A stretch of 64,000 bases of DNA, from NCBI RefSeq assembly GCF_001614315.2, contig NZ_LVEG02000001.1, forward strand, positions 372,001-436,000, written 5' to 3'. This document shows, one piece after another, positions 1-64,000 of the stretch. The stretch's first letter is position 1; each line of letters starts with the position of its first letter. Under the pieces are notes generated by a model that saw only the letters and a list, made by a program, of their open reading frames with translations, searched no databases and had not been told where the DNA came from. This DNA is from Halofilum ochraceum (lineage in GTDB: Bacteria > Pseudomonadota > Gammaproteobacteria > XJ16 > Halofilaceae). Made by a program: the position numbers and the translations under genes.

Positions 1-1
1 C

Positions 2-2170
2 GTGCAGGCCTGCCCGACCGGCGCGCTGATGCCCGCGAACGGTGTCGGCCTGGTCGAGGAAGACAAGAAGGTCGATTCCGTATGCCCGTACTGCGGTGTT
101 GGCTGTCAATTGCAGTACAACATCAAGGATAACCGGATCCTGCATATCGAAGGCCGCGACGGGCCGTCCAACCACGAGCGCCTGTGCGTGAAAGGCCGCT
201 TCGGTTTCGATTACGTCAATCACCCGAACCGGCTGACGAAACCGCTGATCCGCAGGGAAGGCGTCAAGAAGGAACTGCGCAGCGACTTCGATCCGGGCCG
301 TCCGGAAGAGATCTTCCGTGAGGCGACCTGGGAAGAGGCGCTGGACCGCGCGGCGCAGGGACTGCTGCGGATCCGGGATGAGCAGGGCCCGCAGGCGCTG
401 GCCGGCTTCGGCTCTGCCAAGGGGTCGAACGAAGAGGCGTACCTGTTCCAGAAGCTGGTGCGCACCGGGTTCCGCACCAACAACGTCGATCACTGCACGC
501 GCCTGTGCCACGCCTCGTCGGTCGCGGCGCTGATCGAAGGCGTCGGTTCGGGCGGCGTGTCCAACCAGGTGCGCGACGTCGAGGACGCCGAGACGATGGT
601 CGTCATCGGCGCCAATCCGACCTCGAATCATCCGGTTGCAGCCACGTTCATGAAGAACGAGGCCGAGCGTGGCAAGAACCTGATCGTGATGGACCCGCGC
701 CGCATCGAGCTGGCGCGTCATGCGACGCATACGCTGCAGTTCAAGCCTGATACCGACGTCGCCCTGCTGAACGCGATGATGTACACCATCATCGAGGAAG
801 GGCTCACGAACGAGGACTTCATCGAGGCGCGGACCGAGGGCTTCGACGAACTCAAGCGCGTCGTCATGGCCGAATACAGCCCCGAGGCGATGGAACCGGT
901 CTGCGGTATTCCGGCCACCACGATCCGCGAAGTGGCCCGGATCTATGCCACCACGAAGTCCATCATGTTCTGGGGCATGGGGATCTCGCAGCACATCCAC
1001 GGCACCGACAACTCACGCTGCCTGATCGCGCTGGCGCTGATGACCGGCAACGTCGGCAAGCCGGGTGTCGGCCTGCATCCGCTGCGCGGCCAGAATAACG
1101 TCCAGGGCGCCTCGGACGCCGGCCTGATCCCGATGGTCTATCCGGACTACCAGCCGGTCGGTAACGAGGATGTGCGCCGCAAGTTCGAGCAGTTCTGGGG
1201 CGTGAGCGATCTCGACCCCAACCCGGGCCTGACGGTCGTGGAGATCATGAACACGATCCACGCCGGCAAGCTGCACGGGATGTACATCATGGGCGAGAAC
1301 CCCGCGATGTCCGATCCCAACCTGAACCATGCCCGCGAATCGCTGGCGATGCTGGATCACCTCGTCGTTCAGGACCTGTTCCTGACCGAGACGGCCGCCT
1401 ACGCGGATGTGGTCCTGCCGGCCTCCGGTTTCCCCGAGAAAACGGGCACGTTCACCAATACCGACCGCCGCGTTCAGCTCGGGCGCAAGGCCCTCGATGT
1501 ACCGGAGGGTGTGGGTCAGGACTGGGAACTGGTCCAGGCGATCGCGCAGCGCATGGGGCTGGACTGGCAGTACCAGGACGTCGGCGAGGTCTACGAGGAA
1601 ATGCGGCAGGCGATGCCATCGATTACCGGCATCACCTGGGAGCGGCTGCAGGCGCAGGACTCGGTGACCTATCCCTGTGCATCGCTGGACGATCCGGGCC
1701 AGGGCGTCGTCTTCCGCGAGCAGTTCCCGACCGCGAACGGGCGGGCGAAATTCGTGCCGGCGCACCTCATCAGTGCCGATGAGACCCCGGACGATGAGTA
1801 CCCGTACGTGTTGATCACCGGCCGCCAGCTGGAACACTGGCACACCGGATCGATGACGCGCCGCGCCAGCGTCCTCAACGCCATCGAGCCCGAACCGGTG
1901 GTCAGCATGCACCCGCTGGATATGTACGACCTGGGCGTCACCCAGGGCGATCCGTTGCGGATCTGGTCACGGCGGGGCGAGGTCAATGCCTTTGCCCGCG
2001 GTGATGACGGCATGCAGCGGGGCGAGGTCTATCTGCCGTTCGCCTATCACGAGGCGGCGGCCAACCTGCTGACGAACGAGGCGGTCGACCCATTCGGGAA
2101 GATCCCGGAGTTCAAGTTCTGCGCGGTTCAGGTCGGTCTCGGCGAGGCCGTAACCGCCGCGCAGTACTGA
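2..2170 (+). CDS. fdhF: Formate dehydrogenase alpha subunit (5' truncated by window edge)
   Basis: Molybdopterin oxidoreductase that oxidises formate to CO2. The frame is open at the window start, so the first GTG is probably not the true start; residues ACPTGAL look like the end of an N-terminal ferredoxin domain, as in NAD-linked formate dehydrogenases. The next domain binds a 4Fe-4S cluster through Cys28, Cys31, Cys35 and Cys62 of the visible part. The molybdenum ligand is Cys169 in HCTRLCHASS, so this is a cysteine and not a selenocysteine enzyme. The C-terminal part (from about residue 600) is the molydopterin dinucleotide-binding domain. Beta/gamma subunits would lie upstream, outside the window. 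mobA and moeA 7 kb downstream make its cofactor. Confidence 0.93.
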   Translation: MQACPTGALMPANGVGLVEEDKKVDSVCPYCGVGCQLQYNIKDNRILHIEGRDGPSNHERLCVKGRFGFDYVNHPNRLTKPLIRREGVKKELRSDFDPGRPEEIFREATWEEALDRAAQGLLRIRDEQGPQALAGFGSAKGSNEEAYLFQKLVRTGFRTNNVDHCTRLCHASSVAALIEGVGSGGVSNQVRDVEDAETMVVIGANPTSNHPVAATFMKNEAERGKNLIVMDPRRIELARHATHTLQFKPDTDVALLNAMMYTIIEEGLTNEDFIEARTEGFDELKRVVMAEYSPEAMEPVCGIPATTIREVARIYATTKSIMFWGMGISQHIHGTDNSRCLIALALMTGNVGKPGVGLHPLRGQNNVQGASDAGLIPMVYPDYQPVGNEDVRRKFEQFWGVSDLDPNPGLTVVEIMNTIHAGKLHGMYIMGENPAMSDPNLNHARESLAMLDHLVVQDLFLTETAAYADVVLPASGFPEKTGTFTNTDRRVQLGRKALDVPEGVGQDWELVQAIAQRMGLDWQYQDVGEVYEEMRQAMPSITGITWERLQAQDSVTYPCASLDDPGQGVVFREQFPTANGRAKFVPAHLISADETPDDEYPYVLITGRQLEHWHTGSMTRRASVLNAIEPEPVVSMHPLDMYDLGVTQGDPLRIWSRRGEVNAFARGDDGMQRGEVYLPFAYHEAAANLLTNEAVDPFGKIPEFKFCAVQVGLGEAVTAAQY

Positions 2171-2201
2171 ATGCCGGCGATCACGACGGAGTCGGTATCC
2201 C

Positions 2202-2322
2202 CGTAGGTTGGGTTGAGCGCCAGCGATACCCAACGCGTCAAGGCTGGTGCGGCCGGTCCGGTGTAATTCGGTACTGGCGAATCGTTGGTCGCGTTGGGTT
2301 TCCTTCGTCAACCCAACCTACG
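2202..2322. repeat. Inverted pair of REP-like repeats (GTAGGTTGGGTTG type)
   Basis: Two repeat units face each other between the formate dehydrogenase stop and ppnN. The left unit (2202-2236) begins CGTAGGTTGGGTTGA and folds back on GATACCCAACGCG. The right unit (2291-2322) is inverted and ends CAACCCAACCTACG. A third, single unit of the same family lies at 28518-28550 downstream of pldA. The spacing and head-to-head layout resemble REP doublets, which are usually intergenic hairpins at 3' ends of transcripts. No protein-coding sequence is seen in the 283-bp gap. Confidence 0.75.
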
Positions 2323-2410
2323 AGGGGTGCGGCGATCTGGCACTGGATTGTCGCACCTACGGCTTACAGCGCCGTGCCGGTACCGCTGCCCAAGCTCGGC
2401 CCGAGCGCCG

Positions 2411-2419
2411 TGTGATAAT
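2411..2419 (+). promoter_or_regulatory. Probable extended -10 promoter element of ppnN
   Basis: TGTGATAAT lies 35 bases upstream of the ppnN start codon and matches an extended -10 element. No convincing -35 was found. Assignment rests on position and sequence only. Confidence 0.35.
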
Positions 2420-2453
2420 CTGAACCTCCCCCACGCTACCGACTCAATCCGAT

Positions 2454-3842
2454 ATGCAGCAGGCCGTATCCGACCTTCCCGCGGGCATTGATGCCCAGGT
2501 CTCCCCGGAGGGGCGACTCGAACTGCTTTCCCAGGAAGAAGTCAACCGACTCCGCGATGCCAGTCGCACCCGGATGTACGATCTGCTCTGGCGCTGTTCG
2601 TTTGCGGTGCTCAACTCCGGCAGCGACATCGACGATACGAAGCTGCTGCTGGAGCGGGCGCGGAATTTCGACATCCAAGTGCTGCAGCGCGAACGCGGGA
2701 TCAAGCTGCAACTGACGAACGCCCCGGCGCAGGCCTTCGTCGACGGTGAAATGATCCGTGGTATCCGCGATCATCTGTTCGCGGTATTGCGCGATATCGT
2801 CTACGTATCTACCGAGATCGAGGGCAGCGACCGCTTCAGCCTCGAGGAGCCACGCGGCGTGACCAACGCCGTATTCCACATCCTGCGCAATGCCCAGGTG
2901 CTGCGGCCGCAACTCTATCCTGATCTGGTTGTCTGCTGGGGTGGGCACTCCATCGGCCGGGAGGAATACGATTACACGAAGGAGATCGGCTATGCCCTCG
3001 GCCTGCGTGAGCTGAACATCTGTACCGGCTGCGGACCGGGCGCGATGAAGGGGCCGATGAAAGGCGCGACCATCGCCCACGCTAAACAGCGGATATCCGA
3101 AGGCCGCTATCTCGGGATCACCGAACCGGGCATCATCGCCGCCGAGGCGCCGAATCCGATCGTCAACGATCTGGTCATCATGCCCGATATCGAGAAACGG
3201 CTGGAAGCATTCGCGCGGGTGGGGCACGGATTCATCGTGTTCCCTGGTGGCGTCGGGACCGCCGAGGAAATCCTCTACCTGCTTGGCATCCTGCTGCACC
3301 CCGACAACGCGGATATGCCATTCCCGCTCGTGCTAACGGGACCGCCCGAGAGCGCCGAGTACTTCCACCGCATCGATCGATTTATCGGCCGGGCCCTGGG
3401 CGAGGAGGCTCGCCAACGCTACCGCATCATCATCGACGACCCGGAAGCGGTCGCCGGGGAAATGCGCGATGGCATGGTCGCGGTGCGCGAGTACCGCAAG
3501 GCGCATCAGGACGCCTTCTACTTCAACTGGCGCCTGCACATCGAGCCGGATTTCCAGGAGACCTTCACACCGAACCACGAAAACATGGCCGGGCTGGCGC
3601 TGCACCGCGATCAACCCGCGCACCAGCTCGCGGCCAACCTGCGTCGCGCCTTCTCGGGCATCGTCGCGGGCAACGTCAAGGAAGAGGGCATCCGCGCGAT
3701 CGAAGAGCACGGCCACTTCGAGATCCACGGCGACCCCGAGATCATGTCCATGCTCGACGAACTCCTCGCCTCTTTCGCCGACCAGGGGCGCATGAAACTC
3801 CCCGGTACCGAGTATGTGCCCTGTTATCGGATCGTTTCCTGA
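2454..3842 (+). CDS. ppnN: Pyrimidine/purine nucleotide 5'-monophosphate nucleosidase PpnN (LOG family)
   Basis: Cleaves nucleoside 5'-monophosphates into base and ribose 5-phosphate, a purine-homeostasis enzyme bound by (p)ppGpp in E. coli. The 462-residue product aligns along its full length with E. coli YgdH (454 residues): an N-terminal region with FDIQVLQRERGIKL, the central LOG fold with CWGGHSIGREEY, CTGCGPGAM and the phosphate-binding FPGGVGTAEE, and a C-terminal domain with AFSGIVAGNVKEEGIRAIEE. The ATG at 2454 gives the usual N-terminus. The last 49 codons are the first copy of a 396-bp tandem duplication, so a dead 3' fragment of this gene follows it. The reading frame itself is intact. 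Confidence 0.96.
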   Translation: MQQAVSDLPAGIDAQVSPEGRLELLSQEEVNRLRDASRTRMYDLLWRCSFAVLNSGSDIDDTKLLLERARNFDIQVLQRERGIKLQLTNAPAQAFVDGEMIRGIRDHLFAVLRDIVYVSTEIEGSDRFSLEEPRGVTNAVFHILRNAQVLRPQLYPDLVVCWGGHSIGREEYDYTKEIGYALGLRELNICTGCGPGAMKGPMKGATIAHAKQRISEGRYLGITEPGIIAAEAPNPIVNDLVIMPDIEKRLEAFARVGHGFIVFPGGVGTAEEILYLLGILLHPDNADMPFPLVLTGPPESAEYFHRIDRFIGRALGEEARQRYRIIIDDPEAVAGEMRDGMVAVREYRKAHQDAFYFNWRLHIEPDFQETFTPNHENMAGLALHRDQPAHQLAANLRRAFSGIVAGNVKEEGIRAIEEHGHFEIHGDPEIMSMLDELLASFADQGRMKLPGTEYVPCYRIVS

Positions 3843-4487
3843 GAAAGAAAAGAACCACGAATGAACACGAATGAACACGAATGGGTTCGGGGCTACCGGA
3901 CGCTTCTGGAGCTTCGCTGTTCGAGCCTTTAAAAATGCATAACCAAAAAATGAACTAAAAATGGACGAAAAATAGGGCTTGCGGTTCACATGAGGCTAGG
4001 GACAAGTTTCTACGATTGCGGCATCCGGGCAAGCGCTGTCAAGAACACCAACTCAGAAACGGAGCCATTTTTCGTCTATTTTTAGTTCATTGCGATCGAA
4101 GAACACGGGCACTTCGAGATCCACGGCGACCCCGAGATCATGTCCACGCTCGACGAACTCCTCGCCTCTTTCGCCGACCAGGGGCGCATGAAACTCCCCG
4201 GTACCGAGTATGTGCCCTGTTATCGGATCGTTTCCTGAGAAAGAAAAGAACCACGAATGAACACGAATGAACACGAATGGGTTCGGGGCTACCGGACGCT
4301 TCTGGAGCTTCGCTGTTCGAGCCTTTAAAAATGCATAACCAAAAAATGAACTAAAAATGGACGAAAAATAGGGCTTGCGGTTCACATGAGGCTAGGGATA
4401 AGTTTCTACGATTGCGGCATCCGAGCAAGCGCTGTCAAGAACACCAACTCAGAAACGGAGCCATTTTTCGTCTATTTTTAGTTCATT
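3696..4487 (+). repeat. 396-bp perfect-register tandem duplication of ppnN 3' end plus palindrome arm
   Basis: Bases 3696-4091 are repeated immediately as 4092-4487 with the same register; the stop codon at 3840 reappears at 4236 and GTTCATT at 4085 reappears at 4481. Only a handful of substitutions separate the copies (for example GAGCACGGCC against GAACACGGGC, and ATGTCCATG against ATGTCCACG), so the event is recent. Each unit holds the last 147 bases of ppnN and the left half of a palindromic intergenic element. The junctions fall at the right palindrome arm, which suggests slippage or unequal recombination promoted by the hairpin. Confidence 0.95.
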
Positions 4488-4598
4488 TTTTGGTTATGCA
4501 TTTCCTTCTGATCTATGCACGCAACGGCAGCGATGCTCCAGAATACTTTCGGGTGCCCTGCGGCAGCATTCGTGTCCATTCGTGTTCATTCGTGGTTC
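3852..4598. repeat. Palindromic element with CCACGAATGAACACGAATG ends (copy 1, duplicated left half)
   Basis: The left terminus (3852-3888, repeated at 4248-4284) contains CCACGAATGAACACGAATG. The right terminus (4567-4598) is its inverse, ending CATTCGTGGTTC. Subterminal inverted motifs TCTGGAGCTTCGCTG and CAGCGATGCTCCAGA follow. Inside lies a second inverted pair: an AT-rich arm around 3932-3973 (AAAATGCATAACCAAAAAAT) and its inverse at 4464-4503. It begins 9 bases after the ppnN stop codon. Two further family members are at 35271-35608 and 49047-49213. No transposase reading frame is present. Confidence 0.85.
4092..4238 (+). pseudogene. Duplicated 3' fragment of ppnN
   Basis: This is a second copy of the last 48 codons and stop of ppnN, created by the 396-bp tandem duplication. 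It lacks a start codon and ribosome binding site of its own, and its frame is preceded by the AT-rich palindrome arm, so it is not expected to be translated. The encoded end, matching MKLPGTEYVPCYRIVS, is unchanged from the functional gene. Confidence 0.85.
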
Positions 4599-4631
4599 TA
4601 GCAGTTACCTGATAACCCCGGGGCACGCGAT

Positions 4632-4994
4632 ATGACGATACATATCCGGAGGATTTACGAGCCGGTGAGCTCCGAGGACGGCACCCGGGTGCTGGTGGAT
4701 CGGGTGTGGCCGCGGGGCGTGCGCAAGGCGGATGCCGGGCTGGATTTGTGGGCGAAGGACGTGACGCCGAGTACGGAGCTGCGCAAGTGGTTCGGGCACG
4801 ATCCGGCGCGGTTCGATGACTTTGCGGTGGCCTACCGCAACGAACTCGATGCCCGCCCGGAAGCGGTGGCGGAACTCGTGGAACTGGCACGGGAAGGCGA
4901 CCTGACGCTCCTGTACGCCGCGCGCGATCCGGACTGCAACCATGCGCGGGTGCTTGCCGAATATCTGCGGGAACGGTTGGCGTCGGGAACCTGA
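4632..4994 (+). CDS. DUF488 family protein (YeaO-like)
   Basis: A 120-residue cytoplasmic protein of the DUF488 family, recognised by the N-terminal TIHIRRIYEP, the signature VLVDRVWPRGVRK near residue 22, and a central acidic/aromatic segment ELRKWFGHDPARFDDF. The length is typical of YeaO-like proteins. The biochemical function of the family is not established, so none is assigned. The start at 4632 gives the normal N-terminus. It is followed 55 bases downstream by msrB on the same strand, and the two may be co-transcribed; the palindromic element upstream separates it from ppnN. Confidence 0.85.
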   Translation: MTIHIRRIYEPVSSEDGTRVLVDRVWPRGVRKADAGLDLWAKDVTPSTELRKWFGHDPARFDDFAVAYRNELDARPEAVAELVELAREGDLTLLYAARDPDCNHARVLAEYLRERLASGT

Positions 4995-5049
4995 GCGGCG
5001 CAGTGTGTTCCAACACCGTGTCCACCCCCGACATGCAGGAGAAAGAGAC

Positions 5050-5556
5050 ATGATGGCGCGACGTGGTTTTCTTGCCGGCCTTGCGGGCCTCGCCGGCGGC
5101 CTGATATTCGGCCGTCAGGGTTATGCGGCCGCCGTGGACGCCCCGGCGCGGCCGGATTCGGTCGAGCCGATCAAACTGTCCGCGGACGAATGGAAAGATC
5201 GCCTGACTTCGGCACAGTATCGGATCCTGCGCGAAGAGGGCACGGAGCGTGCGGGTACCAGTGAACTGAACGCGGAGAAACGCGACGGCGACTATCTGTG
5301 CGCCGGTTGCGGGCTGGTCCTGTTCGATTCGAAATGGAAATACGACAGCCGCACCGGCTGGCCGAGCTTCTACGACGTGTACAGCGACCATATCGGCACG
5401 AAGGTCGACAAGAAGCTGTTCTACGAGCGCACGGAGTATCATTGCGCCCGCTGCGGTGGGCATCAGGGCCACGTATTCGAAGATGGCCCGGACCCCACCG
5501 GTCTGCGCTACTGCAATAACGGCCTCGCGCTGGAATTCCGGCCGCGCACCGGGTGA
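5050..5556 (+). CDS. msrB: Exported peptide-methionine (R)-S-oxide reductase MsrB
   Basis: Reduces methionine-R-sulfoxide in oxidised proteins. The product is 168 residues. The first 28 residues form a Tat-like signal: the twin arginine in ARRGFLAG is followed by a Gly/Leu-rich hydrophobic stretch ending near GYAAA, so the enzyme probably works in the periplasm. The MsrB domain follows, with two zinc CxxC pairs (CAGC and CARC), the RTGWPSF motif and the catalytic cysteine in GLRYCNNG. The start at 5050 is chosen because AGGAGAAAGAG sits just upstream; the frame is open further back to 4942 but without homology. A shared hairpin follows before convergent putA. Confidence 0.93.
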   Translation: MMARRGFLAGLAGLAGGLIFGRQGYAAAVDAPARPDSVEPIKLSADEWKDRLTSAQYRILREEGTERAGTSELNAEKRDGDYLCAGCGLVLFDSKWKYDSRTGWPSFYDVYSDHIGTKVDKKLFYERTEYHCARCGGHQGHVFEDGPDPTGLRYCNNGLALEFRPRTG

Positions 5557-5570
5557 CGCCGGGGCGAGCG

Positions 5571-5628
5571 GGGATCACGGCACGCCGGTGACCGTCAGGT
5601 CACCGTACGTGCCGTGAGCTCGATCCCG
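5571..5628. terminator. Hairpin between convergent msrB and putA
   Basis: The 82-base gap between the two convergent stop codons is nearly all inverted repeat: GGGATCACGGCAC pairs with GTGCCGTGAG...GATCCC, and inside it GGTGACC pairs with GGTCACC. It lacks a clear T-run on either side, so it could act as a bidirectional terminator or an mRNA-end stabiliser. Confidence 0.55.
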
Positions 5629-5638
5629 CGTGTCTGGA

Positions 5639-8600
5639 TCAACCCAGGCCTTTCTGCGGGGCCTCCGTCTCTTCTTCCATATCGAGTTCGTCGAGCGACA
5701 TCAGTGCGGCATTGCCGCCCTGGGCGGTCGTATCGATGCAAAGCGCCCGCTCCGTGGCGAAGCGATACAGATAGCGCGGTCCGCCGGCCTTGGGGCCGGT
5801 ACCGGACAGGCCCTCGCCGCCGAAGGGTTGCTGCCCGACCATGGCGCCGATCTGGTCGCGATTGACGTAGGTATTGCCGACCTTCAGACGCTCGTGGATG
5901 TACTCGATGGTCTCTTCGATCCGCGAGTGGATGCCCAGCGTCAGGCCGTAGCCGGTCGCGTTGACGTTGTCGATCACCTGATCGAGCTCGCTCTCGCGGA
6001 ATCGCACGACGTGCAGGATCGGGCCGAAGACCTCCCGTTCGAGTTGTGACAGGCTGTCGAGTTCGTAGGCGCGCGGCGTGAAGAACGTGCCGTTCTCGGT
6101 GCCCGGCTCCAGCCTTGCGCTGGCGATCACGCGTCCCTCGCGCTCCATGCGGGCGGCGTGGGCCTCGAGCATATCGCGCGAATCCTCGTCGATGACCGGC
6201 CCGATGTCGTGGTGGATGAGTGCCGGATCGCCGATGCGCAGTTCTTCCATCGCGCCGGCCAGCATGTTCAGGACCTTGTCCGCGATATCGGTCTGGATGA
6301 ACAGCACCCGCAGCGCCGAACAGCGCTGACCGGCGCTCTGGAAGGCCGACTCGATGATGTCGCTGACGACCTGTTCGGGCAGGGCGGAGGAATCGACCAG
6401 CATCGCATTCTGGCCCCCGGTTTCGGCGATCAGCGGCAGGATCGCCCCCGGGCGGTTGGCGAGCTGCTGATTGATCAGTTTGGCCGTGTCGGTGCCCCCG
6501 GTGAAGGCGACACCGGCCAGCGCCTGGTGATTGATCAGCGGTGGCCCGACGTCCTCGCCGCGGCCGGGGATCAGGTGCAGTACGTTGCCGGGAACGCCGG
6601 CCTCATGAAACGCCTGAACGGCCGCGAAGGCCATCAGCGGTGTCTGTTCCGCCGGCTTCGCGATGACGCTGTTGCCCGCCACGAGGGCCGCGGCGATCTG
6701 GCCCGTGAAAATCGCCAGCGGGAAGTTCCACGGGCTGATGCACACGAACACGCCGCGGCCATGCAGTTCGATCTGGTTCAGTTCACCGGTGGGCCCCGGG
6801 AGTCGGGTGGGACCGTCGAAATCGGCCCGCGCACGGGCGGCATAGTAGCGGCAGAAGTCGGCCGCCTCGCGCACCTCGGCGACCCCGTCGATCAGGTTCT
6901 TGCCGGCCTCGCGCGAGGCGATGGCCATGAACCGGGCCAGATCGCGCTCGAGGATATCGGCCGTGCGATCGAGCATGGCGGCACGGTCGGTCGCCGGCGT
7001 CGCGTCCCAGCCCGGTTGCGCCTTGCCGGCGATCGACATCGCCTTGTCGCACTGCTCGGCCGTGGCGTTGACCAGCGTACCGACCTGGCGGCGATGGTCC
7101 GATGGATCGAGGACGGGCTGGGCCTCTCCGAGTTCCACCTTGCCGCCGATGATCGGCGCGCAGTGCCAGCCGTCTTTCGCCGCCGCGTCCATGCCGGCAT
7201 CGATCTCGCGCAGGACATTGATGTCGGAGAGATCGACGCCACGCGAGTTCACCCGTTCATCGCCGAGCAGATCCCTGGGCAGCGGGATGCGGCCATGGCG
7301 CTTGCTCGCCAGGGAGCGTACCCAGTCGATCGGATCGCGGACGATCTCATCGATCGGCGCACGATCATCGACCAGGCGATTGACGAAGGAACTGTTGGCG
7401 CCGTTTTCCAGCAGTCGCCGGACGAGATAGGGCAGGAGTTCTTCGTGGCTGCCGACGGGGGCGTAAATCCGCACGGGGATGCCGAGGCCGTCCTCGCCGA
7501 TGACCTGGTTGTACAGGGCTTCGCCCATCCCGTGCAGGCGCTGGAACTCGAAACCGTCGCGGTCACCGGCGAAGGAGCAGACCGCGGCCACCGTATGGGC
7601 GTTGTGGGTCGCGAACTGCGGATAGAATACGTCACGGTTCGCCAGCAGGCGCCGGGCACAGGCGAGGTAGGAGACGTCCGTGTTCGATTTGCGCGTGAAT
7701 ACCGGGTAGTCCTCGAGCCCTCTCTCCTGGGCGAGCTTGATCTCGGTATCCCAGTACGCGCCCTTGACCAGGCGCACCAGGAACCGGCGGCGTGCCCGCC
7801 GTCCGAGTTCGGCCAGCCAGTCGATCAGGGGCAGGTTGCGTTTCTGATAGGCCTGGATGGCGATGCCGAGGCCGTCCCAGCCGGACAGATCCGGGTCGGT
7901 CGCCAATGCCTCGAGGATATCGAGCGTCGGTTCCAGGCGTTCGGCCTCTTCGGCATCGATGTTGAAGCCGATGTTGTACTCCTTTGCCATCAGCGCCAGT
8001 TCCTTCGTGCGCGGCAGGAGCTTCGCCTGGATCTGGTCGGCCTGGGCGAATTCGAAACGCGGATGCAGCGCGGTCAGCTTGACCGAGATCCCCGGGGCGT
8101 CGAGCAGGCCGCGTTCGCCGACCTGGGCGCCGATGCGGCGGATCGCGTTGGCATACGAATCGTAATAGCGTTTGGCGTCGGCCTCGGTGCGGGCCCCCTC
8201 GCCGAGCATATCGTAGGAGTACCGATAACCGATCTTCTCCATGCTTCGGGCGCGCTTCTGCGCCTCATCGATATCACGGCCGAGCACGAATTGCCGGCCC
8301 ATGATGTTCATCGCCTGGCGGACCGCCTGTCGGATAAACGGTTCGCCGCTGCGTGAGACCAGGCGGCCCAGAACGCTGCGCAGATTCCGTTCCTTGCCGG
8401 TACCGAACTTGATGACCCGCCCGGTCAGCATCAGGCCCCAGGTGGAGGCGTTGACGAACGGCGAGTTCGAGTGGCCGAGGTGTTCCTCCCAGTCGCCGCT
8501 GCCGAGTTTGTCCCGAATCAGTTTGTCGACCGTCTCCGAGTCGGGCACCCGCAGCAGCGCCTCGGCGAGGCACATCAGCGCGATCCCTTCCTCGCTCGAG

Positions 8601-8827
8601 AGTTCGTATTCGAGCATGAAGGCGTCGATGCCGCCTTTGCCGATCCGACCGGCGCGAACGGCCTCGACCAGACGTCGCGCGTGCGCTTCGATTTCATCGT
8701 GCTGTTCGCGCGGCAGTTCCAGTTGTCCGAGCAGTGCATCGACGCAGGCCTCCTCGTCCATGCGGTAATGTCGCTGCACTTCCGCGCGCAGCGGGTCCGG
8801 CTTGCTGGGGGGCTGCTCGAAAATCAT
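5639..8827 (-). CDS. putA: Bifunctional proline dehydrogenase / P5C dehydrogenase PutA, short form
   Basis: Oxidises proline to glutamate in two steps with substrate channelling: an N-terminal FAD-dependent proline dehydrogenase barrel (SVKLTALHPRFEF, FLVRLVKGAYWDTEIK, FATHNAHTVAA) and a C-terminal NAD-dependent aldehyde dehydrogenase (PWNFPLAIFTGQ, glutamate in IAETGGQNAM, catalytic cysteine in SAGQRCSALR). At 1062 residues from the ATG at 8827 it lacks the N-terminal ribbon-helix-helix DNA-binding domain of the 1320-residue E. coli protein, so it cannot repress its own gene that way. The ATG at 8827 has GAGGTGAGC upstream; the upstream extension to 8974 overlaps lrp and has no homology. Divergent lrp probably regulates it. 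Confidence 0.96.
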   Translation of the reverse strand: MIFEQPPSKPDPLRAEVQRHYRMDEEACVDALLGQLELPREQHDEIEAHARRLVEAVRAGRIGKGGIDAFMLEYELSSEEGIALMCLAEALLRVPDSETVDKLIRDKLGSGDWEEHLGHSNSPFVNASTWGLMLTGRVIKFGTGKERNLRSVLGRLVSRSGEPFIRQAVRQAMNIMGRQFVLGRDIDEAQKRARSMEKIGYRYSYDMLGEGARTEADAKRYYDSYANAIRRIGAQVGERGLLDAPGISVKLTALHPRFEFAQADQIQAKLLPRTKELALMAKEYNIGFNIDAEEAERLEPTLDILEALATDPDLSGWDGLGIAIQAYQKRNLPLIDWLAELGRRARRRFLVRLVKGAYWDTEIKLAQERGLEDYPVFTRKSNTDVSYLACARRLLANRDVFYPQFATHNAHTVAAVCSFAGDRDGFEFQRLHGMGEALYNQVIGEDGLGIPVRIYAPVGSHEELLPYLVRRLLENGANSSFVNRLVDDRAPIDEIVRDPIDWVRSLASKRHGRIPLPRDLLGDERVNSRGVDLSDINVLREIDAGMDAAAKDGWHCAPIIGGKVELGEAQPVLDPSDHRRQVGTLVNATAEQCDKAMSIAGKAQPGWDATPATDRAAMLDRTADILERDLARFMAIASREAGKNLIDGVAEVREAADFCRYYAARARADFDGPTRLPGPTGELNQIELHGRGVFVCISPWNFPLAIFTGQIAAALVAGNSVIAKPAEQTPLMAFAAVQAFHEAGVPGNVLHLIPGRGEDVGPPLINHQALAGVAFTGGTDTAKLINQQLANRPGAILPLIAETGGQNAMLVDSSALPEQVVSDIIESAFQSAGQRCSALRVLFIQTDIADKVLNMLAGAMEELRIGDPALIHHDIGPVIDEDSRDMLEAHAARMEREGRVIASARLEPGTENGTFFTPRAYELDSLSQLEREVFGPILHVVRFRESELDQVIDNVNATGYGLTLGIHSRIEETIEYIHERLKVGNTYVNRDQIGAMVGQQPFGGEGLSGTGPKAGGPRYLYRFATERALCIDTTAQGGNAALMSLDELDMEEETEAPQKGLG

Positions 8828-8946
8828 CTTGCTCACCTCTGCCACATTTCGCGAAAATATAGGGGACTCGCGGTCGCATGTTTTGCTGTTCTGGGACAGC
8901 GTACAATATAATATCCTGATACAGCCTGAAATCACTGGTCGGAACA
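8828..8946. promoter_or_regulatory. Divergent putA-lrp promoter region
   Basis: The 119-base gap between divergent starts is strikingly AT-rich for this genome. For lrp, TTGCTG (8883-8888) and TATAAT (8907-8912) are 18 bases apart. On the minus strand the same patch reads TATATT and can serve putA. Lrp-family proteins commonly bind such shared regions, so Lrp control of proline use is plausible, but no operator was identified with confidence. Confidence 0.6.
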
Positions 8947-9444
8947 ATGTCGAAACGCGCTCCACGCAAATCATCCGACCACCGACTCGACCGTACCGAC
9001 AAGCGCATCCTGCGTGAACTCCAGTCTAACGGGCGCATCTCCAATGTCGAACTCGCGCGGCGCGTGAACCTCAGCGCCACGCCCTGCCTCGAGCGGGTAC
9101 GGCGGCTGGAGCAGGCCGGTTTCATACGCGACTACGTGGCCATCCTGGATCCCCAGCGGATCGAGGCATCGCTGCTGCTGTATGTCGAAGTCACGCTCGA
9201 TCGCACCACCCCCGAGGTCTTTGATCGCTTCAAAGAGGCGATCATCAATCGACCCGAGGTGCAGGAGTGCCACATGGTCGCTGGCGGTTTCGACTACCTG
9301 GTCAAGGTGCGGGTTCCGGATATGCAGGCGTACCGCCACTTCCTCGGCGAGGGGCTGACCGCCGCGCCCGGAGTGCGCGAGACCCACACCTACGTGGTCA
9401 TGGAAGAGATCAAGGAGACGACCGAAATCGAAATCCGGGACTGA
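8947..9444 (+). CDS. lrp: Leucine-responsive regulatory protein Lrp (AsnC family)
   Basis: DNA-binding transcription factor of 165 residues, very close to E. coli Lrp along its length. An N-terminal basic tail is followed by a winged helix-turn-helix (about residues 15-65; ILRELQSNGRISNVELARRV and ATPCLERVRRLEQAGF) and a C-terminal ligand-binding RAM domain with VQECHMVAGGFDYLVKVRVP and ETHTYVVMEEIKE. It lies divergent to putA across 119 bases, an arrangement matching Lrp-type control of proline catabolism in several proteobacteria. It may equally be a global regulator; the sequence cannot separate the two. Confidence 0.92.
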   Translation: MSKRAPRKSSDHRLDRTDKRILRELQSNGRISNVELARRVNLSATPCLERVRRLEQAGFIRDYVAILDPQRIEASLLLYVEVTLDRTTPEVFDRFKEAIINRPEVQECHMVAGGFDYLVKVRVPDMQAYRHFLGEGLTAAPGVRETHTYVVMEEIKETTEIEIRD

Positions 9445-9468
9445 CGGGGACACGATGGAAACTTTCGC

Positions 9469-10080
9469 ATGAGCCCCGGACATGAAGTGACCGGACTGCT
9501 GCTGGCCGGCGGCCGCGCCACCCGCATGGGCGGTCGCGACAAGGGCCTGATCGATCTCGCCGGCCGCCCCCTCGCGGCCCACGTGCTGGCCGCGCTCGCC
9601 CCTCAAGTGGATGCGCTGCTGATCAACGCGAATCGTCATGAGGACGAATACAGCGCGCTCGGCGCGGCCGTCGTACGCGACCCACTGGAGGGCTTTCTGG
9701 GTCCGCTGGCCGGGGTGCTGGCCGGCCTGGAGGCGGCGTCGACGCCGCTGGTGGCGACGCTGCCCTGCGACTCGCCGTTCATCCCCGCGGATATGGTCGC
9801 CCGCATGCGGGTCGCGCTTGAGCGGGATGGGGCCGAGATCGTGGTCGCGCATGACGGCGAGCGGCGTCAGCCCGTGTTCATGCTGCTGCGCACCGATCTG
9901 GCACCGGACCTGCGGGCCTGGCTGGAGCAGGGCGGGCGCAAGATCGATGCGTGGTACGAGGAGCATACGATCGCCGACGCCGACTTCAGCGACGTCCCGG
10001 AGACCTTCATCAACATCAATACGCCGGATGAGCGCGACGCAGCCGCCGATCGGCTCGCCGCGCGGGAGCGCAATCAATGA
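9469..10080 (+). CDS. mobA: Molybdenum cofactor guanylyltransferase MobA
   Basis: Attaches GMP from GTP to molybdenum-molybdopterin to make the guanine dinucleotide cofactor used by enzymes such as the formate dehydrogenase at the window start. The 203-residue protein begins with the nucleotidyltransferase signature GLLLAGGRATRMGGRDKGL and has the metal-site segment TLPCDSPFIP near residue 100, and the C-terminal FININTPDE. It is 24 bases after lrp and overlaps moeA by four bases (ATGA), so it is translationally coupled to moeA and heads a run into the cobalamin genes. Confidence 0.95.
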   Translation: MSPGHEVTGLLLAGGRATRMGGRDKGLIDLAGRPLAAHVLAALAPQVDALLINANRHEDEYSALGAAVVRDPLEGFLGPLAGVLAGLEAASTPLVATLPCDSPFIPADMVARMRVALERDGAEIVVAHDGERRQPVFMLLRTDLAPDLRAWLEQGGRKIDAWYEEHTIADADFSDVPETFININTPDERDAAADRLAARERNQ

Positions 10081-11324
10081 GCGCACCGAGTTGTGACGAT
10101 CCGCATCGCCCCGGGGCACTCGATATCGACAGTGCGCACCGGCGCATCGCCGCCGCGATCGAGCCGATCGAGGCGATCGAACGCGTGGGGCTGCGCGCGG
10201 CGCTGGGCCGGGTGCTGGCCGAGGATCTGCACGCGCCGCTCAATATCCCGCCGGACACCAACGCGGCAATGGACGGCTATGCGCTGCGCGGCGCGGATCT
10301 GGACGCCGATGGCGCGGCCAGCCTGCGTATGGTCGGTACCGCGTGGGCCGGTCATCCGCTTGAGCGCACGATCGGCGCTGGAGAGTGCGCGCGCATCATG
10401 ACCGGTGCACCGGTCCCGGCCGGCGCGGATACGGTCGTGATGCAGGAGCGGACCACGGCCGACGGGGATACGATCACGATCCGTGGGGGCGAGGCCGGCA
10501 GCAACGTCCGCGCCGCGGGCGAGGATCTGCCTGCGGGTGGCGTGGCGCTCACCGCCGGCACCGCGATCCGCCCGGCCGAACTGGGCGTCATCGCATCGCT
10601 CGGGCTGACCGAAGTCGCCGTCCGCCGGCGCCCGCGGGTCGCCCTGTTCGCGACCGGCGACGAACTCTACGAGCCCGGGCAGGAACTCAAGCCGGGCGGA
10701 CTGTACGACAGCAACCGATACACCGTCTGGGGCATGCTGACGCGCCTCGGCATGGAGATCGACGACCGGGGCCATCTCCCGGATGACCGCGCGGCGGTCG
10801 AGGCGTCGTTGCTGGCGGCGGCGGCCGAGAACGACGCGATCGTGACCACCGGCGGCGTCTCGGTAGGGGAAGCGGATCACGTCGCGGTCGTGCTGCGCGA
10901 ACACGGCGATGTGGGCTTCTGGCAGCTGACCATGAAGCCCGGTCGGCCATTGAACTTCGGATTCTTTGGCCGGGCGCTGATGTTCGGCCTGCCGGGCAAT
11001 CCCGTGTCCGCGATGGTCACCTTTTACCAATTCGTCCAGCCGGCGCTGCGGGCGCTCTCCGGCGCCGGCTATCGGCGCACGCCGACTTTGCGCGCGCGCA
11101 CCGCCGCCGACTTCCCGAAAAAGCCCGGCCGGACGGAGTTCCAGCGGGCGCGCCTCGTGATCGCGGATGACGGGACCACCGACGTCGAGCCGGTCGGCCC
11201 TCAGGGTTCGGGCCGCCTCAGTTCGATGAGCCGGGCGGACTGCTTTGTCGTCCTGCCGGCCGACAGCGAGGGCGTGGGCGCCGGGGAATGGGTCGATGTC
11301 CAGCCGTTCGAGGGGCTGGTATGA
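10077..11324 (+). CDS. moeA: Molybdopterin molybdenumtransferase MoeA
   Basis: Inserts molybdenum into adenylylated molybdopterin. The 415-residue protein has the family layout: N-terminal segment with DTNAAMDGYALR, domain II with RIMTGAPVPAGADTVVMQE, the MPT-binding domain with FATGDEL and VTTGGVSVGEADH, and the C-terminal barrel after MFGLPGNPVSAMVTF. It overlaps mobA by ATGA and is followed 21 bases later by cobU, so Mo-cofactor and cobalamin genes appear to share one transcript. Confidence 0.95.
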   Translation: MSAPSCDDPHRPGALDIDSAHRRIAAAIEPIEAIERVGLRAALGRVLAEDLHAPLNIPPDTNAAMDGYALRGADLDADGAASLRMVGTAWAGHPLERTIGAGECARIMTGAPVPAGADTVVMQERTTADGDTITIRGGEAGSNVRAAGEDLPAGGVALTAGTAIRPAELGVIASLGLTEVAVRRRPRVALFATGDELYEPGQELKPGGLYDSNRYTVWGMLTRLGMEIDDRGHLPDDRAAVEASLLAAAAENDAIVTTGGVSVGEADHVAVVLREHGDVGFWQLTMKPGRPLNFGFFGRALMFGLPGNPVSAMVTFYQFVQPALRALSGAGYRRTPTLRARTAADFPKKPGRTEFQRARLVIADDGTTDVEPVGPQGSGRLSSMSRADCFVVLPADSEGVGAGEWVDVQPFEGLV

Positions 11325-11345
11325 ACGGCCGGACCGGCCCGCACC

Positions 11346-11876
11346 ATGCGTGAACTGATCCTGGGCGGGGCGCGTTCGGGCAAGAGCGCGCTGGCCGAGA
11401 CCCGCGCCCGGGAAAGCGGTCTCGACGTGACCTATGTCGCTACGGCCGAGGCGCACGACGACGAGATGGTCGACCGCATTCGGCAGCATCGTGACCGGCG
11501 CCCGGATCACTGGCGCACCGTGGAGGCGCCCGTCACTCTGGCGGCCACCCTGGATCGCGAAGCGGGCGACGATCGACTGCTGCTGGTCGATTGCCTGACG
11601 CTGTGGCTCGGCAATCTGATCGACGACGCCGATGCGCTCGCACGGGAACGCGCGGATCTGCTCGCTCGCCTGCCCCGGCTGCCGGGTACGATCGTGCTGG
11701 TGAGCAATGAGGTCGGACTCGGGATCGTGCCGGACAACGCGCTCGCCCGCCGTTTCCGTGACGAGGCGGGCTGGCTGAACCAGACGGCCGCCGGCCTCTG
11801 CGAGCGCGTCACGTTGGTCGCCGCGGGCCTCCCGTTGACCCTGAAAGCACCGGCCGGTGCCCGCGTGGAACGCTGA
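11346..11876 (+). CDS. cobU: Adenosylcobinamide kinase / adenosylcobinamide-phosphate guanylyltransferase CobU
   Basis: Phosphorylates adenosylcobinamide and then transfers GMP to make adenosylcobinamide-GDP, the activated corrin for nucleotide loop assembly. The 176-residue product has the P-loop GGARSGKSALAE at residues 7-18, the segment DCLTLWLGNL, and VSNEVGLGIVP typical of CobU/CobP. It follows moeA by 21 bases and precedes cobT by about 40, in a cobU-cobT-cobC order. The start ATG at 11346 is well placed for the P-loop. Confidence 0.95.
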   Translation: MRELILGGARSGKSALAETRARESGLDVTYVATAEAHDDEMVDRIRQHRDRRPDHWRTVEAPVTLAATLDREAGDDRLLLVDCLTLWLGNLIDDADALARERADLLARLPRLPGTIVLVSNEVGLGIVPDNALARRFRDEAGWLNQTAAGLCERVTLVAAGLPLTLKAPAGARVER

Positions 11877-11915
11877 TTCGGTCCCTCATGCCGATGCCCT
11901 GTTGGAGATTCCGTG

Positions 11916-12965
11916 ATGGAGACTGAACCGTGGTGGCGGGCACCCGTACCGGCGCCGGATGAAGCGGCCGCTGCTGCCGCCGCCGCACGCCAGGCCGAGC
12001 TGACCAAGCCGCCGGGCTCGCTGGGCCGGCTGGAATGGATCGCCACCGATCTGGCGGGGATGCAGGGCGTCGACTGCCCGATCCTCGATCGTGTCCATAT
12101 CGCGATCTTCGCCGCCGATCACGGCGTCGCCGCCGAAGGTGTATCCGCGTTTCCCCAGGCCGTGACGCTGGAAATGGTCCGCAACTTCGCCCGCGGAGGC
12201 GCCGCGATCAGCGTGCTGGCGCGCGGCCTCGGCGCGGAACTCGACGTCATCGATATGGGCACCGCGCATGACGACGGCGAACTCGCCGGCGTCCAGCGCG
12301 TGCGGATCGCGGCCGGCACCGCCAACTTCTGCACCGGGCCCGCAATGAGCGTGGCGCAGTGCCGGGCCGCGCTCGATGCCGGCCGGCGCGTCGCCACGGA
12401 GGCCGCGGAGGGCGGCGCCCAGGCATTCCTCGGCGGCGAAATGGGAATCGCCAATACGACCGCCGCGACTGCCGTGGCCTGTGCGCTGCTCGGTGCGGCG
12501 CCAGCGACGCTCGCGGGGTCCGGTACCGGGCTCGACACCTCCGGAGTGGCCCACAAGGTCCAGGTGATCGAGCGGGCGCTCGAGCACCACGCGTCGACCG
12601 CCGACGCGTTGGATATCCTGGCCGCGCTGGGCGGATTCGAGATCGCGGCGCTGGCGGGGGCATTCATCGCCAGCGCGCAGCAGGGCCTGCCCGTGCTGGT
12701 GGACGGCTTCATCACCAGCGTCGCGGCGCTCGTCGCGGTCCGCGAGGTCCCCGCCGTCGGTCGCTGGCTGATCGCCACGCACCGTTCCGCGGAACCCGGC
12801 CATGACCGCATCCTCGCCGAGCTGGAACTCGAGCCGATCCTCGATCTCGGCATGCGGCTGGGCGAGGGCAGCGGGGCGGCCGTGGCCGTGCCCATCCTGC
12901 GTTCGGCCTGCGCGGTGCATGCCGGCATGGCCACGTTCAGCGAGGCCGGGGTCTCGCAGGGCTGA
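11916..12965 (+). CDS. cobT: Nicotinate-nucleotide--dimethylbenzimidazole phosphoribosyltransferase CobT
   Basis: Makes alpha-ribazole phosphate from dimethylbenzimidazole (made here by BluB) and nicotinate mononucleotide. The 349-residue protein shows [15 protein letters not shown] near the N-terminus, [30 protein letters not shown], and the C-terminal [13 protein letters not shown] that carries the catalytic glutamate. The ATG at 11916 is preferred because GGAG is eight bases upstream; an immediately preceding in-frame GTG at 11913 is possible. This is the phosphoribosyltransferase and not the cobaltochelatase subunit that shares the name CobT. Confidence 0.95.
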
Positions 12966-12972
12966 GGGCGTC

Positions 12973-13614
12973 ATGGTGACCGAGACCGTCGTCGATCTGC
13001 TGCGCCACGGTGAGCCCGAGGGCGGCGCCCGGCTGCGCGGTGCACGCACCGACGACTCGCTGAGCGCGACCGGCTGGAGCGAACTGCACGCCGCGGTTGG
13101 CGGCCGCCGCGACTGGGATCGGATCGCGAGCTCGCCGCTGGCGCGCTGTCGGGCGTTCGCCGATGCGCTCGCGGCGGAGACTGGGCTGTCGGTGTCCGTC
13201 GACCCGCGTCTGCTCGAGTATGATTTCGGCGACTGGGACGGGCAGCCGTTCGACTCGCTCTGGGCCGAGCAAGGCGATGCACTGGCGGCGTTCTTTGGCG
13301 ATCCCGATCGAGCGGCGCCCCCGAATGGTGAGACGGCGGCCGTATTTCGGGCGCGGGTACGGGCCGCGTGGGCAGACCTTATCGCGGGCACCGCCGGCGG
13401 CCGTATCCTGATCGTGGGCCATGGCGGTGTGCTGCGTCAGCTGGTGGCCGATACCCTTGGGGTGCCGGGCAATCCGCACGCGGCCCTGGAGTGGCCGCAC
13501 GCGGCCATGAGCCGGATCCGCGTGTACGACGATCCGCCGTATCCGCGCAGCCGCTCGCTTGTATTCCATGGCCGGACGGCGCCGATACCCGGCAACCGCG
13601 AGGAGGGTTCGTGA
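12973..13614 (+). CDS. cobC: Histidine phosphatase family protein, probable alpha-ribazole phosphatase
   Basis: A phosphoglycerate-mutase-like phosphatase of 213 residues. The N-terminal VVDLLRHGEPEGG carries the phosphorylated histidine, SSPLARC the phosphate-binding arginine, and VGHGGVLRQL the second histidine. Its place right after cobT fits the phosphatase that removes phosphate from alpha-ribazole phosphate or adenosylcobalamin phosphate; the substrate is inferred from context. The start at 12973 (MVTETV) is chosen; the frame is open upstream to 12802 inside cobT. Its stop overlaps the GTG start of the next gene (GTGA). Confidence 0.85.
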   Translation: MVTETVVDLLRHGEPEGGARLRGARTDDSLSATGWSELHAAVGGRRDWDRIASSPLARCRAFADALAAETGLSVSVDPRLLEYDFGDWDGQPFDSLWAEQGDALAAFFGDPDRAAPPNGETAAVFRARVRAAWADLIAGTAGGRILIVGHGGVLRQLVADTLGVPGNPHAALEWPHAAMSRIRVYDDPPYPRSRSLVFHGRTAPIPGNREEGS

Positions 13615-13976
13615 CACGACTGCTGATGAACCTGCGCGGCGTGCCCGAGGATGAGGCCGCCGAGGTCCGTGAACTGCTCGATGAGCACGCGGTGGACTAT
13701 TACGAAACACCGCCCAACCGCTGGGGTATCAGCATGGGCGGCATCTGGCTGCGCGACGAGGCGGACTACGAGCGGGTGCGCCGTCTGCTGGATGACTACC
13801 AGGCGCGACGGCTCGAAGCGGCCCGGGAGGCCGAGGCCGAACGGCGCCGCAACGGCACGCAGGACACGTTCGCGGAGATGGTTCAGCGCAACCCGGCGCG
13901 CGTGATCCTCTACCTGCTGATCGTCGGCGTATTGCTGTACTTCAGTATCCGGCCGTTCTTCTGGCTCGCCGAGTGA
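13611..13976 (+). CDS. DUF6164 family small membrane protein
   Basis: A protein of about 121 residues starting at a GTG that overlaps the previous stop. The first 60 residues (TRLLMNLRGVPEDEAAEVRE, then YYETPPNRWGISMGGIWL) resemble a small alpha/beta fold related to putative signal-transducing DUF2007-type domains; a charged helix follows (residues 60-85), and one membrane segment ends the protein (VILYLLIVGVLLYFSI). The family has no assigned function. Translational coupling to cobC makes it the last gene of the mobA-to-cobC run, but a role in cobalamin metabolism is not implied by the sequence. Confidence 0.8.
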   Translation: MTRLLMNLRGVPEDEAAEVRELLDEHAVDYYETPPNRWGISMGGIWLRDEADYERVRRLLDDYQARRLEAAREAEAERRRNGTQDTFAEMVQRNPARVILYLLIVGVLLYFSIRPFFWLAE

Positions 13977-13995
13977 GGTTGTTTACCCGCGCGGA

Positions 13996-14751
13996 TCAGC
14001 CGTCCCGCGTGGCGGTGCGGCGCACGGCGACGTCGATCGAGCGCGGGATCACCGGCGGGCCGAACTGATTGAAGATCGGCACGTCCGTGGCGTCGCGTCC
14101 CAGCGCCAGCATGACCCGTCCGCCGCCGAGATGCGCCTGAACCGGATCAAAGGTATACCAGCGCCCACCGACGAACGCCTCGAACCAGGCGTGCAGATCC
14201 ATCGGTTCCAGGCCTTCGAGGTAGCCCACCACCATGCGCGCCGGGATGCTGATGCTGCGGCACAGCGAGATCGCCAGATGGGTCAGGTCGCGACACACAC
14301 CGGCTCCACGCGCCTTCACCTCCATGGCCGAGACCAGCGTGTTGCTTGAACCCGGCACGTACGCGACCTCCTGCTGTACCCACTCGACGATCCGCGCCAC
14401 TTGGTCATAACCCGGCCGTGCATTGCCGACGATCCGCTGCGCGTCCGGCCCGAGCCGGTCGGATTCGCAGTAGCGGCTGGGCAGCAGGTAGGTCAGGACC
14501 TCCGGCGGGAGATCCTGGATCAGGACGAACGGCGCGCCGGGGGCCCGGTCAGCGGCCCCCGCCGTCAGTACCGTCGACTGCGTGCGTATGCGGAACGGGC
14601 CGGCGGGCGCGGTCAGGCGCTGGCCGCGGTTGCCGTAGGGATCGACATACTCGCTGACCGTCACGATCGGATCGAGGTGGAAGTGGTTCTCGGCCACCCA
14701 TTGATACGCGTTGCTCTGCGGTCGCAGCACGAGGACCATCGGCGCGTTCAT
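13996..14751 (-). CDS. Transglutaminase-like cysteine peptidase-fold protein
   Basis: Belongs to the transglutaminase-like superfamily: an N-terminal beta domain and a papain-like core with cysteine in GVCRDLTHLA, histidine in DLHAWFEAF and aspartate in YTFDPV. No substrate can be inferred. The first ATG is at 14751, but the residues encoded just upstream (IWLETQCEITFDNG, back to about 14799) look like the family's normal N-terminus. No ATG, GTG or TTG occurs in frame between the upstream stop at 14860 and 14751. AACGGAG lies eight bases before an in-frame ATC at 14799, so a rare start codon or a sequence error is possible. It converges with the DUF6164 gene and follows cobQ. Confidence 0.82.
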   Translation of the reverse strand: MNAPMVLVLRPQSNAYQWVAENHFHLDPIVTVSEYVDPYGNRGQRLTAPAGPFRIRTQSTVLTAGAADRAPGAPFVLIQDLPPEVLTYLLPSRYCESDRLGPDAQRIVGNARPGYDQVARIVEWVQQEVAYVPGSSNTLVSAMEVKARGAGVCRDLTHLAISLCRSISIPARMVVGYLEGLEPMDLHAWFEAFVGGRWYTFDPVQAHLGGGRVMLALGRDATDVPIFNQFGPPVIPRSIDVAVRRTATRDG

Positions 14752-14877
14752 GCCGTTGTCGAAGGTGATCTCGCATTGGGTTTCGAGCCAGATGTCGATG
14801 GCGGTGACTCCGTTTCGTGCAGGGCCGGGTCGCGACCGTGGGAAAATGGTGAAGGCCCACTAGGGTAGCGGTCCGCG

Positions 14878-16416
14878 TCAACCGCGGCTATCCGTAGTCT
14901 CCGTGGCGGAACCTTCGGGCGCGCACAGGGCTTCGCCGGCCGGCCCCAGCAGCGCGGCGAGTGCCGAGCGGTCGATCGCTTCGGCGCAGGCGTCGGCGAG
15001 CCGGTCGAAGCCTTCCTCGCGCATCCGCTCGTAATCCGGCGCGGCGGCGCTCACCGCAAGGCCGGCCCAGTGCAGCAGCGCGTCGCGCGCGGTGGATTCG
15101 TCGAACAGCCCGTGCAGATAGGTCCCGAGCACGCACTCATCCGCCGAGCGTGCGCCGTCCGGGCCATGCGGCAGGTCCGCGACCGCCCCCGCGAGGCCCT
15201 CGCCGCGGGTGACCCCGGCGTGGATCTCGTAACCGCTTACCGGTGCGTCCACGAACGCCAGCCGGCCGCTGACCCGACGCAGCTGCTTGTCCGGCGCCAG
15301 CGTCGTCTCGATGTCGAGCAGACCGAAACCCGGCGTCGAGCCCGGGCTGCCCTCGACCCCTTCCGGGTCGTGCACGGCGTGTCCGAGCATCTGGAATCCG
15401 CCGCAGATGCCGATTACCCGACCCCCGTAGCGCAGATGGCGCTGCAGATACGCGGCCCAGCCGCGCTCGCGCAGCCAGTCCAGATCGCCGCGGGTGTTCT
15501 TGGAGCCGGGGAGTACGACCAGATCGCAGGGCGGAATCGCATCGCCGGGACCAATGTAGCGGAAATCGACCTGCGGGTGCAGCCGCAGCGGATCGAAGTC
15601 CGTGTGATTGCTGATCCGCGGCGTGGCCGGAACGATCACCCGCAACGTCGCGTCGGGATCGGTACCGGCCTCCGCCGGCGCCACATCGCGCGACAGCGAA
15701 TCCTCCGCCTCGAGATACAGGCCGTGCAGGTACGGGAGCACGCCGTACACCTTCTTGCCCGTATGACCCTCCAGCCAGTCCAGTCCGGGCTGCAGCAAAG
15801 ACACGTCGCCCCGGAAGCGGTTGACCAGGAAACCGCTCAAGCGCGCCTGCTCGCTGGCCGACAGTAGCGCCAGGGTGCCGACGAACTGCGCGAACACGCC
15901 GCCCCGATCGATATCGCCGACGAGGATCACCGGACAGTCGACCGCCTCGGCGAAACCCATGTTGGCGATATCGTTCTCGCGCAGGTTGATCTCCGCCGGG
16001 CTCCCGGCGCCCTCGACCAGCACCACGTCATACGCCGCCGCCAGCCGCGCATGCGCCTCCAGCGTGGCCGCGCGGGCGATCCGTTTGTAGGCGTGGTAAT
16101 CGCGGGCGTCGAGATCCGCCGCCGGATAACCGTTGACGATCACCTGGGCGTTGCGGTCGCCGGTCGGCTTCAGCAGTACGGGATTCATGTCGGTGACCGG
16201 TTCGATACCGGCCGCCCGCGCCTGCACCGCCTGGGCACGCCCGATCTCGCCGCCGTCGGACGCGACGGCACTGTTGAGCGCCATGTTCTGCGGCTTGAAC
16301 GGCGCCACGCGGATACCGTGCCGCGCGAGCAGGCGGCACAGCCCGGTGACCACGGCGCTCTTGCCGGCATCCGAGGTGGTGCCCTGGATCATCAAGGTCA
16401 CGGCGGGGCTGGGCAC
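14878..16416 (-). CDS. cobQ: Cobyric acid synthase CobQ/CbiP
   Basis: Glutamine-dependent amidase that amidates four side chains of adenosylcobyrinate a,c-diamide to give adenosylcobyric acid. The 512-residue protein has an N-terminal dethiobiotin-synthetase-like domain ([43 protein letters not shown]) and a C-terminal glutaminase-like domain with nucleophile cysteine in [11 protein letters not shown], preceded by [12 protein letters not shown] and followed by [12 protein letters not shown] start at 16416 is supported by TGGAG seven bases upstream; an ATG eight codons in is an alternative. It is transcribed away from the other cobalamin genes. Confidence 0.95.
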
Positions 16417-16575
16417 GGCGGTCTCCAGACGTTTCGGTGCGCGCGCGGAGCCTACCGGAACGGAGGTTTAAGGGCTACACGCGTCGCCGTACAGCCTGGA
16501 GCACCCTGTAATTTTGGGTTGCATCTGAAGCTGCCCGTTGTAACTTTCCGTTATGCTGAGACATCGGGGGCAAAC

Positions 16576-16950
16576 ATGAAAAAAATCGACACGGCAAAGC
16601 TCGACCGGATTGTCGGTGAGGCCCGTCGCGCGGCCGATGAGCGCAGTCAGGGCTACCGTGAACGTGCGTTGAAACTGTTCCCGTGGGTCTGCGGGCGCTG
16701 CGCGCGGGAGTTTACGCGGGCCAACGTGCGGGAGCTTACCGTCCACCATCGTGACCATGACCATCACAACAACCCGCCGGACGGCAGCAATTGGGAGCTG
16801 CTCTGCATCTACTGTCACGACAACGAACACCAGCGAGAGCTCGAGGCCCAGAATTATTCTGAGGTTTCGGAAGAGAAGCGTCAGGCGGCTACCCACTCGC
16901 CGTTCGCTGGGCTGAAGTCGTTGCTGGAGGGTGATGGGGAGCAGGACTAG
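16576..16950 (+). CDS. yajD: HNH nuclease family protein YajD
   Basis: A 124-residue protein matching the YajD family. A basic N-terminal helix (KIDTAKLDRIVGEARRAADE) leads to an HNH core with two CxxC-type zinc pairs (WVCGRCAREF and LLCIYCHDNE) and the catalytic VHHRDHDHHNNPPDGSNW. Biological role in E. coli is unknown; nuclease activity is inferred from the fold. It is a single gene, divergent from cobQ, and ends in a strong terminator. No mobile element or toxin-type partner is next to it. Confidence 0.9.
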   Translation: MKKIDTAKLDRIVGEARRAADERSQGYRERALKLFPWVCGRCAREFTRANVRELTVHHRDHDHHNNPPDGSNWELLCIYCHDNEHQRELEAQNYSEVSEEKRQAATHSPFAGLKSLLEGDGEQD

Positions 16951-16992
16951 GAGTCTGTCCGGGTTTCCCGGACAGACTCCCAGGGGTTTTTG
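16950..16992 (+). terminator. Strong intrinsic terminator after yajD
   Basis: A 14-bp perfect stem (GGAGTCTGTCCGGG with CCCGGACAGACTCC) closes on a three-base loop and is followed by CAGGGGTTTTTGTTG. The first stem base is the last base of the yajD stop codon. Confidence 0.85.
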
Positions 16993-17066
16993 TTGATCGA
17001 GAGTTCTATGGGGCGGCGCTCCAGGCCGGCGCCGCGCGTCGGCGGTTCTTGTTTCCGGCCGACTGC

Positions 17067-17072
17067 TATAAT
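17067..17072 (+). promoter_or_regulatory. Probable -10 element of rimK
   Basis: A perfect TATAAT lies 79 bases before the rimK start, in GACTGCTATAATCG; no good -35 is visible. A run of ten or more C residues (17104-17112) lies in the 5' leader and could be a slippage-prone tract. Confidence 0.5.
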
Positions 17073-17150
17073 CGATTTCCAGTGAGTCCGGACTGGGCTC
17101 TGCCCCCCCCCCTCAAACGTGCCGGGACCACGGCGCGGAGACCCCATTCG

Positions 17151-18341
17151 ATGAAACTCGCCATTCTCTCGTGCGGCCCGAACTCCTACAGCACACGCCG
17201 CCTCAAAGAGGCCGCGTTGCAACGCGGCTATGACGTCAAGGTGCTGAATACGCTGAAGTTCGCGATCGATCTGCAGGGCGGCGATCCCGATCTGTACTTC
17301 CGCCAGAAGCCGTTGACCCACTACGACGCGGTGTTGCCGCGCATCGGGGCGTCGATTACCTACTACGGCACGGCCGTGGTCAGGCAGTTCCAGCAGATGG
17401 ACGTGTTCTGCGCCAACCCGGCGCACGGCATCCTGAACTCGCGCGATAAGCTGCGCAGCCTGCAGCTTCTCAGTCGCCATCATGTCGGTATCCCGCGAAC
17501 CACCTTCGTGCGCGACAAGCGCGATGTGCTCCCGGCGATCGATCGGGTGGGCGGTGCACCGGTCATCATCAAACTGATCGAGGGAACCCAGGGGATCGGG
17601 GTGCTGCTGGCCGAATCGGTCAAGGCGGCGGAATCGATCGTCGAGCTGTTGCAGAGCCAGAAACAGAACGTGTTGATCCAGAAGTTCGTGGCCGAGAGCA
17701 AGGGCAAGGATATCCGGGCGTTCGTCGTCGGTGACCGGGTCGTGGCAGCGATGCGCCGGGTCGCGCAGGGTCAGGAATTCCGCAGCAACGTCCATCGTGG
17801 GGGTGTTGCCGAGGCGGTCGAACTGCCCGACGAATATGCCGAGACGGCAGTCAGGGCCGCGCAGATCATGGGGCTTCGCGTCGCCGGTGTGGACATGCTT
17901 GAAGGCAAGACCGGGCCCCAGATCATGGAGGTGAATTCGTCGCCGGGGCTCGAGGGTATCGAGAACTGCACGCAGCTCGACATCGCCGGCGCCGTGATCG
18001 AGTACATCGCCGCGCAGGTCGATTTCCCCGAGATCGATATTCGCCAGCGATTGACGGTCAGCAAAGGGTACGGCGTCAGCGAAATCTACATCCCTGAAGG
18101 ATCGAATTTCGTCGGCCTCACGGTCACCGAGACGAAACTTTCGGAGCAGGATATCAACGTACTCACGCTCTATCGGGGGAGCAAGGTCATCCCCAATCCC
18201 AAATATGAGCGCGTACTGGAGGGCGGCGACAAGCTGCTTTGCTACGGCAAACTCGAATCCATGCGCCGAATGGTGCCGGTCAAGGCCCGTCGACGCCGGC
18301 GGCCCGAGGTCAAGACGCTCGATACCGAGGTCGGTACCTGA
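17151..18341 (+). CDS. rimK: RimK-type ribosomal protein S6 glutamate ligase with C-terminal RCK_C domain
   Basis: ATP-grasp ligase that adds glutamates to the C-terminus of ribosomal protein S6. Residues 1-300 match E. coli RimK (300 residues): KLAILSCGPNSYSTRRLKEA, PRIGASITYYGTAVVRQFQ, ATP-binding VIIKLIEGTQGIGVLLAES, KFVAESKGKDIRAFVVG and the metal-binding MEVNSSPGLEGIE. Residues 320-385 form an extra domain: VSEIYIPEGSNFVGLTVTET, then LTLYRGSKVIPNPKYERVLE and GGDKLLCYGKLESM, which read as a TrkA_C/RCK_C ligand-binding domain. The start is ATG 17151 with GGAG upstream. The added domain is the unusual feature and may sense a small molecule. Confidence 0.9.
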   Translation: MKLAILSCGPNSYSTRRLKEAALQRGYDVKVLNTLKFAIDLQGGDPDLYFRQKPLTHYDAVLPRIGASITYYGTAVVRQFQQMDVFCANPAHGILNSRDKLRSLQLLSRHHVGIPRTTFVRDKRDVLPAIDRVGGAPVIIKLIEGTQGIGVLLAESVKAAESIVELLQSQKQNVLIQKFVAESKGKDIRAFVVGDRVVAAMRRVAQGQEFRSNVHRGGVAEAVELPDEYAETAVRAAQIMGLRVAGVDMLEGKTGPQIMEVNSSPGLEGIENCTQLDIAGAVIEYIAAQVDFPEIDIRQRLTVSKGYGVSEIYIPEGSNFVGLTVTETKLSEQDINVLTLYRGSKVIPNPKYERVLEGGDKLLCYGKLESMRRMVPVKARRRRRPEVKTLDTEVGT

Positions 18342-18463
18342 ACCGGTTTGTGCGGCGCGCAAGACCTTTGTCACGCGGCGGGGATCGTTGACCACACTGA
18401 CGACGCGTAATGGTCTACGGGCCGCACTGATGGTTTTCACTCGACGTTCCCTGGAGCGAATCC

Positions 18464-18486
18464 GTAGGTCGGGCTTCCAGCCCGAC
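18464..18486. repeat. Short REP-like hairpin (GTAGGTCGGGCTT type)
   Basis: A single palindrome, GTAGGTCGGGCTT with CAGCCCGAC, lies in the gap between convergent rimK and the CYTH gene. It resembles short extragenic palindromes found at transcript ends. The rest of this 213-base gap shows nothing recognisable. Confidence 0.55.
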
Positions 18487-18554
18487 AGATCAATGGCTCA
18501 AGAATGTCTATCGGGATCGTTCGCCGGCAGAACACGCGATCATCATCGGCGTCC

Positions 18555-19025
18555 TCACTCCCAGCCCGAGTAGGGTTGGTTCACCAGACTGGCGTTGTAG
18601 TAGCGCGGATTACCGGTTACCTCTTCGCCGATCCAGCCGGGTAACGCGAATGCCTCGTCGGCGTGTTCGAGTTCGATCTCGGCGACGATCAGTCCGGTGT
18701 TCGCGCCCTGGAACTCGTCGACCTCCCAGATGTGGCCGGCGTGCGGTACCCGATACCGGGTTTTCTCAATCAGGCCGGGCTGGCAGAGCCCGTCGAGCAT
18801 CTCGGCGGCATCGGTGGGCGGGATCGAATACTCGTATTCGGCCCGCTGGGCGTCGACTGTAATCCCCTTGATCGTCAACTCCGCTGCGCCGTCGGTCAGG
18901 CGCACGCGAACCGTACGGGCCGGTTCCGTGCTCAGAAAGCCCTGGCGCATATTGGTCCTGCTGATGGCGTCATCGCGCCAGTTGCCGGCGGTCACCAGGA
19001 ATTTGCGCTCGATTTCGGTGCCCAT
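18555..19025 (-). CDS. CYTH domain protein (triphosphate tunnel metalloenzyme)
   Basis: A single-domain CYTH protein of 156 residues starting MGTEIERKFLV, where the ExExK-type signature (EIERK) marks the triphosphate-binding tunnel. Other tunnel residues appear as TVRVRL, AELTIKG, AEYEYSI and EIELEHADE. Small bacterial members mostly hydrolyse inorganic triphosphate, while some relatives are class IV adenylate cyclases; the sequence cannot decide, and triphosphatase is more likely. The start at 19025 is preferred over an upstream extension because EIERKF belongs at the N-terminus. It stands alone between convergent rimK and the divergent DCC gene. Confidence 0.88.
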   Translation of the reverse strand: MGTEIERKFLVTAGNWRDDAISRTNMRQGFLSTEPARTVRVRLTDGAAELTIKGITVDAQRAEYEYSIPPTDAAEMLDGLCQPGLIEKTRYRVPHAGHIWEVDEFQGANTGLIVAEIELEHADEAFALPGWIGEEVTGNPRYYNASLVNQPYSGWE

Positions 19026-19228
19026 CGTTAATCCCTGTTCGCGGCCCCTGACCCGGCCGGGCGGCAACGCCCACGGGTGCGCTGTTCATTGGAAGAGTGA
19101 TGTTATGGGCGGAGAACCGCGGTACGCAAAAAACGATCGAAACCCGAATCAACCGGAGCGCGAACGAGGGTGGAAACGTCAGTGACCCGGCGTCATTCGC
19201 AGAAAACGATCCATGGGACCTCATCAGG

Positions 19229-19627
19229 ATGAATCGCAACGCCGTCACGCCGTCCCCACACCCCGGTTGTGATATCTATTATGACGGTGCATGTCCGTTA
19301 TGCCGGGCGGAGATGGATTTCTATCGACGGATCGGGACCCGGGCGCGCTTTCACGATCTGACCGCTGACGCTGAAGCGCCCGCGGGTGTCTGCCGGGCCG
19401 ACGCACTGGCGCGATTCCACGTCACGGACGCCGAAGGCCGCGTCCGTTCCGGCGCCCGCGCATTCGCCGAACTATGGAAGGCATCGCCGGGCGGCTGGCG
19501 GATTCTGGGACATGTCGTCGCCGTTCCACCCTTCGTCTGGATCGGGGAAGTCGTGTACCGGCTGTTCCTGCGTGTACGACCCCGACTCCAGAGACTCTAC
19601 CGGCGGCGCCCGGGTGTGGACCATTGA
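19229..19627 (+). CDS. DCC family (DUF393) thiol-disulfide oxidoreductase-like protein
   Basis: A protein of about 132 residues with the family signature IYYDGACPLCRAEMDFY, where CPLC is a thioredoxin-like redox pair, followed by FHDLTADAEAP and a C-terminal hydrophobic/basic segment (WIGEVVYRLFLRVRPRL). The DCC family is widely annotated as predicted thiol-disulfide oxidoreductases but no reaction is established. The ATG at 19229 is chosen because the CxxC loop normally lies about 25 residues in; the frame is open back to 19097. It precedes the FAD oxidoreductase gene by 103 bases. Confidence 0.85.
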   Translation: MNRNAVTPSPHPGCDIYYDGACPLCRAEMDFYRRIGTRARFHDLTADAEAPAGVCRADALARFHVTDAEGRVRSGARAFAELWKASPGGWRILGHVVAVPPFVWIGEVVYRLFLRVRPRLQRLYRRRPGVDH

Positions 19628-19730
19628 TCCTGCCGCGGCGGCAGGCGGTCGCGGCCAGCCGACGTGAGACTCGCGTGACCCGCCGTATCGGTTTACGGTC
19701 CTTGCGGTCGGTGGTGGACGGAGCAGGGGC

Positions 19731-20672
19731 ATGAGTACACGCGTGGCGGTGATCGGCTCTGGTGTGGCCGGCCTGGCGTGCGCCCGACACCTTGCAGCGG
19801 CCGGGCTATCGCCGGTCGTACTGGACAAGGGGCGCGCAGTCGGTGGCCGGCTGGCGACGCGGGTCAGCCGCAACGGCTGGCAGTTCGATCACGGTGCACA
19901 GTTCGTCACCGCGCAGGGGACGGCGTTCGGTGATTTTCTGGTGTCATTGGAGGCGCACGGCGAGGCGGCGCGTTGGGCAGACGAAAGCCCGGCCGCTCGC
20001 TGGGTGGGGACGCCGGATATGGGGGCGATCGCCCGCTCGCTCGCGCAGGGGCTCGATATCCGCCAGCAACGCGAGGTGAGTTCGATCCAGCCGCACGGTT
20101 CGCAGTGGCGGGTCGTCTCCAACGAGGCGGCCGAGTATTTCGATCGGGTCGTGGTGACGGCGCCCGCACCGCAGCTCGGGCGCCTCCTCGGCGAGGATCA
20201 TCCGCTGGCAGTCGAACTGGCAAGGGTTCACCTTGCACCGTGTCTGACACTCATGGCCGCGATCGATGCCCGGGCGCCGCGCCCATTCAGCGCAAGGGCC
20301 GATGCCTCGGCAGCGCTCGGATGGATCGCGCAGGACAGCAGCAAGCCCGGTCGTTCGACCGAAAACGGGACGGCCTGGGTCGCGCATGCCACACCGGAGT
20401 GGAGCGCCGAGCATCTGGAGTTGCAGCCGCAGGAGATGGTCGAGCACCTGTTGCCGGAGCTGCTCGATCAGATTGCAGCGCGACCCGATCAGGTTCTGTA
20501 TGCGGCGGGCCACCGCTGGCGTTTCGCGAAAGTCACCGCTGCGCTGGGGGAGCCGTTTCTGCGGAGTCCCTGCGGAACACTGCATGCGGGCGGCGACTGG
20601 TGTATCGGGCCACGCGTCGAGGCCGCCTGGTCGAGCGGTCGTGCCATTGCGGCGGATATCCTGGAGCGATAA
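19731..20672 (+). CDS. Renalase-like FAD-dependent NAD(P)-binding oxidoreductase
   Basis: A 313-residue flavoprotein. The N-terminus has the Rossmann fingerprint VAVIGSGVAGLACARHL, followed by the second FAD motif VVLDKGRAVGGRLATRVS and FDHGAQFVT; the C-terminus has LHAGGDWCIGPRVEAAW, which binds FAD again. This architecture matches bacterial renalase-like amine oxidase-family proteins; bacterial renalases oxidise misformed dihydronicotinamides, but the substrate here is not shown. It converges with the mechanosensitive channel gene, 16 bases apart. Confidence 0.87.
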   Translation: MSTRVAVIGSGVAGLACARHLAAAGLSPVVLDKGRAVGGRLATRVSRNGWQFDHGAQFVTAQGTAFGDFLVSLEAHGEAARWADESPAARWVGTPDMGAIARSLAQGLDIRQQREVSSIQPHGSQWRVVSNEAAEYFDRVVVTAPAPQLGRLLGEDHPLAVELARVHLAPCLTLMAAIDARAPRPFSARADASAALGWIAQDSSKPGRSTENGTAWVAHATPEWSAEHLELQPQEMVEHLLPELLDQIAARPDQVLYAAGHRWRFAKVTAALGEPFLRSPCGTLHAGGDWCIGPRVEAAWSSGRAIAADILER

Positions 20673-20688
20673 CCCGGATCACTGGGCG

Positions 20689-21993
20689 TTACGGTTGCAC
20701 CGCGCTTGTCCCAGCCAGGCTCTCCCCGAGCTGTCGGATGTCATGTCCGGTCGGGCTCTGGTGCAGGCGCAGGCCGAACTCGGAGATCACGGCGAATACA
20801 TGGTCGAAGATGTCGGACTGGATGCCTTCATAGGGTACCCAGCTCGTCTGGTTGGCGAAGCCGTAGATCTCCAGCGGGATGCCGTCCGTGCCCGGTTCGA
20901 GCTGCCGCACCATGTAGGTCAGGTCGTGGTTGATATGCTCGCTGGCGGCGAGGGAGGCGACGAGGTAGGCGCGGAATATGCCCAGGTTGGTGAGATGCCG
21001 GCCGTTCATGGGAGAACTGGGATCGATGCCCTGCTCTTGATTGTAGGCCTCGATCTCCACGACTTTCTGCTCGATATAGTCGGTCAGCAGCCGTGACTTG
21101 CGGAGTCGGGCCAGATCCTCATCGGTGGTGAAGCGAACGCTGGTCGCGTCGATGTGGATCGCACGCTTGATGCGTCGACCATGGACCTGCTCGATGTTCC
21201 GCCAGTTCTTGAACGAGTCGGAGATCAACGCATAGCTGGGGATCGAGGTGATGGTCTTGTCCCAGTTGCGGACCTTGACCGTCGTGAGGTTGATGTCGAG
21301 CACGTCGCCATCGGCGCCATATTTCGGCATCTCGAGCCAGTCGCCGACCCGGAGCATGTCGTTCGCCGAGAGCTGGATACCGGCCACCAGGCCCAGGATC
21401 GGGTCCTTGAAAATCAGCAGCAGGATGGCGGTCATCGCGCCCAGCCCGCTGAACAGGATCAGTGGCGATTTGCCGATCAACAGGGCGATGGCGAGGATCA
21501 AGGCGACGATCGCGCCCAGCAGTTTGACCCCCTGGAATATCCCCCGCAGCGGCAACCGCGAGGCGAGTTTCATCGATGCGGTCATATCGCCGAGCGCATC
21601 GAGTATCGAGAACACGGCTAGCAGCGCGAACAGGATGATCCAGAGGTGGCTGAGGACCTCGATGACCGGCAGTGCCGCCGTGTCCGTATCGAGCAGGATC
21701 CGCGCGAGCGTGTACACGAGGACACCCTGAAAGGTCAGACTCAGACGCGTGAAGATGTGGTGGGCGAATAATGCGTTTTTCCAGCGCCGGGCGGCGGACG
21801 GCGGCGCGTCGACCGACTCGTCGGGATCGACCGGCGATACTTGCCGGTCGAGCACCGGCAGGGCGATCCGGTGCAGTAGCCAATGCACGAGCAGGGAGGT
21901 CAGCGCGATGAGCGCGAGGACGATCAGCAGGTACATCGGGTCCGAGTGCGGCAGTCCTGCGGCTTCCAGCCAGCGGGTCAGTTGTTCTTTCAT
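20689..21993 (-). CDS. mscM: YbdG-type miniconductance mechanosensitive channel
   Basis: Inner-membrane channel of the MscS superfamily, full-length match to E. coli YbdG. Five membrane segments cover about residues 15-185; the pore helix and MscS domain contain ALLIGKSPLILFSGLGAMTA, FKDPILGLVAGIQLSANDML and the very conserved RVGDWLEMPKYGADGDVLDI. The C-terminal cytoplasmic part ends with SDIFDHVFAVISEFGLRLHQ. The ATG at 21993 gives 434 residues; an in-frame TTG at 22044 is less likely. In E. coli the channel responds to osmotic down-shock. It is monocistronic and convergent with the renalase-like gene. Confidence 0.93.
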   Translation of the reverse strand: MKEQLTRWLEAAGLPHSDPMYLLIVLALIALTSLLVHWLLHRIALPVLDRQVSPVDPDESVDAPPSAARRWKNALFAHHIFTRLSLTFQGVLVYTLARILLDTDTAALPVIEVLSHLWIILFALLAVFSILDALGDMTASMKLASRLPLRGIFQGVKLLGAIVALILAIALLIGKSPLILFSGLGAMTAILLLIFKDPILGLVAGIQLSANDMLRVGDWLEMPKYGADGDVLDINLTTVKVRNWDKTITSIPSYALISDSFKNWRNIEQVHGRRIKRAIHIDATSVRFTTDEDLARLRKSRLLTDYIEQKVVEIEAYNQEQGIDPSSPMNGRHLTNLGIFRAYLVASLAASEHINHDLTYMVRQLEPGTDGIPLEIYGFANQTSWVPYEGIQSDIFDHVFAVISEFGLRLHQSPTGHDIRQLGESLAGTSAVQP

Positions 21994-22184
21994 AAGTTGG
22001 CTCGTTGGATAAGCGAGGCGGTGGAGCTGTTCCGCCCGATTCAACGCACGGCATTCAACGCGTGCGCGGCGCTCGCGTGGTGTTCTGAAAGGCGTTCGAT
22101 GGCGGGCCCGTCCGCGCGCAGGGCCATGCTGCTGCCTGGAGGTTCAGGCGGCCAGTATACCGGACTCCCGCCAGGGCCGGCCGT

Positions 22185-22682
22185 TCATGAGGCATCCGGC
22201 GTTGTTTCGCCGTGTCCGTATCGGCGTTGGTAGAGTTCCAGCACGCTCGGCACCAGTTCGGTGACCGGGCCGACGACATCGATCCCGGGCGCTATCTCCT
22301 GGACGGACAGATCGCGTACTGCGCCCGGCGGGTGCCCGAATTCCGCCAGACGTTCCGCGAACTGGCGCGATGACATGATATAGACGATCCGCCCCAATCC
22401 GGCCATCGCATGTGCCGCCGCGCACATGGGGCAGTGCTCGCCCGAGGTATAGACCGTCGCCGCAGCGCAGGCAGCCGGATCGAGATTCCGTGCGGCCCAG
22501 CGCGCGAGTTCGAACTCGGGATGGTGAGTCACGTTGTCCGTGACGGCGCGGTTGCGGTCTTCGGCGAGCCGATTGCCGTCGCCATCGACCAGAACGGAAC
22601 CGAACGGGGCGTCGCCGGCGTTCAGGGCCTCGGTCGCCAGTTCGATACAGCGCTGCAGATGCGCACGGTCCTGTTCGTTCAT
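22185..22682 (-). CDS. Nucleoside/base deaminase (CMP/dCMP deaminase fold)
   Basis: A 165-residue zinc deaminase. The zinc site is formed by HPEFE (histidine and the catalytic glutamate) and HCPMCAAAH (two cysteines). Overall layout resembles guanine deaminase/nucleoside deaminase proteins more than the tRNA enzyme TadA: the C-terminal part carries AEFGHPPGAVRDLSVQEIAP, with GIDVVGPV. The exact substrate cannot be told. It is 63 bases before the start of the small unknown gene's transcript region and about 190 bases upstream of mscM, on the same strand as both. Confidence 0.85.
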   Translation of the reverse strand: MNEQDRAHLQRCIELATEALNAGDAPFGSVLVDGDGNRLAEDRNRAVTDNVTHHPEFELARWAARNLDPAACAAATVYTSGEHCPMCAAAHAMAGLGRIVYIMSSRQFAERLAEFGHPPGAVRDLSVQEIAPGIDVVGPVTELVPSVLELYQRRYGHGETTPDAS

Positions 22683-22763
22683 CCGGTTACCTCCGTCCGG
22701 GATGTCTTGCGACGGGCGCTATGAATCTATCCCGGTGATGTGCGTCAGGGGCCCGATCATGGA

Positions 22764-23036
22764 CTACCGGATAGGCGAATCGCCCGGCAGTTGCGGCAGC
22801 CTGGAAAGCGCGCGGGCATAACCGGCGTGATCGAACCCGCGTTCCTCCTTCATGATCCCGAACATTTCCACCGCGAGGACATGCCCGATCATCAACACGG
22901 CTTCATTGCGCGGATAGCCTTCGCCTACGAGTCGTTCGAGTGTCTCCGCGGTCTCTGGCGGCTCGCCGTCCGTGATCTGCTTCTCCACCGCGTCCAGCAC
23001 CGCCTTGCGCAGCTGTGCGGCCTCGTTCTCGTCCAT
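22764..23036 (-). CDS. Small conserved-looking protein of unknown function
   Basis: A 90-residue soluble, acidic protein. I do not recognise a named family with certainty. Visible pattern: an N-terminal helix (ENEAAQLRKAVLDAVEKQI), then DGEPPETAETLERLVGEGYP, a helix RNEAVLMIGHVLAVEMFGIM, and a C-terminal segment FDHAGYARALSRLPQLP. The DPPET/LxxEGY layout followed by a hydrophobic helix occurs in small bacterial proteins of unknown role. Codon use looks native. It lies 81 bases upstream of the deaminase gene on the same strand. Confidence 0.65.
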   Translation of the reverse strand: MDENEAAQLRKAVLDAVEKQITDGEPPETAETLERLVGEGYPRNEAVLMIGHVLAVEMFGIMKEERGFDHAGYARALSRLPQLPGDSPIR

Positions 23037-23406
23037 CCCGACTCTCCCTCTTCACGCTGCCGCGCAACGGCTGCCGGTCACCCGGCAAGCGACGGTCCGG
23101 TCACCGTGCGGCAGGGCGGTTCTCGATCATTGACCGCGACCCTACATCGCCGGGCCTGCCCGATCCAGAGACGGGGATCCCGCCGGGATGCCCGTGGCCG
23201 TGGGCCGGGCGGGTGCAATCGGTAAACCGGCAGTGCGGCGGCGCGCGGCTGGTTATATCGAGACGAATCCTGTCGGTTCCCCGATTGAACGGTCGACCAA
23301 CCGGAGAGAAACACCGGCTACCATCAGGCGATGAGCAGGAATCGGATAGTGACCGGTTCGCGGATCGGGCAGGATTCCGGGGTGAGTCGGTTTTGCCGGA
23401 GGCGGT
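23037..23406. other. 370-bp intergenic region before the Ada-like gene
   Basis: No gene, RNA motif or repeat was recognised. It separates the divergent small unknown gene and the Ada-like gene and must hold their promoters. GGCGGAGG-type purines directly before 23407 supply the ribosome binding site of the latter. Short GC-rich inverted repeats occur around 23160-23215, but none is distinctive. Confidence 0.4.
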
Positions 23407-24306
23407 ATGAGTGAGGAGATACGGCACGCGGCGGCAGATCGGGAGGTATCGATGGGGGATTCAACCCGGACCCGTATCCGCGAACTGTGTGCGTATATCG
23501 AGGCGCACCCGGATGCATCCCTGACGCTCGCGGCACTCGGGGAGCGGGTGCATCTGAGCCCGGGCTATCTGCAGCGGCGCTTCAAGGCCATTACCGGTGT
23601 CTCCCCGAAGCAGTACGCGCGCATGTGCCGGTTACGCGCCCTGCGGGAATTGCTGCGCGAGGGGGAGACGGTGACCGATGCGATCTGTGACGCCGGATTC
23701 GGTTCGGCGAGTCGCGTCTATGAACAGGCCACGGAGCGGTTGGGCATGACGCCGGGGCAGTATCGGGTCGGCGGGGCGGGGCTGGAGATTTCGTACGCGA
23801 CCGTCTCGACGCCGTTGGGGCTGTTGATGATGGCGGCCACGGATCGCGGTTTGTGCTTCGTACAATTCGGGGAAGACGAGGCGGCGATGCGCGATCGACT
23901 GGCGGCGGAGTATCCGGCGGCGTCGCTGTCACCGATGCCGGCGAGCACGGATGCCGCGTTCGATGCCTGGATGGCCGGTCTGCGTTCGCGCCTGGATGGT
24001 GCGCCGGACGGGCGTGATCTGCCGCTGGATGTCCGCGGCACCGCGTTTCAGACGCTGGTCTGGGAATATCTGCAACGGATCCCGGCCGGCGAGACCCGCA
24101 GTTATTCGGACGTGGCGGCCGCGATCGGCCGGCCCGCGGCCGTAAGGGCGGTGGCCGGGGCCTGTGCCGCCAATCGTCTGGCAGTGGTGATCCCCTGCCA
24201 CCGGGTCATCCGTGGTGACGGGGGACTGGGCGGCTATCGCTGGGGTCTGGCGCGCAAACGGGCGTTGCTGGAACGTGAAGCGGCGGGTCGGGGCAACGAG
24301 GAGTGA
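23407..24306 (+). CDS. Ada-like AraC regulator fused to O6-methylguanine-DNA methyltransferase
   Basis: A 299-residue DNA repair protein. Residues 25-120 are an AraC-type helix-turn-helix pair (LTLAALGERVHLSPGYLQRR, FKAITGVSPKQYARMCRL, DAICDAGFGSASRVYE). Residues 130-295 are a methyltransferase with FQTLVWEYLQRIPAGETRSY and the acceptor cysteine in VVIPCHRVIRGDGGLGGYRW. The N-terminal zinc-cysteine domain of full Ada, which repairs methylphosphotriesters and triggers the adaptive response, is missing; E. coli Ada is 354 residues. The start at 23407 has GGAGGCGG upstream; an in-frame ATG at 23452 is possible. It stands alone. Confidence 0.9.
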   Translation: MSEEIRHAAADREVSMGDSTRTRIRELCAYIEAHPDASLTLAALGERVHLSPGYLQRRFKAITGVSPKQYARMCRLRALRELLREGETVTDAICDAGFGSASRVYEQATERLGMTPGQYRVGGAGLEISYATVSTPLGLLMMAATDRGLCFVQFGEDEAAMRDRLAAEYPAASLSPMPASTDAAFDAWMAGLRSRLDGAPDGRDLPLDVRGTAFQTLVWEYLQRIPAGETRSYSDVAAAIGRPAAVRAVAGACAANRLAVVIPCHRVIRGDGGLGGYRWGLARKRALLEREAAGRGNEE

Positions 24307-24505
24307 TCGGCCCATCGAAACACGGCAGCGCGCCGTAAGCCCGTGCCATAAATTTGCGCCGTAAGCCCCGAGCCCCGCGAGGCCGCCGGGCGATTACGGG
24401 GCCGTCGCACCGGCATTCGTGTCTGCCGTTCCCGGTGCGCCCGCGGGCCAGAGCGCGCTGGTATCATGCGCTCCCTTTGAATGCGGGGCGTGCCCAAGTG
24501 CCCTC

Positions 24506-24650
24506 TAACGCAGGTTCGTCGTCTTTTCGCCGGGCCTCGAGGCGCCTGGCGGCGTTGCGCCTCCTCGCCATACGAGGCGCTATGAGTCGTCGGCGCGCCT
24601 TGCCAGTCGCCACGATGCCTCGCCGAGAAAGATCGACGAACTTGCGTTAA
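24506..24650. repeat. Long imperfect palindromic element upstream of cbiB
   Basis: The left end (TAACGCAGGTTCGTCG at 24506-24521) is matched by the inverse right end (CGACGAACTTGCGTTA up to 24649). Inner segments also pair: CGCCTGGCGGCGTTGCGCC with GGCGCGCCTTGCCAGTCGCC. The whole 145-base stretch could fold into one long hairpin with a small central loop near 24578. It ends 11 bases before the cbiB start codon, so it would sit in the cbiB leader. No reading frame with coding character is present. The rest of the 354-bp gap (24307-24505) holds nothing recognised, and no B12 box was found. Confidence 0.75.
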
Positions 24651-24660
24651 AGGACACTGG

Positions 24661-25578
24661 ATGCAGACCGGTCTCGTGATCGCGGCGGCACTGTTCGCCG
24701 ATGCCCTGCTCGGCGAGATGCGCCGTGGTCACCCGCTCGTCGGATTCGGTGTGCTGGCCGCGCGCACGGAGCGCACGCTGAATCGCCGTTATTTCCCCGC
24801 TTTCCTGCGCCGCCTGCTCGGGGGGCTCGGACTCCTGCTGCTGGTGGCGCCGCTGGTCGTGGCCGCTGCGTGGCTCGCGGCCGCACCCCACGGCTGGGCC
24901 TTCGAGGTGCTCGTGCTCTACCTGGCGCTGGGGCTGCGCAGTCTCGGCAAACATGCGCGTCGGGTACAGCGTGCACTCGACGCCGACGATATCGATTCGG
25001 CCCGTGCCGCCGTGGGCATGATGGTGAGTCGCGATGTCCGCGCGCTCGACCGCCGCGGGGTGGCGGCGGCCACGATCGAATCGGTGCTGGAGAACGGCAA
25101 TGATGCCGTGTTCGGTACGTTGTTCTGGTTCGCGGTCGCCGGCGCGCCAGGGGCGTTGGCCTATCGCCTCGTCAATACCCTGGACGCCATGTGGGGGTAT
25201 CGCACGGCGCGTCTGGCCGCGTTCGGCTGGACCGCGGCGCGGCTGGATGACCTGATGAACTGGCCGGCGGCGCGACTGACCGCGCTCACCTACGGTCTGG
25301 TGGGCCGCGCGCCGCTGCGGGCGCTGCGTTGTGCCCGGGTGCAGGGTGGGCGCACGGACAGCCCCAATGCCGGTGTCGTGATGGCCGCGGGCGCCGGGGC
25401 GTTGGGCGTGCGTGTCGGCGGTCCGGGCGTATATCATGGCCGGCGGACATGGCGGCCCCGGTTCGGAGTCGGTCGGCGCCCGGATGTGGCCGCGATCGGA
25501 CGGGCCACCGGTCTTGTCATCAACGGCGCGCTGGTCTGGACGGGCATTGCCTGTATCGTCGGCTGGTGGTTTTCGTAG
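24661..25578 (+). CDS. cbiB: Adenosylcobinamide-phosphate synthase CbiB (CobD of aerobic naming)
   Basis: Inner-membrane enzyme that joins adenosylcobyric acid with aminopropanol phosphate. The 305-residue protein has the family start (LVIAAALFADALLGEMRRGH, PLVGFGVLAARTERTLN), several membrane segments (for example around residues 56-75 and 290-303), and the conserved cytoplasmic motifs SVLENGNDAVFGTLFW, DAMWGYRTARLAAFGW and RTDSPNAGVVMAAGAGALGV. It heads the plus-strand run cbiB-cobD-btuF-pldA. Confidence 0.94.
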   Translation: MQTGLVIAAALFADALLGEMRRGHPLVGFGVLAARTERTLNRRYFPAFLRRLLGGLGLLLLVAPLVVAAAWLAAAPHGWAFEVLVLYLALGLRSLGKHARRVQRALDADDIDSARAAVGMMVSRDVRALDRRGVAAATIESVLENGNDAVFGTLFWFAVAGAPGALAYRLVNTLDAMWGYRTARLAAFGWTAARLDDLMNWPAARLTALTYGLVGRAPLRALRCARVQGGRTDSPNAGVVMAAGAGALGVRVGGPGVYHGRRTWRPRFGVGRRPDVAAIGRATGLVINGALVWTGIACIVGWWFS

Positions 25579-25678
25579 ATGCGGGGTGCGGCTCCGTCCG
25601 CCCGGGCGCGTGTCGTCAGAGGCAGAGCGCGTATTCGCGCGGCGTCGGGCCGTCGCGCGGTGACTGAGGTAGTGAGTA

Positions 25679-26686
25679 ATGCGGCGTAGACATGGCGGCA
25701 ATCTCGGCGAGATGGTCCGGGCGATGGGCCGCCCGGAGCAGGACTGGCTTGATCTGTCGACCGGGATCAATCCTCACCCCTGGGAGGCACCGACACCGCC
25801 GCCGGCGACCTGGTACCAACTCCCCGACCCGCATGACGGCCTGGTGGAAAACGCCGCGGCCTATTACGGCAGCGATGCCACCCTGCCGGTACCGGGTTCG
25901 CAATCCGCGCTCGCGATGCTGCCGTGGCTGCGTGGCCGCTCACGCGTGGCGGTGATCGATCCTGGTTATTCCGAGCATGCCGCCGCGTGGGCGCGTGCCG
26001 GTCACGATGTCGTACCACTGTCTTCGCCGCAGCTCTCCGGCGGCGCCGGCACGGCGTTCGACGTGCTCGTGGTGATCAACCCGAATAATCCGGATGGCAC
26101 GTACTTCGAGCCGGAGACGCTGCTCGAGTGGCGCACCCGGATCGCGAGCCGGGGCGGCTGGATGATCGTCGACGAGGCCTTTGTCGACACCACCCCCCAA
26201 TACAGCCTGGCGCCGCAGGCACCGTTACCCGGCCTGTTGATTCTGCGCTCCATCGGCAAGTTCTTTGGCCTGGCCGGCATGCGGATCGGCTTTGCGCTGG
26301 GCCCGGATGACCTGCTGCAGCCCCTGGAAGAGGCGCTCGGACCGTGGTCGGTCAACGGGCCCGCCCGCTGGCTCACCCGCAACGCCCTCGGCGACCGTGC
26401 CTGGCAGTCCGCCATGCGTAGCCGGTTGCAGGGCGAGGGCGAGCGCCTCGGCGAACTGCTTGCGCGTCATTTCGGGCGGCGCGTGGTCGGTACGCCGCTG
26501 TTCCGGACGGTGCTTACGCCGCATGCCGCGGCCATCCACGAAGCGTTGGCGCAACAGGGGATCCTCGTGCGACTGCTTGATCGGCAGGACGGTCTGCGTT
26601 TCGGTCTGCCCGCGGATGAGGCGGACTGGCGACGTCTGGAAACCGTACTCGCCGATGTCATGGCCGAGGTCACGAGTCGCGCATGA
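25679..26686 (+). CDS. cobD: Threonine-phosphate decarboxylase CobD (PLP enzyme)
   Basis: Fold-type I PLP enzyme that decarboxylates L-threonine phosphate to aminopropanol phosphate for CbiB. The 335-residue protein begins RHGGNLGEM (typical of CobD/CobC), has DLSTGINPHPW, VINPNNPDGTY, the VDEAFVD aspartate, and the PLP lysine in LRSIGKFFGLAGMRIGF. It follows cbiB by 100 bases and overlaps btuF by four bases (ATGA). Histidinol-phosphate aminotransferases are relatives; here hisC is a separate gene at 49326, which supports the cobalamin role. Confidence 0.93.
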   Translation: MRRRHGGNLGEMVRAMGRPEQDWLDLSTGINPHPWEAPTPPPATWYQLPDPHDGLVENAAAYYGSDATLPVPGSQSALAMLPWLRGRSRVAVIDPGYSEHAAAWARAGHDVVPLSSPQLSGGAGTAFDVLVVINPNNPDGTYFEPETLLEWRTRIASRGGWMIVDEAFVDTTPQYSLAPQAPLPGLLILRSIGKFFGLAGMRIGFALGPDDLLQPLEEALGPWSVNGPARWLTRNALGDRAWQSAMRSRLQGEGERLGELLARHFGRRVVGTPLFRTVLTPHAAAIHEALAQQGILVRLLDRQDGLRFGLPADEADWRRLETVLADVMAEVTSRA

Positions 26687-27555
26687 CGCTACGCACCCTG
26701 TTTGGCGCGCTGCTGATCGCCGTGGCAAGCCCGGCCATGGCCGGTATCGAGGTGACGGACGATACCGGTCGCACCGTGCGCCTCGATGATCCGGCCGAGC
26801 GGATCGTGAGCCTCGCGCCGCACGTCACCGAGACGCTGTTCGAGGCGGGTGCCGGCGACCGCATCGTCGCGACCGTCAATCACAGCGATTATCCGCCGGC
26901 GGCGGAAGACATACCGCGGATTGGTGGCTACGATCGAATCAACATCGAGCGGATTCTCGATCTCGATCCGGATCTGGTCATCGGCTGGGAGAGCGGCAAT
27001 GCCCAGGCGCAGATCCAGCGCCTCCAGGACCTCGGACTGACGCTGTACATCAGTGAGCCGCGGGAGCTCTCCACGATCGCCGGGAGCCTGGAGCGATTCG
27101 GTACGCTCGCCGGAACCGCCGATACGGCCCGCGAAGCGGCACGCGCGTATCGCGAGCGTCTGGCGGGGCTGCGCGCACGGTATGCCGACCGCGAACCCAT
27201 TGAGGTGTTCTACCAGATCTGGAACAACCCGCTGATGACGATCAATGACGACCACCTGATCAGCGACGTCATCCGCGGCTGCGGGGGGACCAACGTGTTC
27301 CGCGACCTGCCGAAGATCGCGCCCCGCGTCAGTACGGAGGCTGTGGTCATGCGCGATCCGCAGGTCATTGTTGCCAGCGGTATGGGTGAGGAACGCCCGG
27401 AATGGCTCGACAACTGGAAGCAGTGGTCGGAGTTGCGCGCGGTGGCCAACGGGAATCTCTATTTCATTCCGCCGCAGTATCTCCAGCGACACACCCCACG
27501 CATCCTCATCGGTATGGAGCGCTTGTGCGAACAATTGGTCGAGGCGCGCGGGTAG
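26683..27555 (+). CDS. btuF: Cobalamin-binding periplasmic protein BtuF-like
   Basis: Substrate-binding protein of a corrinoid ABC importer, 290 residues. A signal peptide covers about residues 1-20 (cleavage after SPAMA). The class III binding fold starts with IVSLAPHVTETLFEAGAGDR and contains RIGGYDRINIERILDLDPDL and FYQIWNNPLMTINDDHLIS. BtuF/BtuF-like proteins use this fold for vitamin B12; iron-siderophore relatives exist, but location after cbiB-cobD supports a corrinoid. The matching permease and ATPase genes lie 14 kb away on the other strand (40338-42082). It overlaps pldA at its 3' end. Confidence 0.9.
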   Translation: MTLRTLFGALLIAVASPAMAGIEVTDDTGRTVRLDDPAERIVSLAPHVTETLFEAGAGDRIVATVNHSDYPPAAEDIPRIGGYDRINIERILDLDPDLVIGWESGNAQAQIQRLQDLGLTLYISEPRELSTIAGSLERFGTLAGTADTAREAARAYRERLAGLRARYADREPIEVFYQIWNNPLMTINDDHLISDVIRGCGGTNVFRDLPKIAPRVSTEAVVMRDPQVIVASGMGEERPEWLDNWKQWSELRAVANGNLYFIPPQYLQRHTPRILIGMERLCEQLVEARG

Positions 27556-28400
27556 GAGCGCGCTCAGGGTTCAGCCTGCCGGGACTTATCGGTCTCCTCG
27601 CATGCGCGATCCTCGTCACGCCCCCAGGCCCGGCGGCGGCTGCGGAAGACGAACGCGAGGCCGCGAGTGCGGACCCGGAACTGGAGACGCTTACGCTGCC
27701 CAGGGGGCTGTCGCTGTACAAGCCGAACTATGCCCTGCCGTTGACCTGGAGCGATGACGCGGATGAGTCCGCGGATGCGGAGTTCAAGTTCCAGCTGAGT
27801 TTTCAGTATCAGGTGGCGCAGACACCGGTCTACGTGGCCTATACCCAGACGGCCTATCTGCGCTGGCTGGATGACGAGAACTCACGTCCGTTCCGCGAGA
27901 CCAACTACAACCCGGAAGTATGGTACCGCTTCCGACCCGGGCGCCTGCGGCCGGACTGGCTCGGGCTCGACATCGGCTACGAGCACGAGTCCAACGGCGA
28001 GGACCTGCCCGAGTCGCGGAGCTGGGATCGGACCTACCTGCGCGCATGGTTTGATCAGCAGGCGTGGAAGGGGTCCCTCAAGCTTTGGTCGCGGGTACCG
28101 GAAGGCGATCCGTCGACGCAGGACGATCCGGATGGCGACGATAACCCCGATATCGTCGACTACTATGGCCATCACCAGCTGCAGCTCGAGTACACGTTCG
28201 AAGACGGGGAGCGGCTGTCCGCGACCAGCCGGTACTCGTTCTCGGACCACCACGGGGCGCTGCGCCTGGACTACGCCTGGCCGACCGGCGCGGGTAGCGG
28301 CTACTGGTATCTGCAGTTGTTCAGCGGTTACGGGGAGAGTCTGGAGACGTTCCGTGAGAACCGAACGCGAATCGGGATCGGGTTTGCATTGCTGAATTGA
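27525..28400 (+). CDS. pldA: Outer membrane phospholipase A (OMPLA) with Asp in the triad
   Basis: Beta-barrel phospholipase of the outer membrane, about 291 residues. From a GTG at 27525 (GGAG six bases upstream) it has a signal peptide ending near residue 40 (PGPAAAA). FQLSFQYQV, SRPFRETNYNPEVWYR, and YLQLFSGYGESL match E. coli PldA. The active site reads HESNGEDLPESRSWD: His154 and Ser156 match E. coli His142 and Ser144, but the Asn156 equivalent is Asp168. A classic Ser-His-Asp triad is therefore predicted in place of Ser-His-Asn. The gene overlaps btuF by 31 bases, so translation is probably coupled. Confidence 0.9.
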   Translation: MRTIGRGARVGARSGFSLPGLIGLLACAILVTPPGPAAAAEDEREAASADPELETLTLPRGLSLYKPNYALPLTWSDDADESADAEFKFQLSFQYQVAQTPVYVAYTQTAYLRWLDDENSRPFRETNYNPEVWYRFRPGRLRPDWLGLDIGYEHESNGEDLPESRSWDRTYLRAWFDQQAWKGSLKLWSRVPEGDPSTQDDPDGDDNPDIVDYYGHHQLQLEYTFEDGERLSATSRYSFSDHHGALRLDYAWPTGAGSGYWYLQLFSGYGESLETFRENRTRIGIGFALLN

Positions 28401-28401
28401 T

Positions 28402-28680
28402 GAGGGACGAGGGACGAGGGACGAGGGCCAAGGGCGTATTGGATGCGCGTATTCGATCGGCTCGGTTGAGCGCTATTCGAATGTGCGCAGTGGAACAAGC
28501 GCTCCGGTGCGCATAGCACGTAGGTTGGGTTGACGAAGGAAACCCAACATGTCGAGCGACCCGCTCGCGACAGCATCGAACGTTGCCGATGGAATCCGCC
28601 TCGACCTGTTGCGTATCGCCGGCGTCCAGCCGAGCCTGTACTCCTTGGCCCTTGGCCCTTGGCCCTTGGCCTTTGACCCT
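28402..28680. repeat. Intergenic repeat cluster: GAGGGAC tandem, REP unit, CCCTTGG tandem
   Basis: Directly after pldA, GAGGGAC is repeated about four times and runs into GGGCCAAGGGC (28402-28435). At 28643-28680 an inverse tandem array of CCCTTGG appears four times or more, able to pair with the left array. Between them, at 28518-28550, lies a unit of the GTAGGTTGGGTTG family also found at 2202-2322. The cluster fills the 291-base gap between convergent pldA and fpr. No coding sequence is seen. Confidence 0.75.
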
Positions 28681-28691
28681 AAGTCCTTTCT

Positions 28692-29471
28692 CTACCGCTC
28701 CACAAACGCCCGCTCAATCACATAATCCCCCTGCTCGCCGCGGCGTGGGCTGATGCTCATGCCGTTGGCATCGAGCAGGCTGCAGGTGTCGCTGAGCATG
28801 GCCGGATTGCCGCAGACCATTGCCCGGTCGGTGGCCGGATCCAGCGGGTCGATACCGAGGTCCTCGAACAGCCGGCCGCTGCGGATGAGGTCGGTCACCC
28901 GGCCGCGATGGGGGAATTCCTCGCGCGTCACGGTGGGGTAGTAGCGCAGCTGTCCGCGCACCATCTCGCCGAAGATCTCGTCGTTCGGGAGCGTTTCGGT
29001 GATGTATTCGCGATAGGCGAGCTCACTCACGTGACGGACACCGTGGAACAGGATCACCTCGTCGAACTGCTCGTAGGTATCGAAATCCTTGATCAGGCTG
29101 AGGAACGGTGCGAGCCCGGTACCCGTCGCGATCAGGAACAGACGCCGCCCCGGGCGCAGGTCGTCGAGGACGAGCGTGCCGGTCGGCTTGCGGCTGACGA
29201 GAACCTGATCGCCCGGCTGCACGCGCTGCAGGCGCGAGGTCAACTGCCCGTCCGGCACCTTGATGCTGAGGAATTCGAGTTCCTCTTCGTAGTTCGTGCT
29301 GGCGATGCTGTAGGCCCGGACGACCGGTTTGCGCTCGCCCTCGAGGCCCAGCATGACGAATTCGCCGTTGCGGAACCGGAAACCGGGGTCGCGTGTGGTG
29401 CGGAAGCTGAACAGCTTGTCGTTCCAGTGATATACGCTGGTGACGGTTTCCGCTGCGTAATTCGCTGCCAT
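28692..29471 (-). CDS. fpr: Ferredoxin--NADP+ reductase
   Basis: FAD enzyme moving electrons between NADPH and ferredoxin or flavodoxin, 259 residues. FAD-binding motif RAYSIASTNYEEELEF, phosphate-binding GQLTSRLQRVQPGD, NADP-binding LIATGTGLAPFLSLIKD and MVCGNPAML match bacterial Fpr; the C-terminus ends in VIERAFVER, as in short bacterial enzymes without an aromatic cap. It lies downstream of bluB on the same strand but 195 bases away with its own leader. It could supply reduced flavin or cobalt reduction for corrinoid adenosylation, but it is usually a general enzyme for oxidative stress and iron-sulfur metabolism. Confidence 0.93.
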   Translation of the reverse strand: MAANYAAETVTSVYHWNDKLFSFRTTRDPGFRFRNGEFVMLGLEGERKPVVRAYSIASTNYEEELEFLSIKVPDGQLTSRLQRVQPGDQVLVSRKPTGTLVLDDLRPGRRLFLIATGTGLAPFLSLIKDFDTYEQFDEVILFHGVRHVSELAYREYITETLPNDEIFGEMVRGQLRYYPTVTREEFPHRGRVTDLIRSGRLFEDLGIDPLDPATDRAMVCGNPAMLSDTCSLLDANGMSISPRRGEQGDYVIERAFVER

Positions 29472-29666
29472 TGCTCGTCTAGGCCTCCGCTACATTGCTC
29501 CGGTCATCGGCGATAGACCGGAAGCGGTGTAGTCCGTGTGTCTGTCTGCTGGATTGCGGAGTCGGGCGCGAACCCGCTCTGGATGTACGTTTGGTTGCCG
29601 GCCCGGTCGTCCCGGCACAGCGGCCGCCGATTTTACAACAGACCGCCGCCCCGGCGTTGATCCGGA

Positions 29667-30320
29667 TCAGTCGCCGGCCTTCGGCCAGCCGTCCTCGCCG
29701 ACGAGGTTATCCAGCGGGATCCGCTGGGCCCAGTCCTCGCGCTCCAGCATGGGGCGGTCGTAGAACCCGTCCACATGACCGAGGCACAGGATCGCGATCG
29801 GCTTCGCCCCGGGCGGCATCGCGAGCAGCTCAGCCACGGCGCTCGGATCGAACAGCGAGACCCAGCCCATCCCCAGGCCTTCCGCACGTGCGGCCAGCCA
29901 CAGGTTCTGGATGGCGCAGGCCGCCGAGGCCAGGTCCATCTCCGGCATCGTCCGGCGACCGAATACGTGGCGTTCGCGACCGTCGCAGAGTGCGACGACG
30001 AGCAGTTCGCCGCAATCGCGCATGCCTTCGACCTTGAGCCGCATGAATTCGTTCCGTCTTTCGCCAAGCGCATCCGCCGTGCGTTCGCGTTCCCCCTCCA
30101 CCAGCGCGTGCAGTTCGTTCCGCAGTGCGGTGGAGGTGATCCGGATGAAACGCCAGGGCTGCATGTACCCGACGCTCGGTCCGAGATGGGCCGCCTGGAG
30201 CAGCCGCGTCAGCGTCGCCGGTTCGACCGGATCCGGCCGGAAGTGACGCATATCGCGACGTTCGGCGATGACGCGGTACAGCGCATCGATCTCCGGCTGG
30301 CTATAGCGCTGCTCCGGCAT
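29667..30320 (-). CDS. bluB: 5,6-dimethylbenzimidazole synthase BluB
   Basis: Oxygen-dependent flavin destructase that converts reduced FMN to dimethylbenzimidazole, the lower ligand of B12. The 217-residue protein belongs to the nitroreductase fold: RRDMRHFRPDPV, the lid-forming LGPSVGYMQPWRFIRI, and MGWVSLFDPSAVAELLAMPP match BluB over general nitroreductases. Its product is the substrate of CobT encoded at 11916. The start at 30320 (MPEQRYSQ) lies 13 bases after cobO. Its presence implies oxygen is available when B12 is made. Confidence 0.94.
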   Translation of the reverse strand: MPEQRYSQPEIDALYRVIAERRDMRHFRPDPVEPATLTRLLQAAHLGPSVGYMQPWRFIRITSTALRNELHALVEGERERTADALGERRNEFMRLKVEGMRDCGELLVVALCDGRERHVFGRRTMPEMDLASAACAIQNLWLAARAEGLGMGWVSLFDPSAVAELLAMPPGAKPIAILCLGHVDGFYDRPMLEREDWAQRIPLDNLVGEDGWPKAGD

Positions 30321-30333
30321 CGCCGGCGAGGAT

Positions 30334-30942
30334 TCAGAATTCGACACCGGGCTGCGCCTTGATGCCCTGTTCGAAGGCGTGTTTGACCTTGCGCACCTCA
30401 CTCACGGTGTCGGCGAGTTCGATCAGTTCGTCCTGCGCATTGCGGCCGGTCACGATGACGGTCTGGTGCCGTGGACGGAACTGCAGTGCTTCGACCACGC
30501 GTTCGACCGGGATATGGCCGTACTTGATCACATAGGTCAGCTCGTCGAGCACGATCAGCTTCAGGTGCTCGTCCTCGAGCAGCTTCTCGGCGTGCTCCCA
30601 CGCGGCCACGGCGGCCTGCCGGTCCTTCTCGCGGTCGCGGGTCTCCCAGGTAAAGCCGGTTCCCATCACGTGGTATTCGACGGACGGGTGCTCGCCGAAG
30701 AAGCGGTGATCGCCGGAGTCCCAGGTGCCCTTGATGAACTGGACGACGCCGCCCCTGAAGCCGTGGCCGATGGCGCGGGTGAGGGTGCCGAAGGCCGAGG
30801 AAGACTTCCCCTTGCCGTCGCCGGTGAGCACGATGAAGATGCCACGGTTCTCCTTCGCCTGCGCGACCTTCTCGTCCACGGCCGCCTTTTTCTTTTCCAT
30901 CCGTGCGCGGTATTCCGCGTCGGTTTCCTCATGCTCGGCCAT
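30334..30942 (-). CDS. cobO: Cob(I)yrinic acid a,c-diamide adenosyltransferase CobO/BtuR
   Basis: Transfers the adenosyl group of ATP to cob(I)alamin-type corrinoids. The 202-residue protein has the P-loop LTGDGKGKSSSAFGT, then GHGFRGGVVQFIKGTW, the WEHAEKLL segment and LIVLDELTYVIKYGHI typical of the CobA/CobO/BtuR family. The start at 30942 (MAEHEETD) is chosen; the frame continues upstream through a repeat. It precedes bluB by 13 bases and follows tonB after a 113-base gap with a REP-like palindrome, so it is likely in the btuB riboswitch transcript. Confidence 0.94.
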   Translation of the reverse strand: MAEHEETDAEYRARMEKKKAAVDEKVAQAKENRGIFIVLTGDGKGKSSSAFGTLTRAIGHGFRGGVVQFIKGTWDSGDHRFFGEHPSVEYHVMGTGFTWETRDREKDRQAAVAAWEHAEKLLEDEHLKLIVLDELTYVIKYGHIPVERVVEALQFRPRHQTVIVTGRNAQDELIELADTVSEVRKVKHAFEQGIKAQPGVEF

Positions 30943-30959
30943 TGCCGTACTCCTGTCGG

Positions 30960-31040
30960 GTAGCCCGGATGAAGCGCAGCGGAATCCGGACCGTGTTTCT
31001 GAAGGCGTCCCCGGATTCCGTTTCACTTCATCCGGGCTAC
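30960..31040. repeat. REP-like palindrome (GTAGCCCGGATGAAG type)
   Basis: GTAGCCCGGATGAAGC at the left and its inverse TTCATCCGGGCTAC at the right enclose inner GGAATCCGG and CCGGATTCC. The 81-base hairpin lies between tonB and cobO, inside a likely operon. The same motif family is common in intergenic regions of several gammaproteobacteria. Confidence 0.8.
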
Positions 31041-31055
31041 GATGCCGCGGTTCAA

Positions 31056-32063
31056 TCAGGCGGGTTGCAGACGGTACGTGACCGGCACCTCGAGTTCCAG
31101 CGGTTCCCCCCGCAGCCGGTCGGCGATTTCCGGCACACGCTGGATATGGATCAGGGTCTGGCGGGCGTTTTCGTCGAGGATCGAGCGCCCGGAACTCTCG
31201 GCCACTTCCACATCCGTGATCCGGCCATCGGGCTGGAGCCGGAACGTGAGAACGACGCGGCCTTCCCAGCCGCGCTGGCGTGCGATCCGCGGGTAGCGAA
31301 AGCGGTCGCGGAAGTGAATCTCCACCTGCTGCCGGGCGCGAGTCGCGAGCTGGGCACGGTCATTCGCACCCTCCGCGCCGGATTGCGTGTCGGCCTTTTG
31401 ATCTCGCTCCGGTGCTTCGCCGCTCTCCGCGCCAGCGGTTTGATTGGTTGCCTGGGCCTGGCGGGTCTCAGCACCGGTCGCGCCCGCTGTGTCCTTTTCG
31501 GTCGGCTTCGACTGATCGGACCTGGCGACCGTTTCAGAGGCGTCGGATGCTTGTGGGGTATCGGGAGCGTCGTTTGTCCGGGTCTTCTCGTCCGCTGTTG
31601 CTTTGACGGGCTTCTCTTCCGCGGCCGGCGCCGACCGGGATTGGTTGCGTTGCTCGGCCTCCTGGGCCGCGCCGGTATTGGCTCTTTGTTGTCCGGAGGG
31701 TTTCGGGGCCGCTTCGCCCGTACTCCGCTCAGCCAATGACGCCTGTACATGATCCGGTTCCACGACCTCCTGTACCGACGGTTTCGATGCCCCGTCCGGC
31801 GTGGCTTCGTCCACGCGCCTGGCCGCTTGCGGTTGCCGGCTCCGATCGCGGACCGGTTCCGGAATGGCCCCGGCAACGCCTGATTGCGCTGCCGGGTCGG
31901 GTCGGGTCGCGCCGGACGGGACCAGCCGGACGGCAACCGGGCCCGTATCGCCGCCGGGTGTCACCGCGATCTCCAGCCGATCGGGCGCATTCATCAGGAC
32001 GGCCGCGTGCAGGACCGCCGAGATGGCCGCGAAAGGCAGGATGCGCGTGACGCCGGCGGGCAT
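31056..32063 (-). CDS. tonB: Energy transducer TonB
   Basis: Links the proton motive force at the inner membrane to outer-membrane receptors. The 335-residue protein has one N-terminal membrane anchor (ILPFAAISAVLHAAVLM), a long low-complexity periplasmic linker rich in Ala, Glu, Gln, Thr and Ser (residues 60-240), and a C-terminal TonB domain with RYPRIARQRGWEGRVVLTFR and VEVAESSGRSILDENARQTL. It is 4 bases after btuB, so it probably serves that receptor. The linker is unusually poor in the Pro-Glu/Pro-Lys repeats of E. coli TonB. No exbD of the classic type is next to it. Confidence 0.92.
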   Translation of the reverse strand: MPAGVTRILPFAAISAVLHAAVLMNAPDRLEIAVTPGGDTGPVAVRLVPSGATRPDPAAQSGVAGAIPEPVRDRSRQPQAARRVDEATPDGASKPSVQEVVEPDHVQASLAERSTGEAAPKPSGQQRANTGAAQEAEQRNQSRSAPAAEEKPVKATADEKTRTNDAPDTPQASDASETVARSDQSKPTEKDTAGATGAETRQAQATNQTAGAESGEAPERDQKADTQSGAEGANDRAQLATRARQQVEIHFRDRFRYPRIARQRGWEGRVVLTFRLQPDGRITDVEVAESSGRSILDENARQTLIHIQRVPEIADRLRGEPLELEVPVTYRLQPA

Positions 32064-32067
32064 GGCA

Positions 32068-33915
32068 TCAGTCCGCTGAGCCGGGGCGCCAGGCGACCTC
32101 GAGCAGGGCGGTGCGCCCGAGCGTGTTGTAGGTATCGGCGAGCGTGTACTCGGTATCGCCGACGTTCGCGATCTTCACCCGGGCGCTCCAGTCGCGCGCG
32201 AAATCCCAGCTCGCACGCAGATCGATCAGGGCGTACGCGTCGAGCGGCACCGTGTTGGCGGCATCGTCGAAGCGGTCACCCTGGAACGCCACATCGGTTC
32301 CGATGGACCACTCGCCGAAGTCGCGGGTGAGGCCGCCCTTGAGGCCGATCTCGGCGCGTCGGGAAAGCTCCTGCCCCGTTTCCGTGTTCTCCGCGTCCTT
32401 GAGATCCAGGCTCACGTTGCCGTCCCACTCATCGGTCGTCGCTGTGACCGTGAACTCGAGCCCCTGGATACGCGCTTCGTCGACGTTCTCGGGGGCAAAC
32501 TGGCCACCGGAGAATACCGTATCGATGAGTTCATCGATTTCCGTCCTGTAGGCCGTGGCCTGCCAGCGCATCGCCTGGTAGCGGCCGCGGAGGCCCGCTT
32601 CGATCGTGCGGGATTCTTCGGGCTCCAGATCGTCGTTCCCGAACCCGGGAAAGTAGAGTTCGTTGAACGTCGGTGCACGGAATGCGGTGCCGTAGGAGGC
32701 GAATGCCTGAACCGAGTCGCTGAACCGGTACCCGAGGGCGAGGCTGCCGGTGGCCGGATCGTCGAAGTTGTCGTAGTCCTCCCCCCGGAGGCTGACTTCG
32801 CTGCTCCAGGCGTGCCCGGTCCACTGGTGTTGTGCATAGACGCCCGTGACATCGCGCTCGTCCTCGGCGAATGTGAGATTACTGTCGACCTCCACGGATT
32901 CGGCGTCGAGGCCCAGCGTCACGATCTGGGAAGTCCCGAGCGTGATTTCGTTCTGCCAGCCGAACGAATCGCGGATGGTATCGAACGTGTTGGCGGGCTG
33001 ACGGTTGAGGAAGTTGTCGCTCTCGTCGGTCGAACGGCTCAACTGGACGCGGGTATTCCAGTTGCCGGTGAGACGCGCATCGACCCGGCCGCTGTATATA
33101 CGCTGTTGGCTCTCGGTTCGGTTCTGGGAGCTGCCGTCGTACTCGACCTCCGAATCGGTGGCAAGGATTCGGCCCGAGACCGTAACCGCCTCGCCGATGT
33201 CCTGACTGATACGGGCGTTCACGCTCTGGTTTTCGTAACCGTCATCGTCAGGTTCATTGCAATTGGACACGAAAGCCGATCCACAGGTTTGACCATTGCG
33301 TACATAATTGTTTTGTCTGGCGTCGATCCCGTCGGTCTCTTCCGCGGAGACATTGACACTGAAGCTCGTGCCGTCGCTCTTGCTGCCGTAACCGGCGGAA
33401 CCCTGCCTGCGGTCGTGGGTGCCGGCGCCGACCGTGGCATGACCGCCTTCGCCTTCACGGGTGAAAATCTGGATCACGCCACCGATGGCGCGGGAGCCGT
33501 AGAGGCTCGAGCGCGGGCCGCGCACGATTTCGATGCGTTCGACGTTGGCGAGCGGCAGGTCCTCGAAGGAGGCCGTACCGGTCGTTGCCGACCCGACCTC
33601 GACACCATCGACGAGTACCAGCACATGGTCGCTCTCGGTGCCCCGGAGGAAAATGCTCGAGTTGGTGCCACGGCCGCCGTTGCGGGTGAATTCCACGCCC
33701 GGTTGACGGCTGAGCAGTTCGCCCATGCTGGAGGTCTGACTGCGCTCGATCTCCTCACGGTCGACCACCGTGACGGATGAAAGCGACTCATTGGCGCTCT
33801 CCGCCGAGCGGGTTGCGGTCACGGTGACGGGTGCGATCGTGTCGGCGGCCAGTGCGGATACGGAAACGGCCGAAAACGCGGCGGCGATGCCGCCGATCAG
33901 GCAATGTCGATACAT
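32068..33915 (-). CDS. btuB: TonB-dependent vitamin B12 receptor BtuB
   Basis: Outer-membrane 22-strand barrel for cobalamin uptake, 615 residues. A signal peptide ends near residue 23 (VSALAA), followed by the TonB box region DTIAPVTVTATRS. The plug domain includes SSMGELLSRQPGVEFTRNGG, RGTESDHVLVLVDGVEVGS and VERIEIVRGPRSSLYGS; barrel motifs include FRAPTFNELYFPGFGNDDLE, where LxPE follows. The B12 riboswitch upstream supports cobalamin as substrate. The start at 33915 has TGGAG upstream, which can be hidden by an antisense GTTCTCC in the leader. Confidence 0.95.
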   Translation of the reverse strand: MYRHCLIGGIAAAFSAVSVSALAADTIAPVTVTATRSAESANESLSSVTVVDREEIERSQTSSMGELLSRQPGVEFTRNGGRGTNSSIFLRGTESDHVLVLVDGVEVGSATTGTASFEDLPLANVERIEIVRGPRSSLYGSRAIGGVIQIFTREGEGGHATVGAGTHDRRQGSAGYGSKSDGTSFSVNVSAEETDGIDARQNNYVRNGQTCGSAFVSNCNEPDDDGYENQSVNARISQDIGEAVTVSGRILATDSEVEYDGSSQNRTESQQRIYSGRVDARLTGNWNTRVQLSRSTDESDNFLNRQPANTFDTIRDSFGWQNEITLGTSQIVTLGLDAESVEVDSNLTFAEDERDVTGVYAQHQWTGHAWSSEVSLRGEDYDNFDDPATGSLALGYRFSDSVQAFASYGTAFRAPTFNELYFPGFGNDDLEPEESRTIEAGLRGRYQAMRWQATAYRTEIDELIDTVFSGGQFAPENVDEARIQGLEFTVTATTDEWDGNVSLDLKDAENTETGQELSRRAEIGLKGGLTRDFGEWSIGTDVAFQGDRFDDAANTVPLDAYALIDLRASWDFARDWSARVKIANVGDTEYTLADTYNTLGRTALLEVAWRPGSAD

Positions 33916-34042
33916 CGGGATTGTTCTCCAGGCGCTCACCCGCGCCTCTTGATTCGAGGGACGGATGGAACGGGAGAACGAAACGGTGCGACCGGGACGG
34001 CGGCACGCGCATGACGCCCCCCGCGCCATCCTGCGTACTGTT

Positions 34043-34211
34043 CCAGGCCGGTCTCCGGGCTCGCGAGTGGGCCGTTGGCCCGCGGTTCGATGCCTTCCCG
34101 GGTCAGCAACCCAGTGGCGTGTGATCGAACCGCAACTCGCCTACCGTTGCGGGGGCAGCGCCGGACTTGTGAGCGTCGAAAACGTTCACGCACCGGCTTC
34201 CCGTTTCATCC
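34043..34211 (-). promoter_or_regulatory. Cobalamin riboswitch of btuB
   Basis: Read on the minus strand, the conserved elements appear in order: GGGAAGCCGGTG (34191-34202), CCCCCGCAACGGTA (34142-34155), the B12 box with GCCACTGG...GGGAAGGC (34092-34118), and GAGACCGGCCTGG (34043-34055). In the expression platform, GTTCTCC (33973-33979, minus strand) can pair with GGAGAAC (33923-33929), which contains the btuB ribosome binding site, and a GC hairpin at 33930-33947 lies beside it. This points to translational shut-off when B12 is bound. Confidence 0.9.
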
Positions 34212-34365
34212 GTCGCGCGGCTGCGCGCCGAAACACCTGAAACAGAACGTTCACATTACGCGTTGTTCACCCGCGACTCAACCGATGCGGGCGACGGCCG
34301 TTGTTCCGTGTGCGGCACGGGGAGAATGGCGTCGGGAATCGAGGCCGGATTCACGCGACGGGCCG

Positions 34366-34467
34366 CGTAGGCGCGTTTTGGCGAAGCCGACGCGCGCGGT
34401 CGCTGGCCACGGATGCCCGGTATGGAACTGGCTGCGCGCATTCGCCTTCGGCGAAGACGCGCCTACG
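34366..34467. repeat. REP-like inverted pair (GTAGGCGCGT type) overlapping the DUF2149 stop
   Basis: The left arm (34366-34396) begins CGTAGGCGCGTTTTGGCGAAG and the right arm (34434-34467) is its inverse, ending GAAGACGCGCCTACGG. The right arm runs over the 3' end of the DUF2149 gene: its TAG stop (34463-34465) is part of the repeat core CGTAGGCGCG. The rest of the gap up to the riboswitch shows nothing else. Confidence 0.75.
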
Positions 34468-34768
34468 GTCGATCTCTTCGGTTTTCGTCGATGAGGACCA
34501 TCTTGCCGGTCTCCGGATCGCGGTAGACCTGACCGACCGCCTCGTAGCCGCTGCCCGCCTCACCGACCCCCTCGGGCACGTCGGGCAGTTCCCGCCCCTC
34601 GCTGATCTCGCGGCCACCGCTGCGCGATTCGGATGCCTGCTGCGCGGCGAGGGCGGCGATCAGGCCGCAGGCGAACACCAGCATGATATCGACCAGATTG
34701 GACAGCGGGCCGAGCGGCTCGTCGTCCGGATCATCAAAGCGGGAACGGCGCCAGTCACGCCGCCGCAT
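34463..34768 (-). CDS. DUF2149 membrane protein, ExbD-like candidate
   Basis: A protein of about 101 residues with one membrane helix and a periplasmic tail. The helix starts LGPLSNLVDIMLVFACGLIA; an aspartate at the beginning of the helix in the context NLVDxMLVF mirrors the proton-carrying aspartate of ExbD/TolR. A short soluble C-terminal part follows (SGYEAVGQVYRDPETGKMVL). DUF2149 has no assigned function; pairing with an ExbB-like gene and cobN suggests the second half of a proton channel. The start at 34768 overlaps the end of exbB by 14 bases and has TGGAG upstream. Its stop codon is supplied by a REP-like repeat. Confidence 0.8.
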   Translation of the reverse strand: MRRRDWRRSRFDDPDDEPLGPLSNLVDIMLVFACGLIAALAAQQASESRSGGREISEGRELPDVPEGVGEAGSGYEAVGQVYRDPETGKMVLIDENRRDRP

Positions 34769-35219
34769 GGTGGTCTCCATTGGCCGCTTCGATCTCGCCC
34801 ATGACCCGGTCGTACCAGCGCCGCCGGAGCCGGCCGATGATGAAGCCGACAATGCCCACGGCGAGGCCGATCACGGTGGTGTCGAAGGCGACGCTGACGG
34901 CGCGCGCCAGGATCTCGAACTCGCCGCGGGAGAGTGCGGCGATGCCCGGGCCGAGCGGGATCAGCGTTCCCATCAGCCCGAGCATCGGCGCGACTCGCGC
35001 CAGCACGTCGGCCCGTTCGATCCGTCGGCGCCCGTAGGCCTCGACCGCATCCAGGCTGCCGCGCTCACGCAGCCGCCGCAGTCCGGCAAGGCGCTCGCCG
35101 ATCACCTGGCCGACCTCCCACAACGCCAGCGCGACCAGCGCCAGCAGCAGGCCGATCGTGGGTACAAGCAACCAGCGCACGAACTCGTGCGCCAGCGGAA
35201 TCAAAGCGGAGTCGAACAT
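34755..35219 (-). CDS. MotA/TolQ/ExbB-like proton channel protein
   Basis: A 154-residue inner-membrane protein with three predicted helices: residues 14-36 (WLLVPTIGLLLALVALALW), and two near residues 75-98 and 108-132. The hallmark APMLGLMGTLIPLGPGIAAL and AVSVAFDTTVIGLAVGIVGF place it in the ExbB/TolQ family, in the subgroup usually annotated next to CobN and DUF2149. It overlaps the DUF2149 gene. It lies 406 bases after cobN, the gap being filled by a palindromic element. I infer that it forms a proton-driven motor with DUF2149 acting on CobN; it could instead energise TonB of the btuB operon. Confidence 0.88.
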   Translation of the reverse strand: MFDSALIPLAHEFVRWLLVPTIGLLLALVALALWEVGQVIGERLAGLRRLRERGSLDAVEAYGRRRIERADVLARVAPMLGLMGTLIPLGPGIAALSRGEFEILARAVSVAFDTTVIGLAVGIVGFIIGRLRRRWYDRVMGEIEAANGDHHAAA

Positions 35220-35270
35220 GGGGTTCTCCCGGTTCGGTTAATCAAGGGCTATAAGGGCTTAAAAATTCTG

Positions 35271-35608
35271 GAACCACGAATGAACACGAATGAACACGAA
35301 TGGGCTCCTGGGTGAGTCGATCACTCGGGAGCTTCGCTGTGGCCGCGCGGAAGCGGAGATGCGAATGAAGAACCACGGATAGACACAGATGGACACAGAT
35401 AAAAGTCAAAACCGGAATTGTGGCGATAGGAGTGGATGAGTGCTGATTTGCCAGTTCCGATCCAGTTGCTCATTAGATCGACGTCCTTTTATCTGTGTCC
35501 ATCTGTGGTTCCGATATCCGATCGTGCTCCGAGGAGGATCAGCGAAGCTCCCGAAACAGCAGCTATCCCAGGAGCCCATTCGTGTTCATTCGTGTTCATT
35601 CGTGGTTC
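35271..35608. repeat. Palindromic element copy 2, with a second palindrome nested inside
   Basis: Outer arms 35271-35312 and 35567-35608 are a 42-base perfect inverted repeat with the ends CCACGAATGAACACGAATG and then GGGCTCCTGGG. Subterminal GGGAGCTTCGCT and AGCGAAGCTCCC follow. Inside lies a distinct inverted pair: CCACGGATAGACACAGATGG with CACAGATAAAAG (about 35370-35406), and its inverse CTTTTATCTGTG...CCATCTGTGG (about 35486-35512). The element begins 17 bases after the cobN stop and fills the space before exbB. No coding sequence is present in the 406-base gap. Confidence 0.85.
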
Positions 35609-35625
35609 TTAAAGCAGTCCTGATG

Positions 35626-38600
35626 TCAGCGAACCGTCCCGCCCCTGAGCCCGGCCGCCAGTCCGCCAGTGAGGAACAGGAGGCCGATGAGAGCGGCGCT
35701 GAGTACGGTCCAGTCCCAGGGCTGGTCGGCCTGGGTGTCGCGCTGCTGCGGCTGCTTTTCCTGGACTTCCTGCGGCGGTTGTTTCTGTTGCTTCTTTTGC
35801 GCCTGTTCACGCGTCTCGATCTGGCGCACGGAACTCGGGTCCTGCTCGGATTCCGGTGTCGTGACCTTCGCGTCCGCGCGGATCTCCCGCATGGCCTTGC
35901 GCTGCTGCTCGGTCAGTTTCGGTTCGATCCAGTCGAGCATGGGATGGTCCGGGCGCGTGTGGCCGCTGCCGGGGAGGCCGTTGTCGATGACGAGTCGGGC
36001 GAAGTCGCGCGCGATCCGTTCGGCCGTTTCGGCGTCGGCGTTCCAGAAGTCCTTCTGCATCGCGACCAGCATCACCGCGAGCATGTTCGCCTTCACGTGG
36101 GCGCTCTGGCCTTCCTCCAGGAACTTGTCGAGGCCGAGGTCATGGCGATCGTCCAGATAGACCGACTTGATCTCTCGCCACATGCCGTCGGTGATCATGT
36201 CCGGGTTGGTGACCTGCCAGCCCCAGAAATTTTCGAGGAACTTCGAGCCCATCGTGCGGGCACCGGAATAGCCGTGGCTCATCAGCGGTTTGATCCAGGC
36301 GGGGTTCAGGTAACGTCCCTGCAGCTCGGCCAGCACGGCACTCTCCAGCGCTTCGACGCTGGGATTGTCCGGATCCGAGTGGTCGACGACGCGGTTGCGT
36401 GGTGCGGTACCGCTGACGCTCTCGACCGCCAGGTTGAGACCACCGAGGTAGTCGAACGCGTCGTTGTTATCGAGCAGCCCGTAGACATTGGTCGCGCGGC
36501 CCAGATAGGTGCGCTCGACGCCGTACAGGGCCTGCCGGAATGCCGCATGGGCCGACCGGCCGCTGACGCCGTCGCCATAGGCATGGCCCATACGCTGTAT
36601 ATACGCGTCCGCGATCTCGGCGCGCTTGTCCCAGGCACCGGAACGCTCGGTCAGGCGATTGACGCCGGCGCCGTAGCCACCCGGGGCGTCGCCGAAGACC
36701 CGCAGGGCCGCCTCGCGACCGGCGGCGGCCGGGTCGGTCCCGTCGTCGACGGCGCTGCGCGCCGCGGCGATCCAGTGCTGGGCGATGCGGTTCGTCTCAA
36801 TGGGTTCGCTGCCCGGATTGCGCAGCTCCCCGAGCGGTTCAAGCGCGTTCGCGAGCGCCGGGCGGAGGTCCGGGTGTCGCTCGCGGATGGTCTCGGTCGA
36901 GGCGTCCAGCGCGAGCAGGACGGCCCGGTCCAGCCACACCAGCAGATTCTGGTACAGGTCACGGAACAGACCGGAGGTGGTGAACAGGACATCGCGCCGG
37001 ACGCGGTCTTCCGGCAACTCCATGCGCTCGATGCCCTGGAGAATGCCGCGGCTGTTCCAGACCGGTTTGATGCCGAGCATGTTCAGACCGAAGGCGACCA
37101 CGGCGCCGTCATCGCGCACCGTATCCGAGGCCCAGAGTACGACCGCCTCGCTGCCCTTGTGGGGTGTGTCTTCGCGCGCGCGCCGCGCCATATCGGAGCC
37201 GAGCTTCCAGGCCAGCCGGGTCGGGAGCAGGCTGCCATTGAGGGCGTGGAAGTTGCGGCCGGTCGGCAGGACTTCCGGCGAACGTACGGGATCGTTGCCC
37301 TTGCCGGGGGCGATGAAGCGACCGTCCAGCCCGGCGAACAGGGCATCCATCTCGCGCTTCGGCGAGATGGTGAGCTGTTCGCGTGTTTCCGGCTTGGCCG
37401 AATCGCCGATCGATTCCATCATGGTGTCGATGGCGTCTTCCTGCCACGGACGTCCGAAGATATGCAGGCCCTGGGGCATGAAGTCTTCCTGCATTTTGGT
37501 CAGGTAGTGACCGACCTCGTGCACGAACAGATGCCCCTCGACGTCCTCGAAAGCGATATCCCGCTTGTCGAGGATATCCTGCATGCTCTTGGCCAGTGCC
37601 TGCTTCATGTCGAGCTCGTCGATCAGGCGGCGGATTTCCTTGAGGGCCCGTGTCTGGGCCGGTGTGTCCTGCTCGCCGCCCTCCGCGGACTCGTAGCTCT
37701 CGACGAGCTGGCGGAGTTCGAGCAGGCGATCGTAGAGTGGCGTGGTCGCCAGCGGCGGTGTCAGGTGATCCACGATGACGGCGAGGCCGCGGCGTTTTGC
37801 CTGGATGCCCTCTCCGACGCCATCGACGATATAGGGGTAGACGCCGGGCAGGTTGCCCGGCGCGAGCCGTGAATAGTCCTCGGCCCGCATGCCGACGCGG
37901 TTGCCGGGCAGGAACTCGTAGGTCGAGTGGCGCCCGAAGTGGACCAGCGCGTCCGCGTTGAAATCGTTGCGCAGCCACTCGTAGAACGCCAGATACTGAT
38001 GCGGTGGCGGGAAGGTCGTATTGGCGTGCAGCAGTTCTTCATCGAGTTCCCAGCCCCGCGGAGGCTGCGGCCCGACGAATACATTGCCGAATCGGATCCC
38101 CGGCAGCAGCAGTTCACCTTCGTGCGCCATGACATAACCGGGCGCCTCGCCCCAGCCGCCGAGCGCCTCGATGCCGGTGCGCTGCAGCGCCGCGGTGAGG
38201 CGCTCGATCCGGTCGAGCCGGTCCTTGCCGTCGACGAGGGCGTCATAGGCGGCATGCAGCTGATCGAGCAGATCGAGCGCTCGTTCCCTGGCCTCGTGAT
38301 CGACGCCCTCGATCATGTGCTCCGTGTCGCCAAGCGTGCGTTCGATCAGATCGCGCGCGATGTCGATCGCCTCGGCGTTGAGCGCGGCACGGACCTCCGG
38401 GATCAGCCGTGCCAGCGGGCCGCCGGTCATTTCGCGCTGTACGGCCTCGGGGAGTGTCCGGAACCATTGCTGGTACTCATCTCCGGGCACCGTGTGTACG
38501 CGTTCGCTCATCGCATCGAGCGCCTTGCGATTCTCCGGCAGATTGACGGCGCGTTCCTGCAGCATATCGAGCAGGGCCTCGGGAGAGCCGGGCAGCTCAC

Positions 38601-39957
38601 CGACGGTATAGCCCCGGTCCTTCAATTCATGCAGCAGGTCGTACAGGGAATCGACCACGTCGAGGTTGTCGGCGCCGATGTTGTGGCGCCCCGGTGGGTG
38701 GTTATAGAAGACCACACCCAGTTTTTTGTCGGCATTGTCGGTCGTGCGGAGCGAGCGCCAGTTGTCCAGCCGCTCGGCGACCGCTTCGATTTCGGTGGCG
38801 ATGGGGTGAACCAGTCGCAGGCGCACGCCGGTCAGTTCGTCGATCCGTGGTGGTTCCGCAGCAGCGATGACGCTGGGCTGGCTCTGGCCCTGGACCTCGG
38901 GCATGGCCACCCGGTAGTGCACGCTCTCGAACGGGAGCCCCTCCGGCGACAGGCGCCATTGTGCCTCGGTGCGCTCCGTCAGGCGCACGGCCTTGAGGAC
39001 GGGTACATCGAGATCGCGGAATGCCTCGACCGCCTGTTCGCGACCCTCGCCGCCGCCCACGACAAAATCCTGAATCGTCACGATTCCGGCCAGCGGTGCG
39101 GGGGTGAGATGCTCGCGCAGATCATCAAGCGCTTCGACGCTGGTCTCACCCCACTGGGCGAGCACCGATACGCACTGAAGGCCGCGCTCGCGAATTCTGT
39201 CGCAGAGGGTGTCGTGGACCGCACGATGGCCCACGCGGTCGCCGGTGTCGTAGTCCAGAACGACCACGACGCCACCCTCGTCATCGAATCCGGCGGTATC
39301 CGGATCGACCATGTCGCCGTCGTGCAGCCAGCGTACGGCGGGGCGATCGCCCGGTGCGGCCGGGTCGATGCCTTCGGTGTGCGGGGCCAGCAGCCAGCCG
39401 ATCAGGGCGCGCAGGTTGTCGCGCCCGCGGGCCTGCCAGTAATGCCGGCCGCGAAGCCAATGGGCCTGTTTTTCATGGGGGTCGGCGAGGGCCGTGAAAT
39501 GCTCGGTCAGCGTTTCGTCGGCGTCGGGCTGGGACGTAAGTTTGTCGAGGGTTGCCGCGTCGAGCCTGGCCAGTGGGCGCTCGCCGTCGATCCGGCTGGC
39601 GGTGGTCAGGCGCCGGTCGCTCGAGACCGCGAAAACGGTCGCCGTGGCGGGAGGAGGGTTGGAATCGAGCAGCCGTACGAAGCGCGGGGCGGCTTCACCG
39701 AAGACCGCTCCGAACAGCACGGCGTCCGCGTCGGCCCAGAGCTGCGCCACGGCGGCATCGGTGCGCTCGGCCAGCTGCTCCGGTGTGCGCAGCACCAGTT
39801 CGTGCCCCGGATGCGCGTCGTCGAACGCCTCTGCGGCCGCCGCCATGGCAGGGGCGGAGCGGTCGGAGACGATACCGACGAGTTGGGCCGCGCTGGCGGT
39901 CGGTGGGAACAGGATGGCCAGCGCGGCGACCGCCGCCATGCACGGATAACGGGACAT
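35626..39957 (-). CDS. cobN: Exported, membrane-anchored CobN/HmuS-family metal chelatase subunit
   Basis: A 1443-residue protein of the CobN/magnesium chelatase H family. The large CobN core is clear: PPRGWELDEELLHANTTFPP, FHFGRH-type metal-site segment (VHFGRHSTYEFLPGN), YPYIVDGVGEGIQAKRRGLA, and MSHGYSGARTMGSKFLENFW. Unlike cytoplasmic CobN (about 1275 residues), it starts with a signal peptide (MAAVAALAILFPPTASAA) and ends with a Gln/Pro/Lys-rich linker (about 1370-1412) and one membrane helix (VLSAALIGLLFLTGGLAAGL). It should therefore face the periplasm. No AAA+ CobS/CobT partner is nearby; an ExbB-like and a DUF2149 gene follow. A B12 riboswitch controls it. Cobalt insertion or removal on a corrinoid is inferred. 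Confidence 0.92.
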   Translation of the reverse strand: MSRYPCMAAVAALAILFPPTASAAQLVGIVSDRSAPAMAAAAEAFDDAHPGHELVLRTPEQLAERTDAAVAQLWADADAVLFGAVFGEAAPRFVRLLDSNPPPATATVFAVSSDRRLTTASRIDGERPLARLDAATLDKLTSQPDADETLTEHFTALADPHEKQAHWLRGRHYWQARGRDNLRALIGWLLAPHTEGIDPAAPGDRPAVRWLHDGDMVDPDTAGFDDEGGVVVVLDYDTGDRVGHRAVHDTLCDRIRERGLQCVSVLAQWGETSVEALDDLREHLTPAPLAGIVTIQDFVVGGGEGREQAVEAFRDLDVPVLKAVRLTERTEAQWRLSPEGLPFESVHYRVAMPEVQGQSQPSVIAAAEPPRIDELTGVRLRLVHPIATEIEAVAERLDNWRSLRTTDNADKKLGVVFYNHPPGRHNIGADNLDVVDSLYDLLHELKDRGYTVGELPGSPEALLDMLQERAVNLPENRKALDAMSERVHTVPGDEYQQWFRTLPEAVQREMTGGPLARLIPEVRAALNAEAIDIARDLIERTLGDTEHMIEGVDHEARERALDLLDQLHAAYDALVDGKDRLDRIERLTAALQRTGIEALGGWGEAPGYVMAHEGELLLPGIRFGNVFVGPQPPRGWELDEELLHANTTFPPPHQYLAFYEWLRNDFNADALVHFGRHSTYEFLPGNRVGMRAEDYSRLAPGNLPGVYPYIVDGVGEGIQAKRRGLAVIVDHLTPPLATTPLYDRLLELRQLVESYESAEGGEQDTPAQTRALKEIRRLIDELDMKQALAKSMQDILDKRDIAFEDVEGHLFVHEVGHYLTKMQEDFMPQGLHIFGRPWQEDAIDTMMESIGDSAKPETREQLTISPKREMDALFAGLDGRFIAPGKGNDPVRSPEVLPTGRNFHALNGSLLPTRLAWKLGSDMARRAREDTPHKGSEAVVLWASDTVRDDGAVVAFGLNMLGIKPVWNSRGILQGIERMELPEDRVRRDVLFTTSGLFRDLYQNLLVWLDRAVLLALDASTETIRERHPDLRPALANALEPLGELRNPGSEPIETNRIAQHWIAAARSAVDDGTDPAAAGREAALRVFGDAPGGYGAGVNRLTERSGAWDKRAEIADAYIQRMGHAYGDGVSGRSAHAAFRQALYGVERTYLGRATNVYGLLDNNDAFDYLGGLNLAVESVSGTAPRNRVVDHSDPDNPSVEALESAVLAELQGRYLNPAWIKPLMSHGYSGARTMGSKFLENFWGWQVTNPDMITDGMWREIKSVYLDDRHDLGLDKFLEEGQSAHVKANMLAVMLVAMQKDFWNADAETAERIARDFARLVIDNGLPGSGHTRPDHPMLDWIEPKLTEQQRKAMREIRADAKVTTPESEQDPSSVRQIETREQAQKKQQKQPPQEVQEKQPQQRDTQADQPWDWTVLSAALIGLLFLTGGLAAGLRGGTVR

Positions 39958-40056
39958 TCGGTGAGCCTCCCCGGGGATGACAGACGGCGGAGAGGCTGGC
40001 GGAGGGCAGAAGTACCGGCCGCCGGTGCCCCGCCCGCCGCGGGTTCCGTACGTATC

Positions 40057-40208
40057 CCAGGCCGGTCTCCGGACTCACGGGGTGGCACGTGTCGCGTACC
40101 CGAGGTCGCCGCCTTCCCGCGCCGTGCGCAGTGGCTTTTCTGGCGACCCCACCCGTTTACCGTTGCGGGGGCAGTGCCGGACTCTCACCGGCTTCCCGTT
40201 TCAACCCG
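40057..40208 (-). promoter_or_regulatory. Cobalamin riboswitch of cobN
   Basis: On the minus strand the conserved parts occur in order: GGGAAGCCGGTG (40186-40197), CCCCCGCAACGGTAAA (40156-40171), the B12 box around GCCACTGC (40128-40135) with GGGAAGGCGGCG, and GAGACCGGCCTGG (40057-40069). Before the cobN start, AGCCTCTCC (39989-39997) can pair with GGGGAGGCT (39964-39972), which is the ribosome binding site, so control is probably translational. The riboswitch lies after btuD and so separates btuCD from cobN. Confidence 0.9.
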
Positions 40209-40337
40209 AGCCTGAAAGCCGGGTCACCTGGAACGAATCGGCGGAAATTACGCACTCGCGGATCGGGGGTCAAGCGCCGGCCCCGGTCCGCCCGGGGCCC
40301 GGTCGATGGGGGAGGCGGCCCGGTGGAGCGGGGTACT

Positions 40338-41105
40338 TCAGGTCGGCACGAACGCCCGGTGACCGGCTACCTCGACCGCCTCGATGGGGTGGTGGTAGAG
40401 GCAGGTCAGATGGCCTGGCTGGAGCAGTTCCGGGGCCGGGCCGTGGCGGACCTGGCCGTCGTGGAAGATCAACACGACGTGATCGCAGAAGCGGGCCGCG
40501 AGATTGACGTCGTGCAGGGCCATAACGAGTGTCCCGCCGTCGCGCTGGGCGCGGCCGCGCAGGTGGCCCAGCAGCCGGATCTGGTGATGCAGATCCAGGT
40601 GGTTGCTCGGTTCGTCCAGCAGATAGACCGACGGGTCCTGGGTGAGCAGGGTCGCCAGGGCGAGCCGCCGCCGTTCGCCGCCGGAGAGCGTGTCGATCGG
40701 GCGGTCGGCCAGTGCGTCCATCTCCACTTCCATGAGGGCCTCACGGGCCCGCCGATAGTCTTCCGGGCCTTCCTGGCGCCACGGGCCGATGTGCGGGTGG
40801 CGCCCGATCAGGGCGGTCTCCAGTACCGTGGCCGGGAACGGGTCCTCGCTTGCCTGCAGCAGAATGCCCAGTCGATTGGCGATGGCACGGCGCCGCATGC
40901 CGGCGAGCATCTGCCCGTCGAGCAGCACGCGGCCTTCCGTGGGCGGTCGCAGCCCGGCGAGCGTGTGGAGCAGGGTGGTCTTGCCGGCGCCGTTCGCGCC
41001 GAGTACCGCCCAGCTCTCGCCCGGCCTGAACGCGAGATCGAGCTCGCCGCCGATGCGCTTGCCCCCGATCTCGATGGCGAGGTCTTCGGTAGCGAGCAGG
41101 CTCAT
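40338..41105 (-). CDS. btuD: Corrinoid ABC transporter ATP-binding protein (BtuD-like)
   Basis: ATPase of a class II importer, 255 residues. Walker A GANGAGKTTLLHTLAG, Q-loop region ILLQASEDPFP, signature LSGGERRRLALATLL, Walker B VYLLDEPSNHLDL and the H-loop histidine in VMALHDVNLAARFCD are all intact. The FecCD/BtuCD type of ATPase serves siderophores, heme or B12; a B12 role is inferred from the riboswitch-linked genes and btuF in the window. It overlaps btuC by four bases. Confidence 0.88.
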   Translation of the reverse strand: MSLLATEDLAIEIGGKRIGGELDLAFRPGESWAVLGANGAGKTTLLHTLAGLRPPTEGRVLLDGQMLAGMRRRAIANRLGILLQASEDPFPATVLETALIGRHPHIGPWRQEGPEDYRRAREALMEVEMDALADRPIDTLSGGERRRLALATLLTQDPSVYLLDEPSNHLDLHHQIRLLGHLRGRAQRDGGTLVMALHDVNLAARFCDHVVLIFHDGQVRHGPAPELLQPGHLTCLYHHPIEAVEVAGHRAFVPT

Positions 41106-42082
41106 GGCAACCCTCGGCGCGGACCGCGGTGCAGGAGGAACAGGAACACCGGGACCCCGATCATTGCCGTCAACACGCCCACCGGCAACTGCTGGGGGGC
41201 GATCACGATGCGTGCCAGCGCGTCCGCGAACACCAGCAGGGTCCCGCCGGCGAGCACGGCCGCCGGCAGCAGCGTTCGGTGGTCGGCGCCGGCGATCAGG
41301 CGCACCGCGTGCGGGATGATGAGGCCGACGAAGCCGATGGTGCCGCCGACGGTGACGGCCGCGGCGGTCAGCAGTGAGCCGATGAAGTAGATCCCGAGGC
41401 GCAGCGGTCCCACCGAGACCCCGAGCGCCCGCGCCTGCAGGTCCCCACGCGCCATCAGGTTGAGTGGTCGGGCGAGCGCCATGGCCGCGAGCAGCCCCGC
41501 GGCCAGGGCCAGCGCGCTCCAGATCGGGGCCCCGGCATGCGCGAGATCGCCCATCAGCCAGAACAGCATGCCGCGCAGATCGCGCTCGGGGCTGACCGCG
41601 AGCATGAAACTGATCAGCGCGCCCCAGCCCGCGGCCAGCACCACGCCGGTCAGCAGCAGCCGGGTCGGTGTCCAGCCGCCGCGCCCGTGGGCCAGCGCGA
41701 ATACCAGCAGCATGGATACGAGCGCCCCGGCGAAGGCGTCGACCGATACCCAGAATGCGCCGAAGCCGGCCATCATCGTCGCCAGCGCGGCCACGGCGGC
41801 ACCGCCGGAGATGCCGAGTACGTACGGGTCGGCCAGCGGGTTACGCAGCAGCACCTGCATGAGCGCGCCAGCGAGCGCCAGCAGGCCACCGACGACGAAC
41901 GCAGACAGGGCCCGGGGAAGCCGCAGTTCGGCGACGATCCGTGTGGCCGTGTCCTCCGGCGGGCCGGTCAGCGCGCTCCACACGGCGGCCGCGGGGACCT
42001 CGACCGCGCCCGCCATAAGGGCGAATACGAGGCTCGCGAGCGCCAGCAGGGCGAGGGTCGGTAGCAGCAAGCGGGCAGACAT
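41102..42082 (-). CDS. btuC: Corrinoid ABC transporter permease (BtuC/FecCD family)
   Basis: Inner-membrane permease of 326 residues with about ten helices. Family motifs include LRLPRALSAFVVGGLLALAG, LMQVLLRNPLADPYVLGIS with GGAAVAALA, GTIGFVGLIIPHAVRLIAG and DHRTLLPAAVLAGGTLLVFA; the first of these is the normal N-terminal signature. It pairs with BtuD (overlapping gene) and probably with BtuF encoded at 26683. A palindromic element lies 13 bases upstream of its start codon, and no good ribosome binding site or B12 riboswitch was seen there. Confidence 0.88.
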   Translation of the reverse strand: MSARLLLPTLALLALASLVFALMAGAVEVPAAAVWSALTGPPEDTATRIVAELRLPRALSAFVVGGLLALAGALMQVLLRNPLADPYVLGISGGAAVAALATMMAGFGAFWVSVDAFAGALVSMLLVFALAHGRGGWTPTRLLLTGVVLAAGWGALISFMLAVSPERDLRGMLFWLMGDLAHAGAPIWSALALAAGLLAAMALARPLNLMARGDLQARALGVSVGPLRLGIYFIGSLLTAAAVTVGGTIGFVGLIIPHAVRLIAGADHRTLLPAAVLAGGTLLVFADALARIVIAPQQLPVGVLTAMIGVPVFLFLLHRGPRRGLP

Positions 42083-42095
42083 GGCGCGGGTTTAC

Positions 42096-42355
42096 TAAGT
42101 TTCCATGCAGTATTGTCCGGTCTCAGCGCGTGCCCGGGTCGTCGTGACAAGGCACGAGGAGGGAGTGTGGCGCCACCACATGACCGACGAGTAACGCCGG
42201 CACGGCGGCCCGGGCACGCGCCCGTAGGGAGCCATTGCGCTGCCGGCTGACGGCGTTGCGCTCGCTCAACGTGCCGGCAGCACGCTTTCGCTCCCGCGCC
42301 TTGCCAGCCAACAGCGCAATGGCTCTGAGGCCGAACAATACTGCATGGAAGCTTA
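42096..42355. repeat. Palindromic element between divergent btuC and the GNAT/nitrilase gene
   Basis: The 25-base outer arms (42096-42120 and 42331-42355) are inverted with two mismatches, with the core CCATGCAGTATTGT. A perfect inner pair, GAGCCATTGCGCTG (42229-42242) and CAGCGCAATGGCTC (42313-42326), brackets a further GC-rich palindrome. No reading frame with protein-like character is present. The element fills most of the 417-base divergent gap and starts 13 bases from the btuC start codon; the remaining part (42356-42499) holds the promoter of the next gene. Confidence 0.8.
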
Positions 42356-42433
42356 GCGTGACACCGCGACGCCACACGACCAGCGCCGGATCCGTCCATC
42401 GGCATTCCATGGGCGACCGAAAGCGCGCGCATG

Positions 42434-42462
42434 GCCGACAATCCGGTCCCGCTTCGCTACAA
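42434..42462 (+). promoter_or_regulatory. Candidate promoter of the GNAT/nitrilase gene
   Basis: TACAAT at 42457-42462, followed by GCGCGCTC, is 17 bases from a weak -35 (CCGACA, 42434-42439). A transcript from here would start near 42470, which favours the ATG at 42500 over the one at 42431. Confidence 0.45.
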
Positions 42463-42499
42463 TGCGCGCTCTTTTGCGACAAATGGGCTCCGGATCCCG

Positions 42500-44059
42500 A
42501 TGGCGGCCACGAAGAAAGAGCAGCGTCCCTCGCTGGTTATCCGCAACGCGCGCCCTGCCGACGCCGCGGAGATCGCGCGCCTGTCGGGCAAGGTCTACTC
42601 GGAGGAAGAGGCCTATTCGCCGGCGATGATCCGCGGACAGGTCACGAGCTTCCCGGATGGGCAGTTCGTGGCCGAGTACGAAGGGCAGATCGTCGGCTAC
42701 TGCGCCACCTTCCTGACCCGTGAGGCACTGGCGCTGGCGCCGCATCGGTGGGACGAGATCACGGGGCACGGTTTTGCCTCCCGCCATGACCCGAAAGGCG
42801 ACTGGCTGTACGGCATGGAGGTCTTCATCGATCCGGAGTTCCGCAATCTGCGGATCGGTCAGCGCCTGTACAACGAGCGGAAGAAGCTGTGTCAGTACCT
42901 GCGCCTCAAGGGCGTGGTCTTCGGTGGGCGCCTGCCGGGGCTGGCGAAACGGCGCCGTCGCGTCGGTACCCCCGAGGAATACGTCGAGCAGGTGCAGAAC
43001 AAGAAGATCCGCGATCCGGTCCTGTCTTTCCAGCTGCGCAACGGGTTCGAGTTCATCGGCATCCTGCACGATTACCTCCCCGACGACACCGCGTCGCTCG
43101 GCCATGCCGCCCACCTCGTCTGGCGCAATCCGCAGGTGCCGCAGACCGACGACCAGGAGCAGGGCGAAGGCAGCGGGCGCCTGCCGGATGCCGTCCGGGT
43201 CGCGACGGTCCAGTACGAACTGCGCAGAGTGAACTCGTTCGAGCAGTTCCAGCAGTACATCGAGTACTTCGTCGATGTCGTGGCCGACTACGGCGCGGAT
43301 TTCGTCACCTTCCCCGAAATGTTCACGCTGCAGCTGCTGTCGCTGGAAGAACACCCGTTGGGTCCGGCCGAGTCGATCGATTACCTGACCGGCTACACCG
43401 AGCGCTTCAAGGAATTCATGTCGCACCTCGCGGTGCGCTACAACGTGAATATCATCGGCGGCTCGCATCCGACCAAGCTGCCCTCCGGTGATACGCAGAA
43501 CATCTGCTATGTTTTTCTCCGCGACGGCGCGATTCACGAGCAGTCGAAGATCCACCCGACGCCCAATGAGCGCTACTGGTGGAACATCTCCGGGGGCTCG
43601 GAGGTGACCAGCATCATGACCGACTGCGGCGTGATCGGCGTGATGATCTGCTACGACGCGGAATTCCCGGAGATGGCGCGCCATCTGACCAACCAGGGGG
43701 CGCAGATCCTGTTCGTGCCCTCCTGCACCGATGAGCGCCAGAGCTTCCTGCGCGTGCGCTACTGCTGCCAGGCGCGGGCGGTCGAAAACCAGTCTTACGT
43801 CGTGGTATCGGGCAACTGCGGGAACCTGCCCGGGGTCGAGAACCTGGATATCCAGTACGCCCAGAGCTGTATCCTGACGCCCTGCGATTTCGGTTTCGAT
43901 CGTGACGGGATCGCCGCTGATACGACCCCGAATACCGAGATGGTGGCGATCGCCGACCTGCGGCTCGAAGCGCTGACCACGGCCCGGAACCAGGGCACGG
44001 TGCAGAACCTGAATGACCGCCGTTTCGATCTGTATTCGGTGCGCTGGAAGAGTCGCTGA
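42500..44059 (+). CDS. Bifunctional GNAT acetyltransferase / carbon-nitrogen hydrolase
   Basis: A two-domain protein of 519 residues. Residues 10-210 are a GNAT fold (LVIRNARPADAAEIARLSGK, FIDPEFRNLRIGQRLYNERK). Residues 230-515 are a nitrilase-superfamily amidase with the catalytic triad visible: glutamate in FVTFPEMFT, lysine in EQSKIHPTPNERYWW, cysteine in VMICYDAEFPEMAR. This fusion is a known but uncharacterised family; the substrates of neither domain can be inferred. The start at 42500 fits the promoter and the GNAT boundary; 42431 is an alternative. The gene stands alone, 133 bases before mscS. Confidence 0.9.
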   Translation: MAATKKEQRPSLVIRNARPADAAEIARLSGKVYSEEEAYSPAMIRGQVTSFPDGQFVAEYEGQIVGYCATFLTREALALAPHRWDEITGHGFASRHDPKGDWLYGMEVFIDPEFRNLRIGQRLYNERKKLCQYLRLKGVVFGGRLPGLAKRRRRVGTPEEYVEQVQNKKIRDPVLSFQLRNGFEFIGILHDYLPDDTASLGHAAHLVWRNPQVPQTDDQEQGEGSGRLPDAVRVATVQYELRRVNSFEQFQQYIEYFVDVVADYGADFVTFPEMFTLQLLSLEEHPLGPAESIDYLTGYTERFKEFMSHLAVRYNVNIIGGSHPTKLPSGDTQNICYVFLRDGAIHEQSKIHPTPNERYWWNISGGSEVTSIMTDCGVIGVMICYDAEFPEMARHLTNQGAQILFVPSCTDERQSFLRVRYCCQARAVENQSYVVVSGNCGNLPGVENLDIQYAQSCILTPCDFGFDRDGIAADTTPNTEMVAIADLRLEALTTARNQGTVQNLNDRRFDLYSVRWKSR

Positions 44060-44191
44060 GGCTATTGGCCGCTGACAACAATCGCCAGGGCTGCCCGCGT
44101 TGCGTGCCGGCGGCCCCCGTCAATGAATCGATCCGGCCCGCCGCCGGAGATGGACCGGGACTGAACCGGTCATGCTGAGGGAGTCGAAGCA

Positions 44192-45028
44192 ATGAATACG
44201 TCGCCTGAACAACTCTGGGCCGAATTCGGCCCGATTATTACGGATCTGTCCATCAACGTGATCAGCGCCCTGGTCCTGATCATCGTCGGCTGGAGTATCG
44301 CCGGTTGGGCGCATCGCGCCGTCCGCCGCGGTCTGGGCCGCTTCAAGGATATGGACCGGACCCTGATCAGTGTCGTGGCCGGCGTCACGCGCTATTTCAT
44401 CCTGATCACGCTGCTGGTCATGGTGCTGGGCCGGTTCGGCGTGCAGACGGCATCCATCCTCGCGGCCCTCGGCGCCGCCGGTCTGGCCGTCGGGCTCGCG
44501 CTGCAGGGGACGCTCGCCAACATTGCCGCCGGCGTCATGCTGCTCGTGCTGCGGCCGTTCCGGATCGGCGATTACGTCAACGCCAATGGCAACGAGGGCA
44601 CGGTGGAGGAGGTCGGACTGTTTTCGACGGAATTCACGACCTACGACGGCCTGTATGTCTCGGTGCCGAATTCGGGCATCTGGGGCGGGCGGATCCTCAA
44701 TTACTCACGTAACCCGAATCGGCGGCACGACATCGTGGTCGGCATCTCCTACCGCGACGATATCGACCGGGCTCAGGAGATCCTGCTCGGCGTGATCCGC
44801 AACGACCCGCGGGTGCTGTCGGAGCCGGCGGAACCGCAGGTGCTGGTCCGCGAACTCGCGGATTCCTCGGTCAACCTCGGGATGCGCTTCTGGACCACGG
44901 GCGACGACTTCTGGCCGGCCAGTTTCGAGCTTCGCAAGGCCGCCAAGAAGGCGCTCGACGAAGCCGGTATCACGATCCCGTTCCCGCAGCGGGACGTGCA
45001 TCACTTCGACCACCGGGAAGTCGCCTGA
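44192..45028 (+). CDS. mscS: Small-conductance mechanosensitive channel MscS
   Basis: A 278-residue inner-membrane channel that opens on hypo-osmotic shock, close to E. coli MscS (286 residues). Helices lie at about residues 18-45, 55-80 and 90-125; TM3 carries the pore pattern ALGAAGLAVGLALQGTLANI with AAGVMLLVLRPFRIGDYV, followed by the beta domain (EGTVEEVGLFSTEFTTYDGL, VPNSGIWGG) and the C-terminal alpha/beta domain. With the YbdG channel at 20689 this is the second MscS-type channel in the window, consistent with an organism facing osmotic changes. Monocistronic. Confidence 0.93.
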   Translation: MNTSPEQLWAEFGPIITDLSINVISALVLIIVGWSIAGWAHRAVRRGLGRFKDMDRTLISVVAGVTRYFILITLLVMVLGRFGVQTASILAALGAAGLAVGLALQGTLANIAAGVMLLVLRPFRIGDYVNANGNEGTVEEVGLFSTEFTTYDGLYVSVPNSGIWGGRILNYSRNPNRRHDIVVGISYRDDIDRAQEILLGVIRNDPRVLSEPAEPQVLVRELADSSVNLGMRFWTTGDDFWPASFELRKAAKKALDEAGITIPFPQRDVHHFDHREVA

Positions 45029-45206
45029 GGCGGGCGCCGCCCATGCGCCCCGGTGCGGTCGTGCGGACTGGCGCGTGCCTCTCGGTCGAGGGGCCGGGCA
45101 GCGCCCGCATGGCCGTTCCCGCTCCGCGCGTCGAGTGCGCCGGCCCCCGACCGGATCGGGGGTTGGTACGTGCCGTCGGCGCCGGGGACTACAGCGATTC
45201 CCGTGC

Positions 45207-45212
45207 TAGAAT
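45207..45212 (+). promoter_or_regulatory. Candidate -10 element of gyrA
   Basis: TAGAAT in GTGCTAGAATGCGCGG lies 45 bases before the gyrA start; no clear -35 is present. GyrA promoters are often supercoiling-sensitive, but that cannot be read here. Confidence 0.35.
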
Positions 45213-45257
45213 GCGCGGTTTGATCGCTTCCGCCCGCATCGAGGATGGCAACCGCCC

Positions 45258-47885
45258 ATGACCGAGTTCGCCCGCGAGATCTTCCCGGTCAATCTCGAAG
45301 AAGAGATGCGCCAGTCGTACCTCGATTACGCGATGAGCGTGATCGTCGGCCGCGCGCTCCCGGATGCACGCGATGGCCTCAAGCCGGTGCACCGGCGCGT
45401 GCTTTTCGCGATGCACGAACTGGGCGTCGACTGGAACAAGGCCTACAAGAAATCCGCCCGTATCGTTGGTGACGTCATCGGTAAGTATCACCCGCATGGC
45501 GATTCGGCGGTCTACGACGCGATCGTGCGCATGGCGCAGGATTTCTCGATGCGCTATCCGCTCGTGGACGGGCAGGGCAACTTCGGTTCCATTGACGGCG
45601 ACGCCGCCGCGGCCATGCGGTATACCGAGGTCCGCATGGCCAAGGTCGCCCATGAGCTGCTCGCGGATATCGACAAGGAAACGGTCGACTTCATCCTCAA
45701 CTACGATGAGACCGAGCGTGAACCGGCCGTGCTGCCGACGCGGGTGCCGAACCTGCTGGTCAACGGTTCCTCGGGGATCGCGGTCGGCATGGCGACGAAC
45801 ATCCCGCCGCACAATCTGCGCGAGATCGTGAACGCCTGCATCGCCCTGATCGACGATCCGACCATCGACATCAATCAGTTGATGGAATACGTGCCGGGTC
45901 CGGATTTCCCGACGGCGGGCCTGATCAACGGCTCGCGCGGAATCCGCGAGGCCTACCGGACCGGCCGCGGCCGGATCGAGATGCGGGCGCGTACCCACAT
46001 CGAGGAGATCGACCGCGGCAAGCGCGAGCAGATCGTCGTCACGCAACTGCCGTATCAGGTCAACAAGGCCCGGCTGCTCGAGAAGATCGCGGCGCTGGTC
46101 AAGGAAAAGCGCGTCGAGGGGATTTCCGAACTGCGCGACGAGTCGGACAAGGACGGTCTGCGGGTCGTCATCGAGCTCAAGCGCGGCGAATATACCGACG
46201 TCATCCTGAACAACCTGTTCAAGCACACGCAGCTGGCGACCGTGTTCGGGATCAACATGGTGGCGCTGACCGAGGGTCAGCCCCGCCAGATGACGCTCAA
46301 GGAGGTGCTGGAGGCGTTCGTCCGGCACCGGCGCGAGGTCGTGACCCGGCGCTCGGTGTACGAACTGCGCAAGGCCCGCGACCGCGCCCACGTCCTCGAA
46401 GGCCTCGCCGTGGCGCTGGCCAATATCGATCCGGTCATCGAGCTGATCAAGGCCTCGCCCAATCCGGCCGAGGCGAAACAGGGGCTGGTCGAGCGCGTGT
46501 GGGAGCCCGGTGTCGTATCGGACATGCTCGAGCGCGCCGGCGCCCATGCATCGCGGCCGGAGAACCTGGACCCCGGATATGGCCTTGGCGAGCAGGGCTA
46601 CCGGCTGACGCCGGAGCAGGCGCAGGCGATCCTCGACCTGCGGCTGCACCGCCTGACCGGTCTCGAGCAGGACAAGGTGGTCGAGGAGTACAGCGGCATC
46701 CTCGACCGGATCGCGGAACTGATCGAGATCCTCGAGAATCCCGACCGCCTGATGGAGGTCATCCGCGAAGAACTGGAAGCGATTCGGGACGAGTACGGCG
46801 ACGATCGCCTGACCGAGATCCAGGAGCGCCAGGACGAGCTCACCGTCGAGGACCTGATCTCGGACGAGGATGTCGTCGTAACGATCTCGCACGCCGGCTA
46901 TGCCAAGGCGCAGCCGCTCGGTGACTACAGCACCCAGCGGCGCGGTGGGCGCGGCAAGGCGGCGACCCGGATGAAGGACGAAGACTTCATCGATCGCATG
47001 TTCGTCGCCTCCACCCACGACACCCTGCTGTGCTTCTCCAGTCACGGCAAGGTCTACTGGAAGAAGGTCTGGGAACTGCCGGCGGCCGGGCGCGGCGCGC
47101 GCGGCAAGCCGATCGTGAATCTCCTGCCGCTGGAACCGGATGAGCGGATCAATGCCGTGCTGCCGGTGCGCGAGTTCCCGGAAGACCAGTACGTGTTCAT
47201 GGCGACCCGTTCCGGCATCGTCAAGAAAACACCGCTGTCACACTTCTCGCGTCCGCGCAGCAGCGGCATCATCGCCGTCGATCTGCGTATCGACGACTGG
47301 CTTATCGACGTGAAGCTCACCGATGGGGATCGCGAGATCATGCTGTTCTCGTCCGGCGGCAAGGCGATCCGTTTCAATGAGCCGGAAGTCCGGCCGATGG
47401 GGCGCGTGTCGACGGGCGTCCGCGGCATGCGGCTGCCGGAAGGGGATCACCTGATCGCCCTGATCATCGTGGGCGAGGGCAATATCCTTACCGCCACGAC
47501 CAATGGCTACGGCAAGCGCACGCCGGTCGACCAGTACCGCAAGACCGGCCGGGGCGGCCAGGGCGTACGGTCGATCCAGACCACCGAGCGCAACGGTTCC
47601 GTGGTCGGCGCCGTGCAGGTGGGCGACGACGACGAACTCATGCTGATCTCCGACGGCGGCACCCTGGTTCGCACGCCGGCGGCGGAGGTGTCCATTGTCG
47701 GCCGCGATGCCCAGGGCGTGCGCCTGATCCGGCTCGGCGAGGGCGAACGCCTCGTCCAGCTCGCACGGATCGAGAAGCTCGCGAGCGAGGAAGAATCCGA
47801 TGCCGGGGACGACGCCGCGGCAGACGCGGCCGGCCCGGCCGAGGCGGAAGGCGGGGAGGCGCCCGCTGGAGACGACGAGACGTGA
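45258..47885 (+). CDS. gyrA: DNA gyrase subunit A
   Basis: Breakage-reunion subunit of gyrase, 875 residues, the normal length. The N-terminal domain has [20 protein letters not shown] and the quinolone-resistance region [20 protein letters not shown], with the serine and aspartate associated with quinolone sensitivity unchanged. The catalytic tyrosine follows in [12 protein letters not shown]. The C-terminal beta-pinwheel contains the gyrase box [10 protein letters not shown]. An acidic, Ala/Gly/Glu-rich tail ends the protein (about the last 35 residues). In many gammaproteobacteria serC lies between gyrA and pheA; here pheA follows directly. Confidence 0.97.
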
Positions 47886-47930
47886 ACGCGGGCCATCGTG
47901 GCTGGCCCACTGACCGGTGAACGGCGACCC

Positions 47931-49028
47931 ATGAGCGATTCCGAAGTATCCCGCGACCGGCTCGAGACGATCCGTGACCGTATCGACGATCTCGATCACC
48001 GGATCCTCGCGCTCATCAACGAGCGCGCGGGCTGTGCGCTCGAGGTGGCCGACATCAAGCGCGCCGCCGGCGAGGCGCTCAATTTCTCGCGCCCGGAACG
48101 CGAGGCCCAGGTCCTGCGCGCGCTGGCCCAGGGCAACGGCGGCCCGTTGGATAGCGAGGCCGTCACCCGGGTGTTCCGCGAGATCATTTCCGCGTGCCTG
48201 GCACTGGAACAGCCGCTGTCGATCGCCTATCTGGGGCCATCCGGGACGTTCACCGAGGCCGCCGCCTACAAGCACTTCGGGCGCTCCATCGATACCCGGC
48301 CGCTGGCGGCGATCGATGAGGTCTTCCGCGAGGTCGCCGCGGGGGCCGCGCACTTCGGTGTGGTGCCGGTCGAGAACTCGACCGAGGGCATGGTCACGCA
48401 TACGCTCGATGTGTTCGTGAACTCGAGCCTGCGGATCTGCGGCGAGATCCTGCTGCCGGTGCATCAGCACCTGATCACGCGCGAACAGGAACTGGTCGAC
48501 ATCCACACCGTGTACTCGCACCAGCAGTCGCTGGCGCAGTGCCGCGAGTGGCTCGATGCGAATCTGCCCAATGCACGGCGCATCTCGGTCACGAGCAACG
48601 GCGAGGCGGCGCGGCGCTCCGCGGAGGAACTGGGCACGGCCGCGATCGGACCGCGCATGGCCGCCGAGATCTATGAACTCGATCTGCTGGTCGAGCGTAT
48701 CGAGGACGAGCCCGACAACACCACGCGCTTCCTGGTCATCGGCGACCACGACGTGCCGCCGTCGGGCGACGACAAGACCTCACTGCTGCTCTCGGCCCGC
48801 AACCGCCCGGGCGCGCTGTTCCACCTGATCAAGCCGCTGTCCGACCACGGCATCGACATGACCCGGCTGGAATCGCGCCCCACGCGCGGCCGCCTGTGGG
48901 AATACATGTTCTTCGTCGACATCGTCGGCCACGCCGACAGCGACGAAGTCCGCCCGGCCCTCGAAGCCCTGAAAGACGAAGCAGCCCTCTGCCGGGTACT
49001 CGGCTCGTACCCGAGAGCCGTTTCCTGA
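47931..49028 (+). CDS. pheA: Bifunctional chorismate mutase / prephenate dehydratase (P-protein)
   Basis: Converts chorismate to prephenate and then phenylpyruvate, 365 residues. The AroQ mutase domain covers residues 1-90 (RDRIDDLDHRILALINERAG), the dehydratase domain about 98-275 (IAYLGPSGTFTEAAAYKHFG, VVPVENSTEGMVTHTLDVF, and TTRFLVIG), and a C-terminal ACT domain (SLLLSARNRPGALFHLIKPL, ESRPTRGRLWEYMFFVDIVG) binds phenylalanine for feedback control. The start at 47931 is 45 bases after gyrA. A palindromic element follows 18 bases after the stop and separates it from hisC. Confidence 0.95.
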   Translation: MSDSEVSRDRLETIRDRIDDLDHRILALINERAGCALEVADIKRAAGEALNFSRPEREAQVLRALAQGNGGPLDSEAVTRVFREIISACLALEQPLSIAYLGPSGTFTEAAAYKHFGRSIDTRPLAAIDEVFREVAAGAAHFGVVPVENSTEGMVTHTLDVFVNSSLRICGEILLPVHQHLITREQELVDIHTVYSHQQSLAQCREWLDANLPNARRISVTSNGEAARRSAEELGTAAIGPRMAAEIYELDLLVERIEDEPDNTTRFLVIGDHDVPPSGDDKTSLLLSARNRPGALFHLIKPLSDHGIDMTRLESRPTRGRLWEYMFFVDIVGHADSDEVRPALEALKDEAALCRVLGSYPRAVS

Positions 49029-49046
49029 CGCTTTGAAGGGCGTTAA

Positions 49047-49213
49047 GAACCACGAATGAACACGAATGAACACGAATGAACACGAATATGTTTCAGGGGA
49101 GGACGCTACCCTCCCGGGAGCTTTGCTGATATCGAAGACGCTCAGCGAAGCTCCCGTATCGCTCAGATACCCTCAAAGCAATATTCGTGTTCATTCGTGT
49201 TCATTCGTGGTTC
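49047..49213. repeat. Palindromic element copy 3, between pheA and hisC
   Basis: The left end (49047-49088) has three to four repeats of ACACGAATGA after GAACCACGAATG; the right end (49181-49213) is the inverse, ending CATTCGTGGTTC. Subterminal CCCGGGAGCTTTGCTG and CAGCGAAGCTCCCG pair as in the other two copies. The interior is short and has no second palindrome. It lies within the pheA-hisC gap of 297 bases, which otherwise holds only the hisC leader. Confidence 0.85.
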
Positions 49214-49325
49214 AAAAAGAAGCTCTACCCCGCGGTGAAGCTTCCAGCGAAGCTCCTCAAACACTGAGCGCTTCCCGAAGTACCATTTGTGGTTCAGGTT
49301 TCTCTGCACGGAGTCCGTCCAGGTA

Positions 49326-50450
49326 ATGTCTTTTGATCCCGTCGAGTTGGCTGTTCCGGGTGTGCGGGGGCTGGCGCCGTATGAGCCCGGGAAGCCGATC
49401 GAGGCGCTGGCCCGGGAATACGGGCTGTCGGACATCATCAAGCTCGCCTCGAACGAGAATCCCCGGGGCCCGAGTCCGCGCGCGGTCGAGGCGGCGCGCG
49501 TCGCGCTCGAATCGGTGCACCGGTATCCGGACGGGGCGGCGACGGACCTGCGGGCGCGGCTGGCCGATCGCCATGGCGTGAGCGCGTCGGCGATCACGGC
49601 CGGCAATGGCTCCAACGACGTGCTCGACATGATCGCGCGCGTGTTCCTCGGGCCGGGCGCCAATGCGGTGTTCTCGCGCCATGCCTTCGCCGTGTACCCC
49701 ATCGCCACGCGCGCGGCCGGGGCGGCGGCGAACGTGGCGCCGGCGCGTCCGGCGGACGATGCCGAGGCACCCTACGGGCACGATCTCGAGGCCATGGCGG
49801 CCGCGGTCGATGCGGACACCCGGGTCGTGTTCGTGGCGAACCCGAACAACCCCACCGGGACCTGGATCGATGGTGACACCCTCCACGCCTTCCTGCGCGA
49901 TTTACCGGACCACCTGGTCGCCGTGGTCGACGAGGCCTATTTCGAATGCGCTGATGTCCCCGGGTATCCCGATGCGACGCGCTGGCTCGACGACTTCCCG
50001 AATCTGATCGTCACGCGCACGTTTTCCAAGGTGCACGGCCTTTCCGGTCTGCGCTGCGGCTATTGCCTGTCATCCCCGGAGATCGCGGATCTGCTCAATC
50101 GCGTGCGCCATCCGTTCAACGTGAATTCGGCGGCACTGGCGGCGGCGACCGCGGCACTGGATGATGAGACGTTTCTCGCCGAGAGCGTCGCCAACAACAC
50201 GCGCGGCCGTGAGCGCCTGACCGATGGCCTGCGGGAGCTCGGACTCGGTGTCATTCCTTCGGCGGCGAACTTCGTTGCGGTCGATGTCGGCCGTGATGCC
50301 GCCGGGGTGTATGAGGCCCTGCTGCGCGAGGGGGTAATCGTGCGTCCGGTGGGTGGCTACGAGATGCCGCGGCACCTGCGCATCAGCGTCGGTATCGACA
50401 GCGAGAACGAGCGCCTTCTCGATGCGCTGCGGCGGGTGTTGCGCGCATGA
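49326..50450 (+). CDS. hisC: Histidinol-phosphate aminotransferase HisC
   Basis: PLP aminotransferase of 374 residues. LAPYEPGKPIEALAREYGLS and IKLASNENPRGPSP form the N-terminal signature; FVANPNNPTGTWID, VVDEAYFEC and the PLP lysine in TRTFSKVHGLSGLRCGY follow. In this pheA-hisC-tyrA-aroA cluster, HisC homologues may also transaminate phenylpyruvate and hydroxyphenylpyruvate, so it could serve aromatic amino acid synthesis. The ATG at 49326 is right after the repeat-bearing leader. It overlaps tyrA by four bases. Confidence 0.93.
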   Translation: MSFDPVELAVPGVRGLAPYEPGKPIEALAREYGLSDIIKLASNENPRGPSPRAVEAARVALESVHRYPDGAATDLRARLADRHGVSASAITAGNGSNDVLDMIARVFLGPGANAVFSRHAFAVYPIATRAAGAAANVAPARPADDAEAPYGHDLEAMAAAVDADTRVVFVANPNNPTGTWIDGDTLHAFLRDLPDHLVAVVDEAYFECADVPGYPDATRWLDDFPNLIVTRTFSKVHGLSGLRCGYCLSSPEIADLLNRVRHPFNVNSAALAAATAALDDETFLAESVANNTRGRERLTDGLRELGLGVIPSAANFVAVDVGRDAAGVYEALLREGVIVRPVGGYEMPRHLRISVGIDSENERLLDALRRVLRA

Positions 50451-51301
50451 CGGAACGGGTCGTCATCGCCGGTGTCGGCCTGATCGGCGGATCGTTCGGG
50501 CTGGCACTGCGCGCGGCCGGTTTCGACGGGGAGCTGGTCGGGCTGGGGCGCGATCCGGCCCGGCTCGATGCGGCGCTGGAGTGCGGCGCGATCGACCGCG
50601 CGGAGACCGAAGCGGCCGCGGCGACCGCGGACGCCGATGTGATCCTGCTGGCGGTGCCGATGGGCGCGATGGCCTCCGTGCTGGCCGCGATCGCGCCGGC
50701 ACTCGAGCCGCGGACCATCGTGACCGATGCCGGCAGCGTCAAAGGCAGTTTTGTCACCGATGCCCACAGGATCCTCGGTTCCCTTGCGCGGGTGGTCCCT
50801 GGTCATCCGATCGCCGGGACCGAGCGCTCCGGGGTCGATGCCGCGTTCGCCGAACTGTATCGGGGCCGTCGTGTCATCCTGACGCCGACGGAGGAGACCG
50901 AACCCGAAGCGACCGAAACCGTCGAACGGCTTTGGTCACTGACCGGGGCCAATGTCGAGCGCCTGCCGGTCGAGGCGCATGATCGCCTGCTGGCGGCGAC
51001 CAGCCATCTGCCGCATATGCTCGCCTTTGGTCTGGTCGATGCGCTCGCCCGGGGCGACGATCCCGACGCGGTGTTTCGCTACGCGGCCGGCGGTTTCCGG
51101 GATTTCACGCGTATCGCTTCGAGCGATCCGGTGATGTGGCGGGATATCTGCCTCGCCAACCGGGATGCGCTGCTGGAAGCGCTGGAGGCGTACCGGGATG
51201 ACCTTGAACAACTGACCGCCGAGGTACGCGATGGCGACGGCGACGGCCTGCTGTCGCGATTCCGGCGGGCCAAGACGGCACGGGACCGGTTCTGCGGATG
51301 A
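50447..51301 (+). CDS. tyrA: Prephenate dehydrogenase TyrA
   Basis: NAD(P)-dependent oxidative decarboxylation of prephenate to 4-hydroxyphenylpyruvate, 284 residues. Rossmann motif VVIAGVGLIGGSFGLALRAA at the start; DAGSVKGSFV, the substrate-binding VPGHPIAGTERSG and AATSHLPHMLAFGLV are the family core. There is no fused chorismate mutase as in the enteric T-protein and no ACT domain. It overlaps hisC and aroA by ATGA, so the three are translationally coupled. Confidence 0.95.
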   Translation: MTERVVIAGVGLIGGSFGLALRAAGFDGELVGLGRDPARLDAALECGAIDRAETEAAAATADADVILLAVPMGAMASVLAAIAPALEPRTIVTDAGSVKGSFVTDAHRILGSLARVVPGHPIAGTERSGVDAAFAELYRGRRVILTPTEETEPEATETVERLWSLTGANVERLPVEAHDRLLAATSHLPHMLAFGLVDALARGDDPDAVFRYAAGGFRDFTRIASSDPVMWRDICLANRDALLEALEAYRDDLEQLTAEVRDGDGDGLLSRFRRAKTARDRFCG

Positions 51302-52617
51302 GATCACTCGTTTTCCACGTCGAACCCGGCGGCGCCCTGCAGGGCCGCGCCCGGGTGCCCGGCGACAAATCGATCTCCCATCGCGCGATCATGCTGGGGG
51401 CGCTCGCCGATGGCGTGACCGAGATCGACGGTTTTCTCGAGGGGGCGGATGCGCTCGGGACGCTCTATGCCTTCCGCGCCATGGGCGTGTGGATCGATGG
51501 CCCGGCCGCTGGGCGTGTGGTTATCCACGGGGTGGGGCTCGATGGTCTGAGTGCCCCGGATGGCCCGCTCGATCTCGGCAACTCGGGGACCTCCATGCGG
51601 CTGCTGGCCGGGCTGCTGGCCGCACAGGCCTTCGACACCACGCTGACGGGCGACGCATCGCTCTCCGGGCGACCGATGCGCCGCGTGACCGAGCCGCTCG
51701 GCCGCATGGGGGCGCTGATCGAGACCGCGGAGGGCGGCACGCCGCCGCTCGTGATCCGCGGCGGGCAGACCCTGCACGCTATTGAATACGAGTCGCCGGT
51801 GGCCAGCGCGCAGGTGAAATCGGCGATCCTGCTGGCCGGGCTGTACGCCAGTGGCCGGACCTGCGTGAAGGAGCCCGCAGAGAGTCGCGATCACACGGAA
51901 CGCATGCTCACCGGTTTCGGCTGGCCCGTGGCGCGGACCGGGCTGACCAGCTGTGTCGAGGGCGGTGGTCGGCTCAAGGCGCGGGCGATCGATGTCCCGG
52001 CCGATATCTCCTCGGCGGCATTCTTCCTGGTCGGCGCCACGATCGCCGCGGATTCCGATCTGGTGCTGGAGCACGTCGGCTGGAATCCAACGCGGACGGG
52101 GGTCGTCGAGATCCTGCGCCTCATGGGCGCCGATATCGAGGTGCTTGCCGAGCGTGAGGTCGGTGGGGAGCCGGTGGCCGATCTGCGCGTGCGCAGCGCG
52201 CCGCTGCACGGCATCGATATCCCCGAAGCGCTCGTGCCGCGGGCGATCGACGAATTCCCGGTGCTGTTCGTGGCGGCTGCCTGTGCGCAGGGGCGGACGC
52301 GGCTGACGGGTGCGGCAGAACTCCGGGTCAAGGAATCCGACCGCATCCAGGTCATGGCGGACGGGCTGGCGGCGCTGGGCGTCGACGCGCAGCCGACCGA
52401 CGACGGCATCGTCATCGAGGGTGGCCCGGTCGATGGTGGACGGGTCGACAGTCACGGAGACCACCGCATCGCCATGAGTTTCGCCGTGGCCGGACTGCGC
52501 GCGCGGTCCGCGATCCGGATCGACGACTGTCGCAACGTGAATACCTCATTCCCCGGTTTCGCCGAGTTGGCCCGCGGGCTGGGGCTCGATCTGCACGAGG
52601 TGTCCGGCGATGACTGA
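51298..52617 (+). CDS. aroA: 3-phosphoshikimate 1-carboxyvinyltransferase (EPSP synthase)
   Basis: Shikimate pathway step from shikimate 3-phosphate and PEP to EPSP; 439 residues. [20 protein letters not shown] holds the substrate lysine. The PEP-site loop reads [16 protein letters not shown] in place of the LGNAGTA(M/T)RPL pattern of E. coli, closer to the class II-type enzymes of Gram-positives and some proteobacteria. [19 protein letters not shown] and [16 protein letters not shown] close the active site. It overlaps tyrA and cmk. Confidence 0.95.
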
Positions 52618-53308
52618 GCGGGCGGGTGGCGGCGTCCCGGTGGTCTGTATCGACGGGCCGAGCGGTTCGGGCAAGGGCACGCTCGCCCGCCGCGTGGCCG
52701 AGGAACTGGGTTTTTACCTGCTGGACTCCGGTGCCCTGTATCGGCTGACCGCACTGGCCGCCGTGCGCCGCGGTGTGGATCTGGACGACGAGGCGGCCGT
52801 GGCCGAGGTGGCGGCGACCATGCAGCCCCGGTTCGAGCCCACGGGGGACGGCTGGACGCGCACCTGGCTGGATGGCGATCATGTCACCCGGGAAATCCGC
52901 GCGGAAGAGGTCGGCATGAACGCCTCCCGCGTCGCCGCGCTGCCCGCGGTACGCGAGGCATTGCTCGCGTTGCAGCGCGGGTTCCGGCAGCCCCCGGGGC
53001 TGGTCGCGGACGGCCGTGACATGGGCAGCGTCGTGTTCCCGGACGCGCAACTCAAGATTTTCCTGACCGCTTCGGCCGAGGAGCGCGCGCGGAGACGTTA
53101 TAAGCAGTTGAACGACAAGGGGATTGGTGCTAACCTCGCCGCCCTTCTGAATGACATCGAGGCGCGCGACGAGCAGGATGCGCAACGGGCGGCTTCCCCA
53201 ATGGTGCCCGCCGACGACGCCATCGTGATCGATTCCACGAGTCTCGCGATCGAGGAAGTGACGCAGCAGGTTCTCGCGCGTGCGCGCGATTGCCTGCAGG
53301 CGGAGTAA
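52610..53308 (+). CDS. cmk: Cytidylate kinase
   Basis: Phosphorylates CMP and dCMP, 232 residues. P-loop [20 protein letters not shown], the nucleotide-binding [36 protein letters not shown], and [13 protein letters not shown] are typical. The start at 52610 overlaps the aroA stop, keeping the aroA-cmk-rpsA order. The 134-base gap after it holds a GC hairpin (GCCGGCAGGCGCCGGC) and the rpsA leader. Confidence 0.95.
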
Positions 53309-53442
53309 ATCATTCGCCGGTACGGCCGGCAGGCGCCGGCTCCACGGGAGTGTGGAGCGGCATTTTCTGAACCGACCCGTGGGTCCAGGGGATGGGCGAC
53401 GGGAAAGCGCGCGAGCGTGGTTAATTCAAGGTACTTGACTGA

Positions 53443-55125
53443 ATGTCTGAAAGTTTCGCGGAACTGTTCGAGGAGAGCCTGGCAAAAACGAATATGCGGC
53501 CCGGCTCGCTGCTCATGGCGACCGTGGTTGACGTACGTGACGACCTGGTCATCGTCAACGCCGGCCTGAAGTCGGAAGGCGTAATCCCGGCGAACCAGTT
53601 CACCGACGAGAACGGTGATCTGCACATCGGCGTCGGCGATACGGTGGAAGTCGCGCTCGATGCGGTCGAGGACGGCTTCGGCGAGACCCGCGTCTCGCGC
53701 GAGAAAGCGCGGCGCGTGCGCGCCTGGGCGGAACTGGAATCGGCCTTCGAGGCGAGCGAGACCGTCAAGGGTCACATCACCGGCAAGGTCAAGGGCGGCT
53801 TCACCGTCGACCTCAACGGTATCCGCGCGTTCCTCCCGGGTTCGCTGGTCGATGTCCGCCCCGTGCGCGACACCAGCTATCTCGAGGGCAAGGAACTCGA
53901 ATTCAAGGTCATCAAGCTCGATCAGCGCCGCAACAACGTGGTCGTTTCCCGCCGCGCCGTGGTGGAAAGCGAATACAGCGCCGAGCGCGAAGAACTCCTC
54001 AAGAATCTGCAGGAAGGCCAGACCGTCAAGGGCGTCGTCAAGAATCTCACCGATTATGGTGCGTTCCTCGACCTGGGCGGCATCGACGGCCTGCTGCACA
54101 TCACCGACATGGCCTGGAAGCGGGTCAAGCATCCGTCCGAGGTCGTGGAAGTGGGTCAGGAGCTCGAGGTCAAGGTTCTCAAGTTCGACCGCGAGCGCAA
54201 CCGTGTGTCGCTCGGCCTCAAGCAGCTGGGCGAGGATCCGTGGGTCGATATCGCGCGCCGCTACCCGGTTGGTACGCGCCTGTTCGGCAAGGTCACCAAC
54301 ATCGCCGATTACGGCTGTTTCGTGGAGATCGAGGAAGGCGTGGAGGGCCTGGTCCACGTGTCCGAGATGGACTGGACCAACCGCAACGTGAGCCCTTCGA
54401 AGGTCGTCGCGATCGGCGACGAGGTCGAGGTCATGATCCTGGATATCGACGAAGAGCGTCGCCGGATCTCGCTCGGCATCAAGCAGTGCCAGCCGAATCC
54501 GTGGGATGAGTTCGCGGCCACGCATAACAAGGGCGACCGCGTCGTCGGACGGATCAAGTCCATTACCGACTTCGGCGTGTTCATCGGCCTGGACGGCGGC
54601 ATCGATGGCCTCATCCATCTGTCCGACCTCTCCTGGAACGAGGCGGGCGAGGAAGCGGTGCACAAGTACCGCAAGGGCGAAGAGGTCGAGGCGGTCGTGC
54701 TCTCGGTTGACCCCGAGCGCGAGCGTATCTCGCTCGGCATCAAGCAGCTCGACAAAGACCCGTTCGCCAACTTCGTCGCGGACAATCCCAAGGGCAGCAT
54801 CGTCAAGGGCACGGTCGTCGATGTGGAACCGAAGGCCGCGACGGTCGATCTGGGTGACGGTATCGAAGGTGTGTTGCGCGCCACCGAGCTCTCGCGCGAC
54901 CGGGTCGAGGATGCCCGTTCCGTGCTGTCGATGGGCGATGAGGTCGAGTGCAAGTTCATCGGTCTCGACCGCAAGAGCCGCACGGTCAATCTCTCGATCA
55001 AGGCCAAGGACGAAGCGGAAGAGCGGGCCGTGGTCAACGACTACCAGCGTGGCGAGAGCGGCGGTGGTACCACCCTCGGCGATCTGCTGAAGGAGCAGAT
55101 CGGCGCGGGGGATGACAAGGAGTAG
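53443..55125 (+). CDS. rpsA: 30S ribosomal protein S1
   Basis: mRNA-binding ribosomal protein of 560 residues (E. coli 557) with six S1 repeats, for example [78 protein letters not shown] and [20 protein letters not shown]. The first two repeats bind the ribosome and the last four bind RNA. E. coli S1 represses its own leader; the AT-rich patch GGTTAATTCAAGGTACTTGA just before the start could play that part here. Confidence 0.97.
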
Positions 55126-55136
55126 TATTGCCGGCT

Positions 55137-55163
55137 CGGCCTGGCATGGGGGATGCCGGGCCG
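55137..55163 (+). terminator. Hairpin between rpsA and ihfB
   Basis: CGGCCTGGCAT pairs with ATGCCGGGCCG around a GGGGG loop, 11 bases after the rpsA stop. There is no T-run, so partial termination or mRNA-end protection is more likely than a full stop, leaving ihfB weakly linked to rpsA. Confidence 0.45.
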
Positions 55164-55200
55164 TTGCCGTTCCTTCCGGATGATCCGCCGGAGTTGTCTG

Positions 55201-55518
55201 ATGACCAAGTCCGAATTGATCGATGCGCTTGCGCGCAAACAAAGCCATCTCGCCTACAAGGATGTCGAGCTGGCGGTAAAGAGCCTGCTCGAGACAATGA
55301 GCCAGTCGCTCTCCGATGGTGAACGCATCGAGATTCGCGGATTTGGCAGTTTCAGCCTTCATTTCCGACCGCCGCGGATGGGGCGTAACCCGAAATCGGG
55401 TGACGCAGTGGTTCTGCGCGGCAAATACGTGCCCCATTTCAAACCGGGCAAGGCGTTGCGGGAACGGGTCAATACGCTCCCGCTGGAAAGCGACGAACGG
55501 CAGAGCCGTACCGGCTGA
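55201..55518 (+). CDS. ihfB: Integration host factor subunit beta
   Basis: DNA-bending nucleoid protein of 105 residues. [20 protein letters not shown], the [20 protein letters not shown] arm and the minor-groove [14 protein letters not shown] match IhfB, ending [12 protein letters not shown]. The start at 55201 is preferred over an open frame from 55153 because TKSELI is the conserved N-terminus. The position after rpsA is the usual one. Confidence 0.96.
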
Positions 55519-55829
55519 CTGCCTCGACGCGCCCTTGATCGGGGCCGTCCGCGCGGAGGCCGTTCCCACGGAACGGCATCCTTGATGGTGGTCGCCACTT
55601 TTCGTTGTCGCCCGACTCCCATACGATCTGCCGGTATACTCCAGACTGCCTGGGTGCTGGCCCGGACTCGATCCGTAAGGCGCCGATGCAATCCGGCGGG
55701 GGCGCTTGTTCCATACCATGAATCCTGATTTGTTGCTGCAAGGGCCGCAGTCTCACGGGAGGCTTTGGCGGCAGGGCCTGGTGCGCCCGTATGCGTATGC
55801 GGACTGGCACGGTGCCGGGGTGTCCGATC
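55519..55829. other. 311-bp gap ihfB-lapB where lapA is usually found
   Basis: In many gammaproteobacteria lapA (a small membrane protein gene) lies here. No LapA-like two-helix frame is visible in any of the three plus frames. A 38-codon frame starts at 55720 (MNPDLLLQGPQSHG) but has no family resemblance. TATACT at 55635-55640 may be a -10 element for lapB. Confidence 0.5.
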
Positions 55830-57002
55830 GTGCTTGAACTGCTCTGGCTTCTGTTGCCCGTAGCGGCCGCCAGCGGGTGGTGGGCCGGGCGGCGTACCGC
55901 GAGGAAGCCCGAGCGGGGGGCTGGGGGATCGAACCGCCCGCCAAGCGAGTATTTCCGCGGGCTGAACTACCTCCTGAATGAGCAGCAGGACGAGGCCATC
56001 GAGGTCTTTATCCGGCTGGTCGAGGTCGACTCGGATACGATCGAGACCCATCTCGCCCTCGGGAGCCTGTTCCGGCGCCGCGGCGAGGTCGATCGGGCGA
56101 TCCGGCTGCATCAGAACCTGATTGCCCGCCCCAATCTGTCCAAGAACAATCGTTCGTTCGCTCTGCTCGAACTCGCGCGTGATTACATGCGCGCCGGCGT
56201 GCTCGATCGGGCCGAAGGGCTGTTCACCGAACTCCTGCGCAACCGCACGCATGTGGTCGAGGCGTCGCGGCAACTCCTGCGTATTTACGAACGCGAACGC
56301 GAATGGCACGCCGCCATCGAGACCGCGCGCAAGCTCCAGCGTCGCGGCGGTCAATCGATGGGCAACGTGATCGCCCATTACTGGTGTGAACTCGCCGACG
56401 CCGAGCGCCGAGCAGGCAACCCGAAGGCTGCGCGCAATTTCGCGACGCGGGCGCTCAGCGCTGACCCACAGAGCGTCCGCGCCAGTATTCTCGAAGGCGA
56501 TCTCGCCATGGAAGAGGGGCGCTACCGGCAGGCGCTGCGGGCGTACCGGCGCGTGGAATCCCAGGATCCGGCGTTCCTACCCGAGGTGATCGACCGCCTT
56601 CTCGATGCGCTCGAGCGCGCCGAGAACCCGGCCGCGCTGGCGGCCTACATCGATCAGCTGCGCGGGCGCTATAATGGTTTCTCGGTGATTCAGGCGGCGA
56701 CGCGGCTGATCCGCGAACGTGAGGGCGAGTCCGCCGCGCGTGAGTTTCTGCGCGAGCAGGTCGTTCGCCGACCCTCGTTACGGGGGTTGCGCGAGTGGGT
56801 CGCATGCGAACTGGACAATGCCAGCGACCGCAGCCGGCCGGGCACACAGGTGGTACTGGATATGCTTGACCAGCTGCTGGAGACGAAACCCATCTATAAC
56901 TGCCAGCAGTGCGGGCACGAGGGCAAGATTCTCCACTGGCAGTGTCCCAGTTGCCGCGAATGGAACACCGTCAAACCGATTATCGGCATCGAGGGTGAGT
57001 GA
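55830..57002 (+). CDS. lapB: Lipopolysaccharide assembly protein LapB (YciM)
   Basis: Inner-membrane TPR protein that, in E. coli, controls LpxC turnover and LPS assembly; 390 residues against 389. A GTG at 55830 starts the N-terminal membrane helix ([19 protein letters not shown]). TPR repeats cover about residues 38-340 ([40 protein letters not shown]). The C-terminus is a rubredoxin-like metal site with [18 protein letters not shown]. An upstream ATG at 55791 would add a sequence without homology. It overlaps pyrF (TGATG). Confidence 0.95.
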
Positions 57003-57724
57003 TGGGGAAGGCGGGGATTGATCGGCGCAGGATCATTGTTGCCCTCGATTATGCCGATGTGGAATCCGCCGAGGGCATTGTCGCCAGGCTGGATCCTTCG
57101 CTGTGTCGGCTGAAAGTGGGTAATGAACTCTTTACCCGGGCGGGGCCTGCTTTCATCGAGCGGCTCCAGGCGCGCGGCTTCGACGTCTTTCTCGACCTCA
57201 AGTACCACGACATCCCGAATACGGTGGCCGCAGCCTGTCAGGCCGCCGCGGATCTCGGCGTGTGGATGGTGAACGTGCATGCGCTGGGCGGGCGCCGGAT
57301 GCTCGAGGCGGCACGCACCGCGCTGGATGCGTATGCCAGCCCACCGTTGCTGATCGCGGTTACCGTACTCACCAGCCTCGAAAGCCGTGACCTGGGCGAG
57401 ATCGGTTTCGATACCGAGCCGGGCCGACTCGCTTCGCGGTTGGCGGTGCTCGCGGACGACAGTGGCTGTGATGGCGTCGTGTGCTCCGCACGCGAGGCCG
57501 GGGCGATGCGGAGCGCGCATGGCGCGGACTTCCGCCTCGTGACGCCAGGGATCCGGCCGGTGGGGGCGCGGCCTGACGATCAGCGCCGCACGCTCACGCC
57601 GGAGGAGGCGGTCACCGCGGGTGCCGATTATCTGGTCATGGGCCGCCCGATCACGGGCGCAGCCGATCCGCTGATGGCCCTCCAGGATGCCCTTGGGGAG
57701 GTGGACGCGGCGTCAGGGATGTGA
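57002..57724 (+). CDS. pyrF: Orotidine 5'-phosphate decarboxylase
   Basis: Last step of UMP synthesis, 240 residues. [20 protein letters not shown] at the start, the catalytic array [20 protein letters not shown] (Asp-x-Lys-x-x-Asp), and [20 protein letters not shown] with YLVMGRPIT at the phosphate site. The ATG at 57002 overlaps the lapB stop and has GAGGGTGAG before it. Confidence 0.96.
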
Positions 57725-57874
57725 CCGGCGTCACAGCCGCCCGTCCTTGCCGCTGGCGCTCCCGTGCTAGGATGCCGGTTCCCCGCCGGAGCGCGCTAGC
57801 GGGGGATTTCGTGGTGCGGCGCGTGGGGGCGCGTACGCTTGACACGGGATCAGGGACGAAGGAGGGACCGATCG

Positions 57875-58639
57875 ATGCAGGTGCGGGTATTGGGGTGCAG
57901 CGGAGGAATCGGTGCCGGACTGCTGACGACCGCGTTCCTCGTTGATGACGATGTCCTGATCGACGCTGGCACGGGCGTCGGCGATCTGTCGTATGAGGAC
58001 ATGAAGGATATCCGCCATGTCTTCGTCACGCATTCGCATCTCGATCACGTGGCCAGTATCCCGCTGCTGGTCGATTCGCTGTTTGATGAGCTGACCGAAC
58101 CGCTGGTCGTGCATGCGCAGCAGGTCACGATCGACGCGTTGCGCCGGCATATCTTCAACTGGGAAATCTGGCCGGATTTCACCCGTCTGCCCAATCCCGA
58201 ACGACCGGTTATGCGGTTTGAGCCGATCGAGGCCGGGGAGACCCACCGCGTCGGGGCGCGCACATTCGAGGCCATCGAGGTCGCGCATACGGTTCCGGCT
58301 GTCGGCTACCTGTGCTCGAACGGCACTTCGGCGTTCTGTTTTTCCGGCGATACCACGACCAACGACACGCTCTGGCCGGCGCTCAACCGGTCCGAGCATC
58401 TCGATCTCCTCATCGTGGAGGTCGGCTTCCCGGACCGGCAGGCCGAACTCGCTCACCTCTCGCGGCATTACAGCCCGCAGTCGCTGGCGGCGGATCTGGC
58501 CAAACTCGATCGCCGCCCGCGCATCGCCGTGACCCACATCAAGCCCGGCGACGAGGACCTGATCATGGATGAACTGGAGGCAGCGCTGCCCGGATATGAC
58601 ATCCATCGGCTTCAGGGCGACGACGCGTTCACGCTATAA
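57875..58639 (+). CDS. Metallo-beta-lactamase-fold cyclic-nucleotide phosphodiesterase (class II type)
   Basis: A 254-residue metallohydrolase. MQVRVLGCSGGIGAGLLTT leads into the zinc motif FVTHSHLDHVASIPLLVDSL, then AHTVPAVGYL, FCFSGDTTTND and AVTHIKPGDEDLIMDEL, which give further metal ligands. This pattern matches bacterial proteins annotated as 3',5'-cyclic-nucleotide phosphodiesterase related to yeast PDE1. Cyclic AMP is the likely but unproven substrate. The start at 57875 has GGAGGGACC upstream. The ffh promoter overlaps its stop codon. Confidence 0.88.
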   Translation: MQVRVLGCSGGIGAGLLTTAFLVDDDVLIDAGTGVGDLSYEDMKDIRHVFVTHSHLDHVASIPLLVDSLFDELTEPLVVHAQQVTIDALRRHIFNWEIWPDFTRLPNPERPVMRFEPIEAGETHRVGARTFEAIEVAHTVPAVGYLCSNGTSAFCFSGDTTTNDTLWPALNRSEHLDLLIVEVGFPDRQAELAHLSRHYSPQSLAADLAKLDRRPRIAVTHIKPGDEDLIMDELEAALPGYDIHRLQGDDAFTL

Positions 58640-58640
58640 T
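58612..58640 (+). promoter_or_regulatory. Probable ffh promoter
   Basis: TTCAGG (58612-58617) and a perfect TATAAT (58635-58640) are 17 bases apart. The -10 overlaps the TAA stop of the phosphodiesterase gene. A transcript would start near 58647, about 38 bases before the ffh TTG start. Confidence 0.6.
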
Positions 58641-58684
58641 CGCGCGCTCATCGACCAGGTCCCGTGATCGGGCAGGATATCGCC

Positions 58685-60061
58685 TTGTTTGACAGTCTCA
58701 CAGAACGCCTCGGCAAAACCCTCAAGAACGTCCGTGGTCAGGGGCGCCTGACCGAGGACAATATCCGCGACACCATGCGCGAGATCCGCATGGCCCTGCT
58801 CGAAGCGGATGTCGCACTGCCGGTCGTCAAGCAGTTTGTCGAACGGGCACGTCAGCGGGCCCTTGGCCGCGAGGTCGTGCGCAGCGTGTCGCCCGGCCAG
58901 GCGCTGGTAAAGGTCGTCAACGACGAGCTCGTGGCCGTCATGGGTGGGGAGCAGACCGAGCTCAATCTGCGGACCCGCCCGCCGGCTGTCATCCTCGTGG
59001 CCGGGCTGCAGGGCGCCGGCAAGACCACGACCGTCGCGAAGCTCGCGCGGCGCCTGAGTGAACGTGACCGCAAACGTGTCGCCGTGGCCAGCGCGGATAT
59101 TCACCGCCCGGCGGCCCGCGATCAGCTCGAGACGCTGGCGGGTGAGGTTGGCGTCCAGTACCTGGGCGTCGCGGGCGCGAACGACGCCGTCGGTATCGCG
59201 CGCGGCGCGCTCGAAGAGGCTCGGCGCTCGGCGCACGATGTCCTGATCATCGATACGGCGGGACGCCTCGCGATCGACGAGGCGATGATGGCCGAGGTCC
59301 GGGACGTCCACGCGGCGCTTGAACCCGCAGAGACCCTGTTCGTGGTCGACAGCCTCAGCGGTCAGGATGCGGCCCAGACCGCAAAGGCGTTCGACGAGGC
59401 GTTGCCGCTGACGGGCGTGGTCCTCACCAAGACCGATGGCGACGCCCGGGGTGGCGCCGCGCTGTCGGTGCGTATGGTCACCGGCAAGCCGATCAAGTTC
59501 CTCGGGGCCGGTGAGAAGACCGATGCCCTGGAGGTCTTCCATCCGGATCGCATCGCGTCCCGGATCCTCGGCAAGGGCGACGTCGTCAGCCTGGTCGAGG
59601 AGGCGCAGCAGAATGTCGATACCGACAAGGCCGACAAACTCGCGAAGAAGCTGAAAAAGGGCAAGGGCTTCGATCTGTCGGATCTGCGCGAGCAGCTTGA
59701 TCAGATGAACCAGATGGGCGGCGTGAGTGCCATGATGGACAAGCTGCCCGGGATGGGCGGCATGTCGAAGGCCCAGATGCAGCAGGCCGCGGGCGCCGCC
59801 GGCCAGACCACCCATATGATCGCGATCATCGATTCCATGACGCCGACCGAGCGGCGCCGGCCCGACAGCATCAACGGCTCGCGCAAGCGACGCATCGCCA
59901 ACGGCTCCGGCACCCGCGTGCAGGATGTCAATCGCCTGCTCAAGCAGCATACCCAGATGGCGAAGATGATGAAGAAGGCCTCGAAGAAGGGCGGTATGGA
60001 GAAAATGATGCGCGGCATGGGCGGTGGTGGCCAGATGCCGCCGGGCATGGGCGGCTCCTGA
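58685..60061 (+). CDS. ffh: Signal recognition particle protein Ffh
   Basis: GTPase that binds signal sequences and 4.5S RNA, 458 residues. The usual N-terminus FDSLTERLGKTLKNVRGQGR begins right after a TTG at 58685, with AGGAT upstream; a GTG at 58664 would add seven residues. The G domain has GLQGAGKTTTVAKLARRL, DTAGRLAIDEAMM and TKTDGDARGGAA. The methionine-rich M domain begins about residue 320, with MNQMGGVSAMMDKLPGMGGM and the RNA-binding RRRPDSINGSRKRRIANGSG, and ends in Met/Gly repeats. Confidence 0.95.
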   Translation: MFDSLTERLGKTLKNVRGQGRLTEDNIRDTMREIRMALLEADVALPVVKQFVERARQRALGREVVRSVSPGQALVKVVNDELVAVMGGEQTELNLRTRPPAVILVAGLQGAGKTTTVAKLARRLSERDRKRVAVASADIHRPAARDQLETLAGEVGVQYLGVAGANDAVGIARGALEEARRSAHDVLIIDTAGRLAIDEAMMAEVRDVHAALEPAETLFVVDSLSGQDAAQTAKAFDEALPLTGVVLTKTDGDARGGAALSVRMVTGKPIKFLGAGEKTDALEVFHPDRIASRILGKGDVVSLVEEAQQNVDTDKADKLAKKLKKGKGFDLSDLREQLDQMNQMGGVSAMMDKLPGMGGMSKAQMQQAAGAAGQTTHMIAIIDSMTPTERRRPDSINGSRKRRIANGSGTRVQDVNRLLKQHTQMAKMMKKASKKGGMEKMMRGMGGGGQMPPGMGGS

Positions 60062-60094
60062 GCCCGGGCCGGCGGTTGGCCGTGGCGCCCGGGC
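60062..60094 (+). terminator. Hairpin after ffh
   Basis: GCCCGGG directly after the ffh stop pairs with CCCGGGC at 60088-60094, with inner GGCGG/CCGTGG-type pairing. No T-run follows, so its strength as a terminator is doubtful. Confidence 0.35.
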
Positions 60095-60108
60095 GGCGTC
60101 CGCGCTCC

Positions 60109-60136
60109 TTCACATTCCCTGAATTTCCGGTACAAT
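60109..60136 (+). promoter_or_regulatory. Probable rpsP operon promoter
   Basis: TTCACA (60109-60114) and TACAAT (60131-60136) are 16 bases apart, placing the transcript start about 60 bases before rpsP. Confidence 0.6.
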
Positions 60137-60203
60137 CACGCGTTTACGTCTGGCGGGTCGATGGCCCGCCGCATCCGAATCGCGTACGGAGGTAGCCAGT
60201 TCG

Positions 60204-60464
60204 ATGGTTTCGATTCGACTCAGCCGCGGGGGCGCCAAGAAGCGTCCGTTTTACGAAATTGTCGTCGCCGACAGCCGGAGCCCCCGTTCGGGCCGTATCA
60301 TCGAGCGGCTGGGCCTGTTCAACCCGGTGGCGCGTGGCCAGTCGCCGCGTCTGCGTCTCGATCTCGAACGCCTGGACAAGTGGGTGGCGGATGGCGCGCA
60401 GATGAGCGACCGCGTCGTCAGCCTCGCGAAGGAGCAGCGGCGCGCCGACCAGAAGTCCGCCTGA
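60204..60464 (+). CDS. rpsP: 30S ribosomal protein S16
   Basis: An 86-residue ribosomal protein. [20 protein letters not shown] and [17 protein letters not shown] are the family signature. It opens the classic rpsP-rimM-trmD-rplS operon, with GGAGGTAG as ribosome binding site. Confidence 0.97.
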
Positions 60465-60496
60465 GGCGGCGGACTGTACGACCGCGGTCCGGTCCG

Positions 60497-61003
60497 TTGT
60501 CGCGCCCAGAACCGGTCACGATCGGTCGCATCGGTACCCCGCGTGGTGTGCGCGGGGAGGTTCGCGTCCAGTCGTTCGCCCGCCCGCCCGAATCCATACT
60601 CGATTTCCCGAATTGGTGGGTGGAGACCGGCGAAGGTTGGGAGGAGCGAGCCGTCGAATCCAGCCGGATCCAGTCGAACGGAATCGTGGTCGCCCTGGAG
60701 GGCTGCAGGGACCGGGAATCCGCGGCGGCCCTACGCCATGCCGCGGTGGCCGTGCCGCGAGCGGCACTGCCCGAGCCGGCTCCGGGTGAATACTACTGGC
60801 ACGACCTGATCGGTCTGTCGGTGGCGACGACCGAGGGCGAAGAACTCGGGCGCGTCGATCATCTGCTCGAGACCGGCGCCAACGACGTACTGGTCGTGCA
60901 CGGCGATCGCGAACGGCTGATCCCGTGGATACAGGGGCAGGTCGTGCAGAGCGTGGACCTCCCGAAAGGCCGCATGATCGTGGACTGGGATCCGACGTTC
61001 TGA
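60497..61003 (+). CDS. rimM: Ribosome maturation factor RimM
   Basis: Assists 30S assembly at S19, 168 residues. The N-terminal domain starts VTIGRIGTPRGVRGEVRVQS; the PRC-barrel C-terminal domain has YYWHDLIGLSVATTEGEELG, ANDVLVVHG and ERLIPWIQGQVVQSVDLPKG. No ATG lies near the conserved start; TTG at 60497 is the best candidate, giving a nine-residue lead-in. The frame is open back through rpsP. It sits 32 bases after rpsP. Confidence 0.93.
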   Translation: MSRPEPVTIGRIGTPRGVRGEVRVQSFARPPESILDFPNWWVETGEGWEERAVESSRIQSNGIVVALEGCRDRESAAALRHAAVAVPRAALPEPAPGEYYWHDLIGLSVATTEGEELGRVDHLLETGANDVLVVHGDRERLIPWIQGQVVQSVDLPKGRMIVDWDPTF

Positions 61004-61025
61004 GGCCGCACCGGGGGGGCATTGC

Positions 61026-61796
61026 ATGCGCTTCGATGTCGTGACGCTGTTCCCCGGGTTGGTCGAGTCGGTGGCCGACTACGGGGTCGTTGCGCGGGCG
61101 CGGGAACGCGGGCTGTACTCGCTGCATACCTGGAACCCGCGCGACGAAACGAACGATCCGCATCGAACGGTCGACGATCGCCCGTTCGGCGGTGGGCCGG
61201 GCATGCTGATGAAGGTCCAGCCCCTGCGCGATGCGCTGGCGCGGGCGACCGCGGCGGCGCCGCGCGGCGCACTGCGGGTCCATCTGGGACCGCAGGGCCG
61301 GCCACTGACGCAACGCGCACTCGCGCGCTTCGCGGCGCTGCCCGGCCTGATACTGCTCGCCGGGCGTTACGAGGGTATCGACGAGCGGTTACTGGAAGAA
61401 TTCACGGATGAGGAGTGGTCGCTCGGCGACTTCGTCCTCTCCGGCGGCGAGGTCGCCGCGATGGCGGTGATCGACGGCGTGGTCCGGCAGTTGCCGGGCG
61501 CCCTCGGCGGCTGCGATTCGGCCGCGGCGGACTCTTTCAGCGACGGTCTGCTGGAAGGGCCGCAATATACGCGCCCGGAAGAGATTTCCGGGCGCCGCGT
61601 GCCGGCGGTTTTGCGCTCGGGCGACCATCGCGCGATCGCCGAGTGGCGCCGGCGGCAGGCGCTGGGAAGGACCTGGCTGCGGCGACCCGACCTGCTGGAA
61701 GGGCGGGCGCTGGGCCCGGAAGACCGTCGATTGCTGGAACAGTTTATCGCCGACTGGCGGGCGGGTAGCCCGGACGCGGCGAAACGAGAGATGTAA
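61026..61796 (+). CDS. trmD: tRNA (guanine-37-N1)-methyltransferase TrmD
   Basis: Methylates G37 of tRNAs with SAM, preventing frameshifts; 256 residues. MRFDVVTLFPGLVESVADYG, the linker DDRPFGGGPGMLMKVQPL, the trefoil-knot LLAGRYEGIDERLLEEFTDE and EEWSLGDFVLSGGEVAAMAV are diagnostic. It is 22 bases after rimM and 12 before rplS. Confidence 0.96.
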   Translation: MRFDVVTLFPGLVESVADYGVVARARERGLYSLHTWNPRDETNDPHRTVDDRPFGGGPGMLMKVQPLRDALARATAAAPRGALRVHLGPQGRPLTQRALARFAALPGLILLAGRYEGIDERLLEEFTDEEWSLGDFVLSGGEVAAMAVIDGVVRQLPGALGGCDSAAADSFSDGLLEGPQYTRPEEISGRRVPAVLRSGDHRAIAEWRRRQALGRTWLRRPDLLEGRALGPEDRRLLEQFIADWRAGSPDAAKREM

Positions 61797-61808
61797 CCGG
61801 AGCGGGCA

Positions 61809-62162
61809 ATGAGCGACATCATCAAAGAGATTGAAACCGAACAGATGACCAGGACGGTGCCGGAATTCGGCTCCGGCGATACCGTCAACGTTTCGGTCCG
61901 TGTGAAAGAGGGCAACCGCGAGCGCCTCCAGGCGTTCGAGGGTGTTGTCATCGGTAAACGGAACCGGGGCATCAACTCGTCGTTCACCGTGCGCAAGACG
62001 ACGCACGGCGAAGGCGTTGAGCGTGTCTTCCAGACCTACAGCCCGCAGATCGCCGAGATCAAGGTCAAGCGTCGCGGCAAGGTGCATCAGGCCAAGCTGT
62101 ACCACCTGCGCGGTCTGACCGGCAAGGCGGCTCGAATCAAGGAAAAGCTCGCCAAGAAGTAA
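61809..62162 (+). CDS. rplS: 50S ribosomal protein L19
   Basis: A 117-residue ribosomal protein with [40 protein letters not shown] and [20 protein letters not shown]. Last gene of the rpsP operon; GGAGCGGGC precedes its ATG. Confidence 0.97.
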
Positions 62163-62177
62163 GCGGCGGGTTCTTCA

Positions 62178-64000
62178 TGAGCCAGGCTCGGTGGACGGAT
62201 TCCGGTCGGCGCTCGGGCCGGCCACTGGCAGGGTTCGGTCGTACCGGGGACTATGCGAACAGGGGGCGTGCGTGTGCACGCCGCCTGTTCGCGTGTTTGT
62301 GCCTGTTTCTTGCGAGTGTGCTCGGGCAAGGCGTTCATGCCGCCGAGGAACCCGGCTATCGACTGGGTGCCCTGCGGGAAATGGCGGCTGCCGGAGCCCC
62401 CGGGCTCGCGCTCGTGCGTCTCGACGCGGCCCAGCCCGATGCCGCTCAGGTTCCGGAGATCTGGGCGCGCTGGGAGCGTTCGCGTATCGATATCCTGGTG
62501 GATGCTGGTGCACGGCGCCACGCCATCGCCCGCCTCAAGGACCTCCCGGCGGCCGCACCGGAACCGTTCCGGCGCTGGGCGCTCGCCCGACGCAGTGACC
62601 TCCACCTCGATCTCGGCGAGGCCGAGCAGTCCCGTGCACTCGCACGGGAACTGCTGTGGAGTGCCGGAGCCGGGGCAACGACGGACGAACTCCGCGCCTG
62701 GCGCCGGCTGGTGGTCCGTTCCTATCTGGTCGGTGGCCGGGTCGATGACGCGGTGACCGCGCTGCGCCGGTTCGACCAGGACTACGACGACGATTCGACT
62801 GCCTGGGCCATCCTCCGGACCCGTGTTCTGTTGCGTTCCGGAAGGGCCGGAGAGGCCGTAGACCGCCTCCCGGAAGACCCCGACGGTGAATTGGACGCAC
62901 TGGGCCTGCTGGCGAATCTTCGCGCGGAAACCATGGAGCCTGTCGCCGTCGGCGAGCGCGCTCGCGAAACGGCGACCGCCGACTCGACCGGGCCGGCCGA
63001 TGCAGCCCGCTTCTGGTATGTGGTGGCGGAGGCCGCGGCGGGACGATCGGCACAGGGCGTACGCGCCCTCGCGATGGAACAGGCGGCGGCGCGCGCCGGG
63101 GCACTTCCGCGCAGCGATACCGTGTTCCGGGTCCGGGGCGATGCGCTGTGGGGGGCATGGCTCGATCGCGCCCTCACCTGGGGCAACGAGCGGCAACTCC
63201 TGATCGGCGACGATGAGGCGTGGTTCCGGGCGGCCGCCGAGTCGTTGCCGGATTATCCGGTGCGCGCGCGCAGTCTGCTTGCGGTCGTGGCACTCCGCGG
63301 CGCCGATGAGGCGGCCCGGGCAGCGCATCGGCGGCTGCTGGATCTGCTGGCCGACGACGGTCCCGGGCTTGTCGTTGCCCGCCAGGCGTACCTGCACAGC
63401 AGCCGCTTCCCCTCCCTGGAACAGGTGCCCGAGATCGTCCGCTATCGGCTGGTCGATGACGCCCTCGCACGCGATGATCTGGATCTCGCCACGCGCCTGC
63501 TGGAGAAACTGCCCGCGGCGCCGGCCGATGTCAGGGAGTATGCCTGGCGCCTGTTGCGGGCCCGTGTCCTCGTGCTCGGTGGTCGTCGCGACGCCGGTGT
63601 CGAGGCACTGCACGCGATTCTGGAGGATTACCCGGATCTCGGCGAGAGGGGCATCGACCGTTTCCTCCAGGTGGTATTCGATCTGCAGAGTGCCCAGGCC
63701 CACGACATCGCCCTCGGCCTGCTGCGGCGGCTCGGCGAGCGCGAACTGCCCGGGCAACGTCGAAGGGAAATGCTGTATTGGCGCGCGGAATCGCAGGACG
63801 CGCTCGGAAACCCGCGCCGGGCGGCCGAACTCTATCTGCGCTCCGCCACGCTGCTCGATGGCCGCGGCGGTGATCCCTGGGGCCAGACCGCGCGCTACCA
63901 GGCCGCCGGCATGCTGGCCGAGGCCGGCCTCGTCAGCGATGCCCGTCGGATCTACACGCAGCTGCTGCGCGCAACCAGCGACGCCGATCGGCGCTCGACC
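62178..64000 (+). CDS. Exported tetratricopeptide-type repeat protein (3' truncated by window end)
   Basis: An open frame of about 607 codons with no stop before the window edge. An N-terminal basic region leads to a signal peptide (RLFACLCLFLASVLGQGVHA, then AEEPGYRLG) near residues 33-53. The rest is alpha-helical, alanine- and leucine-rich, with TPR-like units such as LLWSAGAGATTDELRAWRRL, VDDAVTALRRFDQDY, GNPRRAAELYLRSATLL and GLVSDARRIYTQLL. It should be periplasmic or outer-membrane associated. I do not recognise a named family, and no function is assigned. Coding direction is set by the plus-strand signal peptide and repeat pattern; the long minus-strand frame across it is a shadow. 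It starts 15 bases after rplS. Confidence 0.8.

Follow-up and report, generated by a model that had tools for sequence, protein, structure and literature searches.

A B12-controlled CobN-like chelatase with ExbB- and DUF2149-type partners as a candidate periplasmic cobaltochelatase for corrins

The CobN-like protein HmuS is a demonstrated heme dechelatase that is anchored in the membrane and has ExbB- and DUF2149-type partners (PMC12583661, PMC13227078, PMC10434189). According to the HmuS authors, members of the superfamily that fall outside the anchored clusters mostly defy annotation. In Pseudomonas aeruginosa, the Zur-regulated genes PA1922-PA1925 encode a TonB receptor, a CobN-like protein, a putative ExbD homologue and a hypothetical protein (PMC4542158, PMC8531726). 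HmuU/HmuV have been drawn as a TonB-type energiser (PMC12583661), and PA1924 has been read likewise (PMC4542158). A third CobN type, BtuS, has also been proposed (Rodionov 2003, as relayed in PMC6460266). The architecture of chelatase, ExbB and DUF2149 is therefore already known (hmuSTUV; PMC12583661, PMC10434189), as is the idea of a BtuS family (PMC6460266).

The locus described here lies in a window of 64,000 nucleotides of Halofilum ochraceum DNA (the whole stretch that was analysed), with the following features.

41102..42082, minus strand: BtuC-type ABC permease (PF01032, 298 bits)
40338..41105, minus strand: BtuD-type ABC ATPase (PF00005)
40043..40246, minus strand: cobalamin riboswitch, 86 bp upstream of cobN (Rfam RF00174, 118.9 bits, E 3.3e-29)
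35626..39957, minus strand: CobN-like class-I chelatase, predicted periplasmic, 1443 aa (PF02514, 840 bits)
34755..35219, minus strand: short ExbB/TolQ-type protein, putative proton channel, HmuU-like, 154 aa (PF01618, 40.7 bits)
34463..34780, minus strand: DUF2149 protein, HmuV-like, one TM helix (PF09919, 30.8 bits; ATG at 34780 or 34768)
34029..34255, minus strand: second cobalamin riboswitch, before btuB (RF00174, 114.4 bits)
32068..34029, minus strand: BtuB-type TonB-dependent receptor (TIGR01779, 522.8 bits, under the strict cut-off of 599.7)
31056..32063, minus strand: TonB-family protein (PF03544, 63.6 bits)
30334..31026, minus strand: corrinoid adenosyltransferase CobO/BtuR (TIGR00708, 218 bits, over cut-off)
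29667..30401, minus strand: BluB, 5,6-dimethylbenzimidazole synthase (TIGR02476, 269 bits, over cut-off)
26683..27555, plus strand: BtuF-like periplasmic binding protein (48-58% identity to the BtuF-type ORF in relatives' cob clusters)
25679..26686, plus strand: CobC/CobD-like aminotransferase (45% identity to annotated Marinobacter CobD)
24661..25578, plus strand: CbiB-like adenosylcobinamide-phosphate synthase (50% identity to annotated Marinobacter CbiB)
14878..16416, minus strand: CobQ-like cobyric acid synthase (59% identity to annotated Marinobacter cobyric acid synthase)

On the minus strand, the order of transcription is btuC, btuD, riboswitch, cobN, exbB, the DUF2149 gene, riboswitch, btuB, tonB, cobO and bluB. 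Cobalamin riboswitches release expression under B12 shortage. The original prediction had described a riboswitch before cobN, an ExbB/TolQ-type gene and then a DUF2149 gene after it, and no cobS/cobT in the window; the scores listed above confirm the first two, and the last extends to the whole genome. The score of the DUF2149 protein (PF09919 cut-off 27.1) is weak alone, but the assignment is supported by 64 relatives. The start of its gene overlaps exbB. Between cobN and exbB there is a gap of 406 bp, essentially nil in relatives, and within it lies an interspersed repeat (35271-35608) whose inverted arms are 69 nt long; further copies of the repeat are found elsewhere in the window. This repeat had gone unmentioned in the original prediction.

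A PF02514 search finds a single CobN in the whole host genome, which is 100% complete. Genome-wide, CobS has no match and ChlID/CobT-like subunits give nothing over generic AAA scores (TIGR02442, at most about 30 bits). Genome searches thus rule out, here and in the ring-making genomes considered below, that a CobS or ChlID was overlooked. A precorrin-8X methylmutase was not found in the whole genome either, and the host therefore does not synthesise the corrin ring. CobB is encoded about 40 kb upstream of the window.

The cobN ATG is preceded by a GGAGG ribosome site, and the hydrophobic stretch of residues 6-24, which ends in ASAA, is therefore the true N-terminus of the protein. Near the C-terminus, a Gln/Pro-rich linker leads into a helix (1418-1436). 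These hydropathy features agree with the signal peptide, linker and single helix originally described, and suggest that the body of CobN is periplasmic and anchored in the inner membrane. CobN scores 506 bits with TIGR02257 against a cut-off of 822 and is under cut-off with the remaining NCBIfam CobN models as well; PF02514 and the chelatase fold place it in the class-I (CobN/ChlH/HmuS) superfamily.

In a sample of 369 genomes of the class, ten others besides the host carry a CobN that is about 49-62% identical. Scanning named genome contigs yielded 294 relatives, and the best 80 loci of these, which were analysed, span Gammaproteobacteria, Betaproteobacteria, Nitrospirota, Nitrospinota and Myxococcota MAGs. 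In a tree of 52 chelatases, the relatives of this CobN form one clade (SH-aLRT 100), apart from HmuS, cytoplasmic CobN, BchH and a second ExbB-associated clade (L044, L047, L049, L051 and L052). By hydropathy, the signature of signal peptide and C-terminal helix runs across the clade, the helix being missing in Marinobacter, and points to the periplasm rather than the cytoplasm. Among the best 80 loci, 64 have a cobalamin riboswitch ahead of cobN on its strand, immediately in front of the gene in 29 and farther up the operon in 35; this rules out for the clade a zinc control of the kind seen for PA1922. Other B12 genes are nearby in 37/57 loci with long flanks.

An AlphaFold model of residues 231-1345 (mean pLDDT 80) matches HmuS, CobN and ChlH (E 1e-48 to 1e-38 against 9d26, 7c6o and ChlH). 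Overall the match to HmuS and to CobN is about equal, and the corrin-binding domain is closer to the CobN domain 9fpc (rmsd 2.1) than to ChlH (2.7-3.0). The residue aligned to the axial His1209 of HmuS is D1166, an Asp in all 87 clade proteins; Asp is also found here in cytoplasmic CobN, and His in HmuS and BchH. The position of HmuS Glu1212 is held by Asp1169 (87/87), and the superfamily His, H677, is retained and invariant (87/87). A Cys pair peculiar to the clade (252 in 86/87 and 262 in 87/87) fits an oxidising periplasm. Just ahead of the superfamily GLHxxG motif, an invariant HExGH helix motif (813-817), seen in the clade only, is a possible metal site. The domain IV insertion has 121 residues with 6 Met, versus 221 and 408 residues, 10 Met, in two HmuS.

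In 64 of the best 80 loci (of 294 relatives), ExbB and DUF2149 genes come directly after cobN with almost no gap. The 16 exceptions are 14 Marinobacter loci and two contig ends (L066 and L082), and a Marinobacter plasmid is a fifteenth locus without the pair. Thus, the expectation that the pair always follows cobN holds for most loci and fails in Marinobacter. In the 369 class genomes, all 19 DUF2149 proteins over cut-off are encoded no more than about 4 kb from a CobN-family gene. The motor residues of ExbB and ExbD are present in the pair: ExbB T85 and T115, aligned to T148/T181 of E. coli ExbB, are invariant in 66 sequences, and D31, the TM-helix Asp in the DUF2149 stretch NLVDIMLVF (comparable to PFIDVMLVL of ExbD), is invariant in 65. 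With HHalign, the window ExbB is matched to HmuU (probability 99.6%) and the DUF2149 protein to HmuV (96.9%). Against ExbD/TolR, DUF2149 aligns over 19 TM residues only (7.9%), and an ExbD-like periplasmic domain was not found in this comparison.

The 14 Marinobacter CobNs end without a hydrophobic tail. The best 17-residue hydropathy in their last 60 residues is at most 0.53, and by the same measure at least 1.22 in all full-length CobNs that have DUF2149. At these cobN loci DUF2149 is absent locally by blastp, which is the firm part of the result, the genome-wide DUF2149 HMM also missing divergent copies in G371, G372, G380 and G400. Across the 15 Marinobacter loci, plasmid included, a secreted CobN is kept in the same riboswitch operon without helix or pair. 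This joint loss of helix and pair is a single evolutionary loss. Such a co-occurrence is what a physical link between helix and motor would predict, and it suggests that the ExbB/DUF2149 pair is coupled to CobN.

Three relatives (G236, G121 and G089) carry CobA, CobI, CobG, CobJ, CobM, CbiD, CobK, CobL, CobH, CobB and CobO in or beside the cobN cluster. CobG is a mark of the aerobic route, in which cobalt is inserted late. The sole CobN-family gene in each genome is of the putatively periplasmic type (PF02514 search). CobS reaches only generic AAA level in two of them and 91 bits in G089, far under the cut-off of 559, and ChlID-type subunits stay under 40 bits in all three. Early cobalt insertion by CbiX is ruled out, as these genomes have no PF01903 match. 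Therefore, either B12 is left unfinished there, or the periplasmic CobN inserts cobalt late. The original prediction had allowed for insertion or removal of metal in corrinoids; the ring-making genomes, with no other late chelatase, point to insertion over removal. The tree groups the three into one lineage, and they are therefore a single case. Their cob clusters also contain an ABC-2 ATPase-permease pair that no other fetched locus has, a candidate exporter of the metal-free ring. Duganella CF458 (G400) was ruled out as a fourth case: it has CbiD, CbiG and CbiX, with no CobG match in the fetched cluster, and most likely inserts cobalt early. The CobK of locus L157 is at 17605-18747 (+); the frame at 17929-18717 was rejected as CobK because it is on the wrong strand.

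CbiC is missing in 37 of the 42 carriers tested, for which a metal-free substrate would have to come from outside. Only rings that are still at the level of cobyrinic or hydrogenobyrinic acid require CobB, which is useless for salvage of complete corrinoids; its normal place is before cobalt insertion, in the cytoplasm. It is present in 35 of the 42. Cobalt-free corrinoids are made by purple sulfur bacteria grown without cobalt (PMC6771967; for Chromatium hydrogenobalamin, PMC7693184), and thus metal-free substrates exist. Together with CobB in carriers that lack CbiC, this favours a route by which salvagers would take up metal-free or early rings and metalate them in the periplasm.

The reading preferred here, with a probability of roughly 55%, takes CobN to be a corrin cobaltochelatase of the periplasm that has an ExbB/DUF2149 proton motor as its probable energy source, in place of the ATP-driven CobST. 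Under B12 shortage, the riboswitches would release expression and CobN would be exported, its body facing the periplasm and its C-terminal helix lying in the inner membrane beside the ExbB/DUF2149 pair, as sequence and co-occurrence suggest. Proton flow through the pair would probably drive a conformational cycle, as ATP-driven CobST/ChlID do in cytoplasmic chelatases. The reaction would most likely be cobalt insertion into a metal-free corrin, for example hydrogenobyrinic acid or its diamide. In salvagers, the host among them, the corrin would enter via BtuB, be metalated, and pass via BtuFCD to CobB, CobO, CobQ and loop assembly; in the three ring-making relatives, the enzyme would insert the cobalt late in de novo synthesis.

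This reading is supported by the ring-makers without another late chelatase, by the co-occurrence of pair and helix and by the 19/19 DUF2149 genes near CobN, as well as by the motor residues, the riboswitches, D1166, the Cys pair and CobB in 35/42 carriers. The main counter-evidence is the Marinobacter enzyme without a motor, which means that the pair is not always required. The three ring-makers also belong to a single lineage, an external substrate has to be supplied in 37/42 genomes, the usual timing and place of CobB do not fit, and DUF2149 resembles ExbD in the TM segment only; in the host, a repeat element separates cobN from exbB. The model put forward in the original prediction is the best available and is partly supported. 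The three outcomes that would have refuted it were checked and none occurred: the genome has no CobST, the clade has a periplasmic signature, and the association with ExbB-DUF2149 is very strong. What the model gained is mostly for insertion; co-occurrence is the ground for motor coupling, and hydropathy for the location.

A demetallating enzyme like HmuS, which would strip cobalt or a wrong metal (Zn, Cu, Ni) from periplasmic corrinoids, appears rather unlikely. HmuS, for which dechelation has been demonstrated (PMC12583661), is among the best full-length sequence and fold matches and has the same ExbB/DUF2149 partners. According to PMC12174906 and PMC6790578, Cu is taken up fast by free corrins and Zn complexes can be made, so that clearing of wrong metals could help. 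However, induction by B12 shortage is ill-suited to B12 destruction, the axial His of HmuS is replaced by Asp as in CobN, the tree sets the clade apart from HmuS, and a late chelatase would then be lacking in ring-making genomes. Wrong-metal clearing may instead precede insertion.

Slightly less probable again is that CobN binds corrinoids in the periplasm or passes them on from BtuB to BtuFCD without forming a metal bond, the motor driving release. Most carriers are salvagers, cobN is located in btuB-btuFCD operons, Marinobacter keeps CobN without the motor, and the head and neck of HmuS are similar to periplasmic binding proteins (PMC12583661). However, BtuF is often there too, the active site has invariant residues (H677 and D1166, for example), and the missing chelatase of the ring-making genomes is left unexplained.

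It is improbable that ExbB-DUF2149 is a dedicated energiser of BtuB through TonB, placed near cobN for operon convenience. The BtuB and TonB genes do adjoin in the window and ExbB homology is in keeping with such a role, but DUF2149 tracks cobN, TonB being near only 1/80 cobN loci. Furthermore, Marinobacter retains BtuB yet lost the pair along with the CobN helix, and the pair remains with cobN where no BtuB is nearby. An ordinary cytoplasmic CobN using a distant CobST or ChlID, as the NCBIfam name CobN would imply were it not under every cut-off, is already contradicted by the genome searches, with CobS and ChlID missing from the genome, and by the clade members, which bear a signal peptide and a C-terminal helix.

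The periplasmic cobaltochelatase may also be part of a wider, more tentative scheme, in which some bacteria finish the cobalt step outside the cytoplasm. The metal-free ring would be made inside and exported by the ABC-2 transporter, cobalt would be loaded by the proton-motor-driven CobN, and the product would return via BtuFCD. In this scheme the corrin would also serve as a ligand for scavenging cobalt, and in salvagers the machinery would handle rings that other cells have leaked.

In many water and soil bacteria, a B12-controlled enzyme that probably puts cobalt into the B12 ring appears to lie beyond the inner membrane; in a few of them, no other enzyme of this kind remains for the cobalt step. 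If this is correct, the central metal insertion of B12 could be periplasmic and could run on the proton gradient rather than ATP, changing how cobalt enters B12 in these bacteria. It would explain cobN and cobB in many B12 salvagers without a corrin pathway, and would give DUF2149 proteins, HmuV included, the function of an ExbD-like chelatase partner. Counting genes to tell B12 producers from salvagers would then misread these cobN genes. The ring-making strains would allow the idea to be tested with one deletion.

The literature search found no paper on a B12-regulated periplasmic CobN with ExbB/DUF2149, nor one assigning cobalt insertion to it; as far as searched, a corrin-specific, B12-regulated branch able to be the sole late chelatase is undescribed. 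In later usage, BtuS1/BtuS2 are Bacteroides heme proteins, unlike the window CobN. The PA1922-PA1925 operon is similar by description, with a TonB receptor, a CobN-like and an ExbD-like gene, but is regulated by zinc. Cytoplasmic CobNST and CobN-ChlID share with the window the class-I chelatase fold, the metal-site Asp and the pathway context; however, the window CobN is by hydropathy secreted and anchored, its genome has no CobS, CobT or ChlID, and it is under every NCBIfam CobN cut-off. The closest system is HmuS/HmuU/HmuV of the Bacteroidota hmu operon, in which an anchored, periplasmic class-I chelatase (about 1450 aa) is likewise encoded ahead of ExbB- and DUF2149-type genes, with homologous partners by HHalign and an adjoining TonB-dependent receptor. 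That operon differs in its heme substrate, iron regulation and HmuY/HmuT partners, whereas the window has a B12 riboswitch and btu/cob neighbours in place of an HmuY/HmuR/HmuT operon, and relatives have no gene (no HmuT) between cobN and exbB. Asp1166/Asp1169 stand in the clade for His1209/Glu1212 of HmuS, whose long Met-rich domain IV insertion is not matched by the window CobN, and the clade is separate from HmuS in the tree, with an HExGH motif and a Cys pair of its own.

CobN and DUF2149 are both missing from G155 and G266, which belong to the same genus as the window, and the CobN proteins closest to the window's in the tree are those of Myxococcota MAGs. The cobN locus thus has a patchy distribution and is probably passed from one lineage to another. 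In the Halofilum ochraceum genome, cobN and exbB are parted by one copy of an interspersed repeat, with 15 matches in the window to units resembling GAACACGAATGAACACGAATG, versus none expected. The gene divergent from the ABC permease gene btuC encodes a fusion protein.

35271-35608, with further occurrences at 3853-4597 and 49048-49212: the interspersed repeat, whose inverted arms are long
42431-44059 (+): GNAT acetyltransferase-carbon-nitrogen hydrolase fusion, 542 aa

An invariant helix, HExGH...QE, is specific to the clade (residues 813-824 of the window CobN: H813, E814, G816, H817 and E824) and adjoins the GLHxxG motif of the superfamily. It is missing from CobN, HmuS and BchH, and looks like a metal site.

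In all three ring-making genomes, which carry the aerobic corrin pathway and the periplasmic-type CobN as their only CobN, an ABC-2 pair sits between cbiD and cobG. The pair, absent from every other fetched locus, is a candidate exporter of the metal-free ring.

L035:2789-4480: ABC-2 ATPase and permease
L037:2692-4382: ABC-2 ATPase and permease
L156:18409-19179 plus L036:1-866: ABC-2 ATPase and permease

The CobN-like genes of two MAG contigs (L083 and L131) are broken into two ORFs, through frameshift or assembly error. On a Spirosoma oryzicola plasmid (L167) the gene order is cobB-cobN-ChlID-cobQ-aminotransferase-cbiB, with no ring genes near the cobB-cobN-ChlID cluster, which possibly embodies the same salvage idea in a cytoplasmic, ATP-driven form. 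The bacterial class of the window also has another clade of CobN proteins that are secreted and linked to ExbB/DUF2149 (L044, L047, L049, L051 and L052). This second clade, with no B12 genes near cobN, may correspond to the type of PA1923, the cobN-like gene of the Zur-regulated Pseudomonas aeruginosa operon PA1922-PA1925.
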